Origin: a virus
Virus record (IMG/VR): IMGVR_UViG_3300032322_001410
Span: 1 to 52,354 of that record
DNA length: 52,354 bases
Reading direction: 5' to 3' (one strand)
The notes beneath the pieces are model-generated. The model ran no database searches. It saw only the letters and a program-made list of their open reading frames with translations, and was not told the DNA's origin. Every line of letters starts with the position of its first letter. Positions within the stretch are counted from its first letter, which is position 1. Below, one piece after another: positions 1 through 52,354 of the stretch. The translations under genes and the position numbers were made by a program.

Positions 1-384
1 AGTTAATGCACGATGTCCTAAACTTTCATCACCTTTATATACTTCGGTCTTACTACGGCGTTCTTCCTCCTCTAATACTGCCATACATTTGTAGAAGTTA
101 TCGTAGTATGTACCTAGTTGTTGGCCTATTTCCGTGTAGATGTTGGTGGTGTCACCACTCTGTTTATTGAGTGCTATGACACGATTTTTTTCTTCAATGA
201 ACTGATTTTTTTCAGCGACAGTTGGTTGACGGTCTTTGAACTTATTATGAAATTGGTCGTCAAGGTCCTTAAGGACATCTTTGACATCCCCGGCAGCTCC
301 TTTAATGTCCTTGTAAAGTTTACATCCTTCCTTTACAAGCTTAACCGCACCATTTGCAAGCGCAAATAGCGTTAGCGGATCCAT
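1..384 (-). CDS. Conserved phage protein, C-terminus cut off by window edge
   Basis: The frame opens with ATG at 384 behind an AAAGGA ribosome site and runs off the left edge, giving 128 residues without a stop. The N-terminus (MDPLTLFALANGAVKLVKEG) looks like a short amphipathic helix, followed by a Lys/Asp-rich segment (KDIKGAAGDVKDVLKDLDDQ) likely to be helical. Proteins with this type of start recur in marine T4-like phages, where I remember them as possible virion-associated proteins. No catalytic motif is visible and I assign no function. Confidence 0.7.
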   Translation of the reverse strand, partial: MDPLTLFALANGAVKLVKEGCKLYKDIKGAAGDVKDVLKDLDDQFHNKFKDRQPTVAEKNQFIEEKNRVIALNKQSGDTTNIYTEIGQQLGTYYDNFYKCMAVLEEEERRSKTEVYKGDESLGHRALT

Positions 385-445
385 CTTATTTCGTCCTTTC
401 TAAGGATCTTATTATTTTGTTTTTATTATTTTTTGTACTACTGTA

Positions 446-1003
446 TTACAATGGCATCCACATCCAAATGCCTTGGCTCATTAATAAAAAGCCAATTAAA
501 CTTACACCAATACTAGCATAAAACATACTCATGCTTACTGCTAATATACTTGCAGATAACAATACAATTGCTAACTGATAGCTTGTACCTGCAAAAGTCA
601 TCCAAGGACCATGCTTTTTAGCTAAATCACGTTCTTCCTCTAACGCTTTAGCCTTAGCAAATAGTTCCTTCTTACCTTCGCCCTTTTCAGGATCACTCTC
701 ATAACGCTCGATTTTAGCTTTCATTTTCTCAGCTTTGGCTTTGTCACCTCGCACAACTGCATCATCATAACTCATTTCAGCTAATGTTTGCTTGATACTT
801 TTTGCTTGATAGAAAGCCCAAACATCGTTCGCTTTGATAGTGTTATTCAAAACTTTACTGCTAAAACTGTTTGCCATGTAAGTATTTACGGCAAGTAACA
901 ACGCAATAACTGTGATTACCCAACCTGCTTTATCTTTAATTTTAGCTTCCGCTTCGCTGCGAGATAAAACTTTGCCTGTTACTTTGTCAATCATTTGCTT
1001 CAT
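446..1003 (-). CDS. DUF4337-like membrane protein
   Basis: A 185-residue protein starting at ATG 1003 with an AAAGGAG site. It has an N-terminal membrane segment (about residues 29-45), a charged middle containing the motif TIKANDVWAFYQAKSIKQ and a Lys/Glu-rich coiled-coil-like stretch, then two hydrophobic segments near the C-terminus (about 140-182). The ND/SDxWAFYQAK motif and the TM-coil-TM-TM layout are those of the DUF4337 family, found in bacteria and large phages with unknown function. It would sit in the host inner membrane with the coil on one face. Confidence 0.72.
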   Translation of the reverse strand: MKQMIDKVTGKVLSRSEAEAKIKDKAGWVITVIALLLAVNTYMANSFSSKVLNNTIKANDVWAFYQAKSIKQTLAEMSYDDAVVRGDKAKAEKMKAKIERYESDPEKGEGKKELFAKAKALEEERDLAKKHGPWMTFAGTSYQLAIVLLSASILAVSMSMFYASIGVSLIGFLLMSQGIWMWMPL

Positions 1004-1102
1004 TTATTAGCTCCTTTATTATGATTTTTTTTAAACTAAATAAGTATAGATATTTATCAAGTAAATGTAACCTTACCCTTTAATGTATCATTTTTTAAAA
1101 TT

Positions 1103-2026
1103 ATGAGTGGAATAACCATAGAAGGCGGAGTACTGTTTTCAGGAAATTTGAGATTAAATTTTCCTTCGGCGCCTCCTACCGTTGAACTTTTAGTAGTAGC
1201 GGGCGGCGGTGGAGGTGGAGGAGGCGGCACCGGATTCACTGGGTCAGGAGGAGGCGGCGGCGGCGGTTATAGGACTAATTCTGCTTTTTCAGTTACCGCA
1301 AATATTTCTTATAATATTACGATAGGTTCGGGTGGGGCTAGAGGAACATCATATTCCAATGGTACTAATGGGAATCCTTCAAGTTTTACCAATAGTTCCA
1401 ACGTATCAAATACTTTTGCAAGTAGTGGTGGAGGAGCCGGTGCCACCGGATCAAATGGGTTTTCCGGAGGATCCGGTGGGGGAGCCGGTGGAGGTCAACC
1501 AGGATCGTCTGGCGGCACCGGCAATATTGGTAACTATTCTCCTTCAGAAGGGAACAATGGAGGAAGCAGTAGTTCATCAAGTGGTTCTTACTATCACGGT
1601 GGAGGTGGTGGGGGAAGTGGAGGAATAGGAGGTAGTCCTGGAACCAGTAGTTCACCGGGAACAGGAGGACAACCCACATATTCTTCTATATCAGGTACAT
1701 TTTCTGGTTATTCGGCAGGGGGAGGCGGTGCAGCAGATGCCTATACTAATACATCAGGCGGATCTGGATGGGGTATAGGAGGCACCGGAGCAAATGCTAC
1801 TACCAATGCTACAACTGCATCTCTTAATTCTGGGGGCGGTGGAGGTGGAGGCACAACTGATAATCAAGGAAGAGGTCAAGCAAGTAGCGGCGCATCTGGA
1901 GTAGTTATTTTAAGATATTCAACAAATTACTTACTGCCTACTACCGTTACAGGAAATCCTACTTATTCTTTAGCCAATGGATACCATACATACGTATGGA
2001 CAGGTAACGGAAGCATTAAATTCTAG
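1103..2026 (+). CDS. Glycine-rich tail adhesin-like protein (copy 1)
   Basis: 307 residues. A short N-terminal motif (GGVLFSGNL) is followed by VELLVVAGGGGGGG and then long Gly/Ser/Thr-rich runs of polyglycine separated by short variable segments. It ends in VVILRYS and a terminal TGNGSIKF. This is the glycine-rich domain of phage receptor-binding tips: in T-even phages the adhesin carries polyglycine motifs with variable loops that decide host range. It is the first of three related genes on the plus strand here, against the prevailing minus orientation. Role as a tail-fibre or baseplate adhesin is inferred from composition and context. No clear ribosome site precedes ATG 1103. Confidence 0.78.
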   Translation: MSGITIEGGVLFSGNLRLNFPSAPPTVELLVVAGGGGGGGGGTGFTGSGGGGGGGYRTNSAFSVTANISYNITIGSGGARGTSYSNGTNGNPSSFTNSSNVSNTFASSGGGAGATGSNGFSGGSGGGAGGGQPGSSGGTGNIGNYSPSEGNNGGSSSSSSGSYYHGGGGGGSGGIGGSPGTSSSPGTGGQPTYSSISGTFSGYSAGGGGAADAYTNTSGGSGWGIGGTGANATTNATTASLNSGGGGGGGTTDNQGRGQASSGASGVVILRYSTNYLLPTTVTGNPTYSLANGYHTYVWTGNGSIKF

Positions 2027-2106
2027 TTTAAGTATCTTGCTTTATCATTACTTTTAACAAAGTAAATATTTTTATGCCTCTATTAGAGGCATTTTGGAGA
2101 AAAATC

Positions 2107-2568
2107 GTGAAATATCTTTTGGCAATCGTCCTAAGTATATTTTCTTTAACAGCGGTTGCTAATGAAGAAGAATTTACATTGAGAGTAAATGATGGAGTAG
2201 TAGAAGTTAATATGAGTGACTGGCAATATCTATCCAACGAGGCAACATATCATTTTTATCTAGCTAAGAAAAACATGCATGTTGGTAATGGATTTCATAA
2301 AATTCATAGCATTTCAGAATTTAAAGAACCTGAGGGAAGAATATATTCTGGTTTGTCTGCCCCAGTAAAATACATAATAAGTTTTGGTTATATGGATTGC
2401 AACGATGGCATATTTAATTTAGTCGGGCAATTATTCACAGACAAAAATTATAAGATTATCTATTCATCTAGCTACGAATATGGGGAACACCGAGTAGAAG
2501 TAACTTCTCCGAATACAGCTAGAAACAAAGCCTACACTAAAGTTTGTATGATCGGGCGTGACACATAA
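2107..2568 (+). CDS. Secreted surface-adhesin-E-like protein
   Basis: GTG at 2107 is preferred over an upstream ATG at 2074 because GGAGA lies just before it and translation then begins with a signal peptide: a hydrophobic stretch ending in AVA, with cleavage likely before NEEE. The mature part of about 135 residues matches the layout I remember for the surface-adhesin E family: an early SDWQYL, a central MDCNDGIFNLVGQ and a late SPNTARNKAYTKVC, giving two cysteines able to form a disulfide. It lies between two glycine-rich adhesins. In a phage this could be a moron changing the infected cell's surface, or a virion decoration. Family assignment is from motif recall only. Confidence 0.55.
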   Translation: MKYLLAIVLSIFSLTAVANEEEFTLRVNDGVVEVNMSDWQYLSNEATYHFYLAKKNMHVGNGFHKIHSISEFKEPEGRIYSGLSAPVKYIISFGYMDCNDGIFNLVGQLFTDKNYKIIYSSSYEYGEHRVEVTSPNTARNKAYTKVCMIGRDT

Positions 2569-2592
2569 TAAATATCTTATAAGGAGATATTT

Positions 2593-2805
2593 ATGACAAC
2601 GACTGACATAAATCAAATAATAGACAGAATGAAAAATCTAAGGCAGTTTACGGTTGAAGTAGACCTACCTGAAGATTTTGAACTACGCGGAGTAATGCCG
2701 TTCGACGTTTCAGTAAAGAAAAATAAAGGCTGGTTTAAAGTATATGCATTGACCTTAGAAGAAGCAACAGATAAGGTTAATGAATTTGTTCAAAGTATGC
2801 GATAA
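2593..2805 (+). CDS. Small protein of unknown function in the adhesin cluster
   Basis: 70 residues behind a strong AAGGAG site at 2580. Its stop overlaps the ATG of the next adhesin (TAATG at 2803-2807), so the two are probably translationally coupled. The protein is soluble and mixed alpha/beta by eye, with no membrane segment or known motif. Position suggests a partner or chaperone for the downstream glycine-rich adhesin, but that is only inference. Confidence 0.7.
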   Translation: MTTTDINQIIDRMKNLRQFTVEVDLPEDFELRGVMPFDVSVKKNKGWFKVYALTLEEATDKVNEFVQSMR

Positions 2806-3812
2806 TGTCATTCACGTTTACCGGAGGTTTAGTATTAACTGGTGGTTGGACTCTTAATCCACCTGTACCAGTTTACCCAACCTCAGTAGATTACATGGTT
2901 GTAGCAGGTGGCGGTGGTGGTGGAATAGGTACTGATTGGGATAATAATTCCAACGGGGGAGGTGGAGGAGCCGGAGGTTATTTAACTGCCACTGGTGTCT
3001 CTGTATCGTCTGGGGTCACCTACTCTATAACAGTAGGAAATGGCGGCTCCGGAGCTATTGCTAATAGTTCTGGAATAGGTGCAACTGCTACATCGGCTAC
3101 TCAAGGTGGTAATTCATCTATTTCAGGAAGTGGATTCACTACAGTTACAGCAGTAGGTGGAGGTTTTGGTGGATATTATACTCCGATTAATGGTATTCAA
3201 AATGGAGGTGACGGTGGATCCGGTGGAGGAGCAGGTGGTGCCGGCGGTGGCCAAAGTAGAGTAGGTGGTATAGGTGTTTATGTAGGATCTACATATTTGA
3301 ATCAAGCACGACAAGGATATAATGGTGGGGTCAACTTTGGTAATGATTCTACCGGTGCTAGCGGAGGTGGCGGAGGCGCTGGAGCAGTTGGAGCTGCAGG
3401 TGCAGCGTCAGTAGGTGGAAATGGCGGCGCTGGAGTTGTTAATCCCTTTTCAGGTAGCACAGTTGGACAAAATGTAAGTGGTACCTACTGGCTAGCAGGC
3501 GGCGGTGGTGGTACGTATGGTGCAACCAGTACCCAAGGAACAGGGGGCAATGGAGGTGGTGCAGCAGGAAAAACCGCAGCTCTTACAGTGACAACAGGAA
3601 ACGCAGGTACATCTAACACCGGAGGAGGCGGTGGAGGGTTAGCAAGGGCTAATTCAACTTCACAAGCCGGAACAGGTGGTTCGGGGGTAGTAGTAATTAG
3701 ATATGCGATTTCTTTCTCAGAAGCTAGTAGTACAACCGGATCTCCTACAGTAACTACTGACGCTAGTTTTAGATATTATACCTTTACAGGTAATGGAAGC
3801 ATAACATTTTAA
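2805..3812 (+). CDS. Glycine-rich tail adhesin-like protein (copy 2)
   Basis: 335 residues, coupled by TAATG to the preceding small gene. It has the same design as the 1103-2026 gene: a short N-terminal GGLVLTGGW motif, then DYMVVAGGGGGG, many polyglycine blocks, VVVIRYA, and a terminal FTGNGSITF. The shared N- and C-terminal motifs with divergent glycine-rich interior suggest duplicated adhesins that have diversified in receptor specificity. By analogy with T-even adhesins, the loops between glycine runs would form the binding tip. Confidence 0.78.
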   Translation: MSFTFTGGLVLTGGWTLNPPVPVYPTSVDYMVVAGGGGGGIGTDWDNNSNGGGGGAGGYLTATGVSVSSGVTYSITVGNGGSGAIANSSGIGATATSATQGGNSSISGSGFTTVTAVGGGFGGYYTPINGIQNGGDGGSGGGAGGAGGGQSRVGGIGVYVGSTYLNQARQGYNGGVNFGNDSTGASGGGGGAGAVGAAGAASVGGNGGAGVVNPFSGSTVGQNVSGTYWLAGGGGGTYGATSTQGTGGNGGGAAGKTAALTVTTGNAGTSNTGGGGGGLARANSTSQAGTGGSGVVVIRYAISFSEASSTTGSPTVTTDASFRYYTFTGNGSITF

Positions 3813-3832
3813 AAAGGTTGTTTATAAATCAA

Positions 3833-3979
3833 ATGCATTTGTTAAAATCTCTGTGTAGTAATATAAAAAAAGCTATATCAAATATACTAGCTTTATTAGA
3901 GGCATATTCATTAATAAGAGTTTTAATAATAATAATTTTGGTTTTAATTTCAATATCAATGCAATGGATTAAATTTTAA
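3833..3979 (+). CDS. Possible 48-residue single-pass membrane peptide
   Basis: An open frame from ATG 3833 to TAA 3977-3979 fills the gap between two adhesin genes. The first part is basic and amphipathic (LKSLCSNIKKAI). Residues 27-43 form a plausible membrane segment rich in Ile, Leu and Val. The only ribosome-site-like sequence (AAAGG) is about 17 bases upstream, so translation is uncertain. If real, it could be a small membrane-active protein. Confidence 0.35.
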   Translation: MHLLKSLCSNIKKAISNILALLEAYSLIRVLIIIILVLISISMQWIKF

Positions 3980-3994
3980 GGTTTAAATAGATTT

Positions 3995-6322
3995 ATGCCA
4001 ATTATAGTTCAAGGTGGTGGGATTTCTTTTGATGGTGGTTTTTCTTTAGGACCAACTATACCTCCACCGCCAATTATTGGTACTGCAACATTATCTAATA
4101 CTACTGCGTCTGTTCCATTTACTGCTCCAAACAATGATGGAGGCGAACCTATAACAAGTTATACAGCAGTTTCTAACCCTGGCAACTTAACTAGTACATT
4201 AAACCAATCAGGATCAGGAATTATTACTGTGGCTAATTTGTCATACAGCACTTCGTACACATTTATTGTTTATGCTACTAATATATTAGGAAATAGTGCT
4301 AATAGTAGTCCTAGTAATAGTATTAATGTTCCTACACAATTGCAAACTACTTTGGCTGTTGCAAGCAAAATTACAGTACAAAATGTATCGGACCCATTTA
4401 CACCAGTTACTGCGTCGGGAGGACAACTTCCATACACATTTAGCATAAGTCCTAGCCTCCCGTCTGGTATGAACTTCAATACCGGTAATGGGCAAATTAC
4501 AGGAGCACCTACATCAACTAGTAGTTCGACTTCCTATACTGTAACTGTTACTGATGCTGTGTCTCAAATATCTGATAAAACATTTGCACTACAAGTTAAC
4601 AGTCCAGTAAGTGCTACTTTGGTAATTGCAAGTAAGACATTGAATCAGAATACAGGGGTGGGTACACCGTTCACTCCTGTAACAGGTGCAAATGGTCTAA
4701 CACCTTATGTATATAGTATTTCACCAAGTCTACCATCTGGATTGAGTATTAATACAGGTAATGGAAGTATTTCAGGAACTCCTACAGTTACTCAAACTTC
4801 TACGAATCATACAGTAACTATAACTGATGCATATTCGCAGACAGCAAATAACACATTTACTTTATTAGTTAATACAGAGTTAACTACAACTCAGGCTATT
4901 GCAAGTAGACAGTTAGAACAGAATTACAGTATAAATTTACCATTTACTCCTGTGACGGCGAGTGGAGGAACTACACCGTATACATTTAGTGTAAGCCCAG
5001 CGATTGGTACAGGAACTACAGCAGGATTGTTATTCAATACAGGAAACGGACAAATATCAGGTACGCCAACATCAACATTAGGTACAACCACTTATACTGT
5101 AACTGCGACGGATGACATCGGTGCAACATCAAACAAAACATTTACTCTTAATATAGCCGCAGAATTGACTACAACACAAGCTGTTCCTTCAATTGTTGTG
5201 ACAGTGGATACCGCATTAGCCTCAACTATTCCTGTTACAGCTAGTGGTGGATTTGGAACTAAGACGTTTAGTATTAGTCCTGAGTTACCCACTGGATTGT
5301 CATTTGGTACATCCGATGGTTCTGTATCGGGTACTCCAACAGTACTGTCTAGTTCAACAACGTACACAGTAACAGTAACAGATGATTTGGGAATAACATC
5401 ATCAAAAACATTTACTTTATCAGTTATCGTAGCTTCAGGCGAACAAAGATATACTTCAGCTGGTACGTTTACTTTCACAGTACCTACCGGAGTAACAAGT
5501 GTGTCTGTAGTTGCTTTAGGAGGCGGGGCAAGTGGCGGAGTTACTGGATCAGGGACCGGCCCTACATATTACGGAGGCGGAGGCGGTGGTGGATTAGCCT
5601 ATAGAAATAATGTTTCTGTTACTCCTGGTCAAACTATAAGTGTAGTAGTAGGCGCCGGCGGGGCAAGAGTAGGAGGTACAACTAGAAATCCATCTACAGG
5701 TGCTGCAATAAATTTTATAGGAAACAATGGTACTAATAGTTCAGTTACTATTGCAGGCGTTGCTACTACAGGAACAGGAGGTCTAAGATCTCCGGGAAGT
5801 GCAAGTTCCACCGGAGCCGCAGGAACAGTAGGAGCAGGTGGAGGCCCAGCTGGAACCAGAACAGGAGGAGGTACTGGCGGCAGTGGTGGTGGCAATGGTG
5901 GACAATTATCAGGCTCAGGTGGCGGAGGCGGTGCCGGCTGGAGTGGTACAGCAGGTGCAGGTGGTTATAATTTTAGTCCAGGCGTAGACACTGGCGGTGG
6001 ATTTACCAGTACTGGCAATGGCGGTGGTGGCGGTGGCGGATTTAGATTTTCTCAAGATTCGGGTGGTCGTACAGTTGGTGCACCCGGCGGCGGAGGTGGA
6101 AATCCGGATGGATATTTTGGATTGGGTGGGACTAGAACTAACAAGGGCGAATCTGACAATACAGCAAATAGTATAACAGGTGGTGTATCCAGAGGGGCTG
6201 GAGGAGGGGGCGGTTACGGAACAGGCCCTGCCGATACTAGCATTTTTAGTAGTGCGGGTGAAGGTGGATGTGTTCTTATAGTATGGCCAGGAAACACTAG
6301 ACAGTTCCCTAATTGGCAGTAA
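3995..6322 (+). CDS. Modular adhesin: FN3, four putative-Ig repeats, glycine-rich tip
   Basis: 775 residues. Order: N-terminal motif GGGISFDGGFSL shared in form with the other two adhesins (about 7-18); proline linker (20-26); fibronectin-III-like domain (about 27-113, NDGGEPITSYTAVSNPG); four tandem putative-Ig (He_PIG-like) repeats at about 114-203, 204-294, 295-389 and 390-478, each with (F)TPVTASGG...PYTFSISP..PSGL..NTGNG.ISGTPT...TYTVTVTD; then a glycine-rich domain from about 482 to the end, opening with YTSAGTFTFTVPTGVTSVSV. The repeats would form an extended stalk presenting the glycine-rich tip. Its stop directly abuts the stop of the convergent gene at 6323. Confidence 0.82.
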   Translation: MPIIVQGGGISFDGGFSLGPTIPPPPIIGTATLSNTTASVPFTAPNNDGGEPITSYTAVSNPGNLTSTLNQSGSGIITVANLSYSTSYTFIVYATNILGNSANSSPSNSINVPTQLQTTLAVASKITVQNVSDPFTPVTASGGQLPYTFSISPSLPSGMNFNTGNGQITGAPTSTSSSTSYTVTVTDAVSQISDKTFALQVNSPVSATLVIASKTLNQNTGVGTPFTPVTGANGLTPYVYSISPSLPSGLSINTGNGSISGTPTVTQTSTNHTVTITDAYSQTANNTFTLLVNTELTTTQAIASRQLEQNYSINLPFTPVTASGGTTPYTFSVSPAIGTGTTAGLLFNTGNGQISGTPTSTLGTTTYTVTATDDIGATSNKTFTLNIAAELTTTQAVPSIVVTVDTALASTIPVTASGGFGTKTFSISPELPTGLSFGTSDGSVSGTPTVLSSSTTYTVTVTDDLGITSSKTFTLSVIVASGEQRYTSAGTFTFTVPTGVTSVSVVALGGGASGGVTGSGTGPTYYGGGGGGGLAYRNNVSVTPGQTISVVVGAGGARVGGTTRNPSTGAAINFIGNNGTNSSVTIAGVATTGTGGLRSPGSASSTGAAGTVGAGGGPAGTRTGGGTGGSGGGNGGQLSGSGGGGGAGWSGTAGAGGYNFSPGVDTGGGFTSTGNGGGGGGGFRFSQDSGGRTVGAPGGGGGNPDGYFGLGGTRTNKGESDNTANSITGGVSRGAGGGGGYGTGPADTSIFSSAGEGGCVLIVWPGNTRQFPNWQ

Positions 6323-6688
6323 TTAAAACATCAAGTATACAATAAACAAATAAGTTAATTGATGAAACAATTGGTTTATACCAAAGTGTTTTAAGAACTT
6401 TTCATCACTGTATCTTGTTTGACCATATTTTATACGTAAAAAGTTAATATTGTAATTCAATACAAAATTTAGAAAACCTAAAATAAGCGCATAGATTATG
6501 TATGAAATATCGCTTATAATTAATAAGCAAATTACAGTACCGAGTCCATGTTTTACACTATGCCAAATTAACTCTACGTTACCGTAACTTATTTTATCGG
6601 CAATTTCAAATGTTTTATTTTCAAAGTAATCAAACAACATATGTTTGATTTGTAATAAAACAATCAATAGCAACATTTCTTCAATCAT
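6323..6688 (-). CDS. DUF3307-like membrane protein
   Basis: 121 residues with several hydrophobic segments. The N-terminal LLLQIKHMLFDYF, the HSVKHGLGT motif and the C-terminal FGINQLFHQLTYL fit the DUF3307 pattern (a DF-rich start, an H..H pair, and a DQ/NQ..H near the end), a multi-pass membrane family of unknown function common in phages. Its ATG overlaps the stop of the upstream gene (ATGA). It is convergent with the large adhesin gene with no bases between the two stop codons. Confidence 0.6.
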   Translation of the reverse strand: MIEEMLLLIVLLQIKHMLFDYFENKTFEIADKISYGNVELIWHSVKHGLGTVICLLIISDISYIIYALILGFLNFVLNYNINFLRIKYGQTRYSDEKFLKHFGINQLFHQLTYLFIVYLMF

Positions 6689-6933
6689 TCAGGTTTCCTC
6701 GGTATATAATCAATGTATGGTTTAGGTGAATAATCTTCCGTTAAGGTATTTCTCAACTCATCCCCATATTTTAGTGTAATGTGAATATCTATTTTATTGC
6801 TTACAGATTTAGCCACTCCAATTCGTAGATGATTTCTCCAACGGATAGTGGTGTCAATAAATTTTTTTACGACCTTATCTGAGAGTATGTCATCAAAATT
6901 GTCATTTTCTCTATAAAAAAGGTAGTATTTCAT
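6685..6933 (-). CDS. Conserved small phage protein, unknown function
   Basis: ATG 6933 (MKYYLFYREN) is preferred over a TTG nine bases upstream, since it overlaps the previous stop as ATGA and has a GGA site. 82 residues. Visible features are an aromatic N-terminus and the pattern IRWRNHLRIGVAKSVSNKIDIHITLKYGDEL, which suggests a small alpha/beta fold. No enzymatic motif. Confidence 0.7.
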   Translation of the reverse strand: MKYYLFYRENDNFDDILSDKVVKKFIDTTIRWRNHLRIGVAKSVSNKIDIHITLKYGDELRNTLTEDYSPKPYIDYIPRKPE

Positions 6934-7127
6934 TTTTTCCAAATTAAAAAGTTAATGTAGTCTGCTTCTGAATTAAAACAGAATGTATATAATGTACCAT
7001 TACTTGCAACTTTTTGTGTAAAATCAACTGTCCATTCATCTACACAGTTAACTTCACACCATGATATAAATGGTTTTAGTTTACCATATGGTAAACCTAT
7101 ATCAGTCTTGTAAATTGTGTTGGACAA
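6930..7127 (-). CDS. Conserved small phage protein (FISWCEVNC...FLIWKK)
   Basis: 65 residues. No in-frame ATG exists, so a TTG at 7127 with GGGGT just upstream is the likely start. It would overlap the end of the dCMP deaminase gene by 26 bases. The C-terminal FNSEADYINFLIWKK and internal FISWCEVNC resemble short proteins seen widely in T4-like phages. Function unknown. Confidence 0.6.
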   Translation of the reverse strand: MSNTIYKTDIGLPYGKLKPFISWCEVNCVDEWTVDFTQKVASNGTLYTFCFNSEADYINFLIWKK

Positions 7128-7545
7128 CCTCTACCCCAGATGCCTTTAAAAAATCTAATCCAGCTATATCTCTATATTCATCTTTATAATATAAAGTTTT
7201 GATGCCACTTTGATAAATCAATTTTGCACACTGCAAACAAGGAGCATGGGTACAAAACATAGTAGCACCTTCGCTAGATTCAGTACTACTTGAAACTTTG
7301 GCTATGGCATTAGTTTCAGCATGTAATACTTCTGCTTTTGTTTCGAGAAATCTTATTTCACCATTGGGCCATTTAAGTTCATGCTCACAGTTATTATCCC
7401 AACCTGCAGGCATTCCATTATATCCAGTGCCTAAAATTTTATTGCCCTTTACTATAACAGCACCTACATGTAATCTTCTAGCATAACTTAACTTACTTGT
7501 TAAGTGTGCTACATCCATGTAATATCGAATAAACTTTTCTTTCAT
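7102..7545 (-). CDS. cd: Deoxycytidylate (dCMP) deaminase
   Basis: 147 residues. It deaminates dCMP to dUMP, feeding thymidylate synthesis for phage DNA. The zinc site is clear: HAE at 75-77 with the catalytic Glu, and PCLQC at 102-106 supplying two cysteines. NNCEHE at 51-56 may give the second zinc site known in T4-type enzymes. Length is close to that family. The ATG overlaps the upstream stop as ATGA, so it is part of a translationally coupled run. Neither a thymidylate synthase nor a dCMP hydroxymethylase gene was seen in the window. Confidence 0.92.
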   Translation of the reverse strand: MKEKFIRYYMDVAHLTSKLSYARRLHVGAVIVKGNKILGTGYNGMPAGWDNNCEHELKWPNGEIRFLETKAEVLHAETNAIAKVSSSTESSEGATMFCTHAPCLQCAKLIYQSGIKTLYYKDEYRDIAGLDFLKASGVEVVQHNLQD

Positions 7546-7784
7546 TTTACGAATCCATGTTTTTCAATAAAGTCCTTAGCACTATATCCTGATAATCCTT
7601 TTATGATAAAATGATCAATGTTAAATCTTTCACAAAAAGCTTGACCAAATGATATGCCTTTTAATTGGTAAAAAACATACTCCTTACAAAAAATTTCATA
7701 TTCTTGTCGAGATACAATTTCATGTTGATTTTTATCTGTATAAGTTTGTAATGTGTTTACAACGTAATCAAAAACTTTATCCAC
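7542..7784 (-). CDS. Conserved small phage protein, unknown function
   Basis: 80 residues starting at GTG 7784 behind GGGA. The segment GISFGQAFCERFNIDH followed by AKDFIEKHGFVK is a pattern I recall from small proteins of T4-like phages. It is mostly helical by eye and soluble. Lies one base from the upstream gene and overlaps dCMP deaminase by ATGA, so it is co-transcribed with it. No function assigned. Confidence 0.7.
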   Translation of the reverse strand: MDKVFDYVVNTLQTYTDKNQHEIVSRQEYEIFCKEYVFYQLKGISFGQAFCERFNIDHFIIKGLSGYSAKDFIEKHGFVK

Positions 7785-7785
7785 G

Positions 7786-8316
7786 TTAATCCCAAAGATT
7801 CATATAATATTTTGCAAATAGATCAATACCTTCTTGTATTTTCTTTTGGTGTAATTCTAATCCTACAATATCTATCCAGTGATCGGTTGGATTCAAATCA
7901 ACCATTTTATACATTGGTTCCATTTGATTAGTAAGAGGATTCAACATTGGATCCGTTTCTTCCCAATCAAACTTTGCTTCACCGTGATAGTATTTGTCTT
8001 CCCAATCTCCGTCTGCTAACTGCTGAAATGACCAAATCATTTTATCTAAAATCTCATCCCAACGTTTGCAAGACTCATCGAATGCTTCTCTATTTGTTTC
8101 TTCATAAAAGTCAAAAGATTGTTGATGAATATAATTTTCACCACCCACATCTGCAAATGATGCAGGAACTCCTTGTTTGTGATTTTTTAACTGCACCAAC
8201 ATTGGGTAGATAATCATTGACAAATCATTATACATGTTCCATGTATCAAACTTGTCAATTTGAATATTGACTTTGCGTTTGTCATTCTTTCCCCATTGTG
8301 TTAATTTAACTTTCAT
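7786..8316 (-). CDS. Conserved phage protein (DTWNMYNDLS...KYYMNLWD), unknown function
   Basis: 176 residues, ATG 8316, overlapping the upstream gene by 11 bases. Recognisable conserved points are DTWNMYNDLSMIIYPML near residue 25, YYHGEAKFDWEE around 105 and a C-terminal LFAKYYMNLWD. Such proteins occur in many T4-like phages near nucleotide-metabolism genes. It is soluble and Trp/Asp/Glu-rich. No function is known to me. Confidence 0.75.
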   Translation of the reverse strand: MKVKLTQWGKNDKRKVNIQIDKFDTWNMYNDLSMIIYPMLVQLKNHKQGVPASFADVGGENYIHQQSFDFYEETNREAFDESCKRWDEILDKMIWSFQQLADGDWEDKYYHGEAKFDWEETDPMLNPLTNQMEPMYKMVDLNPTDHWIDIVGLELHQKKIQEGIDLFAKYYMNLWD

Positions 8317-8689
8317 TTTCTTTGTATTCTTTGGCTTTACCGTTCATAAACACATATACATGCTCACCATGCAACACGTTAGCATATTTTATGTTTTTGT
8401 ATTTTTGAGCAAACTCTGCTAATTCATCCATTGATTTGCCTTGGCATACAAAGTCTTTGGTATTTCTATAGTAGAGATAAATTATGTTTTCTATTTGTTC
8501 CGTTTCTAACGTATGAATTTCTTCAAGGTCATCGTTTAATTTCTGTTGAAGTTTTTCTAATTCTTTGTCAAAATTTACTCCAATATCATTGGATACTTTT
8601 TTTAGGATTTTTCTAAATTGATAGACCGTATAAAGTCTACCGGTCCATATACCTAAACCAAAAACGCAAAGGAATTCTAGCAATGACAT
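8306..8689 (-). CDS. Membrane-anchored protein with coiled coil, unknown function
   Basis: 127 residues. An N-terminal membrane segment (about 3-20) is followed by a Lys/Glu-rich heptad-like stretch (about 30-68) and a small C-terminal domain (FVCQGKSMDELAEFAQKY, then HVYVFMNGK) that looks like a conserved alpha/beta unit. Probably tethered to the inner membrane with the C-terminus in the cytoplasm. Function unknown. Confidence 0.65.
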   Translation of the reverse strand: MSLLEFLCVFGLGIWTGRLYTVYQFRKILKKVSNDIGVNFDKELEKLQQKLNDDLEEIHTLETEQIENIIYLYYRNTKDFVCQGKSMDELAEFAQKYKNIKYANVLHGEHVYVFMNGKAKEYKENES

Positions 8690-8693
8690 AAGA

Positions 8694-8915
8694 TTATTTA
8701 TTTTTCTCTAATAGTGATAAAACTTCTTCGACTGATTCTTGCACTTGCCAAGTGCCATGCGGTGGACAAAAGACATATGTAATTTTTTCAATCACCCCGT
8801 CAACTTTCTTAGCTGCATTGGTTGGACTTGAATATACAGTTACAATATGGTCAGTATTGATAAGTATACTTTCATCTTTGTATTCTTCTATTGCATTCGT
8901 TAGTTTTATCAACAT
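8694..8915 (-). CDS. Small conserved phage protein, unknown function
   Basis: 73 residues, beginning at ATG 8915 that overlaps the previous stop (TAATG). The sequence runs MLIKLTN...ESILINTDHIVTVY...ITYVFCPPHGTWQVQESVEEV, a short beta-rich unit with a final helix. The layout recalls FlbD-type mini-domains, but that is not a firm match. Confidence 0.65.
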   Translation of the reverse strand: MLIKLTNAIEEYKDESILINTDHIVTVYSSPTNAAKKVDGVIEKITYVFCPPHGTWQVQESVEEVLSLLEKNK

Positions 8916-9442
8916 TAGGATTTCTTTTTCGAAAAGGCTTTCATTGGTTGGACATATCTTTTGTGGTATTCAGTATAATTGTCCAAATAATTTTTATGAT
9001 GAACCCATTTTTCTTTTGTTTTAGATTTGTTGACTAAAAATCCCCATTCACGTTGTCGTGGACCCATAACAAATAGTGTCGTAGCCGGGCCTACACTTTC
9101 ATCTAGTTCTAACCAATGAAAATCTTTTGCTTTTCTAAATAACACACTACCCGGACCACGCCATGTTTGAAAGTCGCCAAACTTTTTACCTTGCTTATTA
9201 AACAATGGTACATGTTCCCAATATCCACCTTTAATAATAATTGTAAAAAAGGGCCAAGGATGATCATGAAAAATAGGATCATCACTTTTAACTATTTTGT
9301 GTAATGTTATATTGAAAGGGAACCATTTACGATTTTTTAAAAATAGATAATATCGGTGCATATACTCTGCACCAGTGTGTCGATCAGGAATCAATCTGTA
9401 TCTTCCTAATTTATCCATTAATTTGTGAAGTATTGTTTTCAT
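8915..9442 (-). CDS. Cupin-like phage protein
   Basis: 175 residues. The core HDHPWPFFTIIIKGGYWEHV (about 76-95) followed by WRGPGSVLFRKAKDFHWLELD has the spaced His pairs and Gly-rich turns of a small-molecule-binding cupin. Similar proteins occur in T4-like marine phages, without known substrate. No ribosome site is evident at ATG 9442, though it is the only reasonable start. A GC-rich hairpin (9461-9483) and a perfect palindrome (9488-9501) lie just upstream. Confidence 0.68.
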   Translation of the reverse strand: MKTILHKLMDKLGRYRLIPDRHTGAEYMHRYYLFLKNRKWFPFNITLHKIVKSDDPIFHDHPWPFFTIIIKGGYWEHVPLFNKQGKKFGDFQTWRGPGSVLFRKAKDFHWLELDESVGPATTLFVMGPRQREWGFLVNKSKTKEKWVHHKNYLDNYTEYHKRYVQPMKAFSKKKS

Positions 9443-9460
9443 TGCATTATAAATGGTAAA

Positions 9461-9483
9461 GCAGCTTTTTTGCAGAAAGCTGC
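9461..9483 (-). terminator. Hairpin between HTH gene and cupin gene
   Basis: An 8-bp perfect stem (GCAGCTTT with AAAGCTGC) around a 7-base loop, downstream of the HTH gene on the minus strand. Only a short T stretch follows, so it may be a weak terminator or an RNA-stabilising structure for either neighbouring transcript. Confidence 0.4.
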
Positions 9484-9487
9484 CAAA

Positions 9488-9501
9488 ACTGTTATAACAG
9501 T
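9488..9501. repeat. Perfect 14-bp palindrome
   Basis: ACTGTTATAACAGT is its own reverse complement. It sits between the end of the HTH-domain gene and the start of the cupin gene, a typical place for a dimeric repressor site. Binding by the neighbouring HTH protein is a guess. Confidence 0.4.
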
Positions 9502-9516
9502 ATTTTAGAAAGGAGA

Positions 9517-9771
9517 TTAAACACCGAGTGCTAGTGCGCGGTAACCAGCAGCAATGATTTCGCGGCTAGGAGTACCTAAACGATATTTCGTAAAAGTTTC
9601 TCCGCGATTGTTGGTACGCTTGTTTGCGTAGATAGCGAATCCACTATAACGTAGGTCGCTTACAGTAGCAGTAGGATTGGCAATACCAAAACGCTGCTTG
9701 ATTTGTGCTGCGGTAAGTTGCTCACCATTTTTGAATGCCTCAAGTAGGCGCTCTTGTTTTGTTACGTTCAT
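9517..9771 (-). CDS. Helix-turn-helix domain protein
   Basis: 84 residues from ATG 9771. A TTG six bases upstream is less likely, since AGGA is correctly spaced for the ATG. The segment LLEAFKNGEQLTAAQIKQRFGIANPTATVSDLRYSGFAIY reads as a winged-helix DNA-binding domain (HTH_39-like), followed by a basic turn and a beta-hairpin. Proteins of this kind are widespread in T4-like phages of marine bacteria and may regulate transcription. It stands alone, with its own strong AAGGA site and flanking non-coding DNA. Confidence 0.75.
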   Translation of the reverse strand: MNVTKQERLLEAFKNGEQLTAAQIKQRFGIANPTATVSDLRYSGFAIYANKRTNNRGETFTKYRLGTPSREIIAAGYRALALGV

Positions 9772-9859
9772 AATCAATTTTCCTTATAAAATGTCGCTGT
9801 TCTCACAACGTGATAAGATTATATAATAAACTTGTTTACTATACAATTAAAAAGGTGAA

Positions 9860-10576
9860 TTAATTTTCAACGTATCGCCCATTTTGTCCAAGCTGTCCTT
9901 TTACACCTACAATTGGAATTTCCTTTACATGTTCTTGTGGGAGTAATAAAAACATTAGGTGTTCAATATCCATGCGCTTTTTTTCTTTAAGTCTGGCCAA
10001 AAATTCTTCAGTTGCCTTGGCATAGAAGGATTTTATTGTTTCGTGATGAGTTTTTGGCCAAGACCAAAGCCTAGACATATATTGAAATGGTACATCCATT
10101 TGTTCTCTTGGGTCGATGAATTGTGTTCTAAAACGCATTGGTACAATAATTTTATCTAAAAATCTTTCATAGATAATTGGATTAAAATTATCGTTGAGTT
10201 CATATCTACCGGAAATTTTGTGTATTCTATCAACACCTTCAAGTAAATTATTATCCTCAATCATTTTTAGTGCTGTATTAAAAGCCAACAATTCTGATAA
10301 GTTTTTAACGATATCCCAGTTCTCTGTGTTTTCTTGGATATGTTTCATTGTTTTATCCCCACTCAGATTAACTATCCAATGGGCAGAATTTTTTAATTCT
10401 GAAAATACATTATCTGGTAATGTTTCGGCAGACGATTCAACAATAATAATCGTACTGTTCGGCAGTCTACTTTTTATACTTTTAATTGTTTGTAGAGTTT
10501 GATTAAGACGTTTATCTTGCTCAAACTTTCCAAATTTGGTTACGATGGCACTGGTTATTAGGAAACAATGTTTCAC
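9860..10576 (-). CDS. Conserved phage protein, possibly glycosyltransferase-like
   Basis: 238 residues starting at GTG 10576, which overlaps the previous stop as GTGA with AGAGG upstream. The N-terminus (KHCFLITSAIV, then TLQTIKSIKSRLPNSTIIIVESS) looks like a Rossmann-type beta-alpha-beta unit, and HKISGRYELNDNF recalls a motif in phage proteins annotated as putative glycosyltransferases. No DxD motif is certain. Function remains open. Confidence 0.6.
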   Translation of the reverse strand: MKHCFLITSAIVTKFGKFEQDKRLNQTLQTIKSIKSRLPNSTIIIVESSAETLPDNVFSELKNSAHWIVNLSGDKTMKHIQENTENWDIVKNLSELLAFNTALKMIEDNNLLEGVDRIHKISGRYELNDNFNPIIYERFLDKIIVPMRFRTQFIDPREQMDVPFQYMSRLWSWPKTHHETIKSFYAKATEEFLARLKEKKRMDIEHLMFLLLPQEHVKEIPIVGVKGQLGQNGRYVEN

Positions 10577-10773
10577 TTTCGGCCTCTTTCTCTCACAGAA
10601 TCCTTTAACATACTTTTTATTATCAGAAGTACCCTATTTTTTTCTCTATCGCTAAGAATTTTTATCATCGCAAGTTTGTCATCATAACTATTTGCATTTT
10701 CTAAAAATTCTTTTGGTACTGCTAATTTTGGTTTTTTTGGTTTGTATTTTTTAAAATCGTTATTGTCGCTCAT
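10573..10773 (-). CDS. Small basic phage protein
   Basis: 66 residues with a Lys/Pro-rich N-terminus (FKKYKPKKPKLAVPKEFLENA) and a helical C-terminus. It overlaps both neighbours (14 bases upstream, GTGA downstream), indicating tight coupling. The basic, probably disordered head could bind nucleic acid or a protein partner. Unknown function. Confidence 0.65.
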   Translation of the reverse strand: MSDNNDFKKYKPKKPKLAVPKEFLENANSYDDKLAMIKILSDREKNRVLLIIKSMLKDSVRERGRK

Positions 10774-10969
10774 TAAAGTAAAGTTCCAATGCTTCTAATT
10801 TGTCCTGGTATTCACTAATACCAGACAACTCTTTTTCAATAGAACCTACTAAATCAGTATGATCATGAATAGCCATTGGATTGTTTAACATAATCTCAAT
10901 GTTTAATCTATGCTTTTCTATTGATGCCTCGAATTGTTTTTTAAGTGAGTTTAAGATTTCTTTCCTCAT
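10760..10969 (-). CDS. Small helical phage protein
   Basis: 69 residues, almost entirely helical by composition (EILNSLKKQFEASIEKHRLNIEIML and KELSGISEYQDKLEALELYF), probably a short coiled-coil hairpin. It begins two bases after the metallophosphoesterase stop. A familiar type of small T4-like phage protein without assigned role. Confidence 0.65.
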   Translation of the reverse strand: MRKEILNSLKKQFEASIEKHRLNIEIMLNNPMAIHDHTDLVGSIEKELSGISEYQDKLEALELYFNERQ

Positions 10970-10971
10970 TT

Positions 10972-11811
10972 TTAAATCTCCACGTATTTAAGTTTAAAAT
11001 CATCCGCTTTTTGTTCGTAGTTTATGTAACCACGCGGATTGCATATGATGCGGGTAGTACCGATCATATAATCAAAGTTCTCATGAGTATGACCATGAGT
11101 CCACAGTTTAATTTGTCTACGATCCAAAATAAAATCATCAAGGTTAGTACTATACGCACCATTCATAACAACTTCTTTTTTATATCGTGGATGTGTGCTA
11201 GCTTTACTTGGTGCATGATGTCCAACTACGACAACAGGTAATTTTGGATGTAATGCCAATACCTCATCTAGACCACGCTTAAAGGCACGGTGGTCTTCTA
11301 CAGCATCCTCTGGCATGAAAGTGCTATAATACTTGTCATCGGTTTTGATACCATTCTTAACACAATTAAAGTCATTCATCATGTTGCGAATGCGTAGCAT
11401 GGTGAGTGGATCCTCACCATTCATGTCAGTCCACAATGTGCCACCGTAGAACAACACACCGTTAATGATACGCCATTCTTTATCTAAGAAATAGACATTG
11501 TGGTAGTCACCGAATGTACCACGGATAATGTTAGCACTTGTTTGGAAGTCACCATGATAGTGTTCGTGATTGCCCATAATTAGTATTACGTGCGGAAATC
11601 TTTCTGCACAACGAACAACAAAGTCGTGGTAGCGTTTGCCACGTTCGCGGACACCCGATGTTGCAGACACCTCTGCATCGTAACTTAAATCGGTTAATTC
11701 ATCAGCAATAAAGATATCACCACCGAGGATAAGGACATCTGCGCCTTCTTCGTTATGAAGGTCCAAATCACCGAACTCTAAGTGTACATCACTTGTGATT
11801 GCAATTTTCAT
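10972..11811 (-). CDS. Metallophosphoesterase
   Basis: 279 residues. ATG 11811 overlaps the upstream stop as ATGA and has AAGGCGG before it, so a TTG two codons upstream is not needed. The calcineurin-like signature is complete: SDVHLEFGD (DxH), LGGDIF (GDxx), MGNHEHY (GNHE), VVGHHAPS (GH) and THGHTHE (GHxH), which hold two metal ions. Substrate unknown: candidates are nucleotides, cyclic nucleotides or nucleic-acid ends. Related proteins are common in large phages. Confidence 0.88.
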   Translation of the reverse strand: MKIAITSDVHLEFGDLDLHNEEGADVLILGGDIFIADELTDLSYDAEVSATSGVRERGKRYHDFVVRCAERFPHVILIMGNHEHYHGDFQTSANIIRGTFGDYHNVYFLDKEWRIINGVLFYGGTLWTDMNGEDPLTMLRIRNMMNDFNCVKNGIKTDDKYYSTFMPEDAVEDHRAFKRGLDEVLALHPKLPVVVVGHHAPSKASTHPRYKKEVVMNGAYSTNLDDFILDRRQIKLWTHGHTHENFDYMIGTTRIICNPRGYINYEQKADDFKLKYVEI

Positions 11812-12047
11812 ACGCAATAACCGCCTTTAAATTTGTATACGTTACTATCCCATCTTAGCTGTTCATATATCTCATTGTCAACACACTTGTATGGGTCTTT
11901 ATAATTCAATACAGCAAAATAACCTATTCCACCTATCGCTGCCATAAGTATGAGCCAAGGCAGCATTTTTCCAAATGCACCCAATGACTGAAATACTTGC
12001 AATACTAACGGTAGTATTTTTTGTAAATTCTCTAATAGGTTTTTCAT
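11808..12047 (-). CDS. Small membrane protein
   Basis: 79 residues: amphipathic N-terminus (LLENLQKILPLVLQVFQSLGAF), one membrane segment (about 29-48) and a C-terminal tail with two cysteines (DPYKCVDN and GGYCV). The paired cysteines suggest a tail in the periplasm. A TATAAT hexamer directly abuts the ATG, too close to serve as its promoter. Confidence 0.6.
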   Translation of the reverse strand: MKNLLENLQKILPLVLQVFQSLGAFGKMLPWLILMAAIGGIGYFAVLNYKDPYKCVDNEIYEQLRWDSNVYKFKGGYCV

Positions 12048-12054
12048 ATTATAG

Positions 12055-12086
12055 CATAAAAAGATTATTTAGTACATCTTTTTATG
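12055..12086 (-). terminator. Perfect 10-bp inverted repeat at a gene end
   Basis: CATAAAAAGA and TCTTTTTATG flank a 12-base loop. On the minus strand it overlaps the stop of the gene ending at 12082 and precedes the small membrane protein. The AT-rich stem with its internal T-run could work as a weak terminator or processing site. Confidence 0.35.
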
Positions 12087-12348
12087 ACCATTTTAATAAA
12101 AACCAAGTTAAGTGTTCTTCACTAGAAAATTCTGCCTCTAACCACGCAGTGTCATATTCTCTACCTGCTGAGTCCATTTTATAGCCTGTGATTATATCTA
12201 CATTGTATTCTTGTTTCCACCACTGTGCAGGAAGGGTATTAGATTCTACCCAAGATAATAATCTCCCATTAGAATGCTTCTCCCACATCACACGGTGCGC
12301 ATTATTAAATGCTGGCTGTATATCATCTATCTTAGCTATTATTCCCAC
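12082..12348 (-). CDS. Conserved phage protein (IDDIQPAFNNAHR...HLTWFLLKWS)
   Basis: 88 residues from GTG 12348, overlapping the upstream zinc-finger gene by 17 bases. Highly recognisable conserved ends, IAKIDDIQPAFNNAHRVMWEK and AEFSSEEHLTWFLLKWS, recur in T4-like phages. Rich in Trp. No enzymatic motif and no known role. Confidence 0.68.
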   Translation of the reverse strand: MGIIAKIDDIQPAFNNAHRVMWEKHSNGRLLSWVESNTLPAQWWKQEYNVDIITGYKMDSAGREYDTAWLEAEFSSEEHLTWFLLKWS

Positions 12349-12724
12349 TTAACTCACTCACATGTTTACAGGCTTTGCGGAACTGAAATCCAGGGCAAGT
12401 ACAATCCCAACCCTTGCTATTTTTCGTGACAATATACTTGTTACCTTTACTACCTGCAACTTCGTATACCTTAACATCCGTATCAACATCTTTCATTGAA
12501 CCACTTAGTAATTCGATATCATTTACTAAGTCCATATTGATTACACGGATTTTCATTTGATCGTCACCGGTCATACAAAACTGACGATCATTCAACCATT
12601 TGTAACTAGGAACAACGATCCCCTCAAACACGTGAATATTTGATTGAGGGGGAATCATGCGAGGGCCCTGTGAGTAACGCACAGTGACCTTTACTTTGCT
12701 ATCCTTTGTAGGAACTTGTATCAT
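12332..12724 (-). CDS. SWIM-type zinc-finger protein
   Basis: 130 residues. The C-terminus carries a clean SWIM finger, CxC-x8-CxH at C108, C110, C119 and H121 (WDCTCPGFQFRKACKH). The preceding 100 residues form a beta-rich domain (VKVTVRYSQG...GIVVPSYKWLNDRQFCMTG). SWIM fingers bind DNA or proteins. Similar proteins occur in T4-like phages. The ATG overlaps the upstream stop as ATGA. Confidence 0.8.
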   Translation of the reverse strand: MIQVPTKDSKVKVTVRYSQGPRMIPPQSNIHVFEGIVVPSYKWLNDRQFCMTGDDQMKIRVINMDLVNDIELLSGSMKDVDTDVKVYEVAGSKGNKYIVTKNSKGWDCTCPGFQFRKACKHVSELSGNNS

Positions 12725-12924
12725 TTTTTAGTGACTGTAGATTTAAACAGAATACCAAACAGAATCATCAGACCCCATGCTTGTAGCAAACCAATTTCTT
12801 TAATACCGTCAACTGCTGGAACTAGACAACCATTCCAAAGCAACATGACTGGGTAACTAAACAATAGACCTAGTACAACAACGATACCGACAATCATAAA
12901 AAGTGCTTCAAAAACATCTTTCAT
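12721..12924 (-). CDS. Small two-pass membrane protein
   Basis: 67 residues with two hydrophobic segments (about 7-30 and 46-61) joined by WNGCLVPAVDGIKEIG. The pattern LLWNxxLVPAV...LLQAWGLMILFGILFK belongs to a small membrane family I recall from many T4-like phages, function unknown. Coupled to the SWIM gene by ATGA. Confidence 0.68.
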   Translation of the reverse strand: MKDVFEALFMIVGIVVVLGLLFSYPVMLLWNGCLVPAVDGIKEIGLLQAWGLMILFGILFKSTVTKK

Positions 12925-12940
12925 AATTTATGATCCTAAC

Positions 12941-13132
12941 TTATAATTTTATAGTACGAATTCTAAAATCATTCTCGGTCAAACCATTTAATGTGCCGTT
13001 GATACCACCTTGGCTTTGTTTAATTTGTTGCACTCGGTATGAGTTGGCCGTATTTAAATCAGAAAACGGAGACAATGGTTCCCACTTATTATCACCGTAT
13101 CTATATTCAACCATGAATACTGTATTATTCAT
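12941..13132 (-). CDS. Small conserved phage protein
   Basis: 63 residues from ATG 13132, which overlaps the preceding stop (TAATG). A longer frame upstream is out of context. FMVEYRYGDNKWEPLSPFSDLNTANSYRVQQIK is compact alpha/beta, ending in FRIRTIKL. Unknown function. Confidence 0.6.
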   Translation of the reverse strand: MNNTVFMVEYRYGDNKWEPLSPFSDLNTANSYRVQQIKQSQGGINGTLNGLTENDFRIRTIKL

Positions 13133-13362
13133 TATACTTTGTCCAGTTGAATTTGAAGACCTTCCCAAGTGCCTGCGATACCAACCGCTGCAATATTGTC
13201 ACTGCGGCTGAACTCTAGTGCATCAAGTGCCTTTTGTGTAGCAGCATTGAACGTGATAAACTGTCCAACACCCTCACGAATTTGTTTAGCAGTAGCATAG
13301 AAACATGCATTGCCGTTAATAATACGAAACTTTTGTGATTGTTTGAATCGTTTGATAACCAT
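13132..13362 (-). CDS. Small conserved phage protein
   Basis: 76 residues, chained by one-base TAATG overlaps to both neighbours and therefore part of the transcript from the promoter at 13668-13696. The composition is mixed alpha/beta with a short basic N-terminus (VIKRFKQSQKFRI). No motif recognised. Confidence 0.6.
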   Translation of the reverse strand: MVIKRFKQSQKFRIINGNACFYATAKQIREGVGQFITFNAATQKALDALEFSRSDNIAAVGIAGTWEGLQIQLDKV

Positions 13363-13637
13363 TATGCAATCTCCTTACCGTCGGAAGTTACAAGAACCAT
13401 TTCTTCGTTTTCACGTTTTTGCATCATTTCGCTAAGAATAAACTTTGCAATATTAATATTCTTGCGAGCCTGATCAGTAGCCTGCGCATGTCCAAAAGAC
13501 ATAAGTTCCTGTGCATCACTCAAAACACTCATTGCAACCATTTCTAGACCCGACAGTCGGGCAGTGATGGATTGCATGTATTGGTCACGAATATCTTGTG
13601 CAGACATACCATAGCAGTTTTTTTCAAATTCAGTCAT
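13362..13637 (-). CDS. Small helical early protein
   Basis: 91 residues from ATG 13637 (MTEFEKNCYGMS). A longer frame reads back through a promoter and is rejected, since AAGGAG sits right before this ATG. The protein is strongly helical (SAQDIRDQYMQSITARLSGLEMVAMSVLSDAQELM). First gene after a near-consensus promoter, so probably expressed early, with two small genes behind it. Confidence 0.72.
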   Translation of the reverse strand: MTEFEKNCYGMSAQDIRDQYMQSITARLSGLEMVAMSVLSDAQELMSFGHAQATDQARKNINIAKFILSEMMQKRENEEMVLVTSDGKEIA

Positions 13638-13667
13638 TTGCTTCTCCTTATCAATCACTATACCGAT

Positions 13668-13696
13668 ATTATATAACCAATTGGATTTATTGTCAA
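13668..13696 (-). promoter_or_regulatory. Strong sigma70-type promoter, family copy 1
   Basis: TTGACA at 13696-13691 and TATAAT at 13673-13668, both consensus, separated by 17 bases. It shares the 14-base core TTGACAATAAATCC with five other promoters in this window and the post-start sequence CGGTATAGT with several. It drives the gene starting at 13637. Confidence 0.85.
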
Positions 13697-13712
13697 CCAA
13701 AATCGTAAAAAT

Positions 13713-13943
13713 TTATGTTAACAATTTGATAAGTAAACCTATTGTATAAATTGCAAGTAATGTTGCATTAATGACAATAAGACTCCATTCACGCCATGCA
13801 ATTGACACGATTAACCATAGTAATGCACCAAAATTTAATAGTGCAGGACCTAGTGGGTACAGATTGATGCTTGTGCAAACAGCCCCGACAATTGTTACAA
13901 AAGTTGCAACCCATTTGAGATAAAATACGAACTTTTCTTTCAT
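13713..13943 (-). CDS. Small multi-pass membrane protein (DUF6552-like)
   Basis: 76 residues with three hydrophobic segments. WVATFVTIVGAVCTSINLYPLGPALLNFGALLWLIVSIAW matches the pattern I recall for DUF6552, a small phage and bacterial membrane family of unknown role. The -10 box of its promoter ends only six bases before ATG 13943, so the transcript would start at or next to the start codon (leaderless). No alternative in-frame start lies downstream. Confidence 0.65.
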   Translation of the reverse strand: MKEKFVFYLKWVATFVTIVGAVCTSINLYPLGPALLNFGALLWLIVSIAWREWSLIVINATLLAIYTIGLLIKLLT

Positions 13944-13949
13944 GTCCGT

Positions 13950-13978
13950 ATTCTATCAAAGTTTGGATTTATTGTCAA
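13950..13978 (-). promoter_or_regulatory. Strong sigma70-type promoter, family copy 2
   Basis: TTGACA at 13978-13973, TAGAAT at 13955-13950, 17-base spacer, and the shared core TTGACAATAAATCC. The clpP stop codon (TGA 13977-13975) lies inside the -35 hexamer. The ATG of the downstream gene is six bases past the -10 box. Confidence 0.83.
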
Positions 13979-14568
13979 CCTTTTCTCTTTTTGACAACTT
14001 CATCAGCAAGCCCATAATCTACAGCCTCTTGGGCGCTCATAAAAAAGTCACGTTCCATATCTCGCTGTAGTTCGACAAAGGTCTTGCCTTTGCTATTATG
14101 ATTTACGTATATTTCAGTTAAGCTTCTTTTCATAGCCAAAATTTCTTTGACTTGAATTTCCATATCAGTCGCCTGACCACGTGCGCCACCGCTTGGTTGG
14201 TGAATCATGTGTCTTGCATTTGTAAGAATATAGCGTTTACCAATAGCTCCTGCATTTGCTAGTAGGCTTCCCATTGAGCAAGCTTGTCCCATAACGATTG
14301 TAGAAACGTCAGGCTTTACAAATTGCATTGCATCGTAAATAGCCATACCTGCTGTTACACTACCGCCGGGACTGTTGATGTACAATTGGATATCTTTCGT
14401 ATCGTCCTCACTTTCTAAAAACAAGAGTTGGGCTACGATAAGATTTGCCATGTGGTCATGAACTTCACCTTCTAGTAAGATAACACGGTCACGCAATAGG
14501 CGACTGTAGATATCATAACTACGTTCACCTTTGCTGGTTTGTTCAATAACGATTGGTACTAAAGACAT
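13975..14568 (-). CDS. clpP: ATP-dependent Clp protease proteolytic subunit
   Basis: 197 residues. The serine peptidase that forms the double-heptamer chamber fed by ClpX or ClpA. The triad is intact: S98 ([10 protein letters not shown]), H123 (MIHQPSGG) and D174 (MERDFFMS). The N-terminus [20 protein letters not shown] aligns with the mature, processed end of bacterial ClpP, so the propeptide is absent and self-cleavage is not needed. A good AAAGGA site precedes ATG 14568. A true ClpP is distinct from the ClpP-fold prohead proteases of some phages. A matching clpX and clpS lie within 8 kb. A weak promoter (TATAAT at 14600-14595) may serve it. Confidence 0.95.
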
Positions 14569-14632
14569 ATTATTCCTTTAAGTTAAATGAATACATTATA
14601 ACAAAAAGAAAATAATTTTTATATGATTTTGG

Positions 14633-16135
14633 TTATTTACGTTTTTCTCTACCTAAGCCAATAGTTTGTTCAGGTTCAGCCTTACGTTTTGGTTCTGTGA
14701 TATCTTTTGCTATATCTTTTAATTCAGGTTCGGGCATAGCGTCATCATCGTCTACTCTAGGTTCATCAGGCTCACTACTTACGTCATCATCGGTTCTACC
14801 CAATTTAAAACTAAATCCGCCGGCGGTTGGCTCACTTGCACTGGATTTGTTCTCTATTGATATATCACCGTCTAGTTTTGCAGGCCATTGTGTGGCAAAA
14901 GTCAACTCTCCGTTAGAGTAATCGGTATACTGTTGTATAAAATTCATTTCTAAAATTTGCAATACTGCTGCACTAAATCCAGGTATAGCATCTCGTTTGT
15001 TTACGGCTTCTGCTACTTCTTTTTTAATTCCATAAATTAATTTGCCACCATCAGTGACTTTACCTTTCGCCTGAATGTCTTGTACAGGAGTAAGATATTG
15101 TTTTGGTAATGGAGTTTTGTTTTTGTAACTATCAATAGCCATACTCATTAGTTTTGGTGATTTAGAACTAAATGGTAAAAACTTACGCCATTTTTGACTG
15201 ATACTATCAGGATAGTTTTCGTAAATAAAATCAATGGCTTTAAATGCTGAAGTAATAGTATTAGGCCCTGACTTATCACTTTCTTGGCAAATTTCGATAA
15301 ATCGTATTGCCTTTGCTAAACCCGGACTACGCTTTAAATCAGGTGGAATTTTAAGACCAGATATTGCAGGTGCTGCTCCTCCACCGGTGCCCTTACTACT
15401 GATATTAATTTTATGATTGCTATTTGGATTTTTTATTTCTGCAAAACTGTCCGCTAAATTTGTGTTCGCCTTGCTAGGAAAATTTAACATCAAATCATCA
15501 ATACTACCGCCTAACCACTGTTCAAATTTTTCTCGTTTAGGGAAACGTGTACGACGATATAATAATGCTAGAACACCTAAATATTCTCCTGCGTAATCAA
15601 CAATTGCTTTACGAACTTTTTCTTTTTTGGCAAACTCGTCAGATAGAACAACTGCTTCCCCTGAAACAATATATTTGGCTAAATTTATAATTTCTTTACC
15701 ATAGTCTGTTTGATTTAGTACAGGATTATTTGCGATAACTTCGTAAAAATCATGTGCAGGCATATCCTTATCTGTTATTCCAATTTGACTAGGTTTTACT
15801 AACATAGCCTCTTTTGTTTCAGCCTTTTCTCCTGCAGCAGGTTGCTGACCACCAAACTCGGACGTTTTTCTTAATGCGCTTAGAGGCACTTCTTGGTCAT
15901 CAATTGTTCGGGCTTTTAAATTGCCCTTAAACATGTCAGACTTATATAAATTCATAAATCTATTTGCTTCTCTAGGATCAATTACAACTTCTTCTCCTTC
16001 TAAGTTTGTAAATGGACTTCTAGATTTAATTTTGTTTATAAAGGTTGAAAAACGTTCCTCACGTTTTAATATTTCACCGGCACTTAGGGAAACGCCCTCA
16101 GTTAGATTGTCAAGAATTGTTAGTAAATCACGCAT
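14633..16135 (-). CDS. Conserved large phage protein, unknown function
   Basis: 500 residues from ATG 16135. The N-terminus (MRDLLTILDNLTEGVSLSAG, then RFSTFINKIKSRSPF) resembles the start of proteins I recall from marine T4-like phages. The middle has FAEIKNPNSNHKINISSKGTG followed by GGAAPAISGLKIP, a strongly conserved-looking Gly-rich patch that might belong to a nuclease-like fold, though no complete catalytic set is visible. The C-terminal 70 residues are acidic and disordered (DDDVSSEPDEPRVDDDDAMPE) with a basic end. Could be an internal or DNA-processing protein. I do not assign a role. Confidence 0.7.
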   Translation of the reverse strand: MRDLLTILDNLTEGVSLSAGEILKREERFSTFINKIKSRSPFTNLEGEEVVIDPREANRFMNLYKSDMFKGNLKARTIDDQEVPLSALRKTSEFGGQQPAAGEKAETKEAMLVKPSQIGITDKDMPAHDFYEVIANNPVLNQTDYGKEIINLAKYIVSGEAVVLSDEFAKKEKVRKAIVDYAGEYLGVLALLYRRTRFPKREKFEQWLGGSIDDLMLNFPSKANTNLADSFAEIKNPNSNHKINISSKGTGGGAAPAISGLKIPPDLKRSPGLAKAIRFIEICQESDKSGPNTITSAFKAIDFIYENYPDSISQKWRKFLPFSSKSPKLMSMAIDSYKNKTPLPKQYLTPVQDIQAKGKVTDGGKLIYGIKKEVAEAVNKRDAIPGFSAAVLQILEMNFIQQYTDYSNGELTFATQWPAKLDGDISIENKSSASEPTAGGFSFKLGRTDDDVSSEPDEPRVDDDDAMPEPELKDIAKDITEPKRKAEPEQTIGLGREKRK

Positions 16136-16144
16136 AATATGTAT

Positions 16145-16639
16145 TTAGCATTTAAACATGTCTTGATACTTGAACCATTTTTTGATATTGTGATAGGTTT
16201 TAAGTGGGATACCATGTTTATATAATTTTTCTTTGAATCTGAAAAAAGTCGGACCATGGCTCATTAAGCCTGATTTTCCGTGTTTTTTTCTTATTTTAGT
16301 CTCTATGTCCCACTGATGTTGATGCGCCATTTCATGAGCCAAAATTGTGACTAACCATTGGGGACAGTAAAACTTATCCATTAATTCTATTGAACAATAA
16401 CTTCCGGACGGATGAACATCCCATGAACCCACGCACATCCCCCAATATCTCTTTCTATAGGGTTTTATGATTATTTCAGGAACTTCTAATTGATTGCGAA
16501 AAACAGACTCATTGAGTAATTCATATACGTGCAGAACGTCTTGGTAAACAGGCCTGTACATTAACTTTTTCTGATAAGTTAACTTGGGCAGAGGAAGATG
16601 CATTATGTCCTCTAAAGAATACTGTTCCAAATAAGACAT
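16145..16639 (-). CDS. SprT-like zinc metalloprotease
   Basis: 164 residues from ATG 16639, the first ATG of the frame. A TTG 17 codons upstream would overlap the divergent gene and neither start has a clear ribosome site. The zincin motif HEMAHQHQW (H102, E103, H106) follows LVTILA, with MSHGPTFFRFKEKL downstream, giving the SprT layout. The family includes SPRTN/Wss1-like proteases acting on DNA-bound proteins. In phages the substrate is unknown. The conserved YWGMCVGSW segment is also typical of SprT-like N-terminal halves. Confidence 0.82.
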   Translation of the reverse strand: MSYLEQYSLEDIMHLPLPKLTYQKKLMYRPVYQDVLHVYELLNESVFRNQLEVPEIIIKPYRKRYWGMCVGSWDVHPSGSYCSIELMDKFYCPQWLVTILAHEMAHQHQWDIETKIRKKHGKSGLMSHGPTFFRFKEKLYKHGIPLKTYHNIKKWFKYQDMFKC

Positions 16640-16704
16640 ACAAATATTTAGTAAAAAATTGACTTTCACCCGTTTGTTGTCTAAATACAATGAAGGAGAC
16701 TTTT

Positions 16705-17025
16705 ATGTTAAATTTTATCAGAAAAATATTCGGCTTACAAACTAGACCAGATGTACACCCATTGGACGGGGCAACTAGACAAGCACAAGAAGCACCATAT
16801 AAGCTAGAACCTCAACTACAGCCCGTTGAACCTAAACTACAGCCCGTTGAGCCTAGTACACCAATCCAACCCGTAATTTCTAATGTTCTTGATGTTAACA
16901 AAGACGGCAAAGTAGATGTTGAAGATGTTAAGGAAGCTGTCAAGAAAACCAAGAAAAAAGCAAAAGAAGTTACTGATGAGGTTATAGAAAAGGTTAAAAA
17001 ACCTAAAGCAAAGAAAAAACTATAA
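16705..17025 (+). CDS. Small protein with dockerin/EF-hand-like calcium loop
   Basis: 106 residues from ATG 16705, chosen over ATG 16690 because GAAGGAG lies just before it. Order: basic amphipathic N-terminus (LNFIRKIFGL); a proline-rich region with a duplicated QPVEPKLQPVEP; a DVNKDGKVDVED loop (residues 63-74) with Asp/Asn at positions 1, 3, 5, 9 and 12 and Gly at 6, as in EF-hand or dockerin calcium sites; then a Lys-rich helical tail. One of only two genes on the plus strand outside the adhesin cluster, divergent from sprT. Function unknown; calcium binding is inferred. Confidence 0.7.
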   Translation: MLNFIRKIFGLQTRPDVHPLDGATRQAQEAPYKLEPQLQPVEPKLQPVEPSTPIQPVISNVLDVNKDGKVDVEDVKEAVKKTKKKAKEVTDEVIEKVKKPKAKKKL

Positions 17026-17065
17026 TATACATATAGGATCCAAAACCTACAATTATAAATACAAT

Positions 17066-17761
17066 ATGATTTTTGGATTTGATGTAATAAGTGATTTAAA
17101 TTTGGGTCCCGGTGAAGATTTTGATTGGACTGGGCAACCCACCAGCTTGTTCTGTATCATTCCCGGAAACATATCTAGTGATTTAAAAGTAATATATAAA
17201 ACACTACGTCACCTAAGTACTCTATACCACGGTGTTTTTTACATAGATGGCTCGATTGAAAACGATGACATTTATGGAAGAGATATACGTGTTAAGGAAC
17301 TTCAGAAAATTTGTACCAGCTTTAAGAATGTAATCTATCTACACAACAATGTAGTAGTAGTTGACGGGGTAGGATTAGTTGGAATAAATGGTTGGTACAA
17401 TAATTACAACAACAATAGCATTGTAGATGATTTCCATGCTAAGTGTTTTCGCTATAGCGACATTGAATACTTAGAAAAAACTATTGAAAAACTACAACTA
17501 CATCAAGATGTTAAAGCCATTATAATTGTAAGTAACTGTGTTCCCTTTAGAGAATTGTACTTCGGAGAATGTGACATGGGAGATGAAGATGTTAACCCTG
17601 GTTACGTATTGTATAAAGACACCGAACACAAAGTTAAAAAGTGGGTCTACGGAACTTATGATAAAATCGTAGACACCACCGTTAACGGCATTAATTACAT
17701 TAACAATAGTAAGTTCAACAAAAGTCCTTACTTTGCTAAAAGAATTGAAATTACCATTTAA
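17066..17761 (+). CDS. Metallophosphatase-like phage protein
   Basis: 231 residues. The frame has the rhythm of a calcineurin-like phosphatase: FGFDVISDLNL at the start (D-x-D in place of DxH), FYIDGSIEND, FKNVIYLHNNVVVVDGVGLVGINGWYNN in the middle and IIIVSNCVPF later. Several metal ligands seen in the classical family (GNH, GHxH) are replaced, so it may be a divergent or inactive member. An exact TATAAATA, the T4 late-promoter box, lies at 17054-17061, only four bases before the ATG. Its stop overlaps the stop of the convergent clpS by three bases. Confidence 0.6.
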   Translation: MIFGFDVISDLNLGPGEDFDWTGQPTSLFCIIPGNISSDLKVIYKTLRHLSTLYHGVFYIDGSIENDDIYGRDIRVKELQKICTSFKNVIYLHNNVVVVDGVGLVGINGWYNNYNNNSIVDDFHAKCFRYSDIEYLEKTIEKLQLHQDVKAIIIVSNCVPFRELYFGECDMGDEDVNPGYVLYKDTEHKVKKWVYGTYDKIVDTTVNGINYINNSKFNKSPYFAKRIEITI

Positions 17762-18063
17762 GAATCAGATTCTATTTTAACCTGCAAAGGAAATCCCTCG
17801 TTCCTAGCTTCTAAGGTTACCTCTATTCCCTTTTGTTCTGCAATTTCATATGGAAGCACTGCAACAACTGCACTACCAGATTGATGTATACCTGTTGTTA
17901 TAATTTCTGCGGTATCTGAAGTATAACTAAAATGATCTATTAAGCTTCTAACAACAAAGTCAACTGTAGTATGATTGTCATTAATATAAATTACCTTAAA
18001 CATCGGTGGTTCAGGAATTTTAGTGTTTGGTTTAATTTTTACTCTTGATTCAGGTTGTGACAT
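17758..18063 (-). CDS. clpS: ClpS N-degron adaptor
   Basis: 101 residues. ClpS delivers proteins with destabilising N-terminal residues to ClpA-ClpP. The fold signature is complete: PPMFKVIYINDNHTTVDFVVRSL, then GIHQSGSAVVAV and ARNEGFPLQVKIE. By alignment with E. coli ClpS, the amino-group ligands are kept (N28, D29 and H60 for N34, D35 and H66), but D36 is Asn (N30) and gate residue M40 is Val (V34). In E. coli, shrinking M40 widens specificity towards branched residues, so this adaptor may choose other N-degrons. ClpA is not in the window, so the host enzyme would be used. An AAAGGGT site precedes the ATG, downstream of a 10-bp hairpin. Confidence 0.9.
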   Translation of the reverse strand: MSQPESRVKIKPNTKIPEPPMFKVIYINDNHTTVDFVVRSLIDHFSYTSDTAEIITTGIHQSGSAVVAVLPYEIAEQKGIEVTLEARNEGFPLQVKIESDS

Positions 18064-18080
18064 TTTTTACCCTTTTGTTG

Positions 18081-18106
18081 AAAGAGAGTAGTTACCTACT
18101 CTCTTT
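18081..18106 (-). terminator. Perfect 10-bp hairpin between hsp20 and clpS
   Basis: AAAGAGAGTA and TACTCTCTTT pair perfectly around a six-base loop. On the minus strand it follows hsp20 and lies in the clpS leader, with only a short TTT at its 3' side. It could be a terminator for hsp20 or a leader structure for clpS. Confidence 0.5.
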
Positions 18107-18128
18107 ATATTTAAGAAACTACATTCTA

Positions 18129-18569
18129 TTATTTATTGTAGTTAATTGCAATCTGCTTGGGTTTCTTTTCTTCGGGTACTCTGCGTTCCAAATAGATTGT
18201 AAGAACACCATTGGCAACACTCGCATCCATTACCTCAACAAATTCATTTAATGGAAACTTAAGTGTAAAATTACGACGACTTAAACCACGATGTAGGTAT
18301 TCCCAGTTGTCTGGATCGGTGCGCTGATTCTCACCTGCAATAGTCAATGTTCTATTGTTTAGTGTAATAGAAAGTTCACCTTCATGAAACCCTGCCACAG
18401 CAATTTCTAAAGTAACAGTTTCATCTCCTGTTCTTATAACATTGTGCGGGGGATAATTTCCAGTATTGGCATTTAAACGCATCAATTCATCGAATAATGT
18501 ATCAAACCCGATACCGAATCTACGAATTGTAGGTATATCAATGGAACGTAATGTTAATTCTCTTGTCAT
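18129..18569 (-). CDS. Small heat-shock protein, Hsp20/IbpA-like
   Basis: 146 residues from ATG 18569, with AAAGGAG ahead of it. The alpha-crystallin domain runs from about residue 35 to 135: YPPHNVIRTGDETVTLEIAV, GFHEGELSITLNNRTLTIAG, the GLSRRNFTLKFPL motif and the A-x-x-x-G-V-L-T-I signature (ASVANGVLTIYLER). A C-terminal PKQIAI carries the I-x-I-like oligomer motif. It holds unfolding proteins for refolding by DnaK, whose gene lies immediately upstream. The leader carries a structured element shared with dnaK. Confidence 0.94.
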   Translation of the reverse strand: MTRELTLRSIDIPTIRRFGIGFDTLFDELMRLNANTGNYPPHNVIRTGDETVTLEIAVAGFHEGELSITLNNRTLTIAGENQRTDPDNWEYLHRGLSRRNFTLKFPLNEFVEVMDASVANGVLTIYLERRVPEEKKPKQIAINYNK

Positions 18570-18625
18570 TTTTATCTCCTTTAATAAGCAAGAATATGTC
18601 GGGCCTACACCGTGTAGCACCCGAC
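18570..18625 (-). promoter_or_regulatory. Structured leader element of hsp20
   Basis: On the minus strand, GTCGGG pairs with CCCGAC (18625-18620 with 18603-18598). An asymmetric internal loop (TG against G) leads to a 5-bp inner stem CTACA/TGTAG with loop CGG. CTTGCTTATTAAAGGAG then leads to the ATG. The same architecture precedes dnaK with a different but fully paired outer stem. It is intergenic between dnaK and hsp20, so it could act on translation or RNA processing. Confidence 0.75.
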
Positions 18626-18634
18626 GTTACAAAA

Positions 18635-20530
18635 TTAAGCGGCTTCCGCTTCTTTTGTCTCTACATCGACTACACCATCATCTTTTGATTTTGTAGCCTC
18701 TTTTTCAGCCTGTTCGGCTTCGTATTTTTTACCAGTGATTGGTCCAAGAGCCTGATACAAATCAGTTACAGACTTGTTGATGGCTTCAATGTCCTCACCT
18801 TTCATAGCCTCTTCAACTGCTTTTAGTGCATCATCAGCTTTTTGTTTTTCTTCGGCAGTAACTTGATCACCATATTTTTCAACATCTTGTTTAAATCCAT
18901 TGTATGTTGATTCGGCGCCATTTCTAGCATTAATGAGTTCTACTAGTTTTTTATCTGCTTCAGCGTTCTCTTCGGCTTCTTTGACCATACGTTCAATTTC
19001 ATTTTCAGTCAAGCCACTATCAGATTTAATGGTAATTTTATTTTCTTTACCAGTATTCTTATCTGTTGCACTGATATGCATAATGCCATTAGCATCAATA
19101 TCAAAAGTAACTTCGATTTGAGGCATACCTCTAGGTGCAGGAGCAATACCATCTAAATTAAACTCACCTAGTTGTTTGTTATACTTATAAAGTTCACGCT
19201 CTCCTTGAGCAACCTTAATAGTAACAGCAGATTGATTATCTGCCGCTGTACTAAACGTTTGGCTTGCTTTAGTAGGAATAGTTGTGTTCTTGTTAATAAC
19301 TTTTGTGAATACGCCACCTAGTGTTTCAATACCCAAACTTAATGGTGTTACATCAAGTAGTAAAACATCTTTACGATCACCTGCAAGAACTGCACCTTGC
19401 ACAGCAGCACCAACTGCAACAGCCTCATCAGGATTTACATCTTTGCGAGGGGCTTTCCCAAAAAGTTTTTCAACTTCTTCTTGAACCTTCGGCATACGTG
19501 TCATACCACCAACAAGAATAACCTCGTCAATGTCACTTGCATTAACACCAGCATCACTTAATGCAATTTTGCAAGGATCAATGCTACGTTGAATTAATTC
19601 TTCCACTAATGCTTCTAATTTAGCACGTGATACTTTTACATTAAGGTGTTTTGGTCCTGTTGCGTCAGCAGTGATATATGGAAGATTTACATCAGTTTGT
19701 GCTGAGTTTGATAATTCAATTTTACATTTTTCAGCAGCATCCTTTAAACGCTGTAATGCAAGAACATCTTTGGTTAGATCAACACCTGTTTCTTTTTTAA
19801 ATTCATCGACCAAATAATCCATTATACGTTGATCAAAATCTTCACCACCTAGGAACGTATCACCATTAGTTGATAGAACTTCAATTTGTTTTTCTCCGTC
19901 GACGTTGGCGATTTCAATAATACTGATATCAAATGTACCACCACCTAGGTCATATACAGCAACCTTTCGGTCTTTCTTGTCCTGCTTATCTACCCCATAT
20001 GCTAGTGCAGCAGCAGTAGGTTCGTTAATAATACGTAGTACCTCTAAACCGGCAATTTTGCCTGCGTCTTTAGTTGCTTGTCTTTGACTATCATTAAAGT
20101 AAGCTGGTACTGTAATAACTGCTTGAGTAACTTCCGTACCCAAATAATCTTCGGCAGTCTTTTTCATTTTACGCAAAACTTCCGCACTAATCTGCGGTGG
20201 TGCATATTTCTTATCATCAACTTGTACCCATGCATCACCATTAGAATTTTCAATAATAGTATAAGGCATTAGGTCAATGTCTTTTTGCACTGCGTTTTCT
20301 TTAAACTTGCGACCAATAAGTCTCTTTGAAGCATAAATTGTATTTTTTGGATTCGTGACTGCTTGGCGCTTTGCACTAGCACCAACTAAGATTTCTTCTG
20401 GTGTATAGGCAACGATTGAAGGAGTAGTTCTTGCACCTTCGCTGTTTTCAATTACTTTGGGATTTCCGTTTTCAATAACGGCTACGCATGAATTTGTGGT
20501 ACCCAAATCGATACCGATGACTTTGCTCAT
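18635..20530 (-). CDS. dnaK: Chaperone protein DnaK (Hsp70)
   Basis: 631 residues, essentially full length for bacterial DnaK. The ATPase domain has [11 protein letters not shown] at the N-terminus, [16 protein letters not shown] and [12 protein letters not shown]. The linker [18 protein letters not shown] and the substrate-binding beta domain ([16 protein letters not shown]) are intact. The C-terminus is Ala/Glu/Lys-rich and ends EAEAA rather than EEVKDKK. AAGGAG precedes ATG 20530. By recall the sequence is closest in style to betaproteobacterial DnaK, suggesting capture from a host. No dnaJ or grpE was seen here, so host co-chaperones would be needed. Confidence 0.97.
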
Positions 20531-20592
20531 ATTGTTTTCTCCTTAAATTAAGCAAGATTTATACTTAGACCTACATTGTATAGCGTCTAAGT
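20531..20592 (-). promoter_or_regulatory. Structured leader element of dnaK
   Basis: On the minus strand, ACTTAGA pairs with TCTAAGT (20592-20586 with 20569-20563). The internal loop is CG against G, then a 5-bp inner stem CTATA/TGTAG with loop CAA. CTTGCTTAATTTAAGGAG leads to the ATG. Compared with the hsp20 leader, the outer stem is changed on both sides yet still pairs, the inner stem keeps pairing through a C-G to U-G change, and the 3' single-stranded CTTGCTTA is conserved. Confidence 0.75.
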
Positions 20593-20640
20593 TTATTTAT
20601 GTAGTATAGCTCACTACGTAAAATATTTGTATATTTTTGG

Positions 20641-20862
20641 TTAAAATTCTTTTGGTGGTAATTGCTGTGCTTCTATGTATTTTTTCCAACGGTGAATCGC
20701 TTTACTTTTTTTGGTTTTGCGTTTGATAGTAGGTTTGACGAATTCCATGCGCTCCTTAACTTCTTGGAGAACACCCAAGTCTGTTACCTTCTTTTTGAGT
20801 TTTCTTAAAGCTTTTTCGATATTTCCATCTGTTACTAAAACTTTACGTCCTTTTATCGTCAT
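20641..20862 (-). CDS. rpsU: Ribosomal protein bS21
   Basis: 73 residues. KVLVTDGNIEKALRKLKKKV followed by a basic Arg/Lys-rich tail (KPTIKRKTKKSKAIHRWKKY) is the bS21 pattern. bS21 sits near the anti-Shine-Dalgarno end of 16S rRNA and influences start-site choice. It is the ribosomal protein most often reported from phages, where it may replace host S21 and bias ribosomes towards phage mRNA. Its ATG overlaps the clpX stop (ATGA), so the two are made from one transcript. Confidence 0.85.
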   Translation of the reverse strand: MTIKGRKVLVTDGNIEKALRKLKKKVTDLGVLQEVKERMEFVKPTIKRKTKKSKAIHRWKKYIEAQQLPPKEF

Positions 20863-22058
20863 AATAATTTTTTGGGTTCAATTACCTGCTCCTTATCTAT
20901 ATTTAGTAGTTTGATCTTATTTTTCTTATAGGTGCGGGCATGGAACATATGAATCATTAGGACTCGTTCTATTTCAGTATGGAGGCCTCTAGCCCCTGTT
21001 TTTAAATTTAGTGTGTTTTCTGCTATTTGCTCCAACGCTTCTTTTGTAAAGGTTAGTTCTATGTCATCTAGCTTGAAAAGATACTTATATTGACTAATGT
21101 AATTATTTTTTACATCTGTTAGGATTTGTATTAGTTGTTCTTTGGTTAATTCACTTATACTTACAGTAGTTGTGAATCTTCCGATAAATTCAGGAATCAT
21201 GCCAAACTTAGTCAAGTCATCCGGAGTTACTTTACTTAAATCTCCTTCTAGTTTAGTGTCTTTAATGTTTGCACTAAACCCAATACTGGTGCCAGTCAGT
21301 CTAGTACCAATTAAATCTTTTAGACCAACAAAGGCACCGCCGGCTATGAACAAAATATTTTTTGTATCAATTTCGTTAACGTCGCTACCGGGGTGCTTAC
21401 GCATACCAGATAAGGACACTCGACAAGTTGTACCTTCTACTAGCTTCAGTAAGGCTTGTTGTACTCCCTCACCACTAACATCTCTTGTGATGCTAGTGCT
21501 TTCACCTTTTCTGGCAATCTTGTCAATCTCATCAATAAAAATAATACCACGTTCTGCAAGATTTTTATCCCCGCCGGCTGCATTGACAAGCATGGTGATC
21601 ATACTTTCAACATCATCACCTACGTACCCTGCCTCAGTTAAACTTGTTGCATCCGCTACTACAAAAGGAACTTTTAAATATTTGGCAGCAGTTTTAGCAA
21701 GTAACGTTTTACCAGATCCAGTGGGACCTACAATTAGTACGTTACCTTTTTGTATATCTAAATCTTTTGGTGGATTAGTAATACGCTTGTAATGATTTGC
21801 AATTGCAACACTTAATACAGTTTTTGCGTCACTCTGACCAATCACATGTTGATCTAAATAATCCTTGATAGCTATAGGATCGTATTCAACCTGTTCTTTG
21901 GTAGAATCCTCATAATCTTCATCAATAATAAGTTCTTGACAAAGTTCAACACAGTCACTACAAATAGCGACTGCGCCTCCAACTACTAATTTCTTAACAT
22001 TGTCTTTGTGCGAACCACAAAAACTGCAATGATTAACCTGTTTAGTTTCTTCTGTCAT
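20859..22058 (-). CDS. clpX: ATP-dependent Clp protease ATP-binding subunit ClpX
   Basis: 399 residues. N-terminal zinc-binding domain with C11, C14, C33 and C36; Walker A GPTGSGKT (111-118); pore loop GYVGDDVES; Walker B IIFIDEIDKI; RKH loop (GMRKHPG); IGF tripeptide at about 255 that docks ClpX on ClpP; sensor-2 GARGL. All parts needed for unfolding and ClpP partnership are present, so it probably pairs with the phage or host ClpP. The ribosome site is weak (AAG before ATAATAAATG). Downstream it is coupled to bS21. Confidence 0.96.
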   Translation of the reverse strand: MTEETKQVNHCSFCGSHKDNVKKLVVGGAVAICSDCVELCQELIIDEDYEDSTKEQVEYDPIAIKDYLDQHVIGQSDAKTVLSVAIANHYKRITNPPKDLDIQKGNVLIVGPTGSGKTLLAKTAAKYLKVPFVVADATSLTEAGYVGDDVESMITMLVNAAGGDKNLAERGIIFIDEIDKIARKGESTSITRDVSGEGVQQALLKLVEGTTCRVSLSGMRKHPGSDVNEIDTKNILFIAGGAFVGLKDLIGTRLTGTSIGFSANIKDTKLEGDLSKVTPDDLTKFGMIPEFIGRFTTTVSISELTKEQLIQILTDVKNNYISQYKYLFKLDDIELTFTKEALEQIAENTLNLKTGARGLHTEIERVLMIHMFHARTYKKNKIKLLNIDKEQVIEPKKLL

Positions 22059-22078
22059 TTATTATACTTATCAATAAT

Positions 22079-23098
22079 TTATGATTGTAAATTATTACAA
22101 CCCCCGCGTCTATATGTTAGGTTAATTTTTGTTGATTTTTTAAATGATTCGATATTGGTATTGTTGTTTGGAATTTTAAATTGTATCGCATCTCTATCTT
22201 TCTCATTCCCACGTATGACATAAGGAGATCGTTTATCACTATTGTCATTAAACAAGCCTACAAAAACCATTGGATTGGAACAACTTGTATAAACTTTGTT
22301 ATTTCGCTCATCGACAAGTGATGCGTCTACTGTTATCTTACCTACAAATGTATTTTTAATAAAGTTTGCCCTACGGTCATCATTGAAATAATAACCATCA
22401 GTTGATCCAATAAAACTATCCCTTGGGTTGCTTTGAATAAAAATTGAATGTTGTTGAATTTCCTTTGATTTAGGATCCGATGTTTTTGCTAAAGCCTCAT
22501 TCAATGCCTTTAAATATTTTTGATTCCATTCAAGTTCGTAATATACAGTAAGAATCGAATCACGGTTAGAATTTAAATTATATTCATGACCTGTGACTTT
22601 AATATTAAATGCACGTTCAGGATAGTTATGCAATAGGCTTTTCAATAATTGGTCACCGCTCTCCATATGATCAATATAAGATTCAAACTGAGTAGCATAT
22701 TGATCGCCGTTTACAGATACCTTGTCAGTAAATTTTCCTAAGATTCTATCTTGAATTTTACTGTCTGCAACACGCACTAACATTTCTAAAGAGATTTTTT
22801 TCCCTTCTACCTTTTGATTGAGAATTTGGTAATCATCGACGTAGCCTGCACTATAATTAATAATTTCATTTTTTACTACGTTTTGATTTTTTACTTCCTT
22901 TTCTGAAACTAGAAGTAAACCAACAACATCTTCAATCGCATTTTGAAAACACCGCTTTTTAGCGTTATCTAATGTGTCACCTGTACAATGTACAACAACG
23001 GGAGTATTTTTAATACTCCCTGAAGTTTTAGTGTTTCCCCCAACAGTCGAACATGCTGAGAGAAAACACATAAAACTTAAAATAATGGCCTTATTCAT
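22079..23098 (-). CDS. Lipoprotein, FlgT/LPP20-like N-terminal domain
   Basis: 339 residues. A type II signal peptide with lipobox LSAC (Cys 16) predicts attachment to the host outer or inner membrane. After it, a domain of about 110 residues (AKKRCFQNAIEDVVGLLLVS, then YSAGYVDDYQIL and ISLEMLVRVADSKIQ) resembles the N-terminal domain of FlgT and related lipoproteins. The rest is unrecognised. Pairs with a second lipoprotein gene 12 bases upstream. Phage lipoproteins often change the surface of the infected cell, for example to block superinfection. Confidence 0.7.
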   Translation of the reverse strand: MNKAIILSFMCFLSACSTVGGNTKTSGSIKNTPVVVHCTGDTLDNAKKRCFQNAIEDVVGLLLVSEKEVKNQNVVKNEIINYSAGYVDDYQILNQKVEGKKISLEMLVRVADSKIQDRILGKFTDKVSVNGDQYATQFESYIDHMESGDQLLKSLLHNYPERAFNIKVTGHEYNLNSNRDSILTVYYELEWNQKYLKALNEALAKTSDPKSKEIQQHSIFIQSNPRDSFIGSTDGYYFNDDRRANFIKNTFVGKITVDASLVDERNNKVYTSCSNPMVFVGLFNDNSDKRSPYVIRGNEKDRDAIQFKIPNNNTNIESFKKSTKINLTYRRGGCNNLQS

Positions 23099-23110
23099 AA
23101 AAGACCCCTA

Positions 23111-23767
23111 TTAAAACTTCAACATTTCGTTACGAATTTCTCTTGAAGTTGCTTGATCCTTTTTTGACCACTGATAGTATGCCACATAACTTTTACCATC
23201 ATCCTTTAGTGATTCACCAATTTTACGAACACCTACCAGTCGTCCAGATGATGTAACTGATTGCATAACATTAATTACTGTTTCATCAACAATTTTAGCA
23301 TTACGTTTTGCGGTGTTTGATTTCTGACTTTCTTCGCCGTTCTTAGATTTAACATCAGTGGATTCTAAACTATCACTATCGGTTTCGATTGTGCCATCGA
23401 CGGTTTTAAATTTATTACTAGTGATATCACTAGCTTGATCGATTGCACGGCTAATGATTCGTACTCTACGTTCGGTAGATACGTTTTTACCATGCACAAA
23501 TTTTACAAGTTTGTCCATAGCATCTGCTTCTGCAATAATATCGTGATTGCGCTTCCATGCTGGGCTTACACCAATCACTTCGATTCGGTCAAGTTGACCT
23601 GACATAGTGTAATAGATTTTGATACCTTCATCTCGAAATTCTGTAGAAATTTTAGTATCCTTAATTGGCGTAACAGCATCGACAGAAGGCTGTATACCTT
23701 TACCTGACATTGAACTGCAACCAACCATAACTGCTGAAAGTGCGATAACCAAAAGCTTGCGATTCAT
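23111..23767 (-). CDS. LPP20-like lipoprotein
   Basis: 218 residues from ATG 23767 with GAGGT before it. A TTG four codons upstream overlaps the ribosome site and is rejected. Lipobox MVGC follows a hydrophobic signal. IIAEADAMDKLVKFVHGKNV is typical of LPP20-type lipoproteins. A Ser/Asp/Lys-rich, probably flexible stretch (about 120-155) precedes SGRLVGVRKIGESLKDDGKS. It likely works together with the neighbouring lipoprotein, as the two genes form a unit. Confidence 0.7.
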   Translation of the reverse strand: MNRKLLVIALSAVMVGCSSMSGKGIQPSVDAVTPIKDTKISTEFRDEGIKIYYTMSGQLDRIEVIGVSPAWKRNHDIIAEADAMDKLVKFVHGKNVSTERRVRIISRAIDQASDITSNKFKTVDGTIETDSDSLESTDVKSKNGEESQKSNTAKRNAKIVDETVINVMQSVTSSGRLVGVRKIGESLKDDGKSYVAYYQWSKKDQATSREIRNEMLKF

Positions 23768-23837
23768 TTTATACCTCAAAAGTAAGTTGAAGAAATAGTA
23801 GTATATAATAGATTGGAATTTAGATCAACGGTTTTGG

Positions 23838-25448
23838 TTAACCATTTTGATTTTGGATAAACTTCTCGATTGCTAGTTGTTCGTTATCAGTAAGCATGTC
23901 CAAATCATATTCACCTGTTGCTATTTTGTTAACTAAAAATTGCAAATAGTCATTTGTTAAATGAGTTTCGGTAATGCCTCGATTTACCTCAATCCATCTG
24001 GCACCGTTGTATTTGAAAATTCTGTTTGGTGTAGCATCTACACGTACAAAGGTATCACTTGTTTTTGGGTTAGTAGGAAACTCTGTGCCAAAATTAGTGC
24101 TACTAGCACGTGCGCCATCCTCTTCTAAGAATAATTCAGGATTTAACGATTTTAGAACTGCAATGTGCATTGACTTGCCTTGATATTCTACAAAGTCACC
24201 TCCTGATTTTATGTATGGTAACACTTTCTTTTGTTGAAATGATGGGCCTGTTTGAACCCATTCTCCATTTTCATCTTTAACACCTTCGAAAGGAGGCCCA
24301 TCATCTTTTGCAATTGTTTCATCTGGTAATAAATTTTCAGTTTCTTCAACAACAGGCAATGGTTCTGGATCGACTGATTGATTTAACTCTGCTAAATCAC
24401 TAGCCATTTCTTCATGCACAGAATTTTCAATTTGTTGTATTTGATCTTCAGTTAATGGACCATCATCGGGTTGATAATTTGCAAGTTCATTGTTTGCTAA
24501 TTCTGCTCGATGTTGTTCATCCATTATGTCAATGGCTCTTGCAGCAAATTTTGCCCTATCAAAGAAGTCTTCCTCTGATTCAATGAATTCAGTTTGTGCA
24601 TCACCTAAGGCTTTGCCTTCTGCATTAGTTGGTGGTTCAGTTACTACATTTGTAGTAGATTCATCTTCGTTGTATAGCCAACCACCCTTACCTTCTTTAG
24701 CCCATTCTAGTTGTTTGTTACCTGCTAGAATTAAACACAATGCTAGCGGATCGAAAACAATAACAATAAGTATAATAACCCAACGTACAGCACGTTCAAG
24801 AACATTTTGGTCGGGATTGTCGCCGTATAATAAAGCTGCAATATATTTGATAGGTCCAACTTCTGCCTCTACCTTTCTAAATTCGGCTGCAAGAGGGGCA
24901 CGTTCTTCTTGCAACTTTTGAATTTCTTTTTGTGATTTTGCTATTTGTGCCTGTAACTCGTTACGTTCTTTTGTTTGATTCTTGCGGATACTTACTGCAC
25001 GTTCTGCACCACGTTCGGTATCACTGCGACCTAACATTTGGTCAACTTGTGCATTCATTTGTTCCATTGCTTTTTTAGCTTGTGCAATGTTTTCTTTTTC
25101 GGTTGCAATCTTCTCATCAAAAATCGCAACCTTACTCATTGCATCACCGCTTACTAAACTTTGATCACTGTGTGCTTTACTTAAGAAACCAAAGATACCC
25201 ATACTAGTCAATAGCATTAAGAATAGTACTGCAGGTATTAGATATAGTTTAAATGCTAAGTTAATTCGTTTCCAGTTATTATGTAACCAAACTGTGGCAA
25301 CTACTTTACCTAATTCAAGTGTCGCACCCATAATCACCACCGGTATTACAGCCGCGGCAAAAATAGCAGTAAGACCTGCAATAGAGTAATAAGCGGCTAC
25401 AGCACTTAACATAAGTGCTGTAAATAAAATTATGAATGCAAAAATCAT
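23838..25448 (-). CDS. Membrane protein with long coiled coil
   Basis: 536 residues. Three N-terminal hydrophobic segments (about 1-22, 28-48 and 67-90), a long coiled coil (about 110-205, many Glu/Lys/Gln heptads), then a strongly hydrophobic segment (about 222-240). The second half is hydrophilic and acidic, ending in a small domain containing DTFVRVDATPNRIFKYNGARWIEVNR, which resembles the short structural modules at the ends of phage virion proteins. Similar proteins recur in marine T4-like phages. Could be a membrane scaffold; the role is unknown. Confidence 0.68.
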   Translation of the reverse strand: MIFAFIILFTALMLSAVAAYYSIAGLTAIFAAAVIPVVIMGATLELGKVVATVWLHNNWKRINLAFKLYLIPAVLFLMLLTSMGIFGFLSKAHSDQSLVSGDAMSKVAIFDEKIATEKENIAQAKKAMEQMNAQVDQMLGRSDTERGAERAVSIRKNQTKERNELQAQIAKSQKEIQKLQEERAPLAAEFRKVEAEVGPIKYIAALLYGDNPDQNVLERAVRWVIILIVIVFDPLALCLILAGNKQLEWAKEGKGGWLYNEDESTTNVVTEPPTNAEGKALGDAQTEFIESEEDFFDRAKFAARAIDIMDEQHRAELANNELANYQPDDGPLTEDQIQQIENSVHEEMASDLAELNQSVDPEPLPVVEETENLLPDETIAKDDGPPFEGVKDENGEWVQTGPSFQQKKVLPYIKSGGDFVEYQGKSMHIAVLKSLNPELFLEEDGARASSTNFGTEFPTNPKTSDTFVRVDATPNRIFKYNGARWIEVNRGITETHLTNDYLQFLVNKIATGEYDLDMLTDNEQLAIEKFIQNQNG

Positions 25449-25456
25449 ATGAAATA

Positions 25457-25666
25457 TTATTTATCGTCTAACCCAAACATATGACCGTATGTGTTTACAA
25501 ACTCATTGTACGGCATAATTAGTTTTCTGGGTATTGTTTTTGGACCAGAGATATGATAAGTTATAAAAGGTACAATTTCTTCATTCAATTCTCTGTTTTT
25601 TATTTGTATAATTTCGAGTGATGATCCGTCCTCAAAAATATATTTTTTTCCTTTAAGGTCTTCCAT
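25457..25666 (-). CDS. Small conserved phage protein
   Basis: 69 residues from ATG 25666. A longer Lys-rich frame overlapping the upstream gene is possible. KYIFEDGSSLEIIQIKNRE, then GPKTIPRKLIMPYNEFVNTYGHMFGL, is a beta-rich small domain I recall from T4-like phages. Overlaps the zinc-ribbon gene by 14 bases. Unknown function. Confidence 0.65.
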   Translation of the reverse strand: MEDLKGKKYIFEDGSSLEIIQIKNRELNEEIVPFITYHISGPKTIPRKLIMPYNEFVNTYGHMFGLDDK

Positions 25667-26270
25667 TTTGTTCTTCTTTCTTTTCTTCTTCACTCATAAG
25701 ATTGTCGAATTCATCTTTAAGTTCTTGTAATGCTTCCTCTAAGACCTCTTCATTATTACGGTTAGATTCTAACTCCCAACGTGCTTGTCGCTCTTTACGT
25801 TGTTCTTCCTCTTTTATGCCTGCCTCTGTTAATTCTGTATCACTTTCGCAATATGGACAAACTTTTCGTGGATCCTCAATTTCGTTTCCTTCTTTATCTA
25901 TCCAAGACCATTCTGCATCGTAACCTTGACCAGTCCATTTACAGTTGGTGCATTTGTGTGTATGTGGTTCATCTTCAGGAGCAGTATACCAACTATTTTC
26001 ATCACCTAATTCATAGGTTACATCATAGCCACCTTTTCTTGATGTCCAATTATCATCGTATTGGTGTTCCCAATCAATGTCAATATCATTATCCCATGCA
26101 TCATTTACTACAGTTTCAACGTCAATATTACCCTCTTCAAGGTCAACTAACATTTGTGTGATTTCTTCTTCACTGAGATCAGGATAAATTTCTGATAAAA
26201 TATCTTCATCAATTTCATATGCAAATTGACTATCTACTTGATGCCATTCGTGTTTAACTATTGTTACCAT
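25653..26270 (-). CDS. Acidic zinc-ribbon protein
   Basis: 205 residues from ATG 26270, preceded by TTGGAGAG. Acidic N-terminal half (Trp/Asp-rich), a zinc ribbon formed by CTNC and CPYC about 30 residues apart in the middle, and a Glu-rich helical C-terminus ending in MSEEEKKEEQ. The charge pattern suggests a protein that contacts host machinery. It overlaps both neighbours. No function assigned. Confidence 0.65.
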   Translation of the reverse strand: MVTIVKHEWHQVDSQFAYEIDEDILSEIYPDLSEEEITQMLVDLEEGNIDVETVVNDAWDNDIDIDWEHQYDDNWTSRKGGYDVTYELGDENSWYTAPEDEPHTHKCTNCKWTGQGYDAEWSWIDKEGNEIEDPRKVCPYCESDTELTEAGIKEEEQRKERQARWELESNRNNEEVLEEALQELKDEFDNLMSEEEKKEEQNGRP

Positions 26271-26445
26271 CAGTCTCTCCAAAAAGATATGCAGTCATTT
26301 TTCGTTCAGTAGTTTCTGGATTCTTCATTGCACATTCAATACATATTTGTTCATCGTTAGGACCATATGGTCTACACTCATCAATTATTCCACACAATTG
26401 ACAAACCTGTGGTAATTCTTCGGCAATGTATCCTCTACCACTCAT
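26254..26445 (-). CDS. Small zinc-finger protein (CxxC...CxxC)
   Basis: 63 residues with CQLC and CIEC separated by about 17 residues, a minimal zinc-knuckle arrangement. Otherwise acidic, with no further motif. The small treble-clef-like size suggests a binding protein for RNA polymerase or other host factors. Overlaps the next gene by 17 bases. Confidence 0.65.
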   Translation of the reverse strand: MSGRGYIAEELPQVCQLCGIIDECRPYGPNDEQICIECAMKNPETTERKMTAYLFGETDGNNS

Positions 26446-26462
26446 AACTGATCCTTAAAATT

Positions 26463-26651
26463 TTATTCTAACACAAGATGACGATATAACATAAAGAATT
26501 GGAAAAGCCCAGTGATGAACATAAACAATGCCATGAAGTATTGAGTAAGAGAAACTGTATACCCATATACGTTATCTGTGAATATGCTGCCTAACCACAT
26601 ACCTGATAGCAACAAACTACTGATCCCTAAAATTATGTAAACATATGCCAT
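26463..26651 (-). CDS. Small two-pass membrane protein
   Basis: 62 residues with two membrane segments (about 4-24 and 37-57) connected by a polar loop (IFTDNVYGYTVSLTQ). No cysteine pairs or charged pore residues. It could be a holin-like or accessory protein, but nothing in the context supports that firmly. Begins three bases from the next small membrane gene. Confidence 0.6.
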   Translation of the reverse strand: MAYVYIILGISSLLLSGMWLGSIFTDNVYGYTVSLTQYFMALFMFITGLFQFFMLYRHLVLE

Positions 26652-26654
26652 AGG

Positions 26655-26786
26655 TTAAAAAAATCCTAAATAAATTAAACTTCCAACTAATGATGCAATT
26701 AGACCATTATTACCAAAAAATTTATGTGCTAATACACATTGTAGCGTAAAGTAAACCATGTATAATTGTAAAGATTCAACACTCAT
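26655..26786 (-). CDS. 43-residue membrane peptide coupled to DNA ligase
   Basis: ATG 26786 overlaps the DNA ligase stop as ATGA, a strong sign of a real coupled gene. The protein starts MSVESLQLYMVYFTLQ and ends in NGLIASLVGSLIYLGFF, a hydrophobic hairpin able to span the membrane. The stop is at 26655-26657. Function unknown. Confidence 0.6.
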   Translation of the reverse strand: MSVESLQLYMVYFTLQCVLAHKFFGNNGLIASLVGSLIYLGFF

Positions 26787-28114
26787 TTGTCATCTCTAAA
26801 ACGTACAAAGCGAGGGAATCGCAAACTGTAACTACCGTCTTGATTCTGAGTAACAGCATCACACAAAATTTCTGCTGTACGCCCAATAATTAAAGATTGG
26901 TTAGCCCAATAATCGTCACGATCCTCATCACTAAAACCACTACCAACATTAACAGTAATATACTTACCATCATCTTCGCCCTCGCACACAAGTGCGCCTA
27001 GTCTGTCACTATTACGACCAGTGCCTTGTTCAATTGCAATAACAGTAAGATCCACAGTAATAGTTGGTTTCCATTTCATCCAAAAGGTATTACGTTTACA
27101 TTCATAAGGACTATCAATGTCCTTAATCATAATACCTTCATATCCTAAGTTGACCATATCTTTTGCATAACGATTAAGTTGATCATGACCTTCACCTAAA
27201 TCCAAATCAACCATTATGTGAGATAATAGTTCAACGTGTCTCATATTATCAATTATATGGCGAAGGTTTTCAAGTATTTCAATACGTTTATGTAATTGAG
27301 AATTCCAATAACCACGACGGAAATCATCTAGAGGAATAATATCAAAAACATGAAAAACACTATCCTCTGCCTTCACATTTTCTTTACGCCTTGCTTGACG
27401 CATTAATTGTTGAAAACTTGTACCTACTACTTCACCATCTAAAACGAATCCCGGTTTTAACAAACGCGGATATTTTTTAAATATATCTTTAATATTTCTT
27501 TCTACTTCTTCTTCAATATGGGTAAAATTCTCGAACAGTTTACCGTTGCGACTAAAACAAACTGTTGTACAACTTGTATCTGTGGGAATTACCATTAACA
27601 ACACACGTACACCGTCAAGCTTTGGCTCAAGGCGTTTTACTCCCTTCATTTCAGGACGACCTTCACTATTAGTAGCAAGTTGGCATCCGAAAGTAGGAAT
27701 TTCATAATCTGTTTTCTTGCAGATTTTATTTATTGTTTTGTCCGAAATACCCGCACGTAGGTCTCGTCTAAGTACAGGCGCCAAAAATGTATTCCATTCT
27801 TCACTATCAAAACGTTGGCTAATTTCAATAATGGCATCACGTGCGGCATGTCCAGTCAATCTACGTTGACTTAATTGCACCATTAACTCATTGAAATCTT
27901 CCCAAGGATTTTCTGCATTAGTAATACCTTCAGTGTTTGGGATTTGCTTTACACCAAATGTAACGTATGGGTTATAACAAGCTTTAGTAAAGCCTAAAAA
28001 AATCTTGCTATTGACACTTCCTAGTGTTGCCGCTTCAAGAGCTTGCAGGATAACGTCCTCTTTGTGTAAGCGGCTATCTGATTCATTGAGTTTGTGTATC
28101 CACGATGCAGACAT
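26783..28114 (-). CDS. 30: ATP-dependent DNA ligase (T4 gp30-like)
   Basis: 443 residues from ATG 28114 behind AGGAAA. A TTG five codons earlier overlaps the site. It seals nicks in replicating or repaired DNA using ATP. The nucleotidyltransferase motifs are in order: motif I LEPKLDGVR with the lysine that carries AMP (K165), motif III FVLDGEVVG, motif IV YEGIMIKD and motif V FWMKWKP. The OB domain follows, with GTGRNSDRLGALVCEG. Somewhat shorter than T4 ligase (487). It sits far from the polymerase genes. Confidence 0.95.
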   Translation of the reverse strand: MSASWIHKLNESDSRLHKEDVILQALEAATLGSVNSKIFLGFTKACYNPYVTFGVKQIPNTEGITNAENPWEDFNELMVQLSQRRLTGHAARDAIIEISQRFDSEEWNTFLAPVLRRDLRAGISDKTINKICKKTDYEIPTFGCQLATNSEGRPEMKGVKRLEPKLDGVRVLLMVIPTDTSCTTVCFSRNGKLFENFTHIEEEVERNIKDIFKKYPRLLKPGFVLDGEVVGTSFQQLMRQARRKENVKAEDSVFHVFDIIPLDDFRRGYWNSQLHKRIEILENLRHIIDNMRHVELLSHIMVDLDLGEGHDQLNRYAKDMVNLGYEGIMIKDIDSPYECKRNTFWMKWKPTITVDLTVIAIEQGTGRNSDRLGALVCEGEDDGKYITVNVGSGFSDEDRDDYWANQSLIIGRTAEILCDAVTQNQDGSYSLRFPRFVRFRDDK

Positions 28115-28122
28115 ATTATTTC

Positions 28123-28533
28123 CTACCAACTTGAATTATAGAATACTTTTTGTCCTAGGAAAAGCCTAGACTTTGCCTCGTACACAAATTCAAGGTCTTG
28201 TGCTTTGTAATAATCATCACTATTACTACCAAAAAAGCATCCTGAAGTTGCAGGAAGATTTCCATTTCTAATATCTTTTTCCAACTGTACAATATCATCA
28301 AAGGTCAACTCAAGTTCAACACCGTTGAACATTGGATCATCAACATCATGTTGATTTGTTTTATCACGCCAAAGACGTTCCATCCAACCTTGCAGATTGG
28401 GATGTTTGCGCCAATATGCTAGTTCGATTGTGGGGTCAACTGCATCGGCATTACCACGCTCATATTTTTCTTCGTAGTATTCATCCTTTGCATTAGCCTT
28501 TGCTGCTGCGTATGCGTATTGGTCTAGTCCCAT
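28123..28533 (-). CDS. Conserved phage protein (MGLDQYAY...YNSSW)
   Basis: 136 residues. Characteristic start MGLDQYAYAA, WRKHPNLQGWMERLW in the middle, LPATSGCFFG and the terminal VFYNSSW. The family is widespread in T4-like and other phages, with no established biochemical role. Its ATG overlaps the preceding small-gene stop as TAATG. Confidence 0.75.
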   Translation of the reverse strand: MGLDQYAYAAAKANAKDEYYEEKYERGNADAVDPTIELAYWRKHPNLQGWMERLWRDKTNQHDVDDPMFNGVELELTFDDIVQLEKDIRNGNLPATSGCFFGSNSDDYYKAQDLEFVYEAKSRLFLGQKVFYNSSW

Positions 28534-28661
28534 TATTTTGCTCCTTCTGTTGCTATTTCTTTAGTTTTTTGTACACCGTTGTCTAGAATCTTAGCAATAC
28601 CTGTAAAGCCTACTGTTGCTACTACGATGCCAAAAATTGTTCCAAATATAAAGTTTTTCAA
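28533..28661 (-). CDS. 42-residue single-pass membrane peptide
   Basis: TTG start at 28661 with a very strong GAGGTGG site, stop 28533-28535 as TAATG with the next gene. Sequence: membrane segment FIFGTIFGIVVATVGFTGIA, then a charged helix ILDNGVQKTKEIATEG. The upstream gene's stop overlaps this start (TTGA). Unknown function. Confidence 0.6.
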   Translation of the reverse strand: MKNFIFGTIFGIVVATVGFTGIAKILDNGVQKTKEIATEGAK

Positions 28662-28825
28662 AATACCACCTCACGGCAATCTTTGTCAAATAGTGCATTG
28701 TTCAATTGTGCTTCCAATGCATCTGCTCTTGTAGAATAATCGGACACTAAAATTTCTGCAAGTTTTTGCATGTCCGAGTTATTAAGGAATGCAATTTCAT
28801 TTGCAAGCAATTCGAGCTTATTCAT
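28658..28825 (-). CDS. 55-residue helical protein
   Basis: ATG 28825 overlaps the previous stop (TAATG) and has GGAGGTGG upstream, one of the best ribosome sites in the window. The protein (MNKLELLANEIAFLNNSDMQ, then KLAEILVSDYSTRADALEAQ) is helical and acidic-neutral. Coupled on both sides. Confidence 0.65.
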   Translation of the reverse strand: MNKLELLANEIAFLNNSDMQKLAEILVSDYSTRADALEAQLNNALFDKDCREVVF

Positions 28826-29100
28826 TATACCACCTCCAACATGTTTGCGGGCACTCGCCAGTTAGTAAAACCTGCATTTACAATCACATTTTTTGTTTTA
28901 ATTGAAGTAACCTTACCGAGTACATATTGACCAGTACGGCTGTTTACAAATTTAACATCACTGCCAATTGTAAGACTACGGCGATTTTGTTTGGTCAATT
29001 GTTCGCGGGCAAACTTAATGGACATTGCAATTGAACTAAGTTGGTCGTTAGTAAATTGACCTGAAATAATTGCTTGATTGATTTCATTAATAGTAGGCAT
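28825..29100 (-). CDS. Small conserved phage protein with KOW/Tudor-like stretch
   Basis: 91 residues. The N-terminal half is helical (INEINQAIISGQFTNDQLSS...FAREQLTKQN). The C-terminal half, LTIGSDVKFVNSRTGQYVLGKVTSIKTKNVIV, reads like a small SH3-barrel or KOW-type binding module. Chained by TAATG on both sides. Confidence 0.62.
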   Translation of the reverse strand: MPTINEINQAIISGQFTNDQLSSIAMSIKFAREQLTKQNRRSLTIGSDVKFVNSRTGQYVLGKVTSIKTKNVIVNAGFTNWRVPANMLEVV

Positions 29101-29288
29101 TATACAGTCTCCTCGTTAGTGATATCGTTACCATTTTCATCTTCAATGCTTAGAAGTTCATATTCTTGATAGTCAAGATCACCGTTCAGTGGATCCATTT
29201 CTTCCACTTTTTCATATGCGGTGAGTTCGTTTTCTGCTTCAACCGAAACATAGCAGGTCACAATAGTTTTGAAAATATAAGTTTTCAT
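29100..29288 (-). CDS. Small acidic early protein
   Basis: 62 residues, first gene after a strong promoter (29319-29347), with an AGGA site. The N-terminus is a beta-strand pair (YIFKTIVTCYVSVEAENEL), then an acidic helix and tail (MDPLNGDLDYQEYELLSIED). Probably early expressed. No motif recognised. Confidence 0.68.
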   Translation of the reverse strand: MKTYIFKTIVTCYVSVEAENELTAYEKVEEMDPLNGDLDYQEYELLSIEDENGNDITNEETV

Positions 29289-29318
29289 ATCTGATTCCTA
29301 ATCAATCACAATACAGAC

Positions 29319-29347
29319 ATTATATACCCAAACGGATTTATTGTCAA
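29319..29347 (-). promoter_or_regulatory. Strong sigma70-type promoter, family copy 3
   Basis: TTGACA at 29347-29342 and TATAAT at 29324-29319, 17-base spacer, shared core TTGACAATAAATCC. The transcript would begin near GTCTGTATTGTGATTGAT, close to the copy at 13668. The upstream gene's stop (TGA 29346-29344) lies inside the -35 box. Confidence 0.85.
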
Positions 29348-29559
29348 ACTTTTCTTGAAGGAAATTTGGTACACCATAGACATTTAGTGCTTGCTTTGTT
29401 GTAAAAATAGAAACTAGTGTCAAAAAATTTATTTTTGCAATTTTTGCAAGTAAAAATTTTTAAAGGTATTTCTTTTTCAACAACTTTTGTTGTTTGCTTT
29501 TTAGCAACTTTTTTAGTCGTTGGTTTCTTTGATACTGTAGGTTTTTTTGATGAGGCCAT
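29344..29559 (-). CDS. Lys-rich small zinc-finger protein
   Basis: 71 residues. A Lys/Thr/Ser-rich, probably disordered head (SKKPTVSKKPTTKKVAKKQT) precedes a CKNC...CLWC zinc knuckle. The basic tail plus finger suggests nucleic-acid or ribosome binding. Its start lies inside the previous gene (50-base overlap). The stop is embedded in the next promoter. Confidence 0.65.
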   Translation of the reverse strand: MASSKKPTVSKKPTTKKVAKKQTTKVVEKEIPLKIFTCKNCKNKFFDTSFYFYNKASTKCLWCTKFPSRKV

Positions 29560-29683
29560 GTAATCTATCCGCGCAATCTCTTATATCCTCGCTTAACTGT
29601 CCGTTGCCAATTTGTGTTTCAATTAGCCTTGCAATATTATGCAATTCTATAACCGACATGTCCAAACTCTGATAATCCTTCAT
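29510..29683 (-). CDS. 57-residue helical protein
   Basis: ATG 29683 overlaps the preceding stop as TAATG. The frame (MKDYQSLDMSVIELHNIARL, then IETQIGNGQLSEDIRDCADR) stays open to 29510, running 50 bases into the zinc-finger gene. Helical, acidic, no motif. The overlap is unusually long for this region, so the end is less certain than the start. Confidence 0.55.
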
Positions 29684-29835
29684 TATTGAAATTCCATTAG
29701 GTCAATCATATCTGCTTCCATTACTGCATCTTGATAGTTAGTTGCATCTAATACTACAACTTCACCGTCAGCAAATTCGGCAACATAAGCATTATAAAGT
29801 TCATCAAACTTAATATCGATAATGAAATTTTCCAT
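29683..29835 (-). CDS. 50-residue acidic protein
   Basis: ATG 29835 overlaps the previous stop, and the TAA overlaps the next ATG (TAATG). Sequence: a beta-rich start (MENFIIDIKFDELYNAYVAE) followed by a helical acidic C-terminus. Too short to classify. The coupling on both sides supports it. Confidence 0.62.
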   Translation of the reverse strand: MENFIIDIKFDELYNAYVAEFADGEVVVLDATNYQDAVMEADMIDLMEFQ

Positions 29836-30020
29836 TATAGTTTCCCCTTAATATAAGTAATTACTTCATTGGCTTGTTTCATATCACTTAGTGCTACTGC
29901 CTCTTCAATCATTTGCATATGCATATTATGCAAATCCTCTAAAGTTTTATCAATGATTTGACGTTTACGATTAAGCCCACCGAAGGTGACACGGTAATTA
30001 AAATTTTTGTAATCACCCAT
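29835..30020 (-). CDS. Small conserved phage protein
   Basis: 61 residues from ATG 30020, with GGGA spaced correctly. A frame beginning four codons earlier overlaps the preceding stop. The N-terminus GDYKNFNYRVTFGGLNRKRQ is beta-rich and basic; the rest is helical. Unknown function. Confidence 0.6.
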   Translation of the reverse strand: MGDYKNFNYRVTFGGLNRKRQIIDKTLEDLHNMHMQMIEEAVALSDMKQANEVITYIKGKL

Positions 30021-30022
30021 AA

Positions 30023-30274
30023 TTAATCCCAATCTTTCTTGTCACCAAATTTTTCGTTGTCATCATATCCTGCCATGTATTCTGTAATCTCCTCACTTGT
30101 GAGATTGGTTACTCTAGCACCATGTCCAGTACCTTCAGGATACCAATGTGGACTGCGGCTACGTCTGTAATAACTATCAGCACGGCCTCGATCATACAAA
30201 CTACCGTGACGGTCACGTTGAAATTGAGGTTGGTCTTTAAGAATACGAATGATTTTTTCTACTGTGACTTCCAT
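30023..30274 (-). CDS. Conserved phage protein (DRHGSLYDRGRADSYY)
   Basis: 83 residues. The central DRHGSLYDRGRADSYYRRSR followed by SPHWYPEGTGHG is strongly patterned and recurs in many T4-like phages, with ITEYMAGYDDNEKFGDKKDW at the end. Arg/Tyr/Gly-rich centre could bind nucleic acid. No role known. Confidence 0.72.
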   Translation of the reverse strand: MEVTVEKIIRILKDQPQFQRDRHGSLYDRGRADSYYRRSRSPHWYPEGTGHGARVTNLTSEEITEYMAGYDDNEKFGDKKDWD

Positions 30275-30275
30275 A

Positions 30276-30470
30276 TTAGTCTCCTAGATAAACATTCTGA
30301 CGGCGCTCAAGTTCCCATTGACGGTGCAAACGCTTGAGCAACCATTGTGTAAAATCTTTGACTGCGCCGAACTGCTGGACGCACTTCTTGTGATTTTGGC
30401 GAACTACCTTTTCATTTGCAGGATCTTCGCCTAGTGCCTTGAACAGTGATAGTTGCTTTTCTGTTAACAT
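30276..30470 (-). CDS. Small basic early protein
   Basis: 64 residues, first gene behind promoter copy 4, with a CAGGAGC site. Helical and basic (QNHKKCVQQFGAVKDFTQWL, then LKRLHRQWELERRQN). Size, charge and promoter are typical of phage host-takeover proteins, but no specific target is visible. Confidence 0.68.
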   Translation of the reverse strand: MLTEKQLSLFKALGEDPANEKVVRQNHKKCVQQFGAVKDFTQWLLKRLHRQWELERRQNVYLGD

Positions 30471-30500
30471 GTATTGCTCCTGTTGATTTACTATAACGAT

Positions 30501-30529
30501 AGTATATCACCAAACGGATTTATTGTCAA
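30501..30529 (-). promoter_or_regulatory. Strong sigma70-type promoter, family copy 4
   Basis: TTGACA at 30529-30524, TATACT at 30506-30501, 17-base spacer, core TTGACAATAAATCC. Drives the gene starting at 30470 and probably the following small genes down to 29344. Confidence 0.82.
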
Positions 30530-30606
30530 CCATTATCCCCTGAGGATTTACTTGCTATTTTAGCAACACCCTGGTTGTACGTGGGGTTTGGAATTTATGA
30601 AACACT

Positions 30607-30849
30607 TTAATAATCAGCAACAATCGTTCCATCATCAAGGGTTTTAACAAAAAGCTTACCGTATGCCCAAGTACCTTCTGTACTATCACGGTAAATAAAC
30701 TTGTAACAAAAATCACCACCATTGGTGATACCCAAAAACTGACGATCCATTACCCGTTCGAACATTGTATAACCAGCATTAGACAGGGCTTGATTGAGGC
30801 CTGCACTTGACAAGTTTGACAATTTGTTAATTTTTTCAGCAGTTATCAT
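30607..30849 (-). CDS. Small early phage protein
   Basis: 80 residues from ATG 30849 with a perfect AAGGAGG site. Sequence ITAEKINKLSNLSSAGLNQA, then FERVMDRQFLGITNGGDFCY, and KFIYRDSTEGTWAYGKLFVK suggests a small alpha/beta domain. Follows the gene at 30861 on the same transcript. Unknown function. A 6-bp hairpin TTGCTA/TAGCAA lies downstream at 30552-30566. Confidence 0.68.
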   Translation of the reverse strand: MITAEKINKLSNLSSAGLNQALSNAGYTMFERVMDRQFLGITNGGDFCYKFIYRDSTEGTWAYGKLFVKTLDDGTIVADY

Positions 30850-30860
30850 TTTGGACCTCC

Positions 30861-31178
30861 TTATGCCCAAACAAGTTCTTTTGCTGGAAATTCAATCTTA
30901 CCTTCGTACTCAAGTTGGTCACGCTCAAACTGTGTGAGGTAGTCATCGTCAACCAACTCCCAATCAACGATAGTTTCAGTAAAATAATCGTTGGCTTTCT
31001 CAATTTGGTCACGCAGAGCCATTACAGCGGTAGTGGCTTCTTCTTGATCCCAAATACCAGTGACTACGTATTCATCACCACCCTTCGCTTTCCAATATGC
31101 ATCGGGACCTTTACCGATAGTACCATCTTCGTTCCATGCATAGTTTTCGTAAACTTGGGTGTAAATGACTACTTTCAT
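30861..31178 (-). CDS. Conserved small phage protein (MKVVIYTQVYENYAW)
   Basis: 105 residues from ATG 31178 behind CAGGAGC. A longer frame would read through the promoter and is rejected. The start MKVVIYTQVYENYAWNEDG and AYWKAKGGDEYVVTGIWDQE are recognisable from T4-like phages. Acidic C-terminus. First gene after promoter copy 5. Confidence 0.74.
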   Translation of the reverse strand: MKVVIYTQVYENYAWNEDGTIGKGPDAYWKAKGGDEYVVTGIWDQEEATTAVMALRDQIEKANDYFTETIVDWELVDDDYLTQFERDQLEYEGKIEFPAKELVWA

Positions 31179-31208
31179 ATTGTGCTCCTGTTGTTTGACT
31201 ATACCGAT

Positions 31209-31237
31209 ATTATAGCAAAGTTTGGATTTATTGTCAA
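31209..31237 (-). promoter_or_regulatory. Strong sigma70-type promoter, family copy 5
   Basis: TTGACA at 31237-31232 and TATAAT at 31214-31209 with 17-base spacer, core TTGACAATAAATCC, followed by ATCGGTATAGT. Drives the gene starting at 31178. Confidence 0.87.
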
Positions 31238-31250
31238 CCAAAAAGTGTTA

Positions 31251-31481
31251 TCAATCTAGCAACGTCATGTAAGCTTCTGCATTATTCTCAATGAACCAAT
31301 TGATGCCCTTACGAACACCGTTGTAATCACCCAACATTTCGCAGCCCTTAAGATAGTCATAAACTGCAACTTCCTCAGGGGTTAGTACGCAGGTCTCACC
31401 CGAGAACGGATTACGAACTTCAACAGGTGCTTCGTCCATAATTGCGATACCGGGGAAAAGTTGAAAAATTGACTTAGACAT
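31251..31481 (-). CDS. Small early phage protein
   Basis: 76 residues, first gene after promoter copy 6, with AAGGAG. SIFQLFPGIAIMDEAPVEVR, then NPFSGETCVLTPEEVAVYDY, is a beta-turn-rich start followed by helices. PEEVAVYDYLKGCEML looks like a conserved helix. No function known. Confidence 0.7.
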   Translation of the reverse strand: MSKSIFQLFPGIAIMDEAPVEVRNPFSGETCVLTPEEVAVYDYLKGCEMLGDYNGVRKGINWFIENNAEAYMTLLD

Positions 31482-31511
31482 TTATTACTCCTTGTTATTG
31501 ACTATACCGTT

Positions 31512-31540
31512 ATTATATGACCGTTTGGATTTATTGTCAA
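31512..31540 (-). promoter_or_regulatory. Strong sigma70-type promoter, family copy 6
   Basis: TTGACA at 31540-31535 and TATAAT at 31517-31512, spacer 17 bases, core TTGACAATAAATCC, then AACGGTATAGTC. It starts three bases after the T-run of a terminator, so it resets transcription. Confidence 0.87.
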
Positions 31541-31542
31541 CC

Positions 31543-31568
31543 AAAAAAATAGCCCCTTTCGGAGCCAT
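31543..31568 (-). terminator. Intrinsic terminator directly before a promoter
   Basis: On the minus strand ATGGCTCC and GGGGCTAT form an 8-bp stem (two G-T pairs) around a GAAA tetraloop, followed by seven T residues at 31549-31543. Ends the transcript of the gene at 31588-31857. Confidence 0.75.
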
Positions 31569-31587
31569 TTTGTTGTCATTTTGCTAA

Positions 31588-31857
31588 TTACTTTTTAGCA
31601 ACATTATTACTTTGGTTTACAAAATCATACATTTTTTGTGCGGTTTCTAAAACCTTGTCAAGACCAGGATACTCGGGCATACCTACTTTAGTGACTAGAT
31701 TGCCTTTGTCATCTTTTTGCTGAGATACTTCCCAGCCCATATACTTTGCATGAAACTCTTCACCAACTAATTGCTTAGCCATTGTTAGAATTTCTGTACG
31801 AATTTCATAACCGTTTTTATTGAATTTTACTTCTGGTAGTTTTGTAAACTCTGTCAT
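31588..31857 (-). CDS. Small conserved phage protein
   Basis: 89 residues. The segment KNGYEIRTEILTMAKQLVGEEF near the N-terminus resembles proteins of cyanophage-like T4 viruses, where the same arrangement occurs in several short paralogs. A helical C-terminus (YPGLDKVLETAQKMYDFVNQ) ends before the terminator. Unknown role. Confidence 0.68.
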   Translation of the reverse strand: MTEFTKLPEVKFNKNGYEIRTEILTMAKQLVGEEFHAKYMGWEVSQQKDDKGNLVTKVGMPEYPGLDKVLETAQKMYDFVNQSNNVAKK

Positions 31858-31877
31858 GTTAGTCTCCGTAATTATAA

Positions 31878-32153
31878 TTAAGCTGCACTACTTGCTTTTT
31901 TACTTTGTTTTTGAAATAGCTTGTCTGTAGTTGTTTCGGTTACAAATTTTGCCATGTCCATTGTGTTACTAACCAAAACTTTTGCAAATGCAGTTTGCGC
32001 ATCGATATATGTATTCACCGCTTTGTTTAGTGTTTTGTCTAAAATAACTTTGTCTGTTATTAATTTTTGACTATTATGGAAACTATCAATATAAAACTCA
32101 GGTGAGTAAAAATTGCTTAGATAGTTGTTATCTGAATTGTAAATGTTAAACAT
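31878..32153 (-). CDS. Phasin-like small protein
   Basis: 91 residues. Helical with a distinct amphipathic pattern: AVNTYIDAQTAFAKVLVSNT, then MDMAKFVTETTTDKLF. This repeats the rhythm of phasin-type proteins that coat polyhydroxyalkanoate granules or membranes. The match is by pattern only. AAGGAG precedes the ATG. A hairpin (32181-32201) lies in the leader. Confidence 0.5.
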   Translation of the reverse strand: MFNIYNSDNNYLSNFYSPEFYIDSFHNSQKLITDKVILDKTLNKAVNTYIDAQTAFAKVLVSNTMDMAKFVTETTTDKLFQKQSKKASSAA

Positions 32154-32180
32154 CGTTTTCTCCTTGTCTGTGTGTAAAAG

Positions 32181-32201
32181 TGAGGTTTTTACAGAACCTC
32201 A
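32181..32201 (-). terminator. Hairpin after a secreted-peptide gene
   Basis: TGAGGTT and AACCTCA form a 7-bp stem around CTGTAAA on the minus strand, followed by CTTTT. It could end the transcript of the gene at 32227-32403 or structure the leader of the gene at 31878-32153. Confidence 0.45.
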
Positions 32202-32226
32202 TAACTGTAAAACTATTTATGCTATG

Positions 32227-32403
32227 TTACTTTTTGCTGCTTTTTTTGCTTGCTTTTTTGGGTTGTTCTGCTGGCTTGCTATGATCCTTCTTTTTAGCTA
32301 ACATTAGATTACCCTTTTTGACTGGTGCATTTGGTGTGTCTGCTGCAAATACTGGCGGCACTGTTAGTATTGAAACTAGTGCTAATATTACTAAGTAGTT
32401 CAT
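32227..32403 (-). CDS. Secreted Lys-rich peptide
   Basis: 58 residues from ATG 32403 with GGAGAGGAAG before it. Signal peptide MNYLVILALVSILTVPPVFA with predicted cleavage before ADTPN, then a 38-residue mature peptide with a Lys-rich end (KPAEQPKKASKKSSKK). A cationic exported peptide could bind the cell envelope, DNA or LPS. Overlaps the upstream gene as ATGA. Confidence 0.7.
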   Translation of the reverse strand: MNYLVILALVSILTVPPVFAADTPNAPVKKGNLMLAKKKDHSKPAEQPKKASKKSSKK

Positions 32404-32558
32404 CTTCCTCTCCCTGTTTTCCTCACTACATTTGCCCCACTAAATCCTTTATTTGGTTTAGGGCTTTTTGCTGGCTGCTGATTAGAGAAACTATTATTTT
32501 TCTTTGCAGCATTAGCCATATTTATGAATGGATTTTTACTTTTCTTTTCTTCTGACAT
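32400..32558 (-). CDS. Small basic protein
   Basis: 52 residues from ATG 32558 with AAGGTG. Low-complexity, Lys/Asn/Ser-rich (SEEKKSKNPFINMANAAKKN), likely disordered, with an Arg-rich end (VVRKTGRGR). Coupled to the next gene by ATGA. Function unknown. Confidence 0.62.
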   Translation of the reverse strand: MSEEKKSKNPFINMANAAKKNNSFSNQQPAKSPKPNKGFSGANVVRKTGRGR

Positions 32559-32559
32559 A

Positions 32560-32946
32560 TTACACCTTTATAGAATTTAAATAAGATTCTAAGTCTCCAT
32601 ACAAGTTTAACATCATAGAAATTCTACTGTCATAAAGTCTTATGTAGGGTTTTTTCTCTGCATTGTCTACGTCAAGATAGTATGGACATTTAATTTTCTT
32701 TTCTATTTCTAACACAAATTGATAGTAATTTGATTTTATTAGATTTTTAAAACTTAGTATGTGTGTATAACTTTCTAATTTTGCATATCTAAATTCTAAA
32801 TCACCCACAAGTGTTAGTCTTAGTCCACCATCTTTTCTTGGGTTAGCCCACCAAGACTGCATAGCTCTTTCATAGTTCCAATATGTTTTGTCAGCATATT
32901 CTAATACTAACTTTGTAACTTGTTCTTTGTAGCGATACCTATTCAT
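32560..32946 (-). CDS. Conserved phage protein (YWNYERAMQSWWANPR)
   Basis: 128 residues from ATG 32946 (overlap of eight bases with the upstream stop). The motif YWNYERAMQSWWANPRKDGG followed by LRLTLVGDLEF is familiar from marine T4-like phages. Rich in Trp and Tyr. Unknown function. Confidence 0.68.
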   Translation of the reverse strand: MNRYRYKEQVTKLVLEYADKTYWNYERAMQSWWANPRKDGGLRLTLVGDLEFRYAKLESYTHILSFKNLIKSNYYQFVLEIEKKIKCPYYLDVDNAEKKPYIRLYDSRISMMLNLYGDLESYLNSIKV

Positions 32947-33232
32947 CTGGATAAACACGTGTCCCGTTATTCATAAACACGACACTAAACTTATCAGTTT
33001 TAAATTGTGCGTTTAGTTTACGACACAGATTTCTTGCATGGCCTGGATTACTAAAACTTGTTTTTTTATACTTAGGAACTGCCTCATTATCTAAGTAATG
33101 TTGGCTTTTAAAGTTAATTGGTTGCCCGTCATAGAACACTGCCCATATACCTGCTGCTTCAACTATTTGATCGCATTTATATGTTTGTTTGTCAACAATT
33201 TCTAAAATAACTTTGGGCTGTGTTCTACTCAT
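32939..33232 (-). CDS. Conserved small phage protein
   Basis: 97 residues, soluble alpha/beta (PKVILEIVDKQTYKCDQIVE; YKKTSFSNPGHARNLCRKLN). SNPGHARNLCRKLNAQF looks like a surface helix. Lies directly downstream of the short gene at 33236. Unknown. Confidence 0.65.
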   Translation of the reverse strand: MSRTQPKVILEIVDKQTYKCDQIVEAAGIWAVFYDGQPINFKSQHYLDNEAVPKYKKTSFSNPGHARNLCRKLNAQFKTDKFSVVFMNNGTRVYPDE

Positions 33233-33235
33233 TGT

Positions 33236-33424
33236 TTACCATTTTCCACCATTCACTACTATTTCAACAACTTCGTCTGATTGTGGTTTTTGCTGCTTGT
33301 CCAATATCAATTTCATTACTTCATCACGTAATTCTTTGGCTTCGGTAATGGGCATTAAAACTTCTCTTAACTGTCTACCCTCAGCATTAGCTACCCGATC
33401 AATAAATTTCTTAATTTGGCTCAT
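33236..33424 (-). CDS. Small conserved phage protein
   Basis: 62 residues. Helical N-terminus (SQIKKFIDRVANAEGRQLRE) and short beta C-terminus (EVVEIVVNGGKW). Overlaps the upstream gene as ATGA. No function known. Confidence 0.6.
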   Translation of the reverse strand: MSQIKKFIDRVANAEGRQLREVLMPITEAKELRDEVMKLILDKQQKPQSDEVVEIVVNGGKW

Positions 33425-33876
33425 AGACTATTTATGCTATTATTTACTTCCTCATTTGTCATAAATGGACCAAAATATTCGTATCTTTGGACAAAGATAT
33501 ACTTAGGACAAAATACGGGAACAAACTTGTCATTCTGTTTAATAGCGAACCAGCCCGCTACATGATAGCATTTGCTTTTGGCGGTCTTAGTAAAGACATG
33601 CAATTTTCTCTTAACATCATAATAATTATTATGAGTTCTGTTTGTAGTTGGGTAAACAGCAAAAGAAGGGTTAGTCTGTGTGTTAGGTTTTTCAATTTTT
33701 TCAAAAACTATTTTTTTAGTTTTTTCAATTTCTTTTGTGTTTGTGTATGTCTCTTTTTTATTATCTAAAATAACTTTATAGTCACTACCTTCGTGAATAA
33801 CATTACCTACTTTTTTCTTTCCGTCAGTGACTACCCAATATTCATTCTTGATAATAGGTTTTGCAGTTAAATTCAT
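33421..33876 (-). CDS. Conserved phage protein (KCYHVAGWFAI...CPKYIFVQRYEYFGPF)
   Basis: 151 residues. N-terminal beta-domain (TAKPIIKNEYWVVTDGKKKV) and a C-terminal half with KCYHVAGWFAIKQ, FVPVFCPKYIFVQRYEYFGP. The Cys and His around residues 103-104 and 122 could bind metal. Frequent in marine T4-like phages, function unknown. Confidence 0.65.
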   Translation of the reverse strand: MNLTAKPIIKNEYWVVTDGKKKVGNVIHEGSDYKVILDNKKETYTNTKEIEKTKKIVFEKIEKPNTQTNPSFAVYPTTNRTHNNYYDVKRKLHVFTKTAKSKCYHVAGWFAIKQNDKFVPVFCPKYIFVQRYEYFGPFMTNEEVNNSINSL

Positions 33877-33894
33877 TTATCCTCCTAATTACAA

Positions 33895-34905
33895 TTATGT
33901 TTGATTTGTTTCTAGTTGCCCTAAATAAGGTGCATTCAACCATTTTGCATAAGTTTCTGCTTGTTCTGAAATTTTAGTGAGTTCGTATTTGCCGCAGAAT
34001 TTTAGAAATTGCGCGCCAACTTGTGGAGTCACTGTTTTCCTAACACCTTCACGTATCGCATTATCAACCTTTTGTTTGATATCGTCTGGTTGTGCATTTA
34101 AATCAATTAGTATACGATTACGTTCATAATCGTCACGCACTCTATGTTCTACATTATCATGATCTACCCAACGTTGCAACATTAGATTATTCCAAACAAA
34201 TCCTTGTTGATGCCTATCTTGATATGCCTCTGTCAAGCCTACTTTGTTTTTACTACCTTTTGTTCTAACACCAGGATATGCACTAAACACATTATCAGTT
34301 GCATCACCTCGCATACATTTCTCAAATAACAAAAACTCTGGATCACCTAATAGTTTAGGCTCTTTTGTTTTTTTGTCTATAACTTGACGCCCCTTATCGT
34401 CAAGGTATCCTTGGGGGGTGAGGAGTTGATTGGTAATCCCGTTATATTGGTAGACACGATCAGATATAAGCTGGTTATAATCAGTGTCGCTAGAAATAAT
34501 ATATATTTGATCATTTGGATGTAAAGTAATAAAACGTGCGATAATGTCATCTGCTTCAGCATTCTCATGTCGTATAACTGAAACGTTAGTTTTTTCACGA
34601 AGGTAATTGGTAAACAATTCATATGTTTCCCAAAACATGGTATTTTCTTCTTGCTCTGCCTCAGTCATTGCTTGTTGCGCTACTGCACGATTCGCTTTGT
34701 AAGGCTTGTAAAACTCCTTACGCCACGATCTTCCCTCCAGTGCAAATACTGAGTGGTCAATTCCATATTTACGAACAACTTGATTTACACTTGCAAATGT
34801 AAGATGCAATGCCATTCCAATTTTTTCCCACGTATCTGAATTTCGGCTAGCAACGTGTCGTGCGCGGAAAAAAGTATTTGCTGTGTCTATGAGTGCGTAG
34901 TTCAT
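33895..34905 (-). CDS. rnh: 5'-3' exonuclease / RNase H (T4 Rnh-like FEN family)
   Basis: 336 residues. Flap-endonuclease-type nuclease that removes RNA primers during lagging-strand synthesis. Acidic metal ligands are present in order: LIDTANTFF near residue 6, ENAEADDII, ISSDTDYNQL and CMRGDATDNV, followed by PGVRTKGSKNKVG. The length is near T4 Rnh (305). No ribosome site precedes ATG 34905, but a promoter with -35 TTGCTT lies 34 bases upstream. Part of the replication set with clamp, polymerase and ligase. Confidence 0.92.
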   Translation of the reverse strand: MNYALIDTANTFFRARHVASRNSDTWEKIGMALHLTFASVNQVVRKYGIDHSVFALEGRSWRKEFYKPYKANRAVAQQAMTEAEQEENTMFWETYELFTNYLREKTNVSVIRHENAEADDIIARFITLHPNDQIYIISSDTDYNQLISDRVYQYNGITNQLLTPQGYLDDKGRQVIDKKTKEPKLLGDPEFLLFEKCMRGDATDNVFSAYPGVRTKGSKNKVGLTEAYQDRHQQGFVWNNLMLQRWVDHDNVEHRVRDDYERNRILIDLNAQPDDIKQKVDNAIREGVRKTVTPQVGAQFLKFCGKYELTKISEQAETYAKWLNAPYLGQLETNQT

Positions 34906-34938
34906 ACGGAAAAGTATATATGAAGTTAATATACGTAT

Positions 34939-34967
34939 AATATACTACTATTTTGAGTAAAAAGCAA
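34939..34967 (-). promoter_or_regulatory. Promoter upstream of the rnh-like gene
   Basis: TTGCTT at 34967-34962 and TATATT at 34944-34939 with a 17-base spacer. It differs from the TTGACAATAAATCC family, and its -35 matches that of the sliding clamp. Confidence 0.6.
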
Positions 34968-34984
34968 TACTTTTGGGTATAAAT

Positions 34985-35395
34985 TTAACCTACCTCAGTC
35001 CTACCGTTTCCGATATCTTTGGAGTATATGGAACGCATGTTTCTATAGTCTGGGTCGGCCTCTTTTTGGTCATATAGTTCTAAAGCCACATTTCTACAGG
35101 TATTGGTAAACCAACGTTCTACTATCTCTTTATCTGTATCTGAATCTTTAAATTTATAGCCTGCCCTAATTAGGTTGATAACAAATTTTTCGTTCCAATC
35201 TAATTCAAACGCACCATCATTAATATTGTCTGGATTTATTTCAATACTAATTATGCCTACGTAAGGTTCGCCCGCTAATGTGGCTTTTTCTTTTTCAGAG
35301 AGTATCTTTTCTTTTTTTGGTTTAGGTTCTTTTTTTGGTTCTACTTTAACTGGCTCTTCAGGCTTCGCAAAGTATTTTTTTATCTTGTTTAACAT
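34985..35395 (-). CDS. Conserved phage protein (GEPYVGIISIEIN...FELDWNEKFV)
   Basis: 136 residues from ATG 35395, following GAGGAGAG. N-terminal basic Pro/Lys-rich linker (PVKVEPKKEPKPKKEKILSE) and a C-terminal domain with GEPYVGIISIEINPDNINDG, FELDWNEKFV, RWFTNTCRNVALELYDQ and DIGNGRTEV. The same block is common in cyanophage-type T4 viruses. Overlaps UvdE by 38 bases. Unknown role. Confidence 0.7.
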   Translation of the reverse strand: MLNKIKKYFAKPEEPVKVEPKKEPKPKKEKILSEKEKATLAGEPYVGIISIEINPDNINDGAFELDWNEKFVINLIRAGYKFKDSDTDKEIVERWFTNTCRNVALELYDQKEADPDYRNMRSIYSKDIGNGRTEVG

Positions 35396-36410
35396 TTTTA
35401 CTCTCCTCATATAATGCAAAGCTTGCTAGATTTTTAGCCTTGCTTTCGCACATGATATCAAATTTATTATTAAAACTCAATGCCCATTCATTACATGCCT
35501 TGTTCCAATAATAATCGCTGTGCGCTCGTAATTTTTGTTTATTAAAACCTTGTTCCTTTAATGTAACCATGCAGGGCATAGCACTAGAGTCATGTCCAAT
35601 CAGTATATCTTCTCTAGATACGGAGTAGTGCATAGCAGGACGGACACCGCGCCAGCTATCAAGAACCCGTGCAACTCGGGAATCATCAGGAGTGATATAT
35701 TCCCCCTCACGAATCCAATGATGATGAATGTCAAGTACAATAGGTAGCAGATCGCCAAGGCTGAGACAATCATCCAATCCATAACTCATCTCCTCGTTTT
35801 CGATAGTGATACCATTCCTTGCTTCAGGGCTAAGTCTTTTGTAGGCTTCTCTGATACCTTGTGGACCTTGCCTACCGCTGATGTGGACATTGATTTTAAT
35901 GTCCTGAAACGCAGAGCCGTAGCCCATCCATCTTGCCATATCCGCATGATACTCAAACTCCTCTATAGATTTATTTACTACCTCAGGACGATCACTTGCA
36001 AGAACTACAAATTGATCAGGGTGAAAACTAACACGTACATCATTACTACGGGCAGTCTCGCCTAGTGGCTTGAACCAGTGTTCAAGTTGTTTTTGAATAT
36101 CACTAGATTTCCAAAAGCCCTGCCAATCTTCATGTGTATAGAAACTTAGCATGTCACTGGTAATACGCAACATACGCAATTCGTTGGGTAGTGTGGCTAC
36201 CTTTTTGATAAGCGCATGAGTATTCATGATATTGCGTTTAGCAACATCAATGATTTTTTCTTCCGCTACTCTACGACTTTGACGATTAGCCCATGCCATA
36301 GTGGTACCGCCAGTGTTCAGTCCTTCAACGCTAGCAATCTCACCCTTTTTGTTAATCTCTGCAAACTTGCAAGCAAAGCCGATGCGATTTACATTTTGGT
36401 TAAATGTCAT
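35358..36410 (-). CDS. uvdE: UV damage endonuclease UvdE
   Basis: 350 residues. Nicks DNA 5' to UV photoproducts to start excision repair. TIM-barrel motifs: RIGFACKFAEINKKG, VRVSFHPDQFVVLASDRPE, INVHISGRQGPQGI, ITIENEEMSYGLDDCLSL, PIVLDIHHHWIREGEYI and AMHYSVSRED. The Glu/His/Asp metal ligands all appear conserved. A Mn-dependent repair enzyme suited to sunlit waters. Start ATG 36410. Confidence 0.94.
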   Translation of the reverse strand: MTFNQNVNRIGFACKFAEINKKGEIASVEGLNTGGTTMAWANRQSRRVAEEKIIDVAKRNIMNTHALIKKVATLPNELRMLRITSDMLSFYTHEDWQGFWKSSDIQKQLEHWFKPLGETARSNDVRVSFHPDQFVVLASDRPEVVNKSIEEFEYHADMARWMGYGSAFQDIKINVHISGRQGPQGIREAYKRLSPEARNGITIENEEMSYGLDDCLSLGDLLPIVLDIHHHWIREGEYITPDDSRVARVLDSWRGVRPAMHYSVSREDILIGHDSSAMPCMVTLKEQGFNKQKLRAHSDYYWNKACNEWALSFNNKFDIMCESKAKNLASFALYEESKNVKQDKKILCEA

Positions 36411-36598
36411 AGATATTTTAATTTTAAGTAAGTTTCAAATTTAGAATCTTCAGTTGTTAACATCCAGATACCTTGTGTTCTTTTTACTTCCCAACCTTCG
36501 CCACCAAATCTATTATGAAAATAATATCTTCTTGGTGATATGTTTTTTCGACACCACCAATCTATAATACTTAAGTCAGAATAAGGCACAGATATCAT
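36407..36598 (-). CDS. Small conserved phage protein
   Basis: 63 residues from ATG 36598. A longer frame begins at TTG 36625, but that TTG is the 3' end of the epimerase gene. No ribosome site. ISVPYSDLSIIDWWCRKNIS and YYFHNRFGGEGWEVKRTQGI are familiar patterns of short T4-like phage proteins. Unknown role. Confidence 0.55.
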   Translation of the reverse strand: MISVPYSDLSIIDWWCRKNISPRRYYFHNRFGGEGWEVKRTQGIWMLTTEDSKFETYLKLKYL

Positions 36599-36611
36599 TG
36601 TACAATATTTT

Positions 36612-37439
36612 TTAATTATTGTCAATTTTTAGCAAATCCTCTAGAGAATATAGCTTATTCATGTATTTGCTAGGAGTATCCAAAACACTAGATTCCATAT
36701 CGCCCGGCCTTCTAGAACCATATTTTGTTTCAAATTTAACATTGTTTGTTTCTTTGAAAAGATTTACCATTTCTAATACAGTATGACCTTTACCATGACC
36801 CAAATGTTCGATAGAATTACTTGGCTTTTCTACTGCATACATTAAAGCAGTGCATATTTCGTTTACATGAACATAATCACGCACACAAGTGCCATCCTTT
36901 GTGTTGTAGTCATCACCAAAAATAGTAAAGTAACCAATATTGGGTGCTAACTTTAAATTGTAAAACAAACCATCAGGATTAGTGGGTTCAACAACATTAC
37001 CTCCTATGATATTAAAAAATCTGAAAATAGTATAATCAATGTTATTGCTCTTACAATGTGCTAGCACACAATCTTCTGCTGCACGTTTACTTAAACCATA
37101 TGGGCTAACCATACCCACTGCTGCACCAGTACTAGCAAAAATAAAGTTTTTTGTTTTAATTCCATTCAAAACATTTACAGTACCGTTAATGTTTGTTGTA
37201 TAATAATTACTAGGTTTATATACACTTTCACTTACATTTACTAACGCTGCAAGATGAATGACCGCATCAAATTCTATATCGATACCAATTGGCATTCTAA
37301 TATCTACATTCACAAAGTTTTTAGTTTCTATTTTTGGCTCTTGAAAATCCAAACAATACACTTCATGTTTATGTTTTTCTAACATAACCTGTAAGTGTGA
37401 GCCAATATATCCTGAACTACCTGTAATTAAAATTTTCAT
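36612..37439 (-). CDS. galE: NAD-dependent sugar-nucleotide epimerase (GalE-like)
   Basis: 275 residues. Short-chain dehydrogenase fold: GSSGYIGSH (NAD loop), VIHLAALVNVSESVYKPS, FASTGAAVG, and catalytic SPYGLSKRAAED with Y and K. CVRDYVHVNEICTALMYAVE is the usual GalE signature. Converts UDP-sugars for glycosylation. Directly after it on the transcript is a glycosyltransferase. Slightly short for GalE (about 330-340), lacking part of the C-terminal domain. Confidence 0.9.
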   Translation of the reverse strand: MKILITGSSGYIGSHLQVMLEKHKHEVYCLDFQEPKIETKNFVNVDIRMPIGIDIEFDAVIHLAALVNVSESVYKPSNYYTTNINGTVNVLNGIKTKNFIFASTGAAVGMVSPYGLSKRAAEDCVLAHCKSNNIDYTIFRFFNIIGGNVVEPTNPDGLFYNLKLAPNIGYFTIFGDDYNTKDGTCVRDYVHVNEICTALMYAVEKPSNSIEHLGHGKGHTVLEMVNLFKETNNVKFETKYGSRRPGDMESSVLDTPSKYMNKLYSLEDLLKIDNN

Positions 37440-38779
37440 TATAATCCTTCAAAAAGTACGAAAGGTTCTTCTTCCTCAATAGGAGTAAAAAGCGAATCTT
37501 TGCTTAAATATGTATTGGTATCCGTATATGTACAAGTATATTTGTGTTTATTTGCTAACACACTTTTTGTATCATCTATACAAATAACTTTTCTATTTAA
37601 ATTTGTTATATAGTCACTGTATTTTACTGTCTCACTTTGTAAAATTTTTGCCGTATTAGATTGGCTCTGTTTAGGTCTGAACCATTCAAAACATAAATTC
37701 CATTTATCAAAGACTTTTGATTCTTGTAAGTTGTTATAATGTAGAGAGCCTTTATTATACCATTCAGTCGCAGTAACAAACATATTGTATGCACCTAATA
37801 CATCTTGTGACATATCTTTTTTGTTTGTCTTAAAAAAGAACTGCCCTTCAAAATTATCTGTCCAGCGTTGGTTTTCTAAGCAGAAAGTCGGTAATTGAAT
37901 GAGTTGTTCATAAAAAGCCATACCATAACTTTCTACTGTGCTTGGATTAAATGCAACACGACAACTGGTGATGAAATCTACTTTCTCTTGTCCAATAATA
38001 CTAATTTTAATTTGATAGTCAACACCCAACTCTTTTAATCGTGCTTCAAATTTTTTAGCACCATTCGCATTGGTCATTACACGTGCCGGAAGTTTAGTTT
38101 CTTCAATGAGTTTTAAATATAGTTCTGGGTTCTTACCTTCTTCCCAACGACCAATAAACAACACACCTTCACGATCTTTATGATATTCATTTAGTAAAGC
38201 AGGTTCAGTAATGGGAATAGGCAAATGCCATGCATTCTCATCAAACTTATTACAATTAAACTCGCTTTGTGTGCCGATAGTGATGCCACCCATCTTTAAT
38301 TGCAGTCGCATCATTTCATTAACACTATTAAGAAATGGATTGTGTAATGTATTGGGGAATATTTGACTTTCTAAGTGAGTATATGCAATAACCTGTATTA
38401 CATCTTCAAGGCCCATCGTGCTTGCAACTTGTACAGTCTCATAGGTATTACAAATTAATGCATCATACAAATTATCTTCTAATGCCCTAATAATCGAATT
38501 ACGAAAGTTTGCCATTCGTTCATAGCAATAGCTATCGCCATACATAAAAATAGCACTGTGGTTTGTGTAAACATACGATTCTTCGGGATAGATAATATTG
38601 GTGTTTAGTGATTTTACAAATTCATTGTCTTGCGGTTTTTTGTCAGTAATAATATCAACTTTAACACCGTTTTCTTCCATTAGTCTAATAAAGCTTTTTG
38701 TGAACTGCCCGATACCACCATGTGGCACTAATGTTTGATAACTTACTAAAAATCCAATTCGTTTTTTATATATTTTCAT
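37439..38779 (-). CDS. Glycosyltransferase, GT-B fold (GT4-like)
   Basis: 446 residues. N-terminal Rossmann domain (FLVSYQTLVPHGGIGQFTKSFIRLM with GG loop) and C-terminal domain with VLFIGRWEEGKNPELYLKLI and NPSTVESYGMAFYEQLIQ, the donor-binding E...G...E region of GT4 enzymes. Acts with the neighbouring epimerase. Acceptor unknown: modified phage DNA, LPS or virion protein. Adjacent genes (TAATG-type joints) suggest one transcript. Confidence 0.88.
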   Translation of the reverse strand: MKIYKKRIGFLVSYQTLVPHGGIGQFTKSFIRLMEENGVKVDIITDKKPQDNEFVKSLNTNIIYPEESYVYTNHSAIFMYGDSYCYERMANFRNSIIRALEDNLYDALICNTYETVQVASTMGLEDVIQVIAYTHLESQIFPNTLHNPFLNSVNEMMRLQLKMGGITIGTQSEFNCNKFDENAWHLPIPITEPALLNEYHKDREGVLFIGRWEEGKNPELYLKLIEETKLPARVMTNANGAKKFEARLKELGVDYQIKISIIGQEKVDFITSCRVAFNPSTVESYGMAFYEQLIQLPTFCLENQRWTDNFEGQFFFKTNKKDMSQDVLGAYNMFVTATEWYNKGSLHYNNLQESKVFDKWNLCFEWFRPKQSQSNTAKILQSETVKYSDYITNLNRKVICIDDTKSVLANKHKYTCTYTDTNTYLSKDSLFTPIEEEEPFVLFEGL

Positions 38780-38982
38780 TGCTTCATTAATTCAAAAATA
38801 TGTGATTCGGTTGTGCGCCAAATAATAAAAACAGGATCCATATAATCACCCACTCTCGAAATGCCCCGGTAAGCATATTTTAACCAAATGCGTTTATCCG
38901 TCAATTGACACTTATGTGGTAACCATGCAAAAGTCCATTCCCAATGTGCGTTATTAATTAGGTATTTGTCAAACTCTGCCAT
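38776..38982 (-). CDS. Conserved small phage protein (FDKYLINNAHWEWTFAWLPHKC)
   Basis: 68 residues from ATG 38982, which has AAAGGT correctly spaced. An ATG at 39033 also exists in frame but lies within the queE overlap. The pattern FDKYLINNAHWEWTFAWLPH followed by IWLKYAYRGI recurs in T4-like phages. Aromatic-rich. No function known. Confidence 0.68.
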   Translation of the reverse strand: MAEFDKYLINNAHWEWTFAWLPHKCQLTDKRIWLKYAYRGISRVGDYMDPVFIIWRTTESHIFELMKQ

Positions 38983-39020
38983 TTTAATACCTTTAGGAGG
39001 AAGATAACTCATGCCCCACA

Positions 39021-39869
39021 TTATGTTCCCCATTCGTTTTTAAAAAGTGGTACTTGTAATCTATCACTATAACGCAAACCATGTTTCATTGCAAGTTCTG
39101 CGACAGTTCTGTTGTTTAATGCATACACATTTTCAACACCACCAACGGGCATTAAGTATACATGACCACCAAACCCTTCTTTCTTATATAGTTCAATCAC
39201 TTCCAATGCTTCATCAACATCTTCTTTTGTTGCAACTACAAATTTTAGATATGTATGACCCAAATCTTCATACTCTCTAACAATATCTGGGCGAATAGCT
39301 TCTTCTCTAAGTTCACCACTAACACTTAGTTTTGGGCTGACACTGAATGTTAGATTATGATAACCCTTTTTTTGTGTCCATTTATACAAAAATAACTTAA
39401 AGTCTGGTTGAAGTTTTTGTGTTCCATTAGTTTCAAATGTAATGTCATTACATTTTTTCATTCTAGGGTTATCTAACAATTCAGGATACGCTCGTTGCCA
39501 GCCTAATAATGGTTCGCCTCCAGTAATAACTAAATGCTCATTGCGCCATTCTTTAAATGGTAATGAACCGATGATGGCTTCAACTATTACATCAATATCA
39601 TACATTGCACTAAGGTCTTTGAATGCAGGATGCCAACTTGCATAACTATCGCATCCTGTAGTTACAAGCGGTAATTCATGATAGAATTTGAATTCACTAA
39701 CTCGTTTTGCTATGTCATCAGCTTCAGTGCTACAGTTACCTTTAGGCATACCGAAGCCACTACACGTGAAATTGCAACCATAAGTACGAAGGAAGATACT
39801 AGACACCCCCATGAATCTTCCCTCACCTTGTATACTATAAAATAATTCTGCTACTTTAATTTTACTCAT
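39021..39869 (-). CDS. queE: 7-carboxy-7-deazaguanine synthase QueE (radical SAM)
   Basis: 282 residues from ATG 39869 (ATGAGTAA joint with the upstream gene). Makes CDG from 6-carboxytetrahydropterin. IQGEGRFMGVSSIFLRTYGC at the N-terminus and ITGGEPLLGWQ are typical. The Cys motif is unusual: C32-x3-C36 are normal, but the third CDSY Cys (C73) comes after a 36-residue insertion, comparable to the expanded cluster loop known in some QueE. C46 is an extra cysteine in the insertion. Acts after FolE and QueD. Confidence 0.92.
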   Translation of the reverse strand: MSKIKVAELFYSIQGEGRFMGVSSIFLRTYGCNFTCSGFGMPKGNCSTEADDIAKRVSEFKFYHELPLVTTGCDSYASWHPAFKDLSAMYDIDVIVEAIIGSLPFKEWRNEHLVITGGEPLLGWQRAYPELLDNPRMKKCNDITFETNGTQKLQPDFKLFLYKWTQKKGYHNLTFSVSPKLSVSGELREEAIRPDIVREYEDLGHTYLKFVVATKEDVDEALEVIELYKKEGFGGHVYLMPVGGVENVYALNNRTVAELAMKHGLRYSDRLQVPLFKNEWGT

Positions 39870-40140
39870 AGATTTTTGACCAAATTTTAAGTTTGTCTTT
39901 TTTGTTTTGTTTGTACGTATCAAGTCTAGATTGTTCCAATATACCTTGCTCTAGTAAAATATCAACTAATGCTAATACATCTCCGATTTCCATTTCTAGC
40001 ATTGCTCTATGAGTATGTTGCATATCTGATTTATAATGTGCCGTTTCTAAACCAAATCTACGAATCTTACTCACTTCGACAATTATTTCTGCGCATTCTT
40101 CTTGCAGTATGCCCAATGCTTCTTCTGTTTTTGAATTCAT
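39862..40140 (-). CDS. MazG-like nucleotide pyrophosphohydrolase
   Basis: 92 residues. Helical with the metal motif: ILQEECAEIIVEVSKIRRFG (EECxE) and MLEMEIGDVLALVDIL (ExxD). An all-alpha NTP-pyrophosphatase domain that may clean up non-canonical dNTPs or alarmones. Its context next to the deazaguanine genes is suggestive but not decisive. Confidence 0.72.
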   Translation of the reverse strand: MNSKTEEALGILQEECAEIIVEVSKIRRFGLETAHYKSDMQHTHRAMLEMEIGDVLALVDILLEQGILEQSRLDTYKQNKKDKLKIWSKIYE

Positions 40141-40347
40141 TTATTCACTCTCAAAATTAAAATGTTGAAGAATAATTTTGTCAAAACTACTCCAACAACC
40201 TGGTGCAGGATGACCTACAATTTTTGCACATTCATTTACAATTAATTTTGCAAATTCTATATTATATTGTTTAATCCAATTATCAACATCTAACCCTGCA
40301 GGAACTTTATTCTTTGCTTGATTTGAAAATTCTTGAATAAGATTCAT
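40141..40347 (-). CDS. Conserved small phage protein (AKLIVNECAKIV)
   Basis: 68 residues, helical (WIKQYNIEFAKLIVNECAKI, then VGHPAPGCWSSFDKIILQHF). The FAKLIVNEC and C-terminal ILQHF are a pattern seen in many phage small proteins. No function known. Confidence 0.65.
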   Translation of the reverse strand: MNLIQEFSNQAKNKVPAGLDVDNWIKQYNIEFAKLIVNECAKIVGHPAPGCWSSFDKIILQHFNFESE

Positions 40348-40355
40348 ATAATGTT

Positions 40356-40601
40356 TTAATTTTCCAGTAAAGTTTTATTTTGAATATCCCAAAAAACTTC
40401 AATAGCTGTTTTGGCATGTTCTATTGAAATATATTGACCTAAATGTTTTTCGTCATTTAGAGTAAATGTATATTGTCCAGTATATACAATGCCAAAGAAT
40501 ACTTCTTGTAAGGCAATTTTACTAGCCATGCCTACAATTTTTCCTGTAACAGCATCATAATAATAGTATCTATCAGATACACTTTTCCAATCATATTTCA
40601 T
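40356..40601 (-). CDS. Conserved small phage protein
   Basis: 81 residues. Beta-rich N-terminal half (YDWKSVSDRYYYYDAVTGKI, then VGMASKIALQEVFFGIVYTG) and a helix at the end. The YYYYDAVTGKIVG pattern recurs in T4-like phages. Overlaps queD by ATGA. Unknown function. Confidence 0.62.
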   Translation of the reverse strand: MKYDWKSVSDRYYYYDAVTGKIVGMASKIALQEVFFGIVYTGQYTFTLNDEKHLGQYISIEHAKTAIEVFWDIQNKTLLEN

Positions 40602-41113
40602 GTAAATAAGTCCTCATTCCATTCTCTGTGACCTTCTCTGAAAGCCATATTGCTTTGTGTTTCACGTACCTCTACACGATAGCACCAAAGTCTTTCTGCT
40701 TCGCCTGGCCCCCACATATCAGGAATATACACTCCATTGACATATTTGTAAAGCATATCGGCAAGACCCTCACAACCTAATCGTGGTAAAATGGTTAGTT
40801 TAGCCATTTTCTTTTCTTGCAATAATTTAAATGTTTCTAGTTCTGGGTCATCTTGTGCTACCAATAATGTATGATCAAATTGATCTTCTAGTATCTTCTT
40901 TAATTCTTTTAGACCACCATAATCAGCAGCCCAATTACGAACATCTAGATTATCAGTACCAAAATAAAACTTCATTGAAAACGAATATCCATGAATTAAG
41001 TTACAGTGACTATCGGCACGCCACTGACGATACGCACATGGAAAACTATCATGATATTCTTTGGTACTAGTATATTTGTAAACTCTAGGTGGGTAAATCT
41101 CTTTTAAGTACAT
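40598..41113 (-). CDS. queD: 6-carboxytetrahydropterin synthase QueD
   Basis: 171 residues from ATG 41113, after AAAGGAG. Converts dihydroneopterin triphosphate to 6-carboxytetrahydropterin for 7-deazaguanine synthesis. T-fold signatures: HDSFPCAYRQWRADSHCNLI (Cys 37), HGYSF, DYGGLKELKKILEDQFDHTL and the ECGLA-like GCEGLADML. The usual HGHS zinc motif reads HGYS, so the third zinc His is Tyr, a feature I recall from phage QueD. Leader TCTTGCTAATAAAGGAG resembles the dnaK and hsp20 leaders. Confidence 0.9.
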   Translation of the reverse strand: MYLKEIYPPRVYKYTSTKEYHDSFPCAYRQWRADSHCNLIHGYSFSMKFYFGTDNLDVRNWAADYGGLKELKKILEDQFDHTLLVAQDDPELETFKLLQEKKMAKLTILPRLGCEGLADMLYKYVNGVYIPDMWGPGEAERLWCYRVEVRETQSNMAFREGHREWNEDLFT

Positions 41114-41166
41114 TTTTGTCTCCTTTATTAGCAAGACATGCAGAATTTAATATAGCGGGATGAATG

Positions 41167-41376
41167 TCACAGGCCGCTTGTGCTTACTCTTTTGTTCCAA
41201 TTATTTATTGCATCGTCACCTGAAGAACCTAAAATAGATGCACTGCATCCCCCAGTTTCTTCAGCACAGTTTACTGACCATATAGTTTTTTGTTTATCGA
41301 TTGGATAAACTGTTTCATGCCATAAATCTTGTTGATTTAAATCATGTCCACAAAAAGGACAAGGTTTTAATTTCAT
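41167..41376 (-). CDS. Lar-like restriction alleviation protein
   Basis: 69 residues. KLKPCPFCGHDLNQQD at the start gives the CxxC pair, WSVNCAEETGGCSASI the second, and DDAINNWNKR the end, matching Lar-family zinc-ribbon proteins that reduce host restriction or alter its modification. Its place beside queD and near folE, queE and dpdA supports an anti-restriction role. Confidence 0.75.
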   Translation of the reverse strand: MKLKPCPFCGHDLNQQDLWHETVYPIDKQKTIWSVNCAEETGGCSASILGSSGDDAINNWNKRVSTSGL

Positions 41377-41846
41377 TGATTCAATACATTAATTATTTGG
41401 GCATCAGCTACACGTTTGCGTAAACTGCTAGAACTAAAGCTGTGGTCACGACCATTAAATATTATAGCAATGTTGCGACTCCAACAAGCTTCGTCACCAG
41501 TGAATCTTTTATCTTCATACTCAACACCTAGTATACGCACATCTAATGGCAAAATCAATAGTAAATCAATCAAATCTTGTTCAGTTTGATATACAACAAC
41601 TTCATCAACATATCGACATGCCGCTAGTTGTATTTGCCTTTCTACAATACTTTGAACAGGTTTATTTTTGGTATCTGGTCTATCAATTGTTGGGTCAGTT
41701 TGTAATCCCGCAATTAAATAATCACAATGATTTTTAGCTTCAGCAAGCATAGCAACATGTCCCGCATGAAATAAATCAAAGGTACTAAACGTGATACCTA
41801 TTTTTAATCCTTTAGCCTTTAGGTCTTTAACTTTATTGAATATCAT
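41373..41846 (-). CDS. Cytidylyltransferase-like nucleotidyltransferase
   Basis: 157 residues from ATG 41846 (M of MIFNKVKDLK). A longer frame begins at 41888. The HxGH nucleotide-binding motif is clear: FDLFHAGHVAML (H27, H30), with LKIGITFSTFD before it. SSSSLRKRV replaces the usual ISSTxIRxR. Similar to RfaE/GCT adenylyl- or cytidylyltransferases, which activate sugars or pyridine-type acceptors. It might supply a sugar-nucleotide to the glycosyltransferases nearby. Confidence 0.84.
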   Translation of the reverse strand: MIFNKVKDLKAKGLKIGITFSTFDLFHAGHVAMLAEAKNHCDYLIAGLQTDPTIDRPDTKNKPVQSIVERQIQLAACRYVDEVVVYQTEQDLIDLLLILPLDVRILGVEYEDKRFTGDEACWSRNIAIIFNGRDHSFSSSSLRKRVADAQIINVLNQ

Positions 41847-41991
41847 TTTTATCTTTTTTATCTTTTTTAAGTGGGCAATCACATTCATATCTACCTTGAT
41901 TGCAATTACCAGTACATCCAGGTATATTCATTGTAACGTATATTCCTAAGTATACAATAACTAAGCCAAGAATTATTAATACTATAGTCAT
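41833..41991 (-). CDS. Cys-rich small membrane protein
   Basis: 52 residues from ATG 41991, which overlaps the folE stop as ATGA. Membrane segment VLIILGLVIVYLGIYV, then MNIPGCTGNCNQGRYECDCP with five closely spaced cysteines, then a Lys/Asp-rich tail. The CxGxCxQGRxxCxC pattern occurs in many phage small membrane proteins. It overlaps the nucleotidyltransferase by 14 bases. Confidence 0.7.
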   Translation of the reverse strand: MTIVLIILGLVIVYLGIYVTMNIPGCTGNCNQGRYECDCPLKKDKKDKNDIQ

Positions 41992-42665
41992 TTCCCCATC
42001 CTTGCAATACTTAGAAATTCATTTCTTGCTGCTGGGTCTGTTTTAAATCCACCACCTAGTCGAACTGTCACAGTAGAACTACCTGTATCCTCTACACCAC
42101 GACTCTTAACACAATAATGTTGTGCGTCAATCATAACCGCAACATCTTCTGTTTCGAGAATGTAACATAGTGTGTGAAAAATTTGTTCAGTTAATCGTTC
42201 TTGTATCTGTGGGCGTTTGCTGAAATATTCAACAATACGATTAATCTTACTAAGACCTAATACCTTTTGCTTAGGTACATATGCAACTGTGGCAAGTCCG
42301 TCAATGATAACAAAGTGATGTTCGCAATTACTTTGTACACTTACATTGCGGTCGCACACCATTTCATTGTAATGCATTTTGTTATCAACTGTTGTACATT
42401 TAGGGAATGCCTCATAATCAAGTCCCCAAAAGATTTCATTGACATACATTTTTGCTACACGTTTTGGTGTTTCTGCTAGACTATCATCATCTAAATCAAG
42501 TCCTAGAACTTGCATGATATATTTGAAATGTTTTTCAATCTCATTGATCTTGTCTTTTCTATCCATGTTAATATTGGTAGTAGGAGTTTCAACTCCCATT
42601 TTGACAAGATATTCATGAACCTTTTTACCTAGTTCAGGGTCTGTTTTTGTTTTATTGTAACTCAT
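41988..42665 (-). CDS. folE: GTP cyclohydrolase I FolE
   Basis: 225 residues. Turns GTP into dihydroneopterin triphosphate, the first step for both folate and 7-deazaguanine. The zinc site is complete: C114 and H117 (SNCEHHF), and C185 (HYCVKSRGVED). KVLGLSKINRIVEYFSKRPQ and the C-terminal GGGFK are typical. Supplies substrate to QueD. Followed on the same transcript by the Cys-rich peptide and nucleotidyltransferase. Confidence 0.96.
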   Translation of the reverse strand: MSYNKTKTDPELGKKVHEYLVKMGVETPTTNINMDRKDKINEIEKHFKYIMQVLGLDLDDDSLAETPKRVAKMYVNEIFWGLDYEAFPKCTTVDNKMHYNEMVCDRNVSVQSNCEHHFVIIDGLATVAYVPKQKVLGLSKINRIVEYFSKRPQIQERLTEQIFHTLCYILETEDVAVMIDAQHYCVKSRGVEDTGSSTVTVRLGGGFKTDPAARNEFLSIARMGK

Positions 42666-42725
42666 CTTGATAACCCTCCGTTGTGATGGTTTGTTTTTGA
42701 AGTTTGCAACCGTTGTGTTGCATAA

Positions 42726-42932
42726 TTATTTATCTTTAGTTGTAGTCTCTGCATTTTTCTTACTGGGGAGTGGCTGGTAATCAACAAACATTCCGGTCCA
42801 CTTCCAATTAACGGGCTTCCAATATTTTGCAAACATGTTGTTAATAAAAATTACAACGATGGTCACTACGCAGAAACCCAATCCAATAAGTATTGTTTCT
42901 ACTAAAAAACTTGCTGCACTATTAATTTCCAT
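42726..42932 (-). CDS. Small membrane protein
   Basis: 68 residues with one long hydrophobic segment (about 8-32, ASFLVETILIGLGFCVVTIV then VIFINN) and a basic, Trp-rich tail (WKPVNWKWTG). One base from the next gene. Similar short proteins are frequent in T4-like phages. Unknown role. Confidence 0.6.
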   Translation of the reverse strand: MEINSAASFLVETILIGLGFCVVTIVVIFINNMFAKYWKPVNWKWTGMFVDYQPLPSKKNAETTTKDK

Positions 42933-42933
42933 T

Positions 42934-44133
42934 TTAGTATTTGCCTTCTTTTGTGTGTTTTCTATAATCCGTACTCATACGTAAATACTGTTCACCTTGC
43001 CCAGTAATCACATCACAAATACGATCAATTGTTTTATCATTATAATCACTTATTTTACCCATATTGATATGTGGGTGCTTTAGTAATTTAAACAACTTAT
43101 TTAATGCATCATGAATTGACCAAGGAATGTAAAGCCTATCGCTGTCATTAGCAAAAGTTTCAGGAAAGCTGCGATAAGCAGGATAAAGCACATTGCAGCC
43201 CAAAGTGTCTGCCTCTGATACAGTATTACTGACCCAGTCTTGTAAAGCACAGTTAAACAATACCCTAGTATCATTAAGTAAATTATAGTAATCATTTTTT
43301 TCTAAATCTTCATATACAACTAATTTGCCTTCGTCTACTAGACGCTTTGTTCTTTCCATATAACTACTATTGTTTGATTTTAATTTGCTACCACTGAATA
43401 GAGCAAATTCAATTTCATCTTGTTCGTAGCCTTCCCAATATGCCATCTTACTAAGACGATGAAATTCTTCAATCAAGTCCATATAGAAGTCAGGTTGTTT
43501 TTCTTGATCCCAACGTGCTGCGAAACCTACACGTAGTTTACGTTGATGAAAAGGTTTTAATTCTTTTACTCTACTACGAACCTCATCTTTACCAAATGCT
43601 AAACCAGAAATATTATAGATAGGAGCAGTCCATCCAGCAATACGCATATGAGCAACCATTTCCTCGTTTGAGGCGAGAACTCCGGTAACAAACTCATTGA
43701 CCATGCTTTCGTAATATCCCATCCACTTCGCCATGCCCCATACATGAACAAAGTCATCAGGATCAATGGACTGAGCAAGACACCTAACAAAAACACGGGG
43801 ACGCTTATCAGCAGGGACTTGGTTAAATATGTAAGGTAAGCTTTCGATACCGGGTTGAAACATGTCCTCAAAGTAGATAACATCCTCATTACTAATTTCT
43901 CCGTTTTTATGACAACGTACAAGATTCATCATTTGGCTCATACCAAAGTAACTACGACCATGTGCATCTAGTACTTGTCCTGTAACTATATCTTGGCTAG
44001 TCGTAAGTGTTTCACCATGCATTAAACAATAAGTAAAATTTCTTTTATCGAATACACGTTCATTCCATTCTGTTAATTGTAATGTATACCGTGCCTTGTA
44101 TGGTTCAAGGCCCATATAATACAGTTTACGCAT
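42934..44133 (-). CDS. Glycosyltransferase-like protein (GT-B)
   Basis: 399 residues from ATG 44133 (ATGCGTAA joint with upstream gene). N-terminal YYMGLEPYKARYTLQLTEWN and C-terminal LRVGFAARWDQEKQPDFYMD, NTVSEADTLGCNVLYPAYRS give a GT4-like donor domain (E...G region). Distinct from the gene at 37439. Acceptor unknown: DNA or LPS are candidates. Confidence 0.75.
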   Translation of the reverse strand: MRKLYYMGLEPYKARYTLQLTEWNERVFDKRNFTYCLMHGETLTTSQDIVTGQVLDAHGRSYFGMSQMMNLVRCHKNGEISNEDVIYFEDMFQPGIESLPYIFNQVPADKRPRVFVRCLAQSIDPDDFVHVWGMAKWMGYYESMVNEFVTGVLASNEEMVAHMRIAGWTAPIYNISGLAFGKDEVRSRVKELKPFHQRKLRVGFAARWDQEKQPDFYMDLIEEFHRLSKMAYWEGYEQDEIEFALFSGSKLKSNNSSYMERTKRLVDEGKLVVYEDLEKNDYYNLLNDTRVLFNCALQDWVSNTVSEADTLGCNVLYPAYRSFPETFANDSDRLYIPWSIHDALNKLFKLLKHPHINMGKISDYNDKTIDRICDVITGQGEQYLRMSTDYRKHTKEGKY

Positions 44134-44515
44134 CCTCTTCCCTTTTTGTAATTTCCAAATCACAATCAATGATCATTTCACAATCACTAAAAAGCCAACC
44201 ATGTTCTTCAAGGTCTAACCAACTATTACCTTCCTCAAAGAATTCTTCTAGCCAAGCTTGAGCTTCCTCGTCTACTTCATCATACTCACGTTCTTCCCAA
44301 CAACCATCGTCGGTTTCCACTAATTCAGTTTCATAACCGCAGTTATAAATATCTACACCTGCTTCAATATCAGGAGGATTATCGTCCTCAGTGTATACAA
44401 TAAATTCTCCCCAACGCCAACCAGTTTCAACAATAAGAGTATTATCGTCTTTTGTAATATGTTGACGTTCGATAATAGATTTTTTCCAAGTGGGTTTAAC
44501 TGTCCAAGTCGCCAT
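44126..44515 (-). CDS. Conserved acidic phage protein
   Basis: 129 residues. N-terminus ATWTVKPTWKKSIIERQHIT is basic; the rest is very acidic (many Asp/Glu), with GWRWGEFIVYTEDD and DEEAQAWLEEFFEEGNSWLD. This pattern is common in T4-like phages. An acidic phage protein might mimic DNA, but nothing direct supports that. Confidence 0.68.
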   Translation of the reverse strand: MATWTVKPTWKKSIIERQHITKDDNTLIVETGWRWGEFIVYTEDDNPPDIEAGVDIYNCGYETELVETDDGCWEEREYDEVDEEAQAWLEEFFEEGNSWLDLEEHGWLFSDCEMIIDCDLEITKREEDA

Positions 44516-44517
44516 AA

Positions 44518-44724
44518 TTATGCCTTTGAATCTTCTATCCAGTTGTCTTTAGGGTGTTTTCCTGCTAGCTGTTTTGTATGTTGTCTATATGCAAATTGTC
44601 GCATATCATACAAGTGTGCTTCATCAAACTTGTATCCATAGTCTACACAAAAATCCTTATATTTTTCCAGATCGTCGAAAATTTGACGTACTTTAGGGTT
44701 AGGTTGAAAATTGTATTTCTTCAT
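44518..44724 (-). CDS. Small conserved phage protein (YGYKFDEAHLYDMR)
   Basis: 68 residues from ATG 44724, with AAAGGA. The helical stretch FDDLEKYKDFCVDYGYKFDE followed by AHLYDMRQFAYRQHTKQLAG is a familiar phage pattern. Soluble, basic, unknown function. Confidence 0.66.
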   Translation of the reverse strand: MKKYNFQPNPKVRQIFDDLEKYKDFCVDYGYKFDEAHLYDMRQFAYRQHTKQLAGKHPKDNWIEDSKA

Positions 44725-44734
44725 TTTATTTCCT

Positions 44735-45169
44735 TTAAATTTCAAGTTGTTGATAAGGTTTAGTTAAATTATAATGAATTTCGCATCCGTTTTCATCATC
44801 TTCGGACACATTGATTATTACATTTCGGTTTGGATACCGATCTGCAATTCTTAAGTACAAGTCATCGGCAATCATCTCGCATGATTTGTAGTCCAATGAC
44901 AGACAATTTTGTTCCCCTGAATACAATGCTTCCAAGTATCGCTTGAACTGGATGAACTCGATATCACGGTCATTGTGGTATACGTCGATTGACACCCTGA
45001 AGTGAAAAATATGGCGATGGGGATAACCAAGAAAGCTAACATCACTGAGTTTAGGTTCTTCCAATGCTGCAGGATATTTGTGTATACCTTCTTTCTGAAA
45101 AGTAACCCATATCTGTCTTTTTGCCTCATGTTTAATTCTTTCAATTTTTTCTCGTTCACTTTGGATCAT
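44735..45169 (-). CDS. T-fold-like protein, possible QueD paralog
   Basis: 144 residues. HRHIFHFRVSIDVYHNDRDIEF, then YKSCEMIADDLYLRIADRYP (Glu after SC, like the pterin-binding PTSENIA of QueD) and VIINVSEDDENG resemble the T-fold of QueD/6-PTPS enzymes, though QueD's HGHN motif is absent. It might bind a pterin- or purine-like base. QueF is another T-fold option but its Cys/Asp motif is not seen. Placed between the deazaguanine genes and dpdA. Confidence 0.55.
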   Translation of the reverse strand: MIQSEREKIERIKHEAKRQIWVTFQKEGIHKYPAALEEPKLSDVSFLGYPHRHIFHFRVSIDVYHNDRDIEFIQFKRYLEALYSGEQNCLSLDYKSCEMIADDLYLRIADRYPNRNVIINVSEDDENGCEIHYNLTKPYQQLEI

Positions 45170-45375
45170 CTATCATCCCCGTAATCTAAATGTTCATGTT
45201 CGTATTCCCATTGCAACTTGTTTAGCCTACTTATTTCATCTTTATATTTCAGTTTTTGTTTTTTCATTTCTGAAATTTTATCCTTGTCATAGGTTGGATT
45301 TTTTTCAGCATCAGCAATTTGCTTATCTAACAAACGGTGTGTTTCGGTTAATGTTGCAATTCTATTTTTGTACAT
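45166..45375 (-). CDS. DUF465/YdcH-like small coiled-coil protein
   Basis: 69 residues. Pattern RIATLTETHRLLDKQIADAE followed by MKKQKLKYKDEISRLNKLQW matches DUF465 (LxxxHxxLDxxI...LKKxKLxLKDEI), a short helical hairpin common in bacteria with unknown role. ATGA overlap with the T-fold gene. Confidence 0.82.
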   Translation of the reverse strand: MYKNRIATLTETHRLLDKQIADAEKNPTYDKDKISEMKKQKLKYKDEISRLNKLQWEYEHEHLDYGDDR

Positions 45376-45387
45376 AAATGAACTCCT

Positions 45388-46950
45388 TTAATCAAATGAA
45401 ACAAATTGGTCAATTGTAGAATCAATAGTAGAACTTTTTTCTTTTTTAGGTTTTTGTTTTTTTGTGTTTGATATTAGATTTTGCTGAGTTTCTTCTTCAA
45501 CTAGTTTGTTATACATTGTTCTTGCATTGACCGTTTTTTTACCACTAAACCCTTGACTACCTGCCTGCATTTGTTCCCAAAGTTTGCTATACTTTTCTAC
45601 AACATCTAAACTTTCTTGTTTTGTTTTTTGAGCAAAAACTTCATTAATTATTTCTTTAAATTTTTTTTCAATAAATTTATGTCTTATCATTGCGGGTATA
45701 ATATCGTTATCATACCTTCTATTTGCTTCTTGCACCGCTGCTATATGTTGATAAACATTATGTGCTTGTATAAGTGTGTAACTTAGTGTGTCCCAACTTG
45801 TTTTTGTTTCTTTTCCATGTTGCCCAATAAAACCAACACCCCTGTAACATACGTCTTTAATCAATAGTTTATCAACAATAGGACTATTTGTAAATACATT
45901 ATGGACTTTATCGTCCAAAACAGCATCAACAAATTTCCTATTATCTATTGCATATTTTTTATCTTCTGCCGTTTTAGACATTCTATAAGACCATTTACTA
46001 TCGTGTTCAATACTTGTTTCACAATATGCAAGACCTTTTGCAGCACTGAAAAACGGACTGGCGCAATCAAATGTAATTTGTAATTTTGAGTTATGATATT
46101 TTCTAATGGCTTTTTGTATGTCTGTAAACAATACAGCATATTCCAAAATACTTACGCCCAAACAGTGAATCAAATCATGCTTGCCTTCTTGTAATAGTCC
46201 ATCATAGATAATATCAATTAATCTAATAAGTGTTAAATGTATATCAATCTTTGTTTGACCACCAAAAGCCCAACCGTTGAAATGTTTCTCAGGGTATAAA
46301 TTTGGATCACAATATTTTTTCATTTCTTCATACCATTCATAACTTTCAGTATGATTTGTTCCTTGTAGAACATTTAGAAATTTACATTTACCACTACGGT
46401 TATTAATAAAATATTCGTTATTAATATGTGTAGCAGTTATAGCATCTTGAATATTGTGAATGTTATGCAATGGTATAGCATCTGTGTTTAAGAAACTTTG
46501 ACTAGGTACATCTAAACACATACCATAATCCATGTATGTGTCCATCCATTGTAGTACAGCCTTACGTTTCTCTAACGCTTTAGGACAATTAGGATCTTTC
46601 CAATCAGCTGGCCATTGACCTTTTAAAATCTGAAATCCACCACTATCACCTAATAAGAAAGTGCCACTCTCTCTTTCATAAACAATACTCTCACTATTGC
46701 CTTGCTTTTTAGGATCAAGTTCAGCATGTCCTGCGCTATATAATGCCCACTTATATGGAAACAATGCCTTTTGACTGTTTAGAAAATTTAATGATTCTAA
46801 GTCAGAAATACCTTGAGGTATACGATCACTAGGAAAATAGTTTTCACCCTTACGTTGCTTACCCAATCCAGTAATATAAAACGTACTGAGTGCAGGTAAG
46901 AATAGTGCCCAATCGGGATTTTGTTTTTCTGTTAAATTATCTTTTTCCAT
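45388..46950 (-). CDS. dpdA: DpdA-like DNA guanine transglycosylase
   Basis: 520 residues. A tRNA-guanine-transglycosylase-fold enzyme that exchanges guanine in DNA for a 7-deazaguanine. The N-terminal catalytic Asp lies in LLGDSGGFQ (D102), followed by FGGQTKIDIH, CLGVSILEYAV and the second Asp in TFDCASPFF. Lys-rich C-terminus (TKKQKPKKEKSSTIDSTIDQ) may contact DNA. Together with folE, queD and queE it implies deazaguanine-modified phage DNA; queC is not in the window. Confidence 0.9.
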   Translation of the reverse strand: MEKDNLTEKQNPDWALFLPALSTFYITGLGKQRKGENYFPSDRIPQGISDLESLNFLNSQKALFPYKWALYSAGHAELDPKKQGNSESIVYERESGTFLLGDSGGFQILKGQWPADWKDPNCPKALEKRKAVLQWMDTYMDYGMCLDVPSQSFLNTDAIPLHNIHNIQDAITATHINNEYFINNRSGKCKFLNVLQGTNHTESYEWYEEMKKYCDPNLYPEKHFNGWAFGGQTKIDIHLTLIRLIDIIYDGLLQEGKHDLIHCLGVSILEYAVLFTDIQKAIRKYHNSKLQITFDCASPFFSAAKGLAYCETSIEHDSKWSYRMSKTAEDKKYAIDNRKFVDAVLDDKVHNVFTNSPIVDKLLIKDVCYRGVGFIGQHGKETKTSWDTLSYTLIQAHNVYQHIAAVQEANRRYDNDIIPAMIRHKFIEKKFKEIINEVFAQKTKQESLDVVEKYSKLWEQMQAGSQGFSGKKTVNARTMYNKLVEEETQQNLISNTKKQKPKKEKSSTIDSTIDQFVSFD

Positions 46951-47342
46951 TAGATTGCTTGCATCGCCACAGGTTCATCACTATGTGATTCTTTTTTAAT
47001 CAACGATTTAATCATTTCAAGTTGATTTTGTTTCTCTTTGATTTGATTTACTAAATCATTGACAGCATGGTTAGTTTTAGCAAGTTCTTCTAACTCCATT
47101 TCTTCATGCATTTTTTTATTTGCCCATTCAATTATTTTTTTAGTGTTAGAATCTAAATCTACTTGAACAACATTATTTGGTATACTGTGCCATGCCATTC
47201 CATCACTAACTGCGAAACCTTGCGCCATAGAATCCCACTTAATCATACCTGCTCCGGAGAAAGTATTATTAATTTGGGGCATATGTTGATTTGTATTAGA
47301 CACAGTGATATGACTGCTACCTGAATATATGTTTTTAATCAT
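46950..47342 (-). CDS. Conserved phage protein, unknown function
   Basis: 130 residues. N-terminal domain rich in Ser/Asn/His (GSSHITVSNTNQHMPQINNT, then GAGMIKWDSMAQGFAVSDGM) with WD and DGM patterns like those of T4-like virion proteins, and a helical C-terminus (KKMHEEMELEELAKTNHAVN). TAATG overlap with dpdA. No function known. Confidence 0.6.
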   Translation of the reverse strand: MIKNIYSGSSHITVSNTNQHMPQINNTFSGAGMIKWDSMAQGFAVSDGMAWHSIPNNVVQVDLDSNTKKIIEWANKKMHEEMELEELAKTNHAVNDLVNQIKEKQNQLEMIKSLIKKESHSDEPVAMQAI

Positions 47343-48073
47343 TTTTGTTGTGCTGGAATCAAATAAGTATAGACTGCTAATCCTGTGTCAACTACAATTT
47401 CACAGGCACCCTGATTACTAATTCTCATTTTCTTGTCACCTACCAAACTAAGGATGTTACTGATTTCTTTAACTGGCCACTTCCATCCATGTGTAAGTAC
47501 ATTATCAACATTGCTTTGAAAAACAAAACTACCATTATGAGTAGAAGGGTCACCAAAATAAACTTTTAACTCGTTATTCTCAGTAATCATTCTAAACTTA
47601 TCTTCTTCACTGTTAGCTGATGCTTGCTTTTTCAAACGCATAATGCCATTTACCGCTGGTTCAAATTCTAACTGATATGTTGGTTTATGTAATTTAAAGT
47701 TTTTAACCTTTTCTTGAATAATCGATTCTGACATTAAACGATATTCATTTTTAAAGTCTTTAGTTGCTGTGTGAAAAGAAATGCTTTCTGGAACTAATTT
47801 TCCATTCTCGTCTGTTTTCTTGTTAACCATAATGATAGACGCATCATCGTATTCCTCAAAACTTAAAATAGTTTTTAGTTTTCCTAAATTAGGCATACCG
47901 AATGTACCTATAAATTCAGGATGAGGAGTTTTGAATACACCAGTAATAACCAAAGTTTTGTCAGCAGAAACCGCATGAATTTCTGTTACTGTGTCTGAAC
48001 CTAATATTTTTATTTGCTCAATCGTTTCAATTACTGAAACGTTTTTAATAATGTCATTTAAAATGTTTTTCAT
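47339..48073 (-). CDS. 45: DNA polymerase sliding clamp (T4 gp45-like)
   Basis: 244 residues (T4 gp45 is 228). Encircles DNA and holds the polymerase; in T4 it also activates late transcription. Recognised from position next to the polymerase, the beta-rich layout with ADKTLVITGVF, FIGTFGMPNLGKLKTILSFE, FRMITENNELKVYFGDPSTH and the C-terminal GACEIVVDTGLAVYTYLIPA. A ribosome site AAAGGAT precedes ATG 48073. Confidence 0.92.
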   Translation of the reverse strand: MKNILNDIIKNVSVIETIEQIKILGSDTVTEIHAVSADKTLVITGVFKTPHPEFIGTFGMPNLGKLKTILSFEEYDDASIIMVNKKTDENGKLVPESISFHTATKDFKNEYRLMSESIIQEKVKNFKLHKPTYQLEFEPAVNGIMRLKKQASANSEEDKFRMITENNELKVYFGDPSTHNGSFVFQSNVDNVLTHGWKWPVKEISNILSLVGDKKMRISNQGACEIVVDTGLAVYTYLIPAQQK

Positions 48074-48115
48074 GTTTATCCTTTAAGTTTGAATATTTAA
48101 ATTGCGTCATTACGT

Positions 48116-48144
48116 ATAATAATGGAATTTATTGCAAAAAGCAA
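48116..48144 (-). promoter_or_regulatory. Promoter upstream of the sliding clamp gene
   Basis: TTGCTT at 48144-48139 and TATTAT at 48121-48116, 17-base spacer, in the gap between polymerase and clamp genes. Same -35 as the rnh-like gene promoter. The TTGC/GCAA hairpin here may also partly stop readthrough from the polymerase gene. Confidence 0.55.
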
Positions 48145-48151
48145 CATTATT

Positions 48152-50860
48152 TTACCCGAAGGTAATAAAAGATTCAAATGTTGACCTTATATTAGTACTA
48201 TCTCGTATGTTCCAATCTAGCACCCCCAATAAATTGTCTATCTTCTCATCTACAAGTGTTGTTTCCATTGCTTCATCATCAAATGGAAGTTCAACAAACC
48301 ATTTAGGTAGTCTTAACTCGTCTGTCGGATACGCAATACTTGTAAAGTTTAATGGATTACTTCTAAGTTTACATACAACAATTTTCATACCATCAACAAT
48401 TTTCTGACTGTAATTGTCACCATGTACTTTGCGTAGATAGTTCCAATTCAATGCGGCTCTAACATGACCAGGCATATTTGCTTTACCTGTTGCGCTAGTA
48501 GCTTCTTTTTCACCATACATAGTTAAATTGTTTACTGATTTAGGACTACCCTTTGTCCAACTATCTTGTTCACTTAGTTTAGTTTTAAAAGTTTTTACTA
48601 CTTCAACAATTTCATTACGGTCTTTACCTGCCAAAACCATTTCTAAAACTTGCATCAGAAAATCTTGAACTTGTTTAGGAGTATCAGCACGTTTTAGGTC
48701 TAGACCCATTGCTTTAATCTTACCCATGCTGCCATTAGTATCTAGACGTTTTCCTTCTTTGTCATAGATATTAATAGCATAACGTTTTTTAGTAATGAAT
48801 AATGTTCTGTCACCGATCAATTCACGTCCAGCTTTAATAATCGAACCATTCTTTCTCGGACAATGAAATGCACGTTCCATAAATGATGGGAAGCTATCAT
48901 TAATTTGATCTGCGATATTATCGTAAAGTGTTATGCATAGTTCTTTACTCCAGTTAATTTCACCTTTCGCAATATCATCTTTGAGTACAGGTAAGGCACT
49001 GAAATAACAACTATCAGTATCTCCATATACGATTGCAGTGCCATCATGGTTGTATTCACCTGCAATACATTCATTTATTTGGCTCATCATATGTTTTGTA
49101 ATCTGACGACCACTTAATGTAACGCTTTGACCAATACGTTTATCATAAAATCTACAATGCTCATTTAATAGTGCGCCATATGCAGAGTTGAGTAGAATCT
49201 TTCGGACTAATTGACGTTTATCCCAATACTCTTTGTCATAGTCGGTTGTTGATTCTTTTAGTTTCTTCTGCATATCTTTACGATCACTATACCAACGTGT
49301 GAGTAGTCCGGGAATCACGCCTTCTTGCTCGTAAGTAAAGATAGTACCATTAGCACTTAGTATGTATGGATTGTTACTATCAAAAACAAATTTCCATATT
49401 TCTGCCGCACTCATTTCTATGCTACGACCATCTTCATAATCAATGGTTAGCATTGTACCACGTTCTTGGTTCATGATTGCTGCGTATTCTAAACTACCAA
49501 ACAATCCTTCCCACAAGATACTACCAGTAACGCCTTCATCTTCGTTCTTTCTGCGTTTCTTTTCTTTTGCCAAACGCATACTTTTTTCATACATGTATTG
49601 ATTAGTTAAGGTTTGTCTAACTTGTCCGACAATGGTTTCTGGCGCCATGTTAAGAGCGCGGATCGCTGACGGGTAGAGACTGTTGATATCGACTGCCCCA
49701 ACGTATTCGTGAATGCCCCTTTTGGGCGTAGCAACATAGGCACCTGCTGCTTGCTGTTCGTCATCTGTTTCCTTTCGTAATTTATCAGGTACAACAACAC
49801 CTCGTTCATGTGCTTCATTAAAAATTGCCATTTCAATCATTGCCACCGAACCCATAACAGTCGGAAGCAACACAGTATTTTCATGTGCAAGTGCGTTAGC
49901 TAAATCTAAAAATTTTAATTTATTATGAATCTTAACCAACAGCATTGTATCTTGTCGATTGTATTCTAAGAATTTTTTAAAATCTTTATTATAAAGTTGG
50001 TCTAATGTGCCTTCATATTGAGTTTTATTTTCACCAACTTCCATTTCACCAATGAAATCTAGCTTGTAACTATGTCTGGATTCGTAGTTATACTTTTTAT
50101 ATAACTGCAAATAGTCCATATGTATTCGCCCAATTAAATCATATGTGGTTTCTTCTTTACCAAATCGTTCATATGTACGTGCTTTAGGCAATTGACCGAG
50201 CAGACAAAATTTACGTGTATCATCTTTGCTCATTACTCTAGTGACACGATTTACCATATATGGAATATCATATCCTTCTGAGTTCCAACCAGTCAATACA
50301 TCTGCATCTTCAATCAACTGAAAAAATGTTTCGAACATTTCTACTTCTGTTTTGAACGACAAACAATTTTCAAACTCATTTGTTATTTCTTGTGCAGTTT
50401 CAACACTCATATGTTTCGGCTTGATACACAATGTAATCAATTGGTCTAGCCAATCAAGATACATTGATATTGCTGTTACCATATTGAATGGATCACTAGT
50501 TGGACTAAACCCTTTGTCAGGATCAAAGTCAACTTCAATATCAAAGAAACATGTATGTAACTTTGGAGCTTCTACATTAAGATAATTTTCACTCAAACAA
50601 CGAAAAACTACATTAACATCACTTTCAAATAATTTTTTATTTGAATGTATTCGTCGCTCTTTTTCAAACTCGCTACGTTTACGTGTACTGAACCTACTAA
50701 CAGGATCGCCATACATACTACGATGCTTACCTTTTAGGTCACTATAGTAAAATACATAATTGGCAGGATATTCACGATAGGCTCGTTTGCCCTCAGGCGT
50801 TCGTTCTACGACATAGATTTTATCACCATCTCTGTCGTGCAATGCATCAACGTATGACAT
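48152..50860 (-). CDS. 43: Family B DNA polymerase (T4 gp43-like)
   Basis: 902 residues (T4 gp43: 898). The replicative polymerase with proofreading. Exonuclease motif FDIEV (about 106-110, D and E ligands), palm motif A DINSLYPSAIR (about 388), motif C YGDTDSCYFS (about 611). N-terminal region MSYVDALHDRDGDKIYVVER is gp43-like. Followed by the sliding clamp on the same strand. No interruption, intron or frameshift seen. Confidence 0.97.
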   Translation of the reverse strand: MSYVDALHDRDGDKIYVVERTPEGKRAYREYPANYVFYYSDLKGKHRSMYGDPVSRFSTRKRSEFEKERRIHSNKKLFESDVNVVFRCLSENYLNVEAPKLHTCFFDIEVDFDPDKGFSPTSDPFNMVTAISMYLDWLDQLITLCIKPKHMSVETAQEITNEFENCLSFKTEVEMFETFFQLIEDADVLTGWNSEGYDIPYMVNRVTRVMSKDDTRKFCLLGQLPKARTYERFGKEETTYDLIGRIHMDYLQLYKKYNYESRHSYKLDFIGEMEVGENKTQYEGTLDQLYNKDFKKFLEYNRQDTMLLVKIHNKLKFLDLANALAHENTVLLPTVMGSVAMIEMAIFNEAHERGVVVPDKLRKETDDEQQAAGAYVATPKRGIHEYVGAVDINSLYPSAIRALNMAPETIVGQVRQTLTNQYMYEKSMRLAKEKKRRKNEDEGVTGSILWEGLFGSLEYAAIMNQERGTMLTIDYEDGRSIEMSAAEIWKFVFDSNNPYILSANGTIFTYEQEGVIPGLLTRWYSDRKDMQKKLKESTTDYDKEYWDKRQLVRKILLNSAYGALLNEHCRFYDKRIGQSVTLSGRQITKHMMSQINECIAGEYNHDGTAIVYGDTDSCYFSALPVLKDDIAKGEINWSKELCITLYDNIADQINDSFPSFMERAFHCPRKNGSIIKAGRELIGDRTLFITKKRYAINIYDKEGKRLDTNGSMGKIKAMGLDLKRADTPKQVQDFLMQVLEMVLAGKDRNEIVEVVKTFKTKLSEQDSWTKGSPKSVNNLTMYGEKEATSATGKANMPGHVRAALNWNYLRKVHGDNYSQKIVDGMKIVVCKLRSNPLNFTSIAYPTDELRLPKWFVELPFDDEAMETTLVDEKIDNLLGVLDWNIRDSTNIRSTFESFITFG

Positions 50861-51120
50861 TAAATAGTTTTACCTACTGTGGTAAGAATATTTTCTAATA
50901 GTTCTTGTTCTTGTTGAGTTTTACTGAATTCTGCTTTGTGTGCAACACGAATGGCTTTTTTGAGTACGCTTGGCTTTACTTCTAGTTCTTCTGCTACTGC
51001 TTTAATGGTATCACTAAGTCCACCATTTAATGTTTCAACTTCATTCATGACCTGCATTCCTTCATTAATGAGTTGGGTTAGTTTTAATTTTTGATCTGCG
51101 GAAAAGGTTCTGTTGTCCAA
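50860..51120 (-). CDS. dsbA: DsbA-like double-stranded DNA-binding protein
   Basis: 86 residues from TTG 51120, with AGGAG well placed; no ATG fits. Close in size to T4 DsbA (89), which binds double-stranded DNA near late promoters. LKLTQLINEGMQVMNEVETL, DTIKAVAEELEVKPSVLKKA and IRVAHKAEFSKTQQ fit the same layout. Overlaps the polymerase start (TAATG), so the two genes are co-transcribed. Confidence 0.72.
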   Translation of the reverse strand: MDNRTFSADQKLKLTQLINEGMQVMNEVETLNGGLSDTIKAVAEELEVKPSVLKKAIRVAHKAEFSKTQQEQELLENILTTVGKTI

Positions 51121-51143
51121 TTTGAACTCCTATAAAATGAATA

Positions 51144-51770
51144 TTAATTATACACATCACTTGTAGTAAATGCAAGTTTTTGTTTATCCAATACTAGCTT
51201 TTTAACTAGTTTTGGTAATCCTGGGTTAACATGTAAAGCATGTGGCATCAACTCATGTCTGATATAATTGCGAATGTATTTGGTATCCGTATTAGATTGG
51301 TCTTCGATCCAACCACATTCGTGTCGTTCTGCCCAATCGATTAAATCATGTTTAGTTGTAGTAAGAAATGGGCGTAATACATTGTTTCGTTGTGCAGGGA
51401 TAACTTTTGGATTACCATGCATACATGACCAAATATATGTTTCAACACAATCATCTAAATGATGCGCAGTAACAACTGGATCTTTAAACGATTCTAAAAA
51501 TTTATATCGCTCATCTCTCCAAAACTCTTGACTACTCACACCATCGGGATAATCTTTAGTAAGATGACCAACTACTAATGGCAATTCTCTAGCACTAGCA
51601 AAGTCTTGTACAAACCGATGTGCCAATTCACTTGTTTTTGTACCATGATGAAAGAATGCCAATGTGACATCGTGTTTTCTATGCAAGAAATCGGCAATGG
51701 CTACACTATCCACGCCACCGCTAAATGCGATAACTAATTTTTTGGGTAGTGGGAAGAGTAATTTGATCAT
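51144..51770 (-). CDS. tilS: TilS-like tRNA(Ile)-lysidine synthase
   Basis: 208 residues. PP-loop ATPase with SGGVDS (17-22), AHHLDDCVETYIW, RPFLTTTKHDLIDWAERHEC and IEDQSNTDTKYIRNYIRHEL, the N-terminal catalytic half of TilS. It converts the anticodon C34 of tRNA-Ile2 to lysidine for AUA reading. The C-terminal tRNA-binding domains are missing, as in shortened forms. No tRNA gene is present here, so it would act on host or distant phage tRNA. Promoter -10 ends six bases before the ATG (possible leaderless). Confidence 0.85.
   Translation of the reverse strand: MIKLLFPLPKKLVIAFSGGVDSVAIADFLHRKHDVTLAFFHHGTKTSELAHRFVQDFASARELPLVVGHLTKDYPDGVSSQEFWRDERYKFLESFKDPVVTAHHLDDCVETYIWSCMHGNPKVIPAQRNNVLRPFLTTTKHDLIDWAERHECGWIEDQSNTDTKYIRNYIRHELMPHALHVNPGLPKLVKKLVLDKQKLAFTTSDVYN
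51147..51175 (-). promoter_or_regulatory. Promoter for dsbA and DNA polymerase
   Basis: TTGCAT at 51175-51170 and TATAAT at 51152-51147, 17-base spacer, located at the 3' end of the TilS-like gene. Likely drives the dsbA-like gene and polymerase. Confidence 0.65.
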
Positions 51771-51776
51771 CTATAT

Positions 51777-51805
51777 ATTATAGCATAGATGTGTAAAATA
51801 AACAA
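51777..51805 (-). promoter_or_regulatory. Promoter of the TilS-like gene
   Basis: TTGTTT at 51805-51800 and TATAAT at 51782-51777, 17-base spacer. The ATG (51770) is six bases beyond the -10 box, so the mRNA could be leaderless. Confidence 0.6.
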
Positions 51806-51816
51806 CTAGTTTGGAT

Positions 51817-52354
51817 TTAGATAAATCCTGTATCCAGTGCCTCTAAATTCTTTTCTAATTGCCAACGATTTTTAGGAAATTTATTGATGTAAGCATCAAG
51901 CATATTTTCCCAGCTATCGCCCATTCTTGTAATAATGGTTGGGCCTGCTACAGGATTATCTCGCTCATCCATTATTTGACCATATTCAAAATCTATATCC
52001 AAATCATCGGAATCGGCCACTTCATCCCAATCGTAACCAGCATAGTCACTTGATTGGCGGGCATAATCCATAGCATCATCATCGTTTCTTACTGGCTGAT
52101 CATCAATAGATATACCAAAGTGAAATTGATATTTTTCTCCTGGATATTTAGGCTTTTTAGGTATTGCAATAAGTAATGGTGCGATGCCATAATAATATTT
52201 GAACATATTATTACCTTTAGTAGCAGCAGTGCACCAGCGTGTGCCTTGTCCATAGTAACATGAAGCATGTACATCTTCTGGTACAATTACACGCCAATTT
52301 TCATCATCATATAATGTAAATGCACGACCTTTATCTTTTAGTTCTGCTTTATCA
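51817..52354 (-). CDS. Conserved phage protein, N-terminus beyond window edge
   Basis: The frame is open to the right edge, so an apparent start at ATG 52206 is internal. At least 178 residues are visible. Upstream of that ATG the sequence reads WRVIVPEDVHASCYYGQGTR, then WCTAATKGNNMFKYYYGIAP, followed by IPKKPKYPGEKYQFHFG and an acidic region (DWDEVADSDDLDIDFEYGQI). The WCTA...N.F.YY...PL pattern belongs to a conserved phage protein I recall without a firm name. The stop codon sits in an inverted repeat (GGATTTA/TAAATCC at 51813-51828). Confidence 0.7.
   Translation of the reverse strand, partial: DKAELKDKGRAFTLYDDENWRVIVPEDVHASCYYGQGTRWCTAATKGNNMFKYYYGIAPLLIAIPKKPKYPGEKYQFHFGISIDDQPVRNDDDAMDYARQSSDYAGYDWDEVADSDDLDIDFEYGQIMDERDNPVAGPTIITRMGDSWENMLDAYINKFPKNRWQLEKNLEALDTGFI

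Follow-up and report, generated by a model that had tools for sequence, protein, structure and literature searches.

A QueC-less deazaguanine cassette in a virus record points to a DNA base not yet described, possibly carrying a sugar, in a large phage lineage

Results

Gene content of the cassette

The window analysed here is the entire virus record IMGVR_UViG_3300032322_001410 (52,354 bases), which is probably a fragment. Profile matches identified folE, queD and queE, and alignment with E. coli Tgt identified a divergent DpdA-type transglycosylase (Table 1). The original prediction had named these four genes, and the phage 7-deazaguanine DNA-modification pathway that it proposed is supported by their presence. 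DNA polymerase B and a sliding clamp adjoin the cassette in this record, in PA5oct and in most contigs. FolE was found in all 16 of the T-fold/glycosyltransferase-bearing records tested for it and QueD in 14 of the 16. PADLOC returned no match.

Table 1. Features of the cassette and its surroundings
Feature	Coordinates	Strand	Evidence
NAD-dependent nucleotide-sugar epimerase, GalE-like	36612..37439	-	PF01370 4.9e-34; phrog_540 nucleotide-sugar epimerase
Second glycosyltransferase, GT4-like, GT-B-like, E-X7-E	37439..38779	-	weak PF00534
QueE (CDG synthase, radical SAM), cluster cysteines 2 and 3 separated by an insertion	39021..39923	-	phrog_2076 2.8e-52
MazG-like protein	39862..40140	-	phrog_4856 2e-16
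QueD, 6-carboxytetrahydropterin synthase, altered zinc site	40598..41134	-	Pfam PTPS PF01242 9.6e-16, phrog_2389 8e-37
Lar-like zinc-ribbon protein	41167..41376	-	PF14354 28.1 vs 28.6 bits; TIGR03655 35.8 vs 39.6 bits
HAGH nucleotidyltransferase, HldE domain II / TagD-like	41373..41888	-	TIGR02199 3.6e-21, below own cut-off
FolE, GTP cyclohydrolase I	41988..42665	-	NCBIfam 325 bits, cut-off 202
GT-B glycosyltransferase, GT4-like, 399 aa from ATG at 44133	42934..44133	-	AF2 + Foldseek
QueD-like T-fold protein, phrog_17812 'unknown function', 144 aa	44735..45169	-	AF2 + Foldseek
DpdA-like transglycosylase, TGT superfamily, divergent subfamily, 520 aa	45388..46950	-	hhalign to E. coli Tgt

The motifs of these enzymes had been described as intact, which held for the Tgt motifs of DpdA but not for the zinc site of QueD, and the third cluster cysteine of QueE is displaced. 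QueD (Pfam PTPS score of 58 bits against a cut-off of 22) retains Cys27, Asp70, His71 and Glu110 in the residue alignment (E. coli numbering), and two of its three zinc histidines are substituted (His16 by Tyr; HGH by HGY), as they are in several relatives. This altered site was rejected as a cassette marker, being common to the QueC-encoding phage phi38:2. The alignment of QueE revealed the CX3C motif, with the third cluster cysteine about 36 residues downstream, in 'GCDSY'.

The profile of the DpdA-like protein aligned with that of E. coli Tgt in hhalign (E 2.6e-5, with a probability of 75%), with DSGGFQ102-107, D147, QG197, GG and D295 (nucleophile motif FDC) in register; the TGT residues are invariant in two alignments (A1, A10), and tblastn found relatives in 14 phage records. 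Judging from these residues, the protein is predicted to swap guanine in DNA for a 7-deazaguanine-type base. Searches against Pfam, NCBIfam and PHROG gave no match for it. No match at E 10 to PF01702, the curated TGT model, appeared in this record or in nine related phages; since these include DpdA2-type phages, these DpdA subfamilies lie beyond the reach of the model. Where cassettes had no DpdA nearby, a transglycosylase was not located. When relatives of known structure were sought by sequence alone for DpdA, the T-fold protein and the glycosyltransferase at 42934-44133, nothing convincing emerged.

A QueD-like T-fold protein next to dpdA

The T-fold gene, a core element of the cassette that was absent from the original prediction, sits between dpdA and the first glycosyltransferase gene. 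The best PDB match of its AF2 model (pLDDT 88.7) in Foldseek was E. coli QueD (4ntk, E 4.4e-5, TMt 0.72). His30, His51 and His53, invariant in 57 sequences, align with the QueD residues His16, His31 and His33; in the same alignment Cys27 is replaced by Leu and Asp70/His71 are not conserved. PF01242 did not match any of five family members, and hhalign of the family against the single E. coli QueD sequence was not significant (E 0.14), so that the QueD-like assignment is carried by the fold comparison and the residue alignment.

We found the T-fold protein in 27 phage records. It lies directly downstream of dpdA in all 59 related loci having at least 2.5 kb downstream of dpdA. Of the 64 T-fold loci flanked on each side by 8 kb or more, 60 contained FolE, 55 the glycosyltransferase and 53 DpdA.

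The glycosyltransferase is linked to the cassette

The glycosyltransferase (GT) encoded at 42934-44133 gave an AF2 model (pLDDT 79.9, pTM 0.82) with 205 PDB matches at E <=0.001 in Foldseek, the best ones being mainly GT4-type GT-B enzymes; GlgM, MshA, BshA, PimA and TarM are among the matches. It carries the motifs EKQP and D-X7-E. At the corresponding position, BUCT-ZZ01 also has D-X7-E, and PA5oct, ACP17, X1, Phosso and Magnetospirillum have E-X7-E.

This GT is present in 54 of the 59 related loci mentioned above. A search started from the GT family alone, which constitutes a non-circular test of the linkage, recovered 160 viral loci, 155 of which also contained the T-fold protein or DpdA; of the five others, four are short contigs in which FolE and QueE still lie beside the GT. 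In viral contigs, this GT is thus almost exclusive to the deazaguanine cassette and is not incidental to it. The GT is not obligatory, since at least six T-fold phages (RHph_I1_18, Bakedbeans, Ahp1, D479, phiST, MA9V-3) have none beside the T-fold gene. In the case of this enzyme, the earlier suggestion that the modified base might be decorated by glycosyltransferases is now much better supported, as the enzyme's link to the pathway recurs in unrelated phages; its linkage and fold point to a putative role in transferring a sugar to the base.

Clusters of the T-fold protein, GT and DpdA occur in PA5oct-group, ACP17, X1 and BUCT-ZZ01 phages, in hundreds of viral contigs and in Magnetospirillum chromosomes, where the GT-T-fold-DpdA-QueD block lies on chromosomal contigs of the genome records. 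Seven QueC-encoding phages have neither the T-fold protein nor the GT beside their deazaguanine genes. Each of two DpdA types occurs in both settings: DpdA2-type enzymes with QueC in nt-1 and with the T-fold protein and GT in ACP17, X1 and BUCT-ZZ01; the subfamily of this record with QueC in 2.275.O and GR7B and with the T-fold protein and GT in PA5oct.

QueC is missing from the whole lineage

The original prediction had noted that QueC is missing from the window and had advised looking for queC in the rest of the genome. Full-length QueC (PF06508) was found neither in this record nor in 52 records bearing the T-fold protein or the GT, 12 of which are isolate genomes, most of the contigs surveyed being fragments and the clades from each scan being mutually related; three records gave weak, partial PF06508 matches (25-33 bits). 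The same search matched QueC in 12 of 14 control genomes and in the QueC-encoding phages 2.275.O and GR7B. The absence therefore extends to the whole lineage and to distant T-fold-bearing relatives, and the profile search gave no support for QueC elsewhere in the genome. A PP-loop protein at 51144-51770 was rejected as a QueC substitute: it is TilS-like (115 bits against a cut-off of 93.6) and belongs to PF01171, not PF06508, and no such protein was found in the loci of PA5oct, Phosso, 2.275.O or GR7B.

Given this lineage-wide absence, neither preQ0 nor archaeosine is expected as the product. A genome without queC does not refute the pathway, since FolE, QueD and QueE alone would give a 7-deazaguanine base, 7-carboxy-7-deazaguanine (CDG).

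Sugar-supply candidates and accessory genes

The HxGH nucleotidyltransferase, the two GT-B-like proteins and galE reported for this region were all recovered. The HAGH nucleotidyltransferase, carried by 38 of the 47 FolE-containing related loci, is a possible clade-specific source of sugar nucleotides, and the GalE-like epimerase could possibly supply the donor. The second GT (39% to its homologue in Synechococcus phage BUCT-ZZ01, where it lies between folE and dpdA) was found in 13 of the 26 related loci that extend to queE.

The Lar-like and MazG-like genes are present as described, but both fall just below curated cut-offs (18.9 bits against 22 for the MazG-like protein). They occur in 3 and 1, respectively, of 84 related loci, 26 of which extend to queE, and both were rejected as components of the system; this rarity indicates that they are accessory, and the idea of several anti-restriction layers in one region is accordingly weak.

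Discussion

A proposed QueC-independent branch

We lean slightly towards a branch of 7-deazaguanine DNA modification in phages that does without QueC: the T-fold protein would modify CDG, the base would be inserted by DpdA, and the GT would attach a sugar. Judging from their families, FolE, QueD and QueE would produce CDG, which would be the branch point. The T-fold protein, with its zinc site and without the Cys/Asp-His residues, would work on CDG or a CDG product, replacing QueC; the simplest option would be decarboxylation of CDG to 7-deazaguanine. DpdA, given its Tgt-like active-site residues, would put the resulting base into DNA in exchange for guanine, and the GT-B enzyme would glycosylate the base, either ahead of its insertion or afterwards, with a host or phage sugar nucleotide as donor. 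The end result would be a bulky guanine replacement shielding phage DNA from restriction. Plain 7-deazaguanine has no obvious C7 hydroxyl or amine, and a GT acting on it would have to rely on unusual chemistry (C-glycosylation); if CDG were kept, its carboxyl would be an alternative acceptor. The wider proposal, that this QueC-free zinc T-fold/GT-B branch gives rise to glycosylated 7-deazaguanine DNA in phages with many different hosts and in some Magnetospirillum chromosomes, is tentative, and we consider it a little more doubtful than probable. In the literature searched we found no nucleoside chemistry for cassette-bearing phages, no DNA modification of PA5oct and no glycosylated deazaguanine DNA.

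A rather unlikely account is that the modification is QueC-less but carries no sugar: the T-fold protein would be a CDG decarboxylase (possibly DpdL), the DNA would contain dDG or dCDG, and the GT would act elsewhere. Its targets could then be the host surface, a virion protein or a small molecule. That phiST, MA9V-3, Ahp1 and RHph_I1_18 carry the T-fold protein without a GT implies that the T-fold product can be final. Moreover, Cui et al. 2023 reportedly described dDG and dCDG together with a predicted decarboxylase, DpdL, and phrog_17812 may be the family given that name. Nevertheless, a GT acting on surfaces or virions is not expected to be so exclusive to the cassette (155/160 loci), and the GT-T-fold-DpdA-QueD block is also found on a bacterial chromosome. 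The same linkage argues against the improbable possibility that a host QueC completes the pathway to dPreQ0 (or dADG), as in CAjan/Rosebush, with the T-fold protein as a second QueD and the GT as an incidental neighbour. QueC is indeed common in bacteria (12 of the 14 control genomes), and some phages may depend on host precursors (PMC6884629); however, QueC-encoding phages keep QueC alongside FolE, QueD and QueE, none of the 52 records here has it at full length, and the T-fold protein lacks the QueD catalytic residues and lies beside a canonical QueD.

It is very improbable that these genes do not modify phage DNA, with FolE, QueD and QueE supplying the queuosine or pterin pools of the host and with an inactive or RNA-directed DpdA-like protein. 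We know of no biochemical characterisation of this DpdA subfamily, and its failure to match the Pfam TGT model would agree with such a reading, but the Tgt catalytic motifs are kept, DNA polymerase B and the sliding clamp are adjacent (in this record, PA5oct and most contigs), and the genes have been conserved together over the long term.

The cassette points to a DNA base that seems not to have been described and may carry a sugar, in a large, mostly uncultured phage lineage. To our knowledge, all known sugar-decorated phage bases are pyrimidines. If the QueC-independent branch is correct, a widespread guanine-based sugar modification would be chemically a new class, blocking restriction and perhaps also CRISPR, and it would explain the many phages with queE and without queC. 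It also offers a candidate function for phrog_17812 and for a GT family seen almost only in the cassette context. The prediction is directly testable, because cassette phages exist as cultured isolates: PA5oct and Paride (both Pseudomonas aeruginosa phages), ACP17, X1, BUCT-ZZ01 and Phosso.

Comparison with known systems

Phage preQ0/archaeosine DNA modification relies on FolE-QueD-QueE-QueC-DpdA (Hutinet et al. 2019, PMC6884629). The present group shares with it FolE, QueD, QueE and a TGT-superfamily transglycosylase, the DpdA2 type being common to nt-1, ACP17, X1 and BUCT-ZZ01, but it has neither QueC nor the amidotransferase and carries the T-fold protein and the GT-B enzyme in their place. 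With respect to the QueD/6-pyruvoyl-tetrahydropterin synthase family, the T-fold protein has the same fold, zinc His triad and substrate-anchoring Glu, and differs in the replacement of Cys27 by Leu, the loss of conservation at Asp70/His71 and the co-occurrence of a separate QueD. We know of no GT described in connection with dCDG/dDG modification or DpdL; the likeness to those modifications (reportedly described in Cui et al. 2023) is that a QueC-less, CDG-derived end product is expected.

In tRNA, mannosyl- and galactosyl-queuosine carry their sugar on the cyclopentenediol, which needs preQ1 and QueA; the proposed product would likewise be a 7-deazaguanine with a sugar added by a glycosyltransferase, but in DNA. 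In the T-even phages, which make glucosyl-hydroxymethylcytosine, the base is modified first and a phage GT-B enzyme then adds the sugar. The GT studied here finds its best structural matches in GT4-type (retaining) GT-B enzymes, and its top 50 PDB matches include no T-even DNA glucosyltransferase. The cassette would nevertheless follow the same modify-then-glycosylate logic, applied to a guanine replacement and not to cytosine.

Gene content of the deazaguanine region

The window is one complete, linear virus record of 52,354 bases that probably covers only part of a larger phage genome. On its minus strand, starting from the polB end, the gene order is polB, sliding clamp, a 130-aa protein, the DpdA-like protein, a 69-aa protein and a 144-aa QueD-like protein (T-fold); these are followed by two small proteins, a glycosyltransferase (GT), a 68-aa protein, FolE, a HAGH nucleotidyltransferase, a Lar-like protein and QueD, and then by small proteins, a MazG-like protein, QueE, an 85-aa protein, a second GT, a nucleotide-sugar epimerase, UvdE and a 5'-3' exonuclease-like protein. 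The predicted identities of FolE, QueD and QueE proved secure, and the Lar-like and MazG-like proteins scored slightly under the curated cut-offs.

Features of the window, with the basis of each assignment
Feature	Position	Strand	Basis or remark
DpdA-like	45388-46950	-	family profile aligned to E. coli Tgt
T-fold, 144 aa	44735-45169	-	phrog_17812
GT	42934-44133	-	predicted structure, GT4-type GT-B matches
FolE	41988-42665	-	secure
QueD	40598-41134	-	secure
QueE	39021-39923	-	secure
UvdE-family UV endonuclease	35358-36410	-	PF03851, 128 bits; downstream of epimerase
Stand-alone TilS N-domain protein, 208 aa	51144-51770	-	over NCBIfam cut-off; upstream of polB
Hsp70/DnaK, full length	18635-20530	-	865 bits
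ClpX-like AAA protein	20859-22058	-	with zinc finger

The TilS N-domain protein, which is kept in roughly half the related contigs, is without the C-terminal TilS domains, and the window contains no tRNA gene. In phage PA5oct, folE and queD are adjoined by ClpX, ClpS and heat-shock-protein annotations, and the DNA polymerase gene is interrupted by an ORF that carries a homing endonuclease annotation (L001, 5605-10831).

The DpdA-like protein of the window matched no curated model; its family aligned with E. coli Tgt (E 2.6e-5), the catalytic motifs falling in register, and the fold of the protein was assigned by this profile comparison. Structures were predicted for the T-fold protein and the GT. 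The original prediction described the motifs as intact. This stood for the catalytic Cys, Asp-His and Glu of QueD, but Tyr occupies two of its zinc His positions (16, and HGY for HGH), a site altered in the same way (Tyr or Phe at 16, HGY for HGH) in BUCT-ZZ01, ACP17, phiST, phi38:2 and 14/14 viral contigs examined; phi38:2, which carries Phe at the first position, encodes QueC. In QueE, the first two cluster cysteines form CX3C and the third, in 'GCDSY', is displaced by an insertion of ~36 residues; PA5oct, BUCT-ZZ01, X1 and Vibrio phage 2.275.O have the same QueE variant.

The T-fold protein resembles QueD

The T-fold protein, which the original prediction did not mention, corresponds to phrog_17812, annotated as 'unknown function'. 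The window's copy shares 54% identity with its PA5oct counterpart (34% for DpdA). Its AlphaFold2 model, built from a 57-sequence alignment, is confident (pLDDT 88.7) and has a beta-beta-alpha-alpha-beta-beta topology, to which the first loop adds two short helices. A Foldseek comparison with the PDB gave E. coli QueD as top match, and all matches under E 0.001 (21/21) were QueD/PTPS entries. According to the alignment, the protein retains QueD's three zinc-binding His and its anchoring Glu, has Leu in place of Cys27, and lacks conservation at Asp70-His71. Because the fold and the zinc ligands are kept and these catalytic positions are lost, the T-fold protein is probably a zinc T-fold paralogue of QueD with altered chemistry. 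It mostly accompanies a normal QueD rather than replacing it.

The glycosyltransferase is linked to the deazaguanine system

The GT model (pLDDT 79.9) matched GT4-type GT-B enzymes, and the family carries EKQP and E/D-X7-E motifs (D-X7-E in the window). In the annotated phage collection, the GT of the window matched only BUCT-ZZ01, ACP17 and X1, all of which carry the cassette. The gene order is DpdA, GT, T-fold and then QueE in PA5oct; QueD, FolE, DpdA2-type, GT, T-fold, QueE in ACP17; FolE, GT, DpdA2-type, T-fold, QueE in X1; QueE, QueD, FolE, a homologue of the window's second GT, DpdA2-type, T-fold, GT in BUCT-ZZ01; and T-fold, GT, FolE, QueE in Phosso, with dpdA elsewhere.

Of the T-fold loci, 64 extend for 8 kb or more in both directions; near the T-fold gene, these contained FolE (60/64), GT (55/64) and DpdA (53/64). 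Since this set was chosen via T-fold or DpdA, the linkage test was redone from the GT alone: with two GT queries, 155 of 160 loci had T-fold or DpdA, in sets limited to the best 80 loci per scan, which favour close relatives, with related clades, mostly fragmentary contigs and some contigs common to the two sets. Four of the five remaining loci are short contigs that still have FolE and QueE beside the GT; the fifth, L296, has nothing recognisable. The GT is thereby tied to the deazaguanine system, and this near-exclusive tie strengthens the suggestion that it may decorate the modified base.

In one related contig (L004), an insertion separates queD from queE (14264-17240) and comprises ORFs for a Rieske-type oxygenase, an aspartyl-hydroxylase-like protein and an unknown protein of 434 aa, while T-fold and GT are separated by an NTase-cupin ORF (8596-9342); the names Rieske, aspartyl-hydroxylase and cupin are sequence readings.

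A contiguous GT-T-fold-DpdA-QueD block is also present on four Magnetospirillum contigs from three genome records (L194, L195, L196 and L197). In M. aberrantis SpK (L195, 8847-12905, on a 424-kb contig), a tyrosine-recombinase-like ORF lies ~4 kb beyond DpdA; the block is possibly a mobile island marking host DNA. In Paractinoplanes ferrugineus (L199, 5066-15894), T-fold adjoins a small protein whose sequence has TGT-like features; the locus also holds FolE, QueD and QueE, together with a PfkB-like kinase and what we read as ORFs for UDP-glucose pyrophosphorylase and dehydrogenase. So read, the island joins deazaguanine and sugar-nucleotide genes.

QueC is absent from the group

The reported lack of QueC in the window was confirmed and is not an edge effect. 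We searched with PF06508 the whole records bearing T-fold or GT, with contigs up to 417 kb and 12 isolate genomes among them (PA5oct, Phosso, BUCT-ZZ01, ACP17, X1, RHph_I1_18, Bakedbeans, Ahp1_CNU-2021, D479, phiST, MA9V-3 and Roos). Full-length QueC was found in 0/52 records, a tally from a single Pfam model on contigs that are mostly fragments; the best matches were partial (32.8 bits in D479, 25.7 and 25.4). As positive controls, the QueC-encoding 2.275.O and GR7B gave 59-204 bits, and 12/14 control genomes matched. FolE was present in 16/16 and QueD in 14/16 of the T-fold/GT-bearing genomes tested; therefore, these phages retain the genes leading to 7-carboxy-7-deazaguanine (CDG) and omit the next step. 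Hutinet et al. (2019) described one phage (Bipper) in which QueC alone is missing and suggested CDG as its possible base (PMC6884629).

Proposed pathway

The FolE, QueD and QueE families yield CDG, and DpdA-type enzymes place 7-deazaguanines in DNA, base exchange being the most likely mechanism (PMC6884629, PMC13329287). Using genomic data and structure prediction, the basis of the whole analysis, we propose that the T-fold enzyme may act on CDG, decarboxylation being the simplest option, that DpdA would insert the product into DNA, and that the GT would attach a sugar. The acceptor chemistry is the weakest step: should decarboxylation leave only H at C7, sugar attachment would require C-glycosylation or an acceptor atom elsewhere; a retained carboxyl could take the sugar as a glycosyl ester or amide. 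The occurrence of T-fold phages without GT (phiST, MA9V-3, Ahp1 and RHph_I1_18) suggests that the T-fold step completes a route without help from the GT, which would add a further decoration. Cui et al. (2023) reportedly found dCDG and dDG, and are said to have predicted that DpdL is a decarboxylase. Should phrog_17812 prove to be DpdL, a name for the T-fold half would already exist, and the new part would be the near-exclusive tie to the GT family; no description of glycosylated deazaguanine DNA was found in the literature searched.

Comparison with QueC-encoding phages

Neither T-fold nor GT was found in stretches of 15-44 kb from seven QueC-encoding viruses (CAjan, phi38:2, nt-1, HVTV-1, CRB2, 2.275.O and GR7B), none of which came up when the phage collection was searched for the T-fold protein. 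The DpdA2-type enzyme of nt-1 is common to ACP17, X1 and BUCT-ZZ01, and the DpdA subfamily of the window is common to 2.275.O and GR7B. The DpdA types therefore span both groups: they share the transglycosylase and differ in the tailoring module, which is QueC in one group and T-fold, alone or together with GT, in the other.
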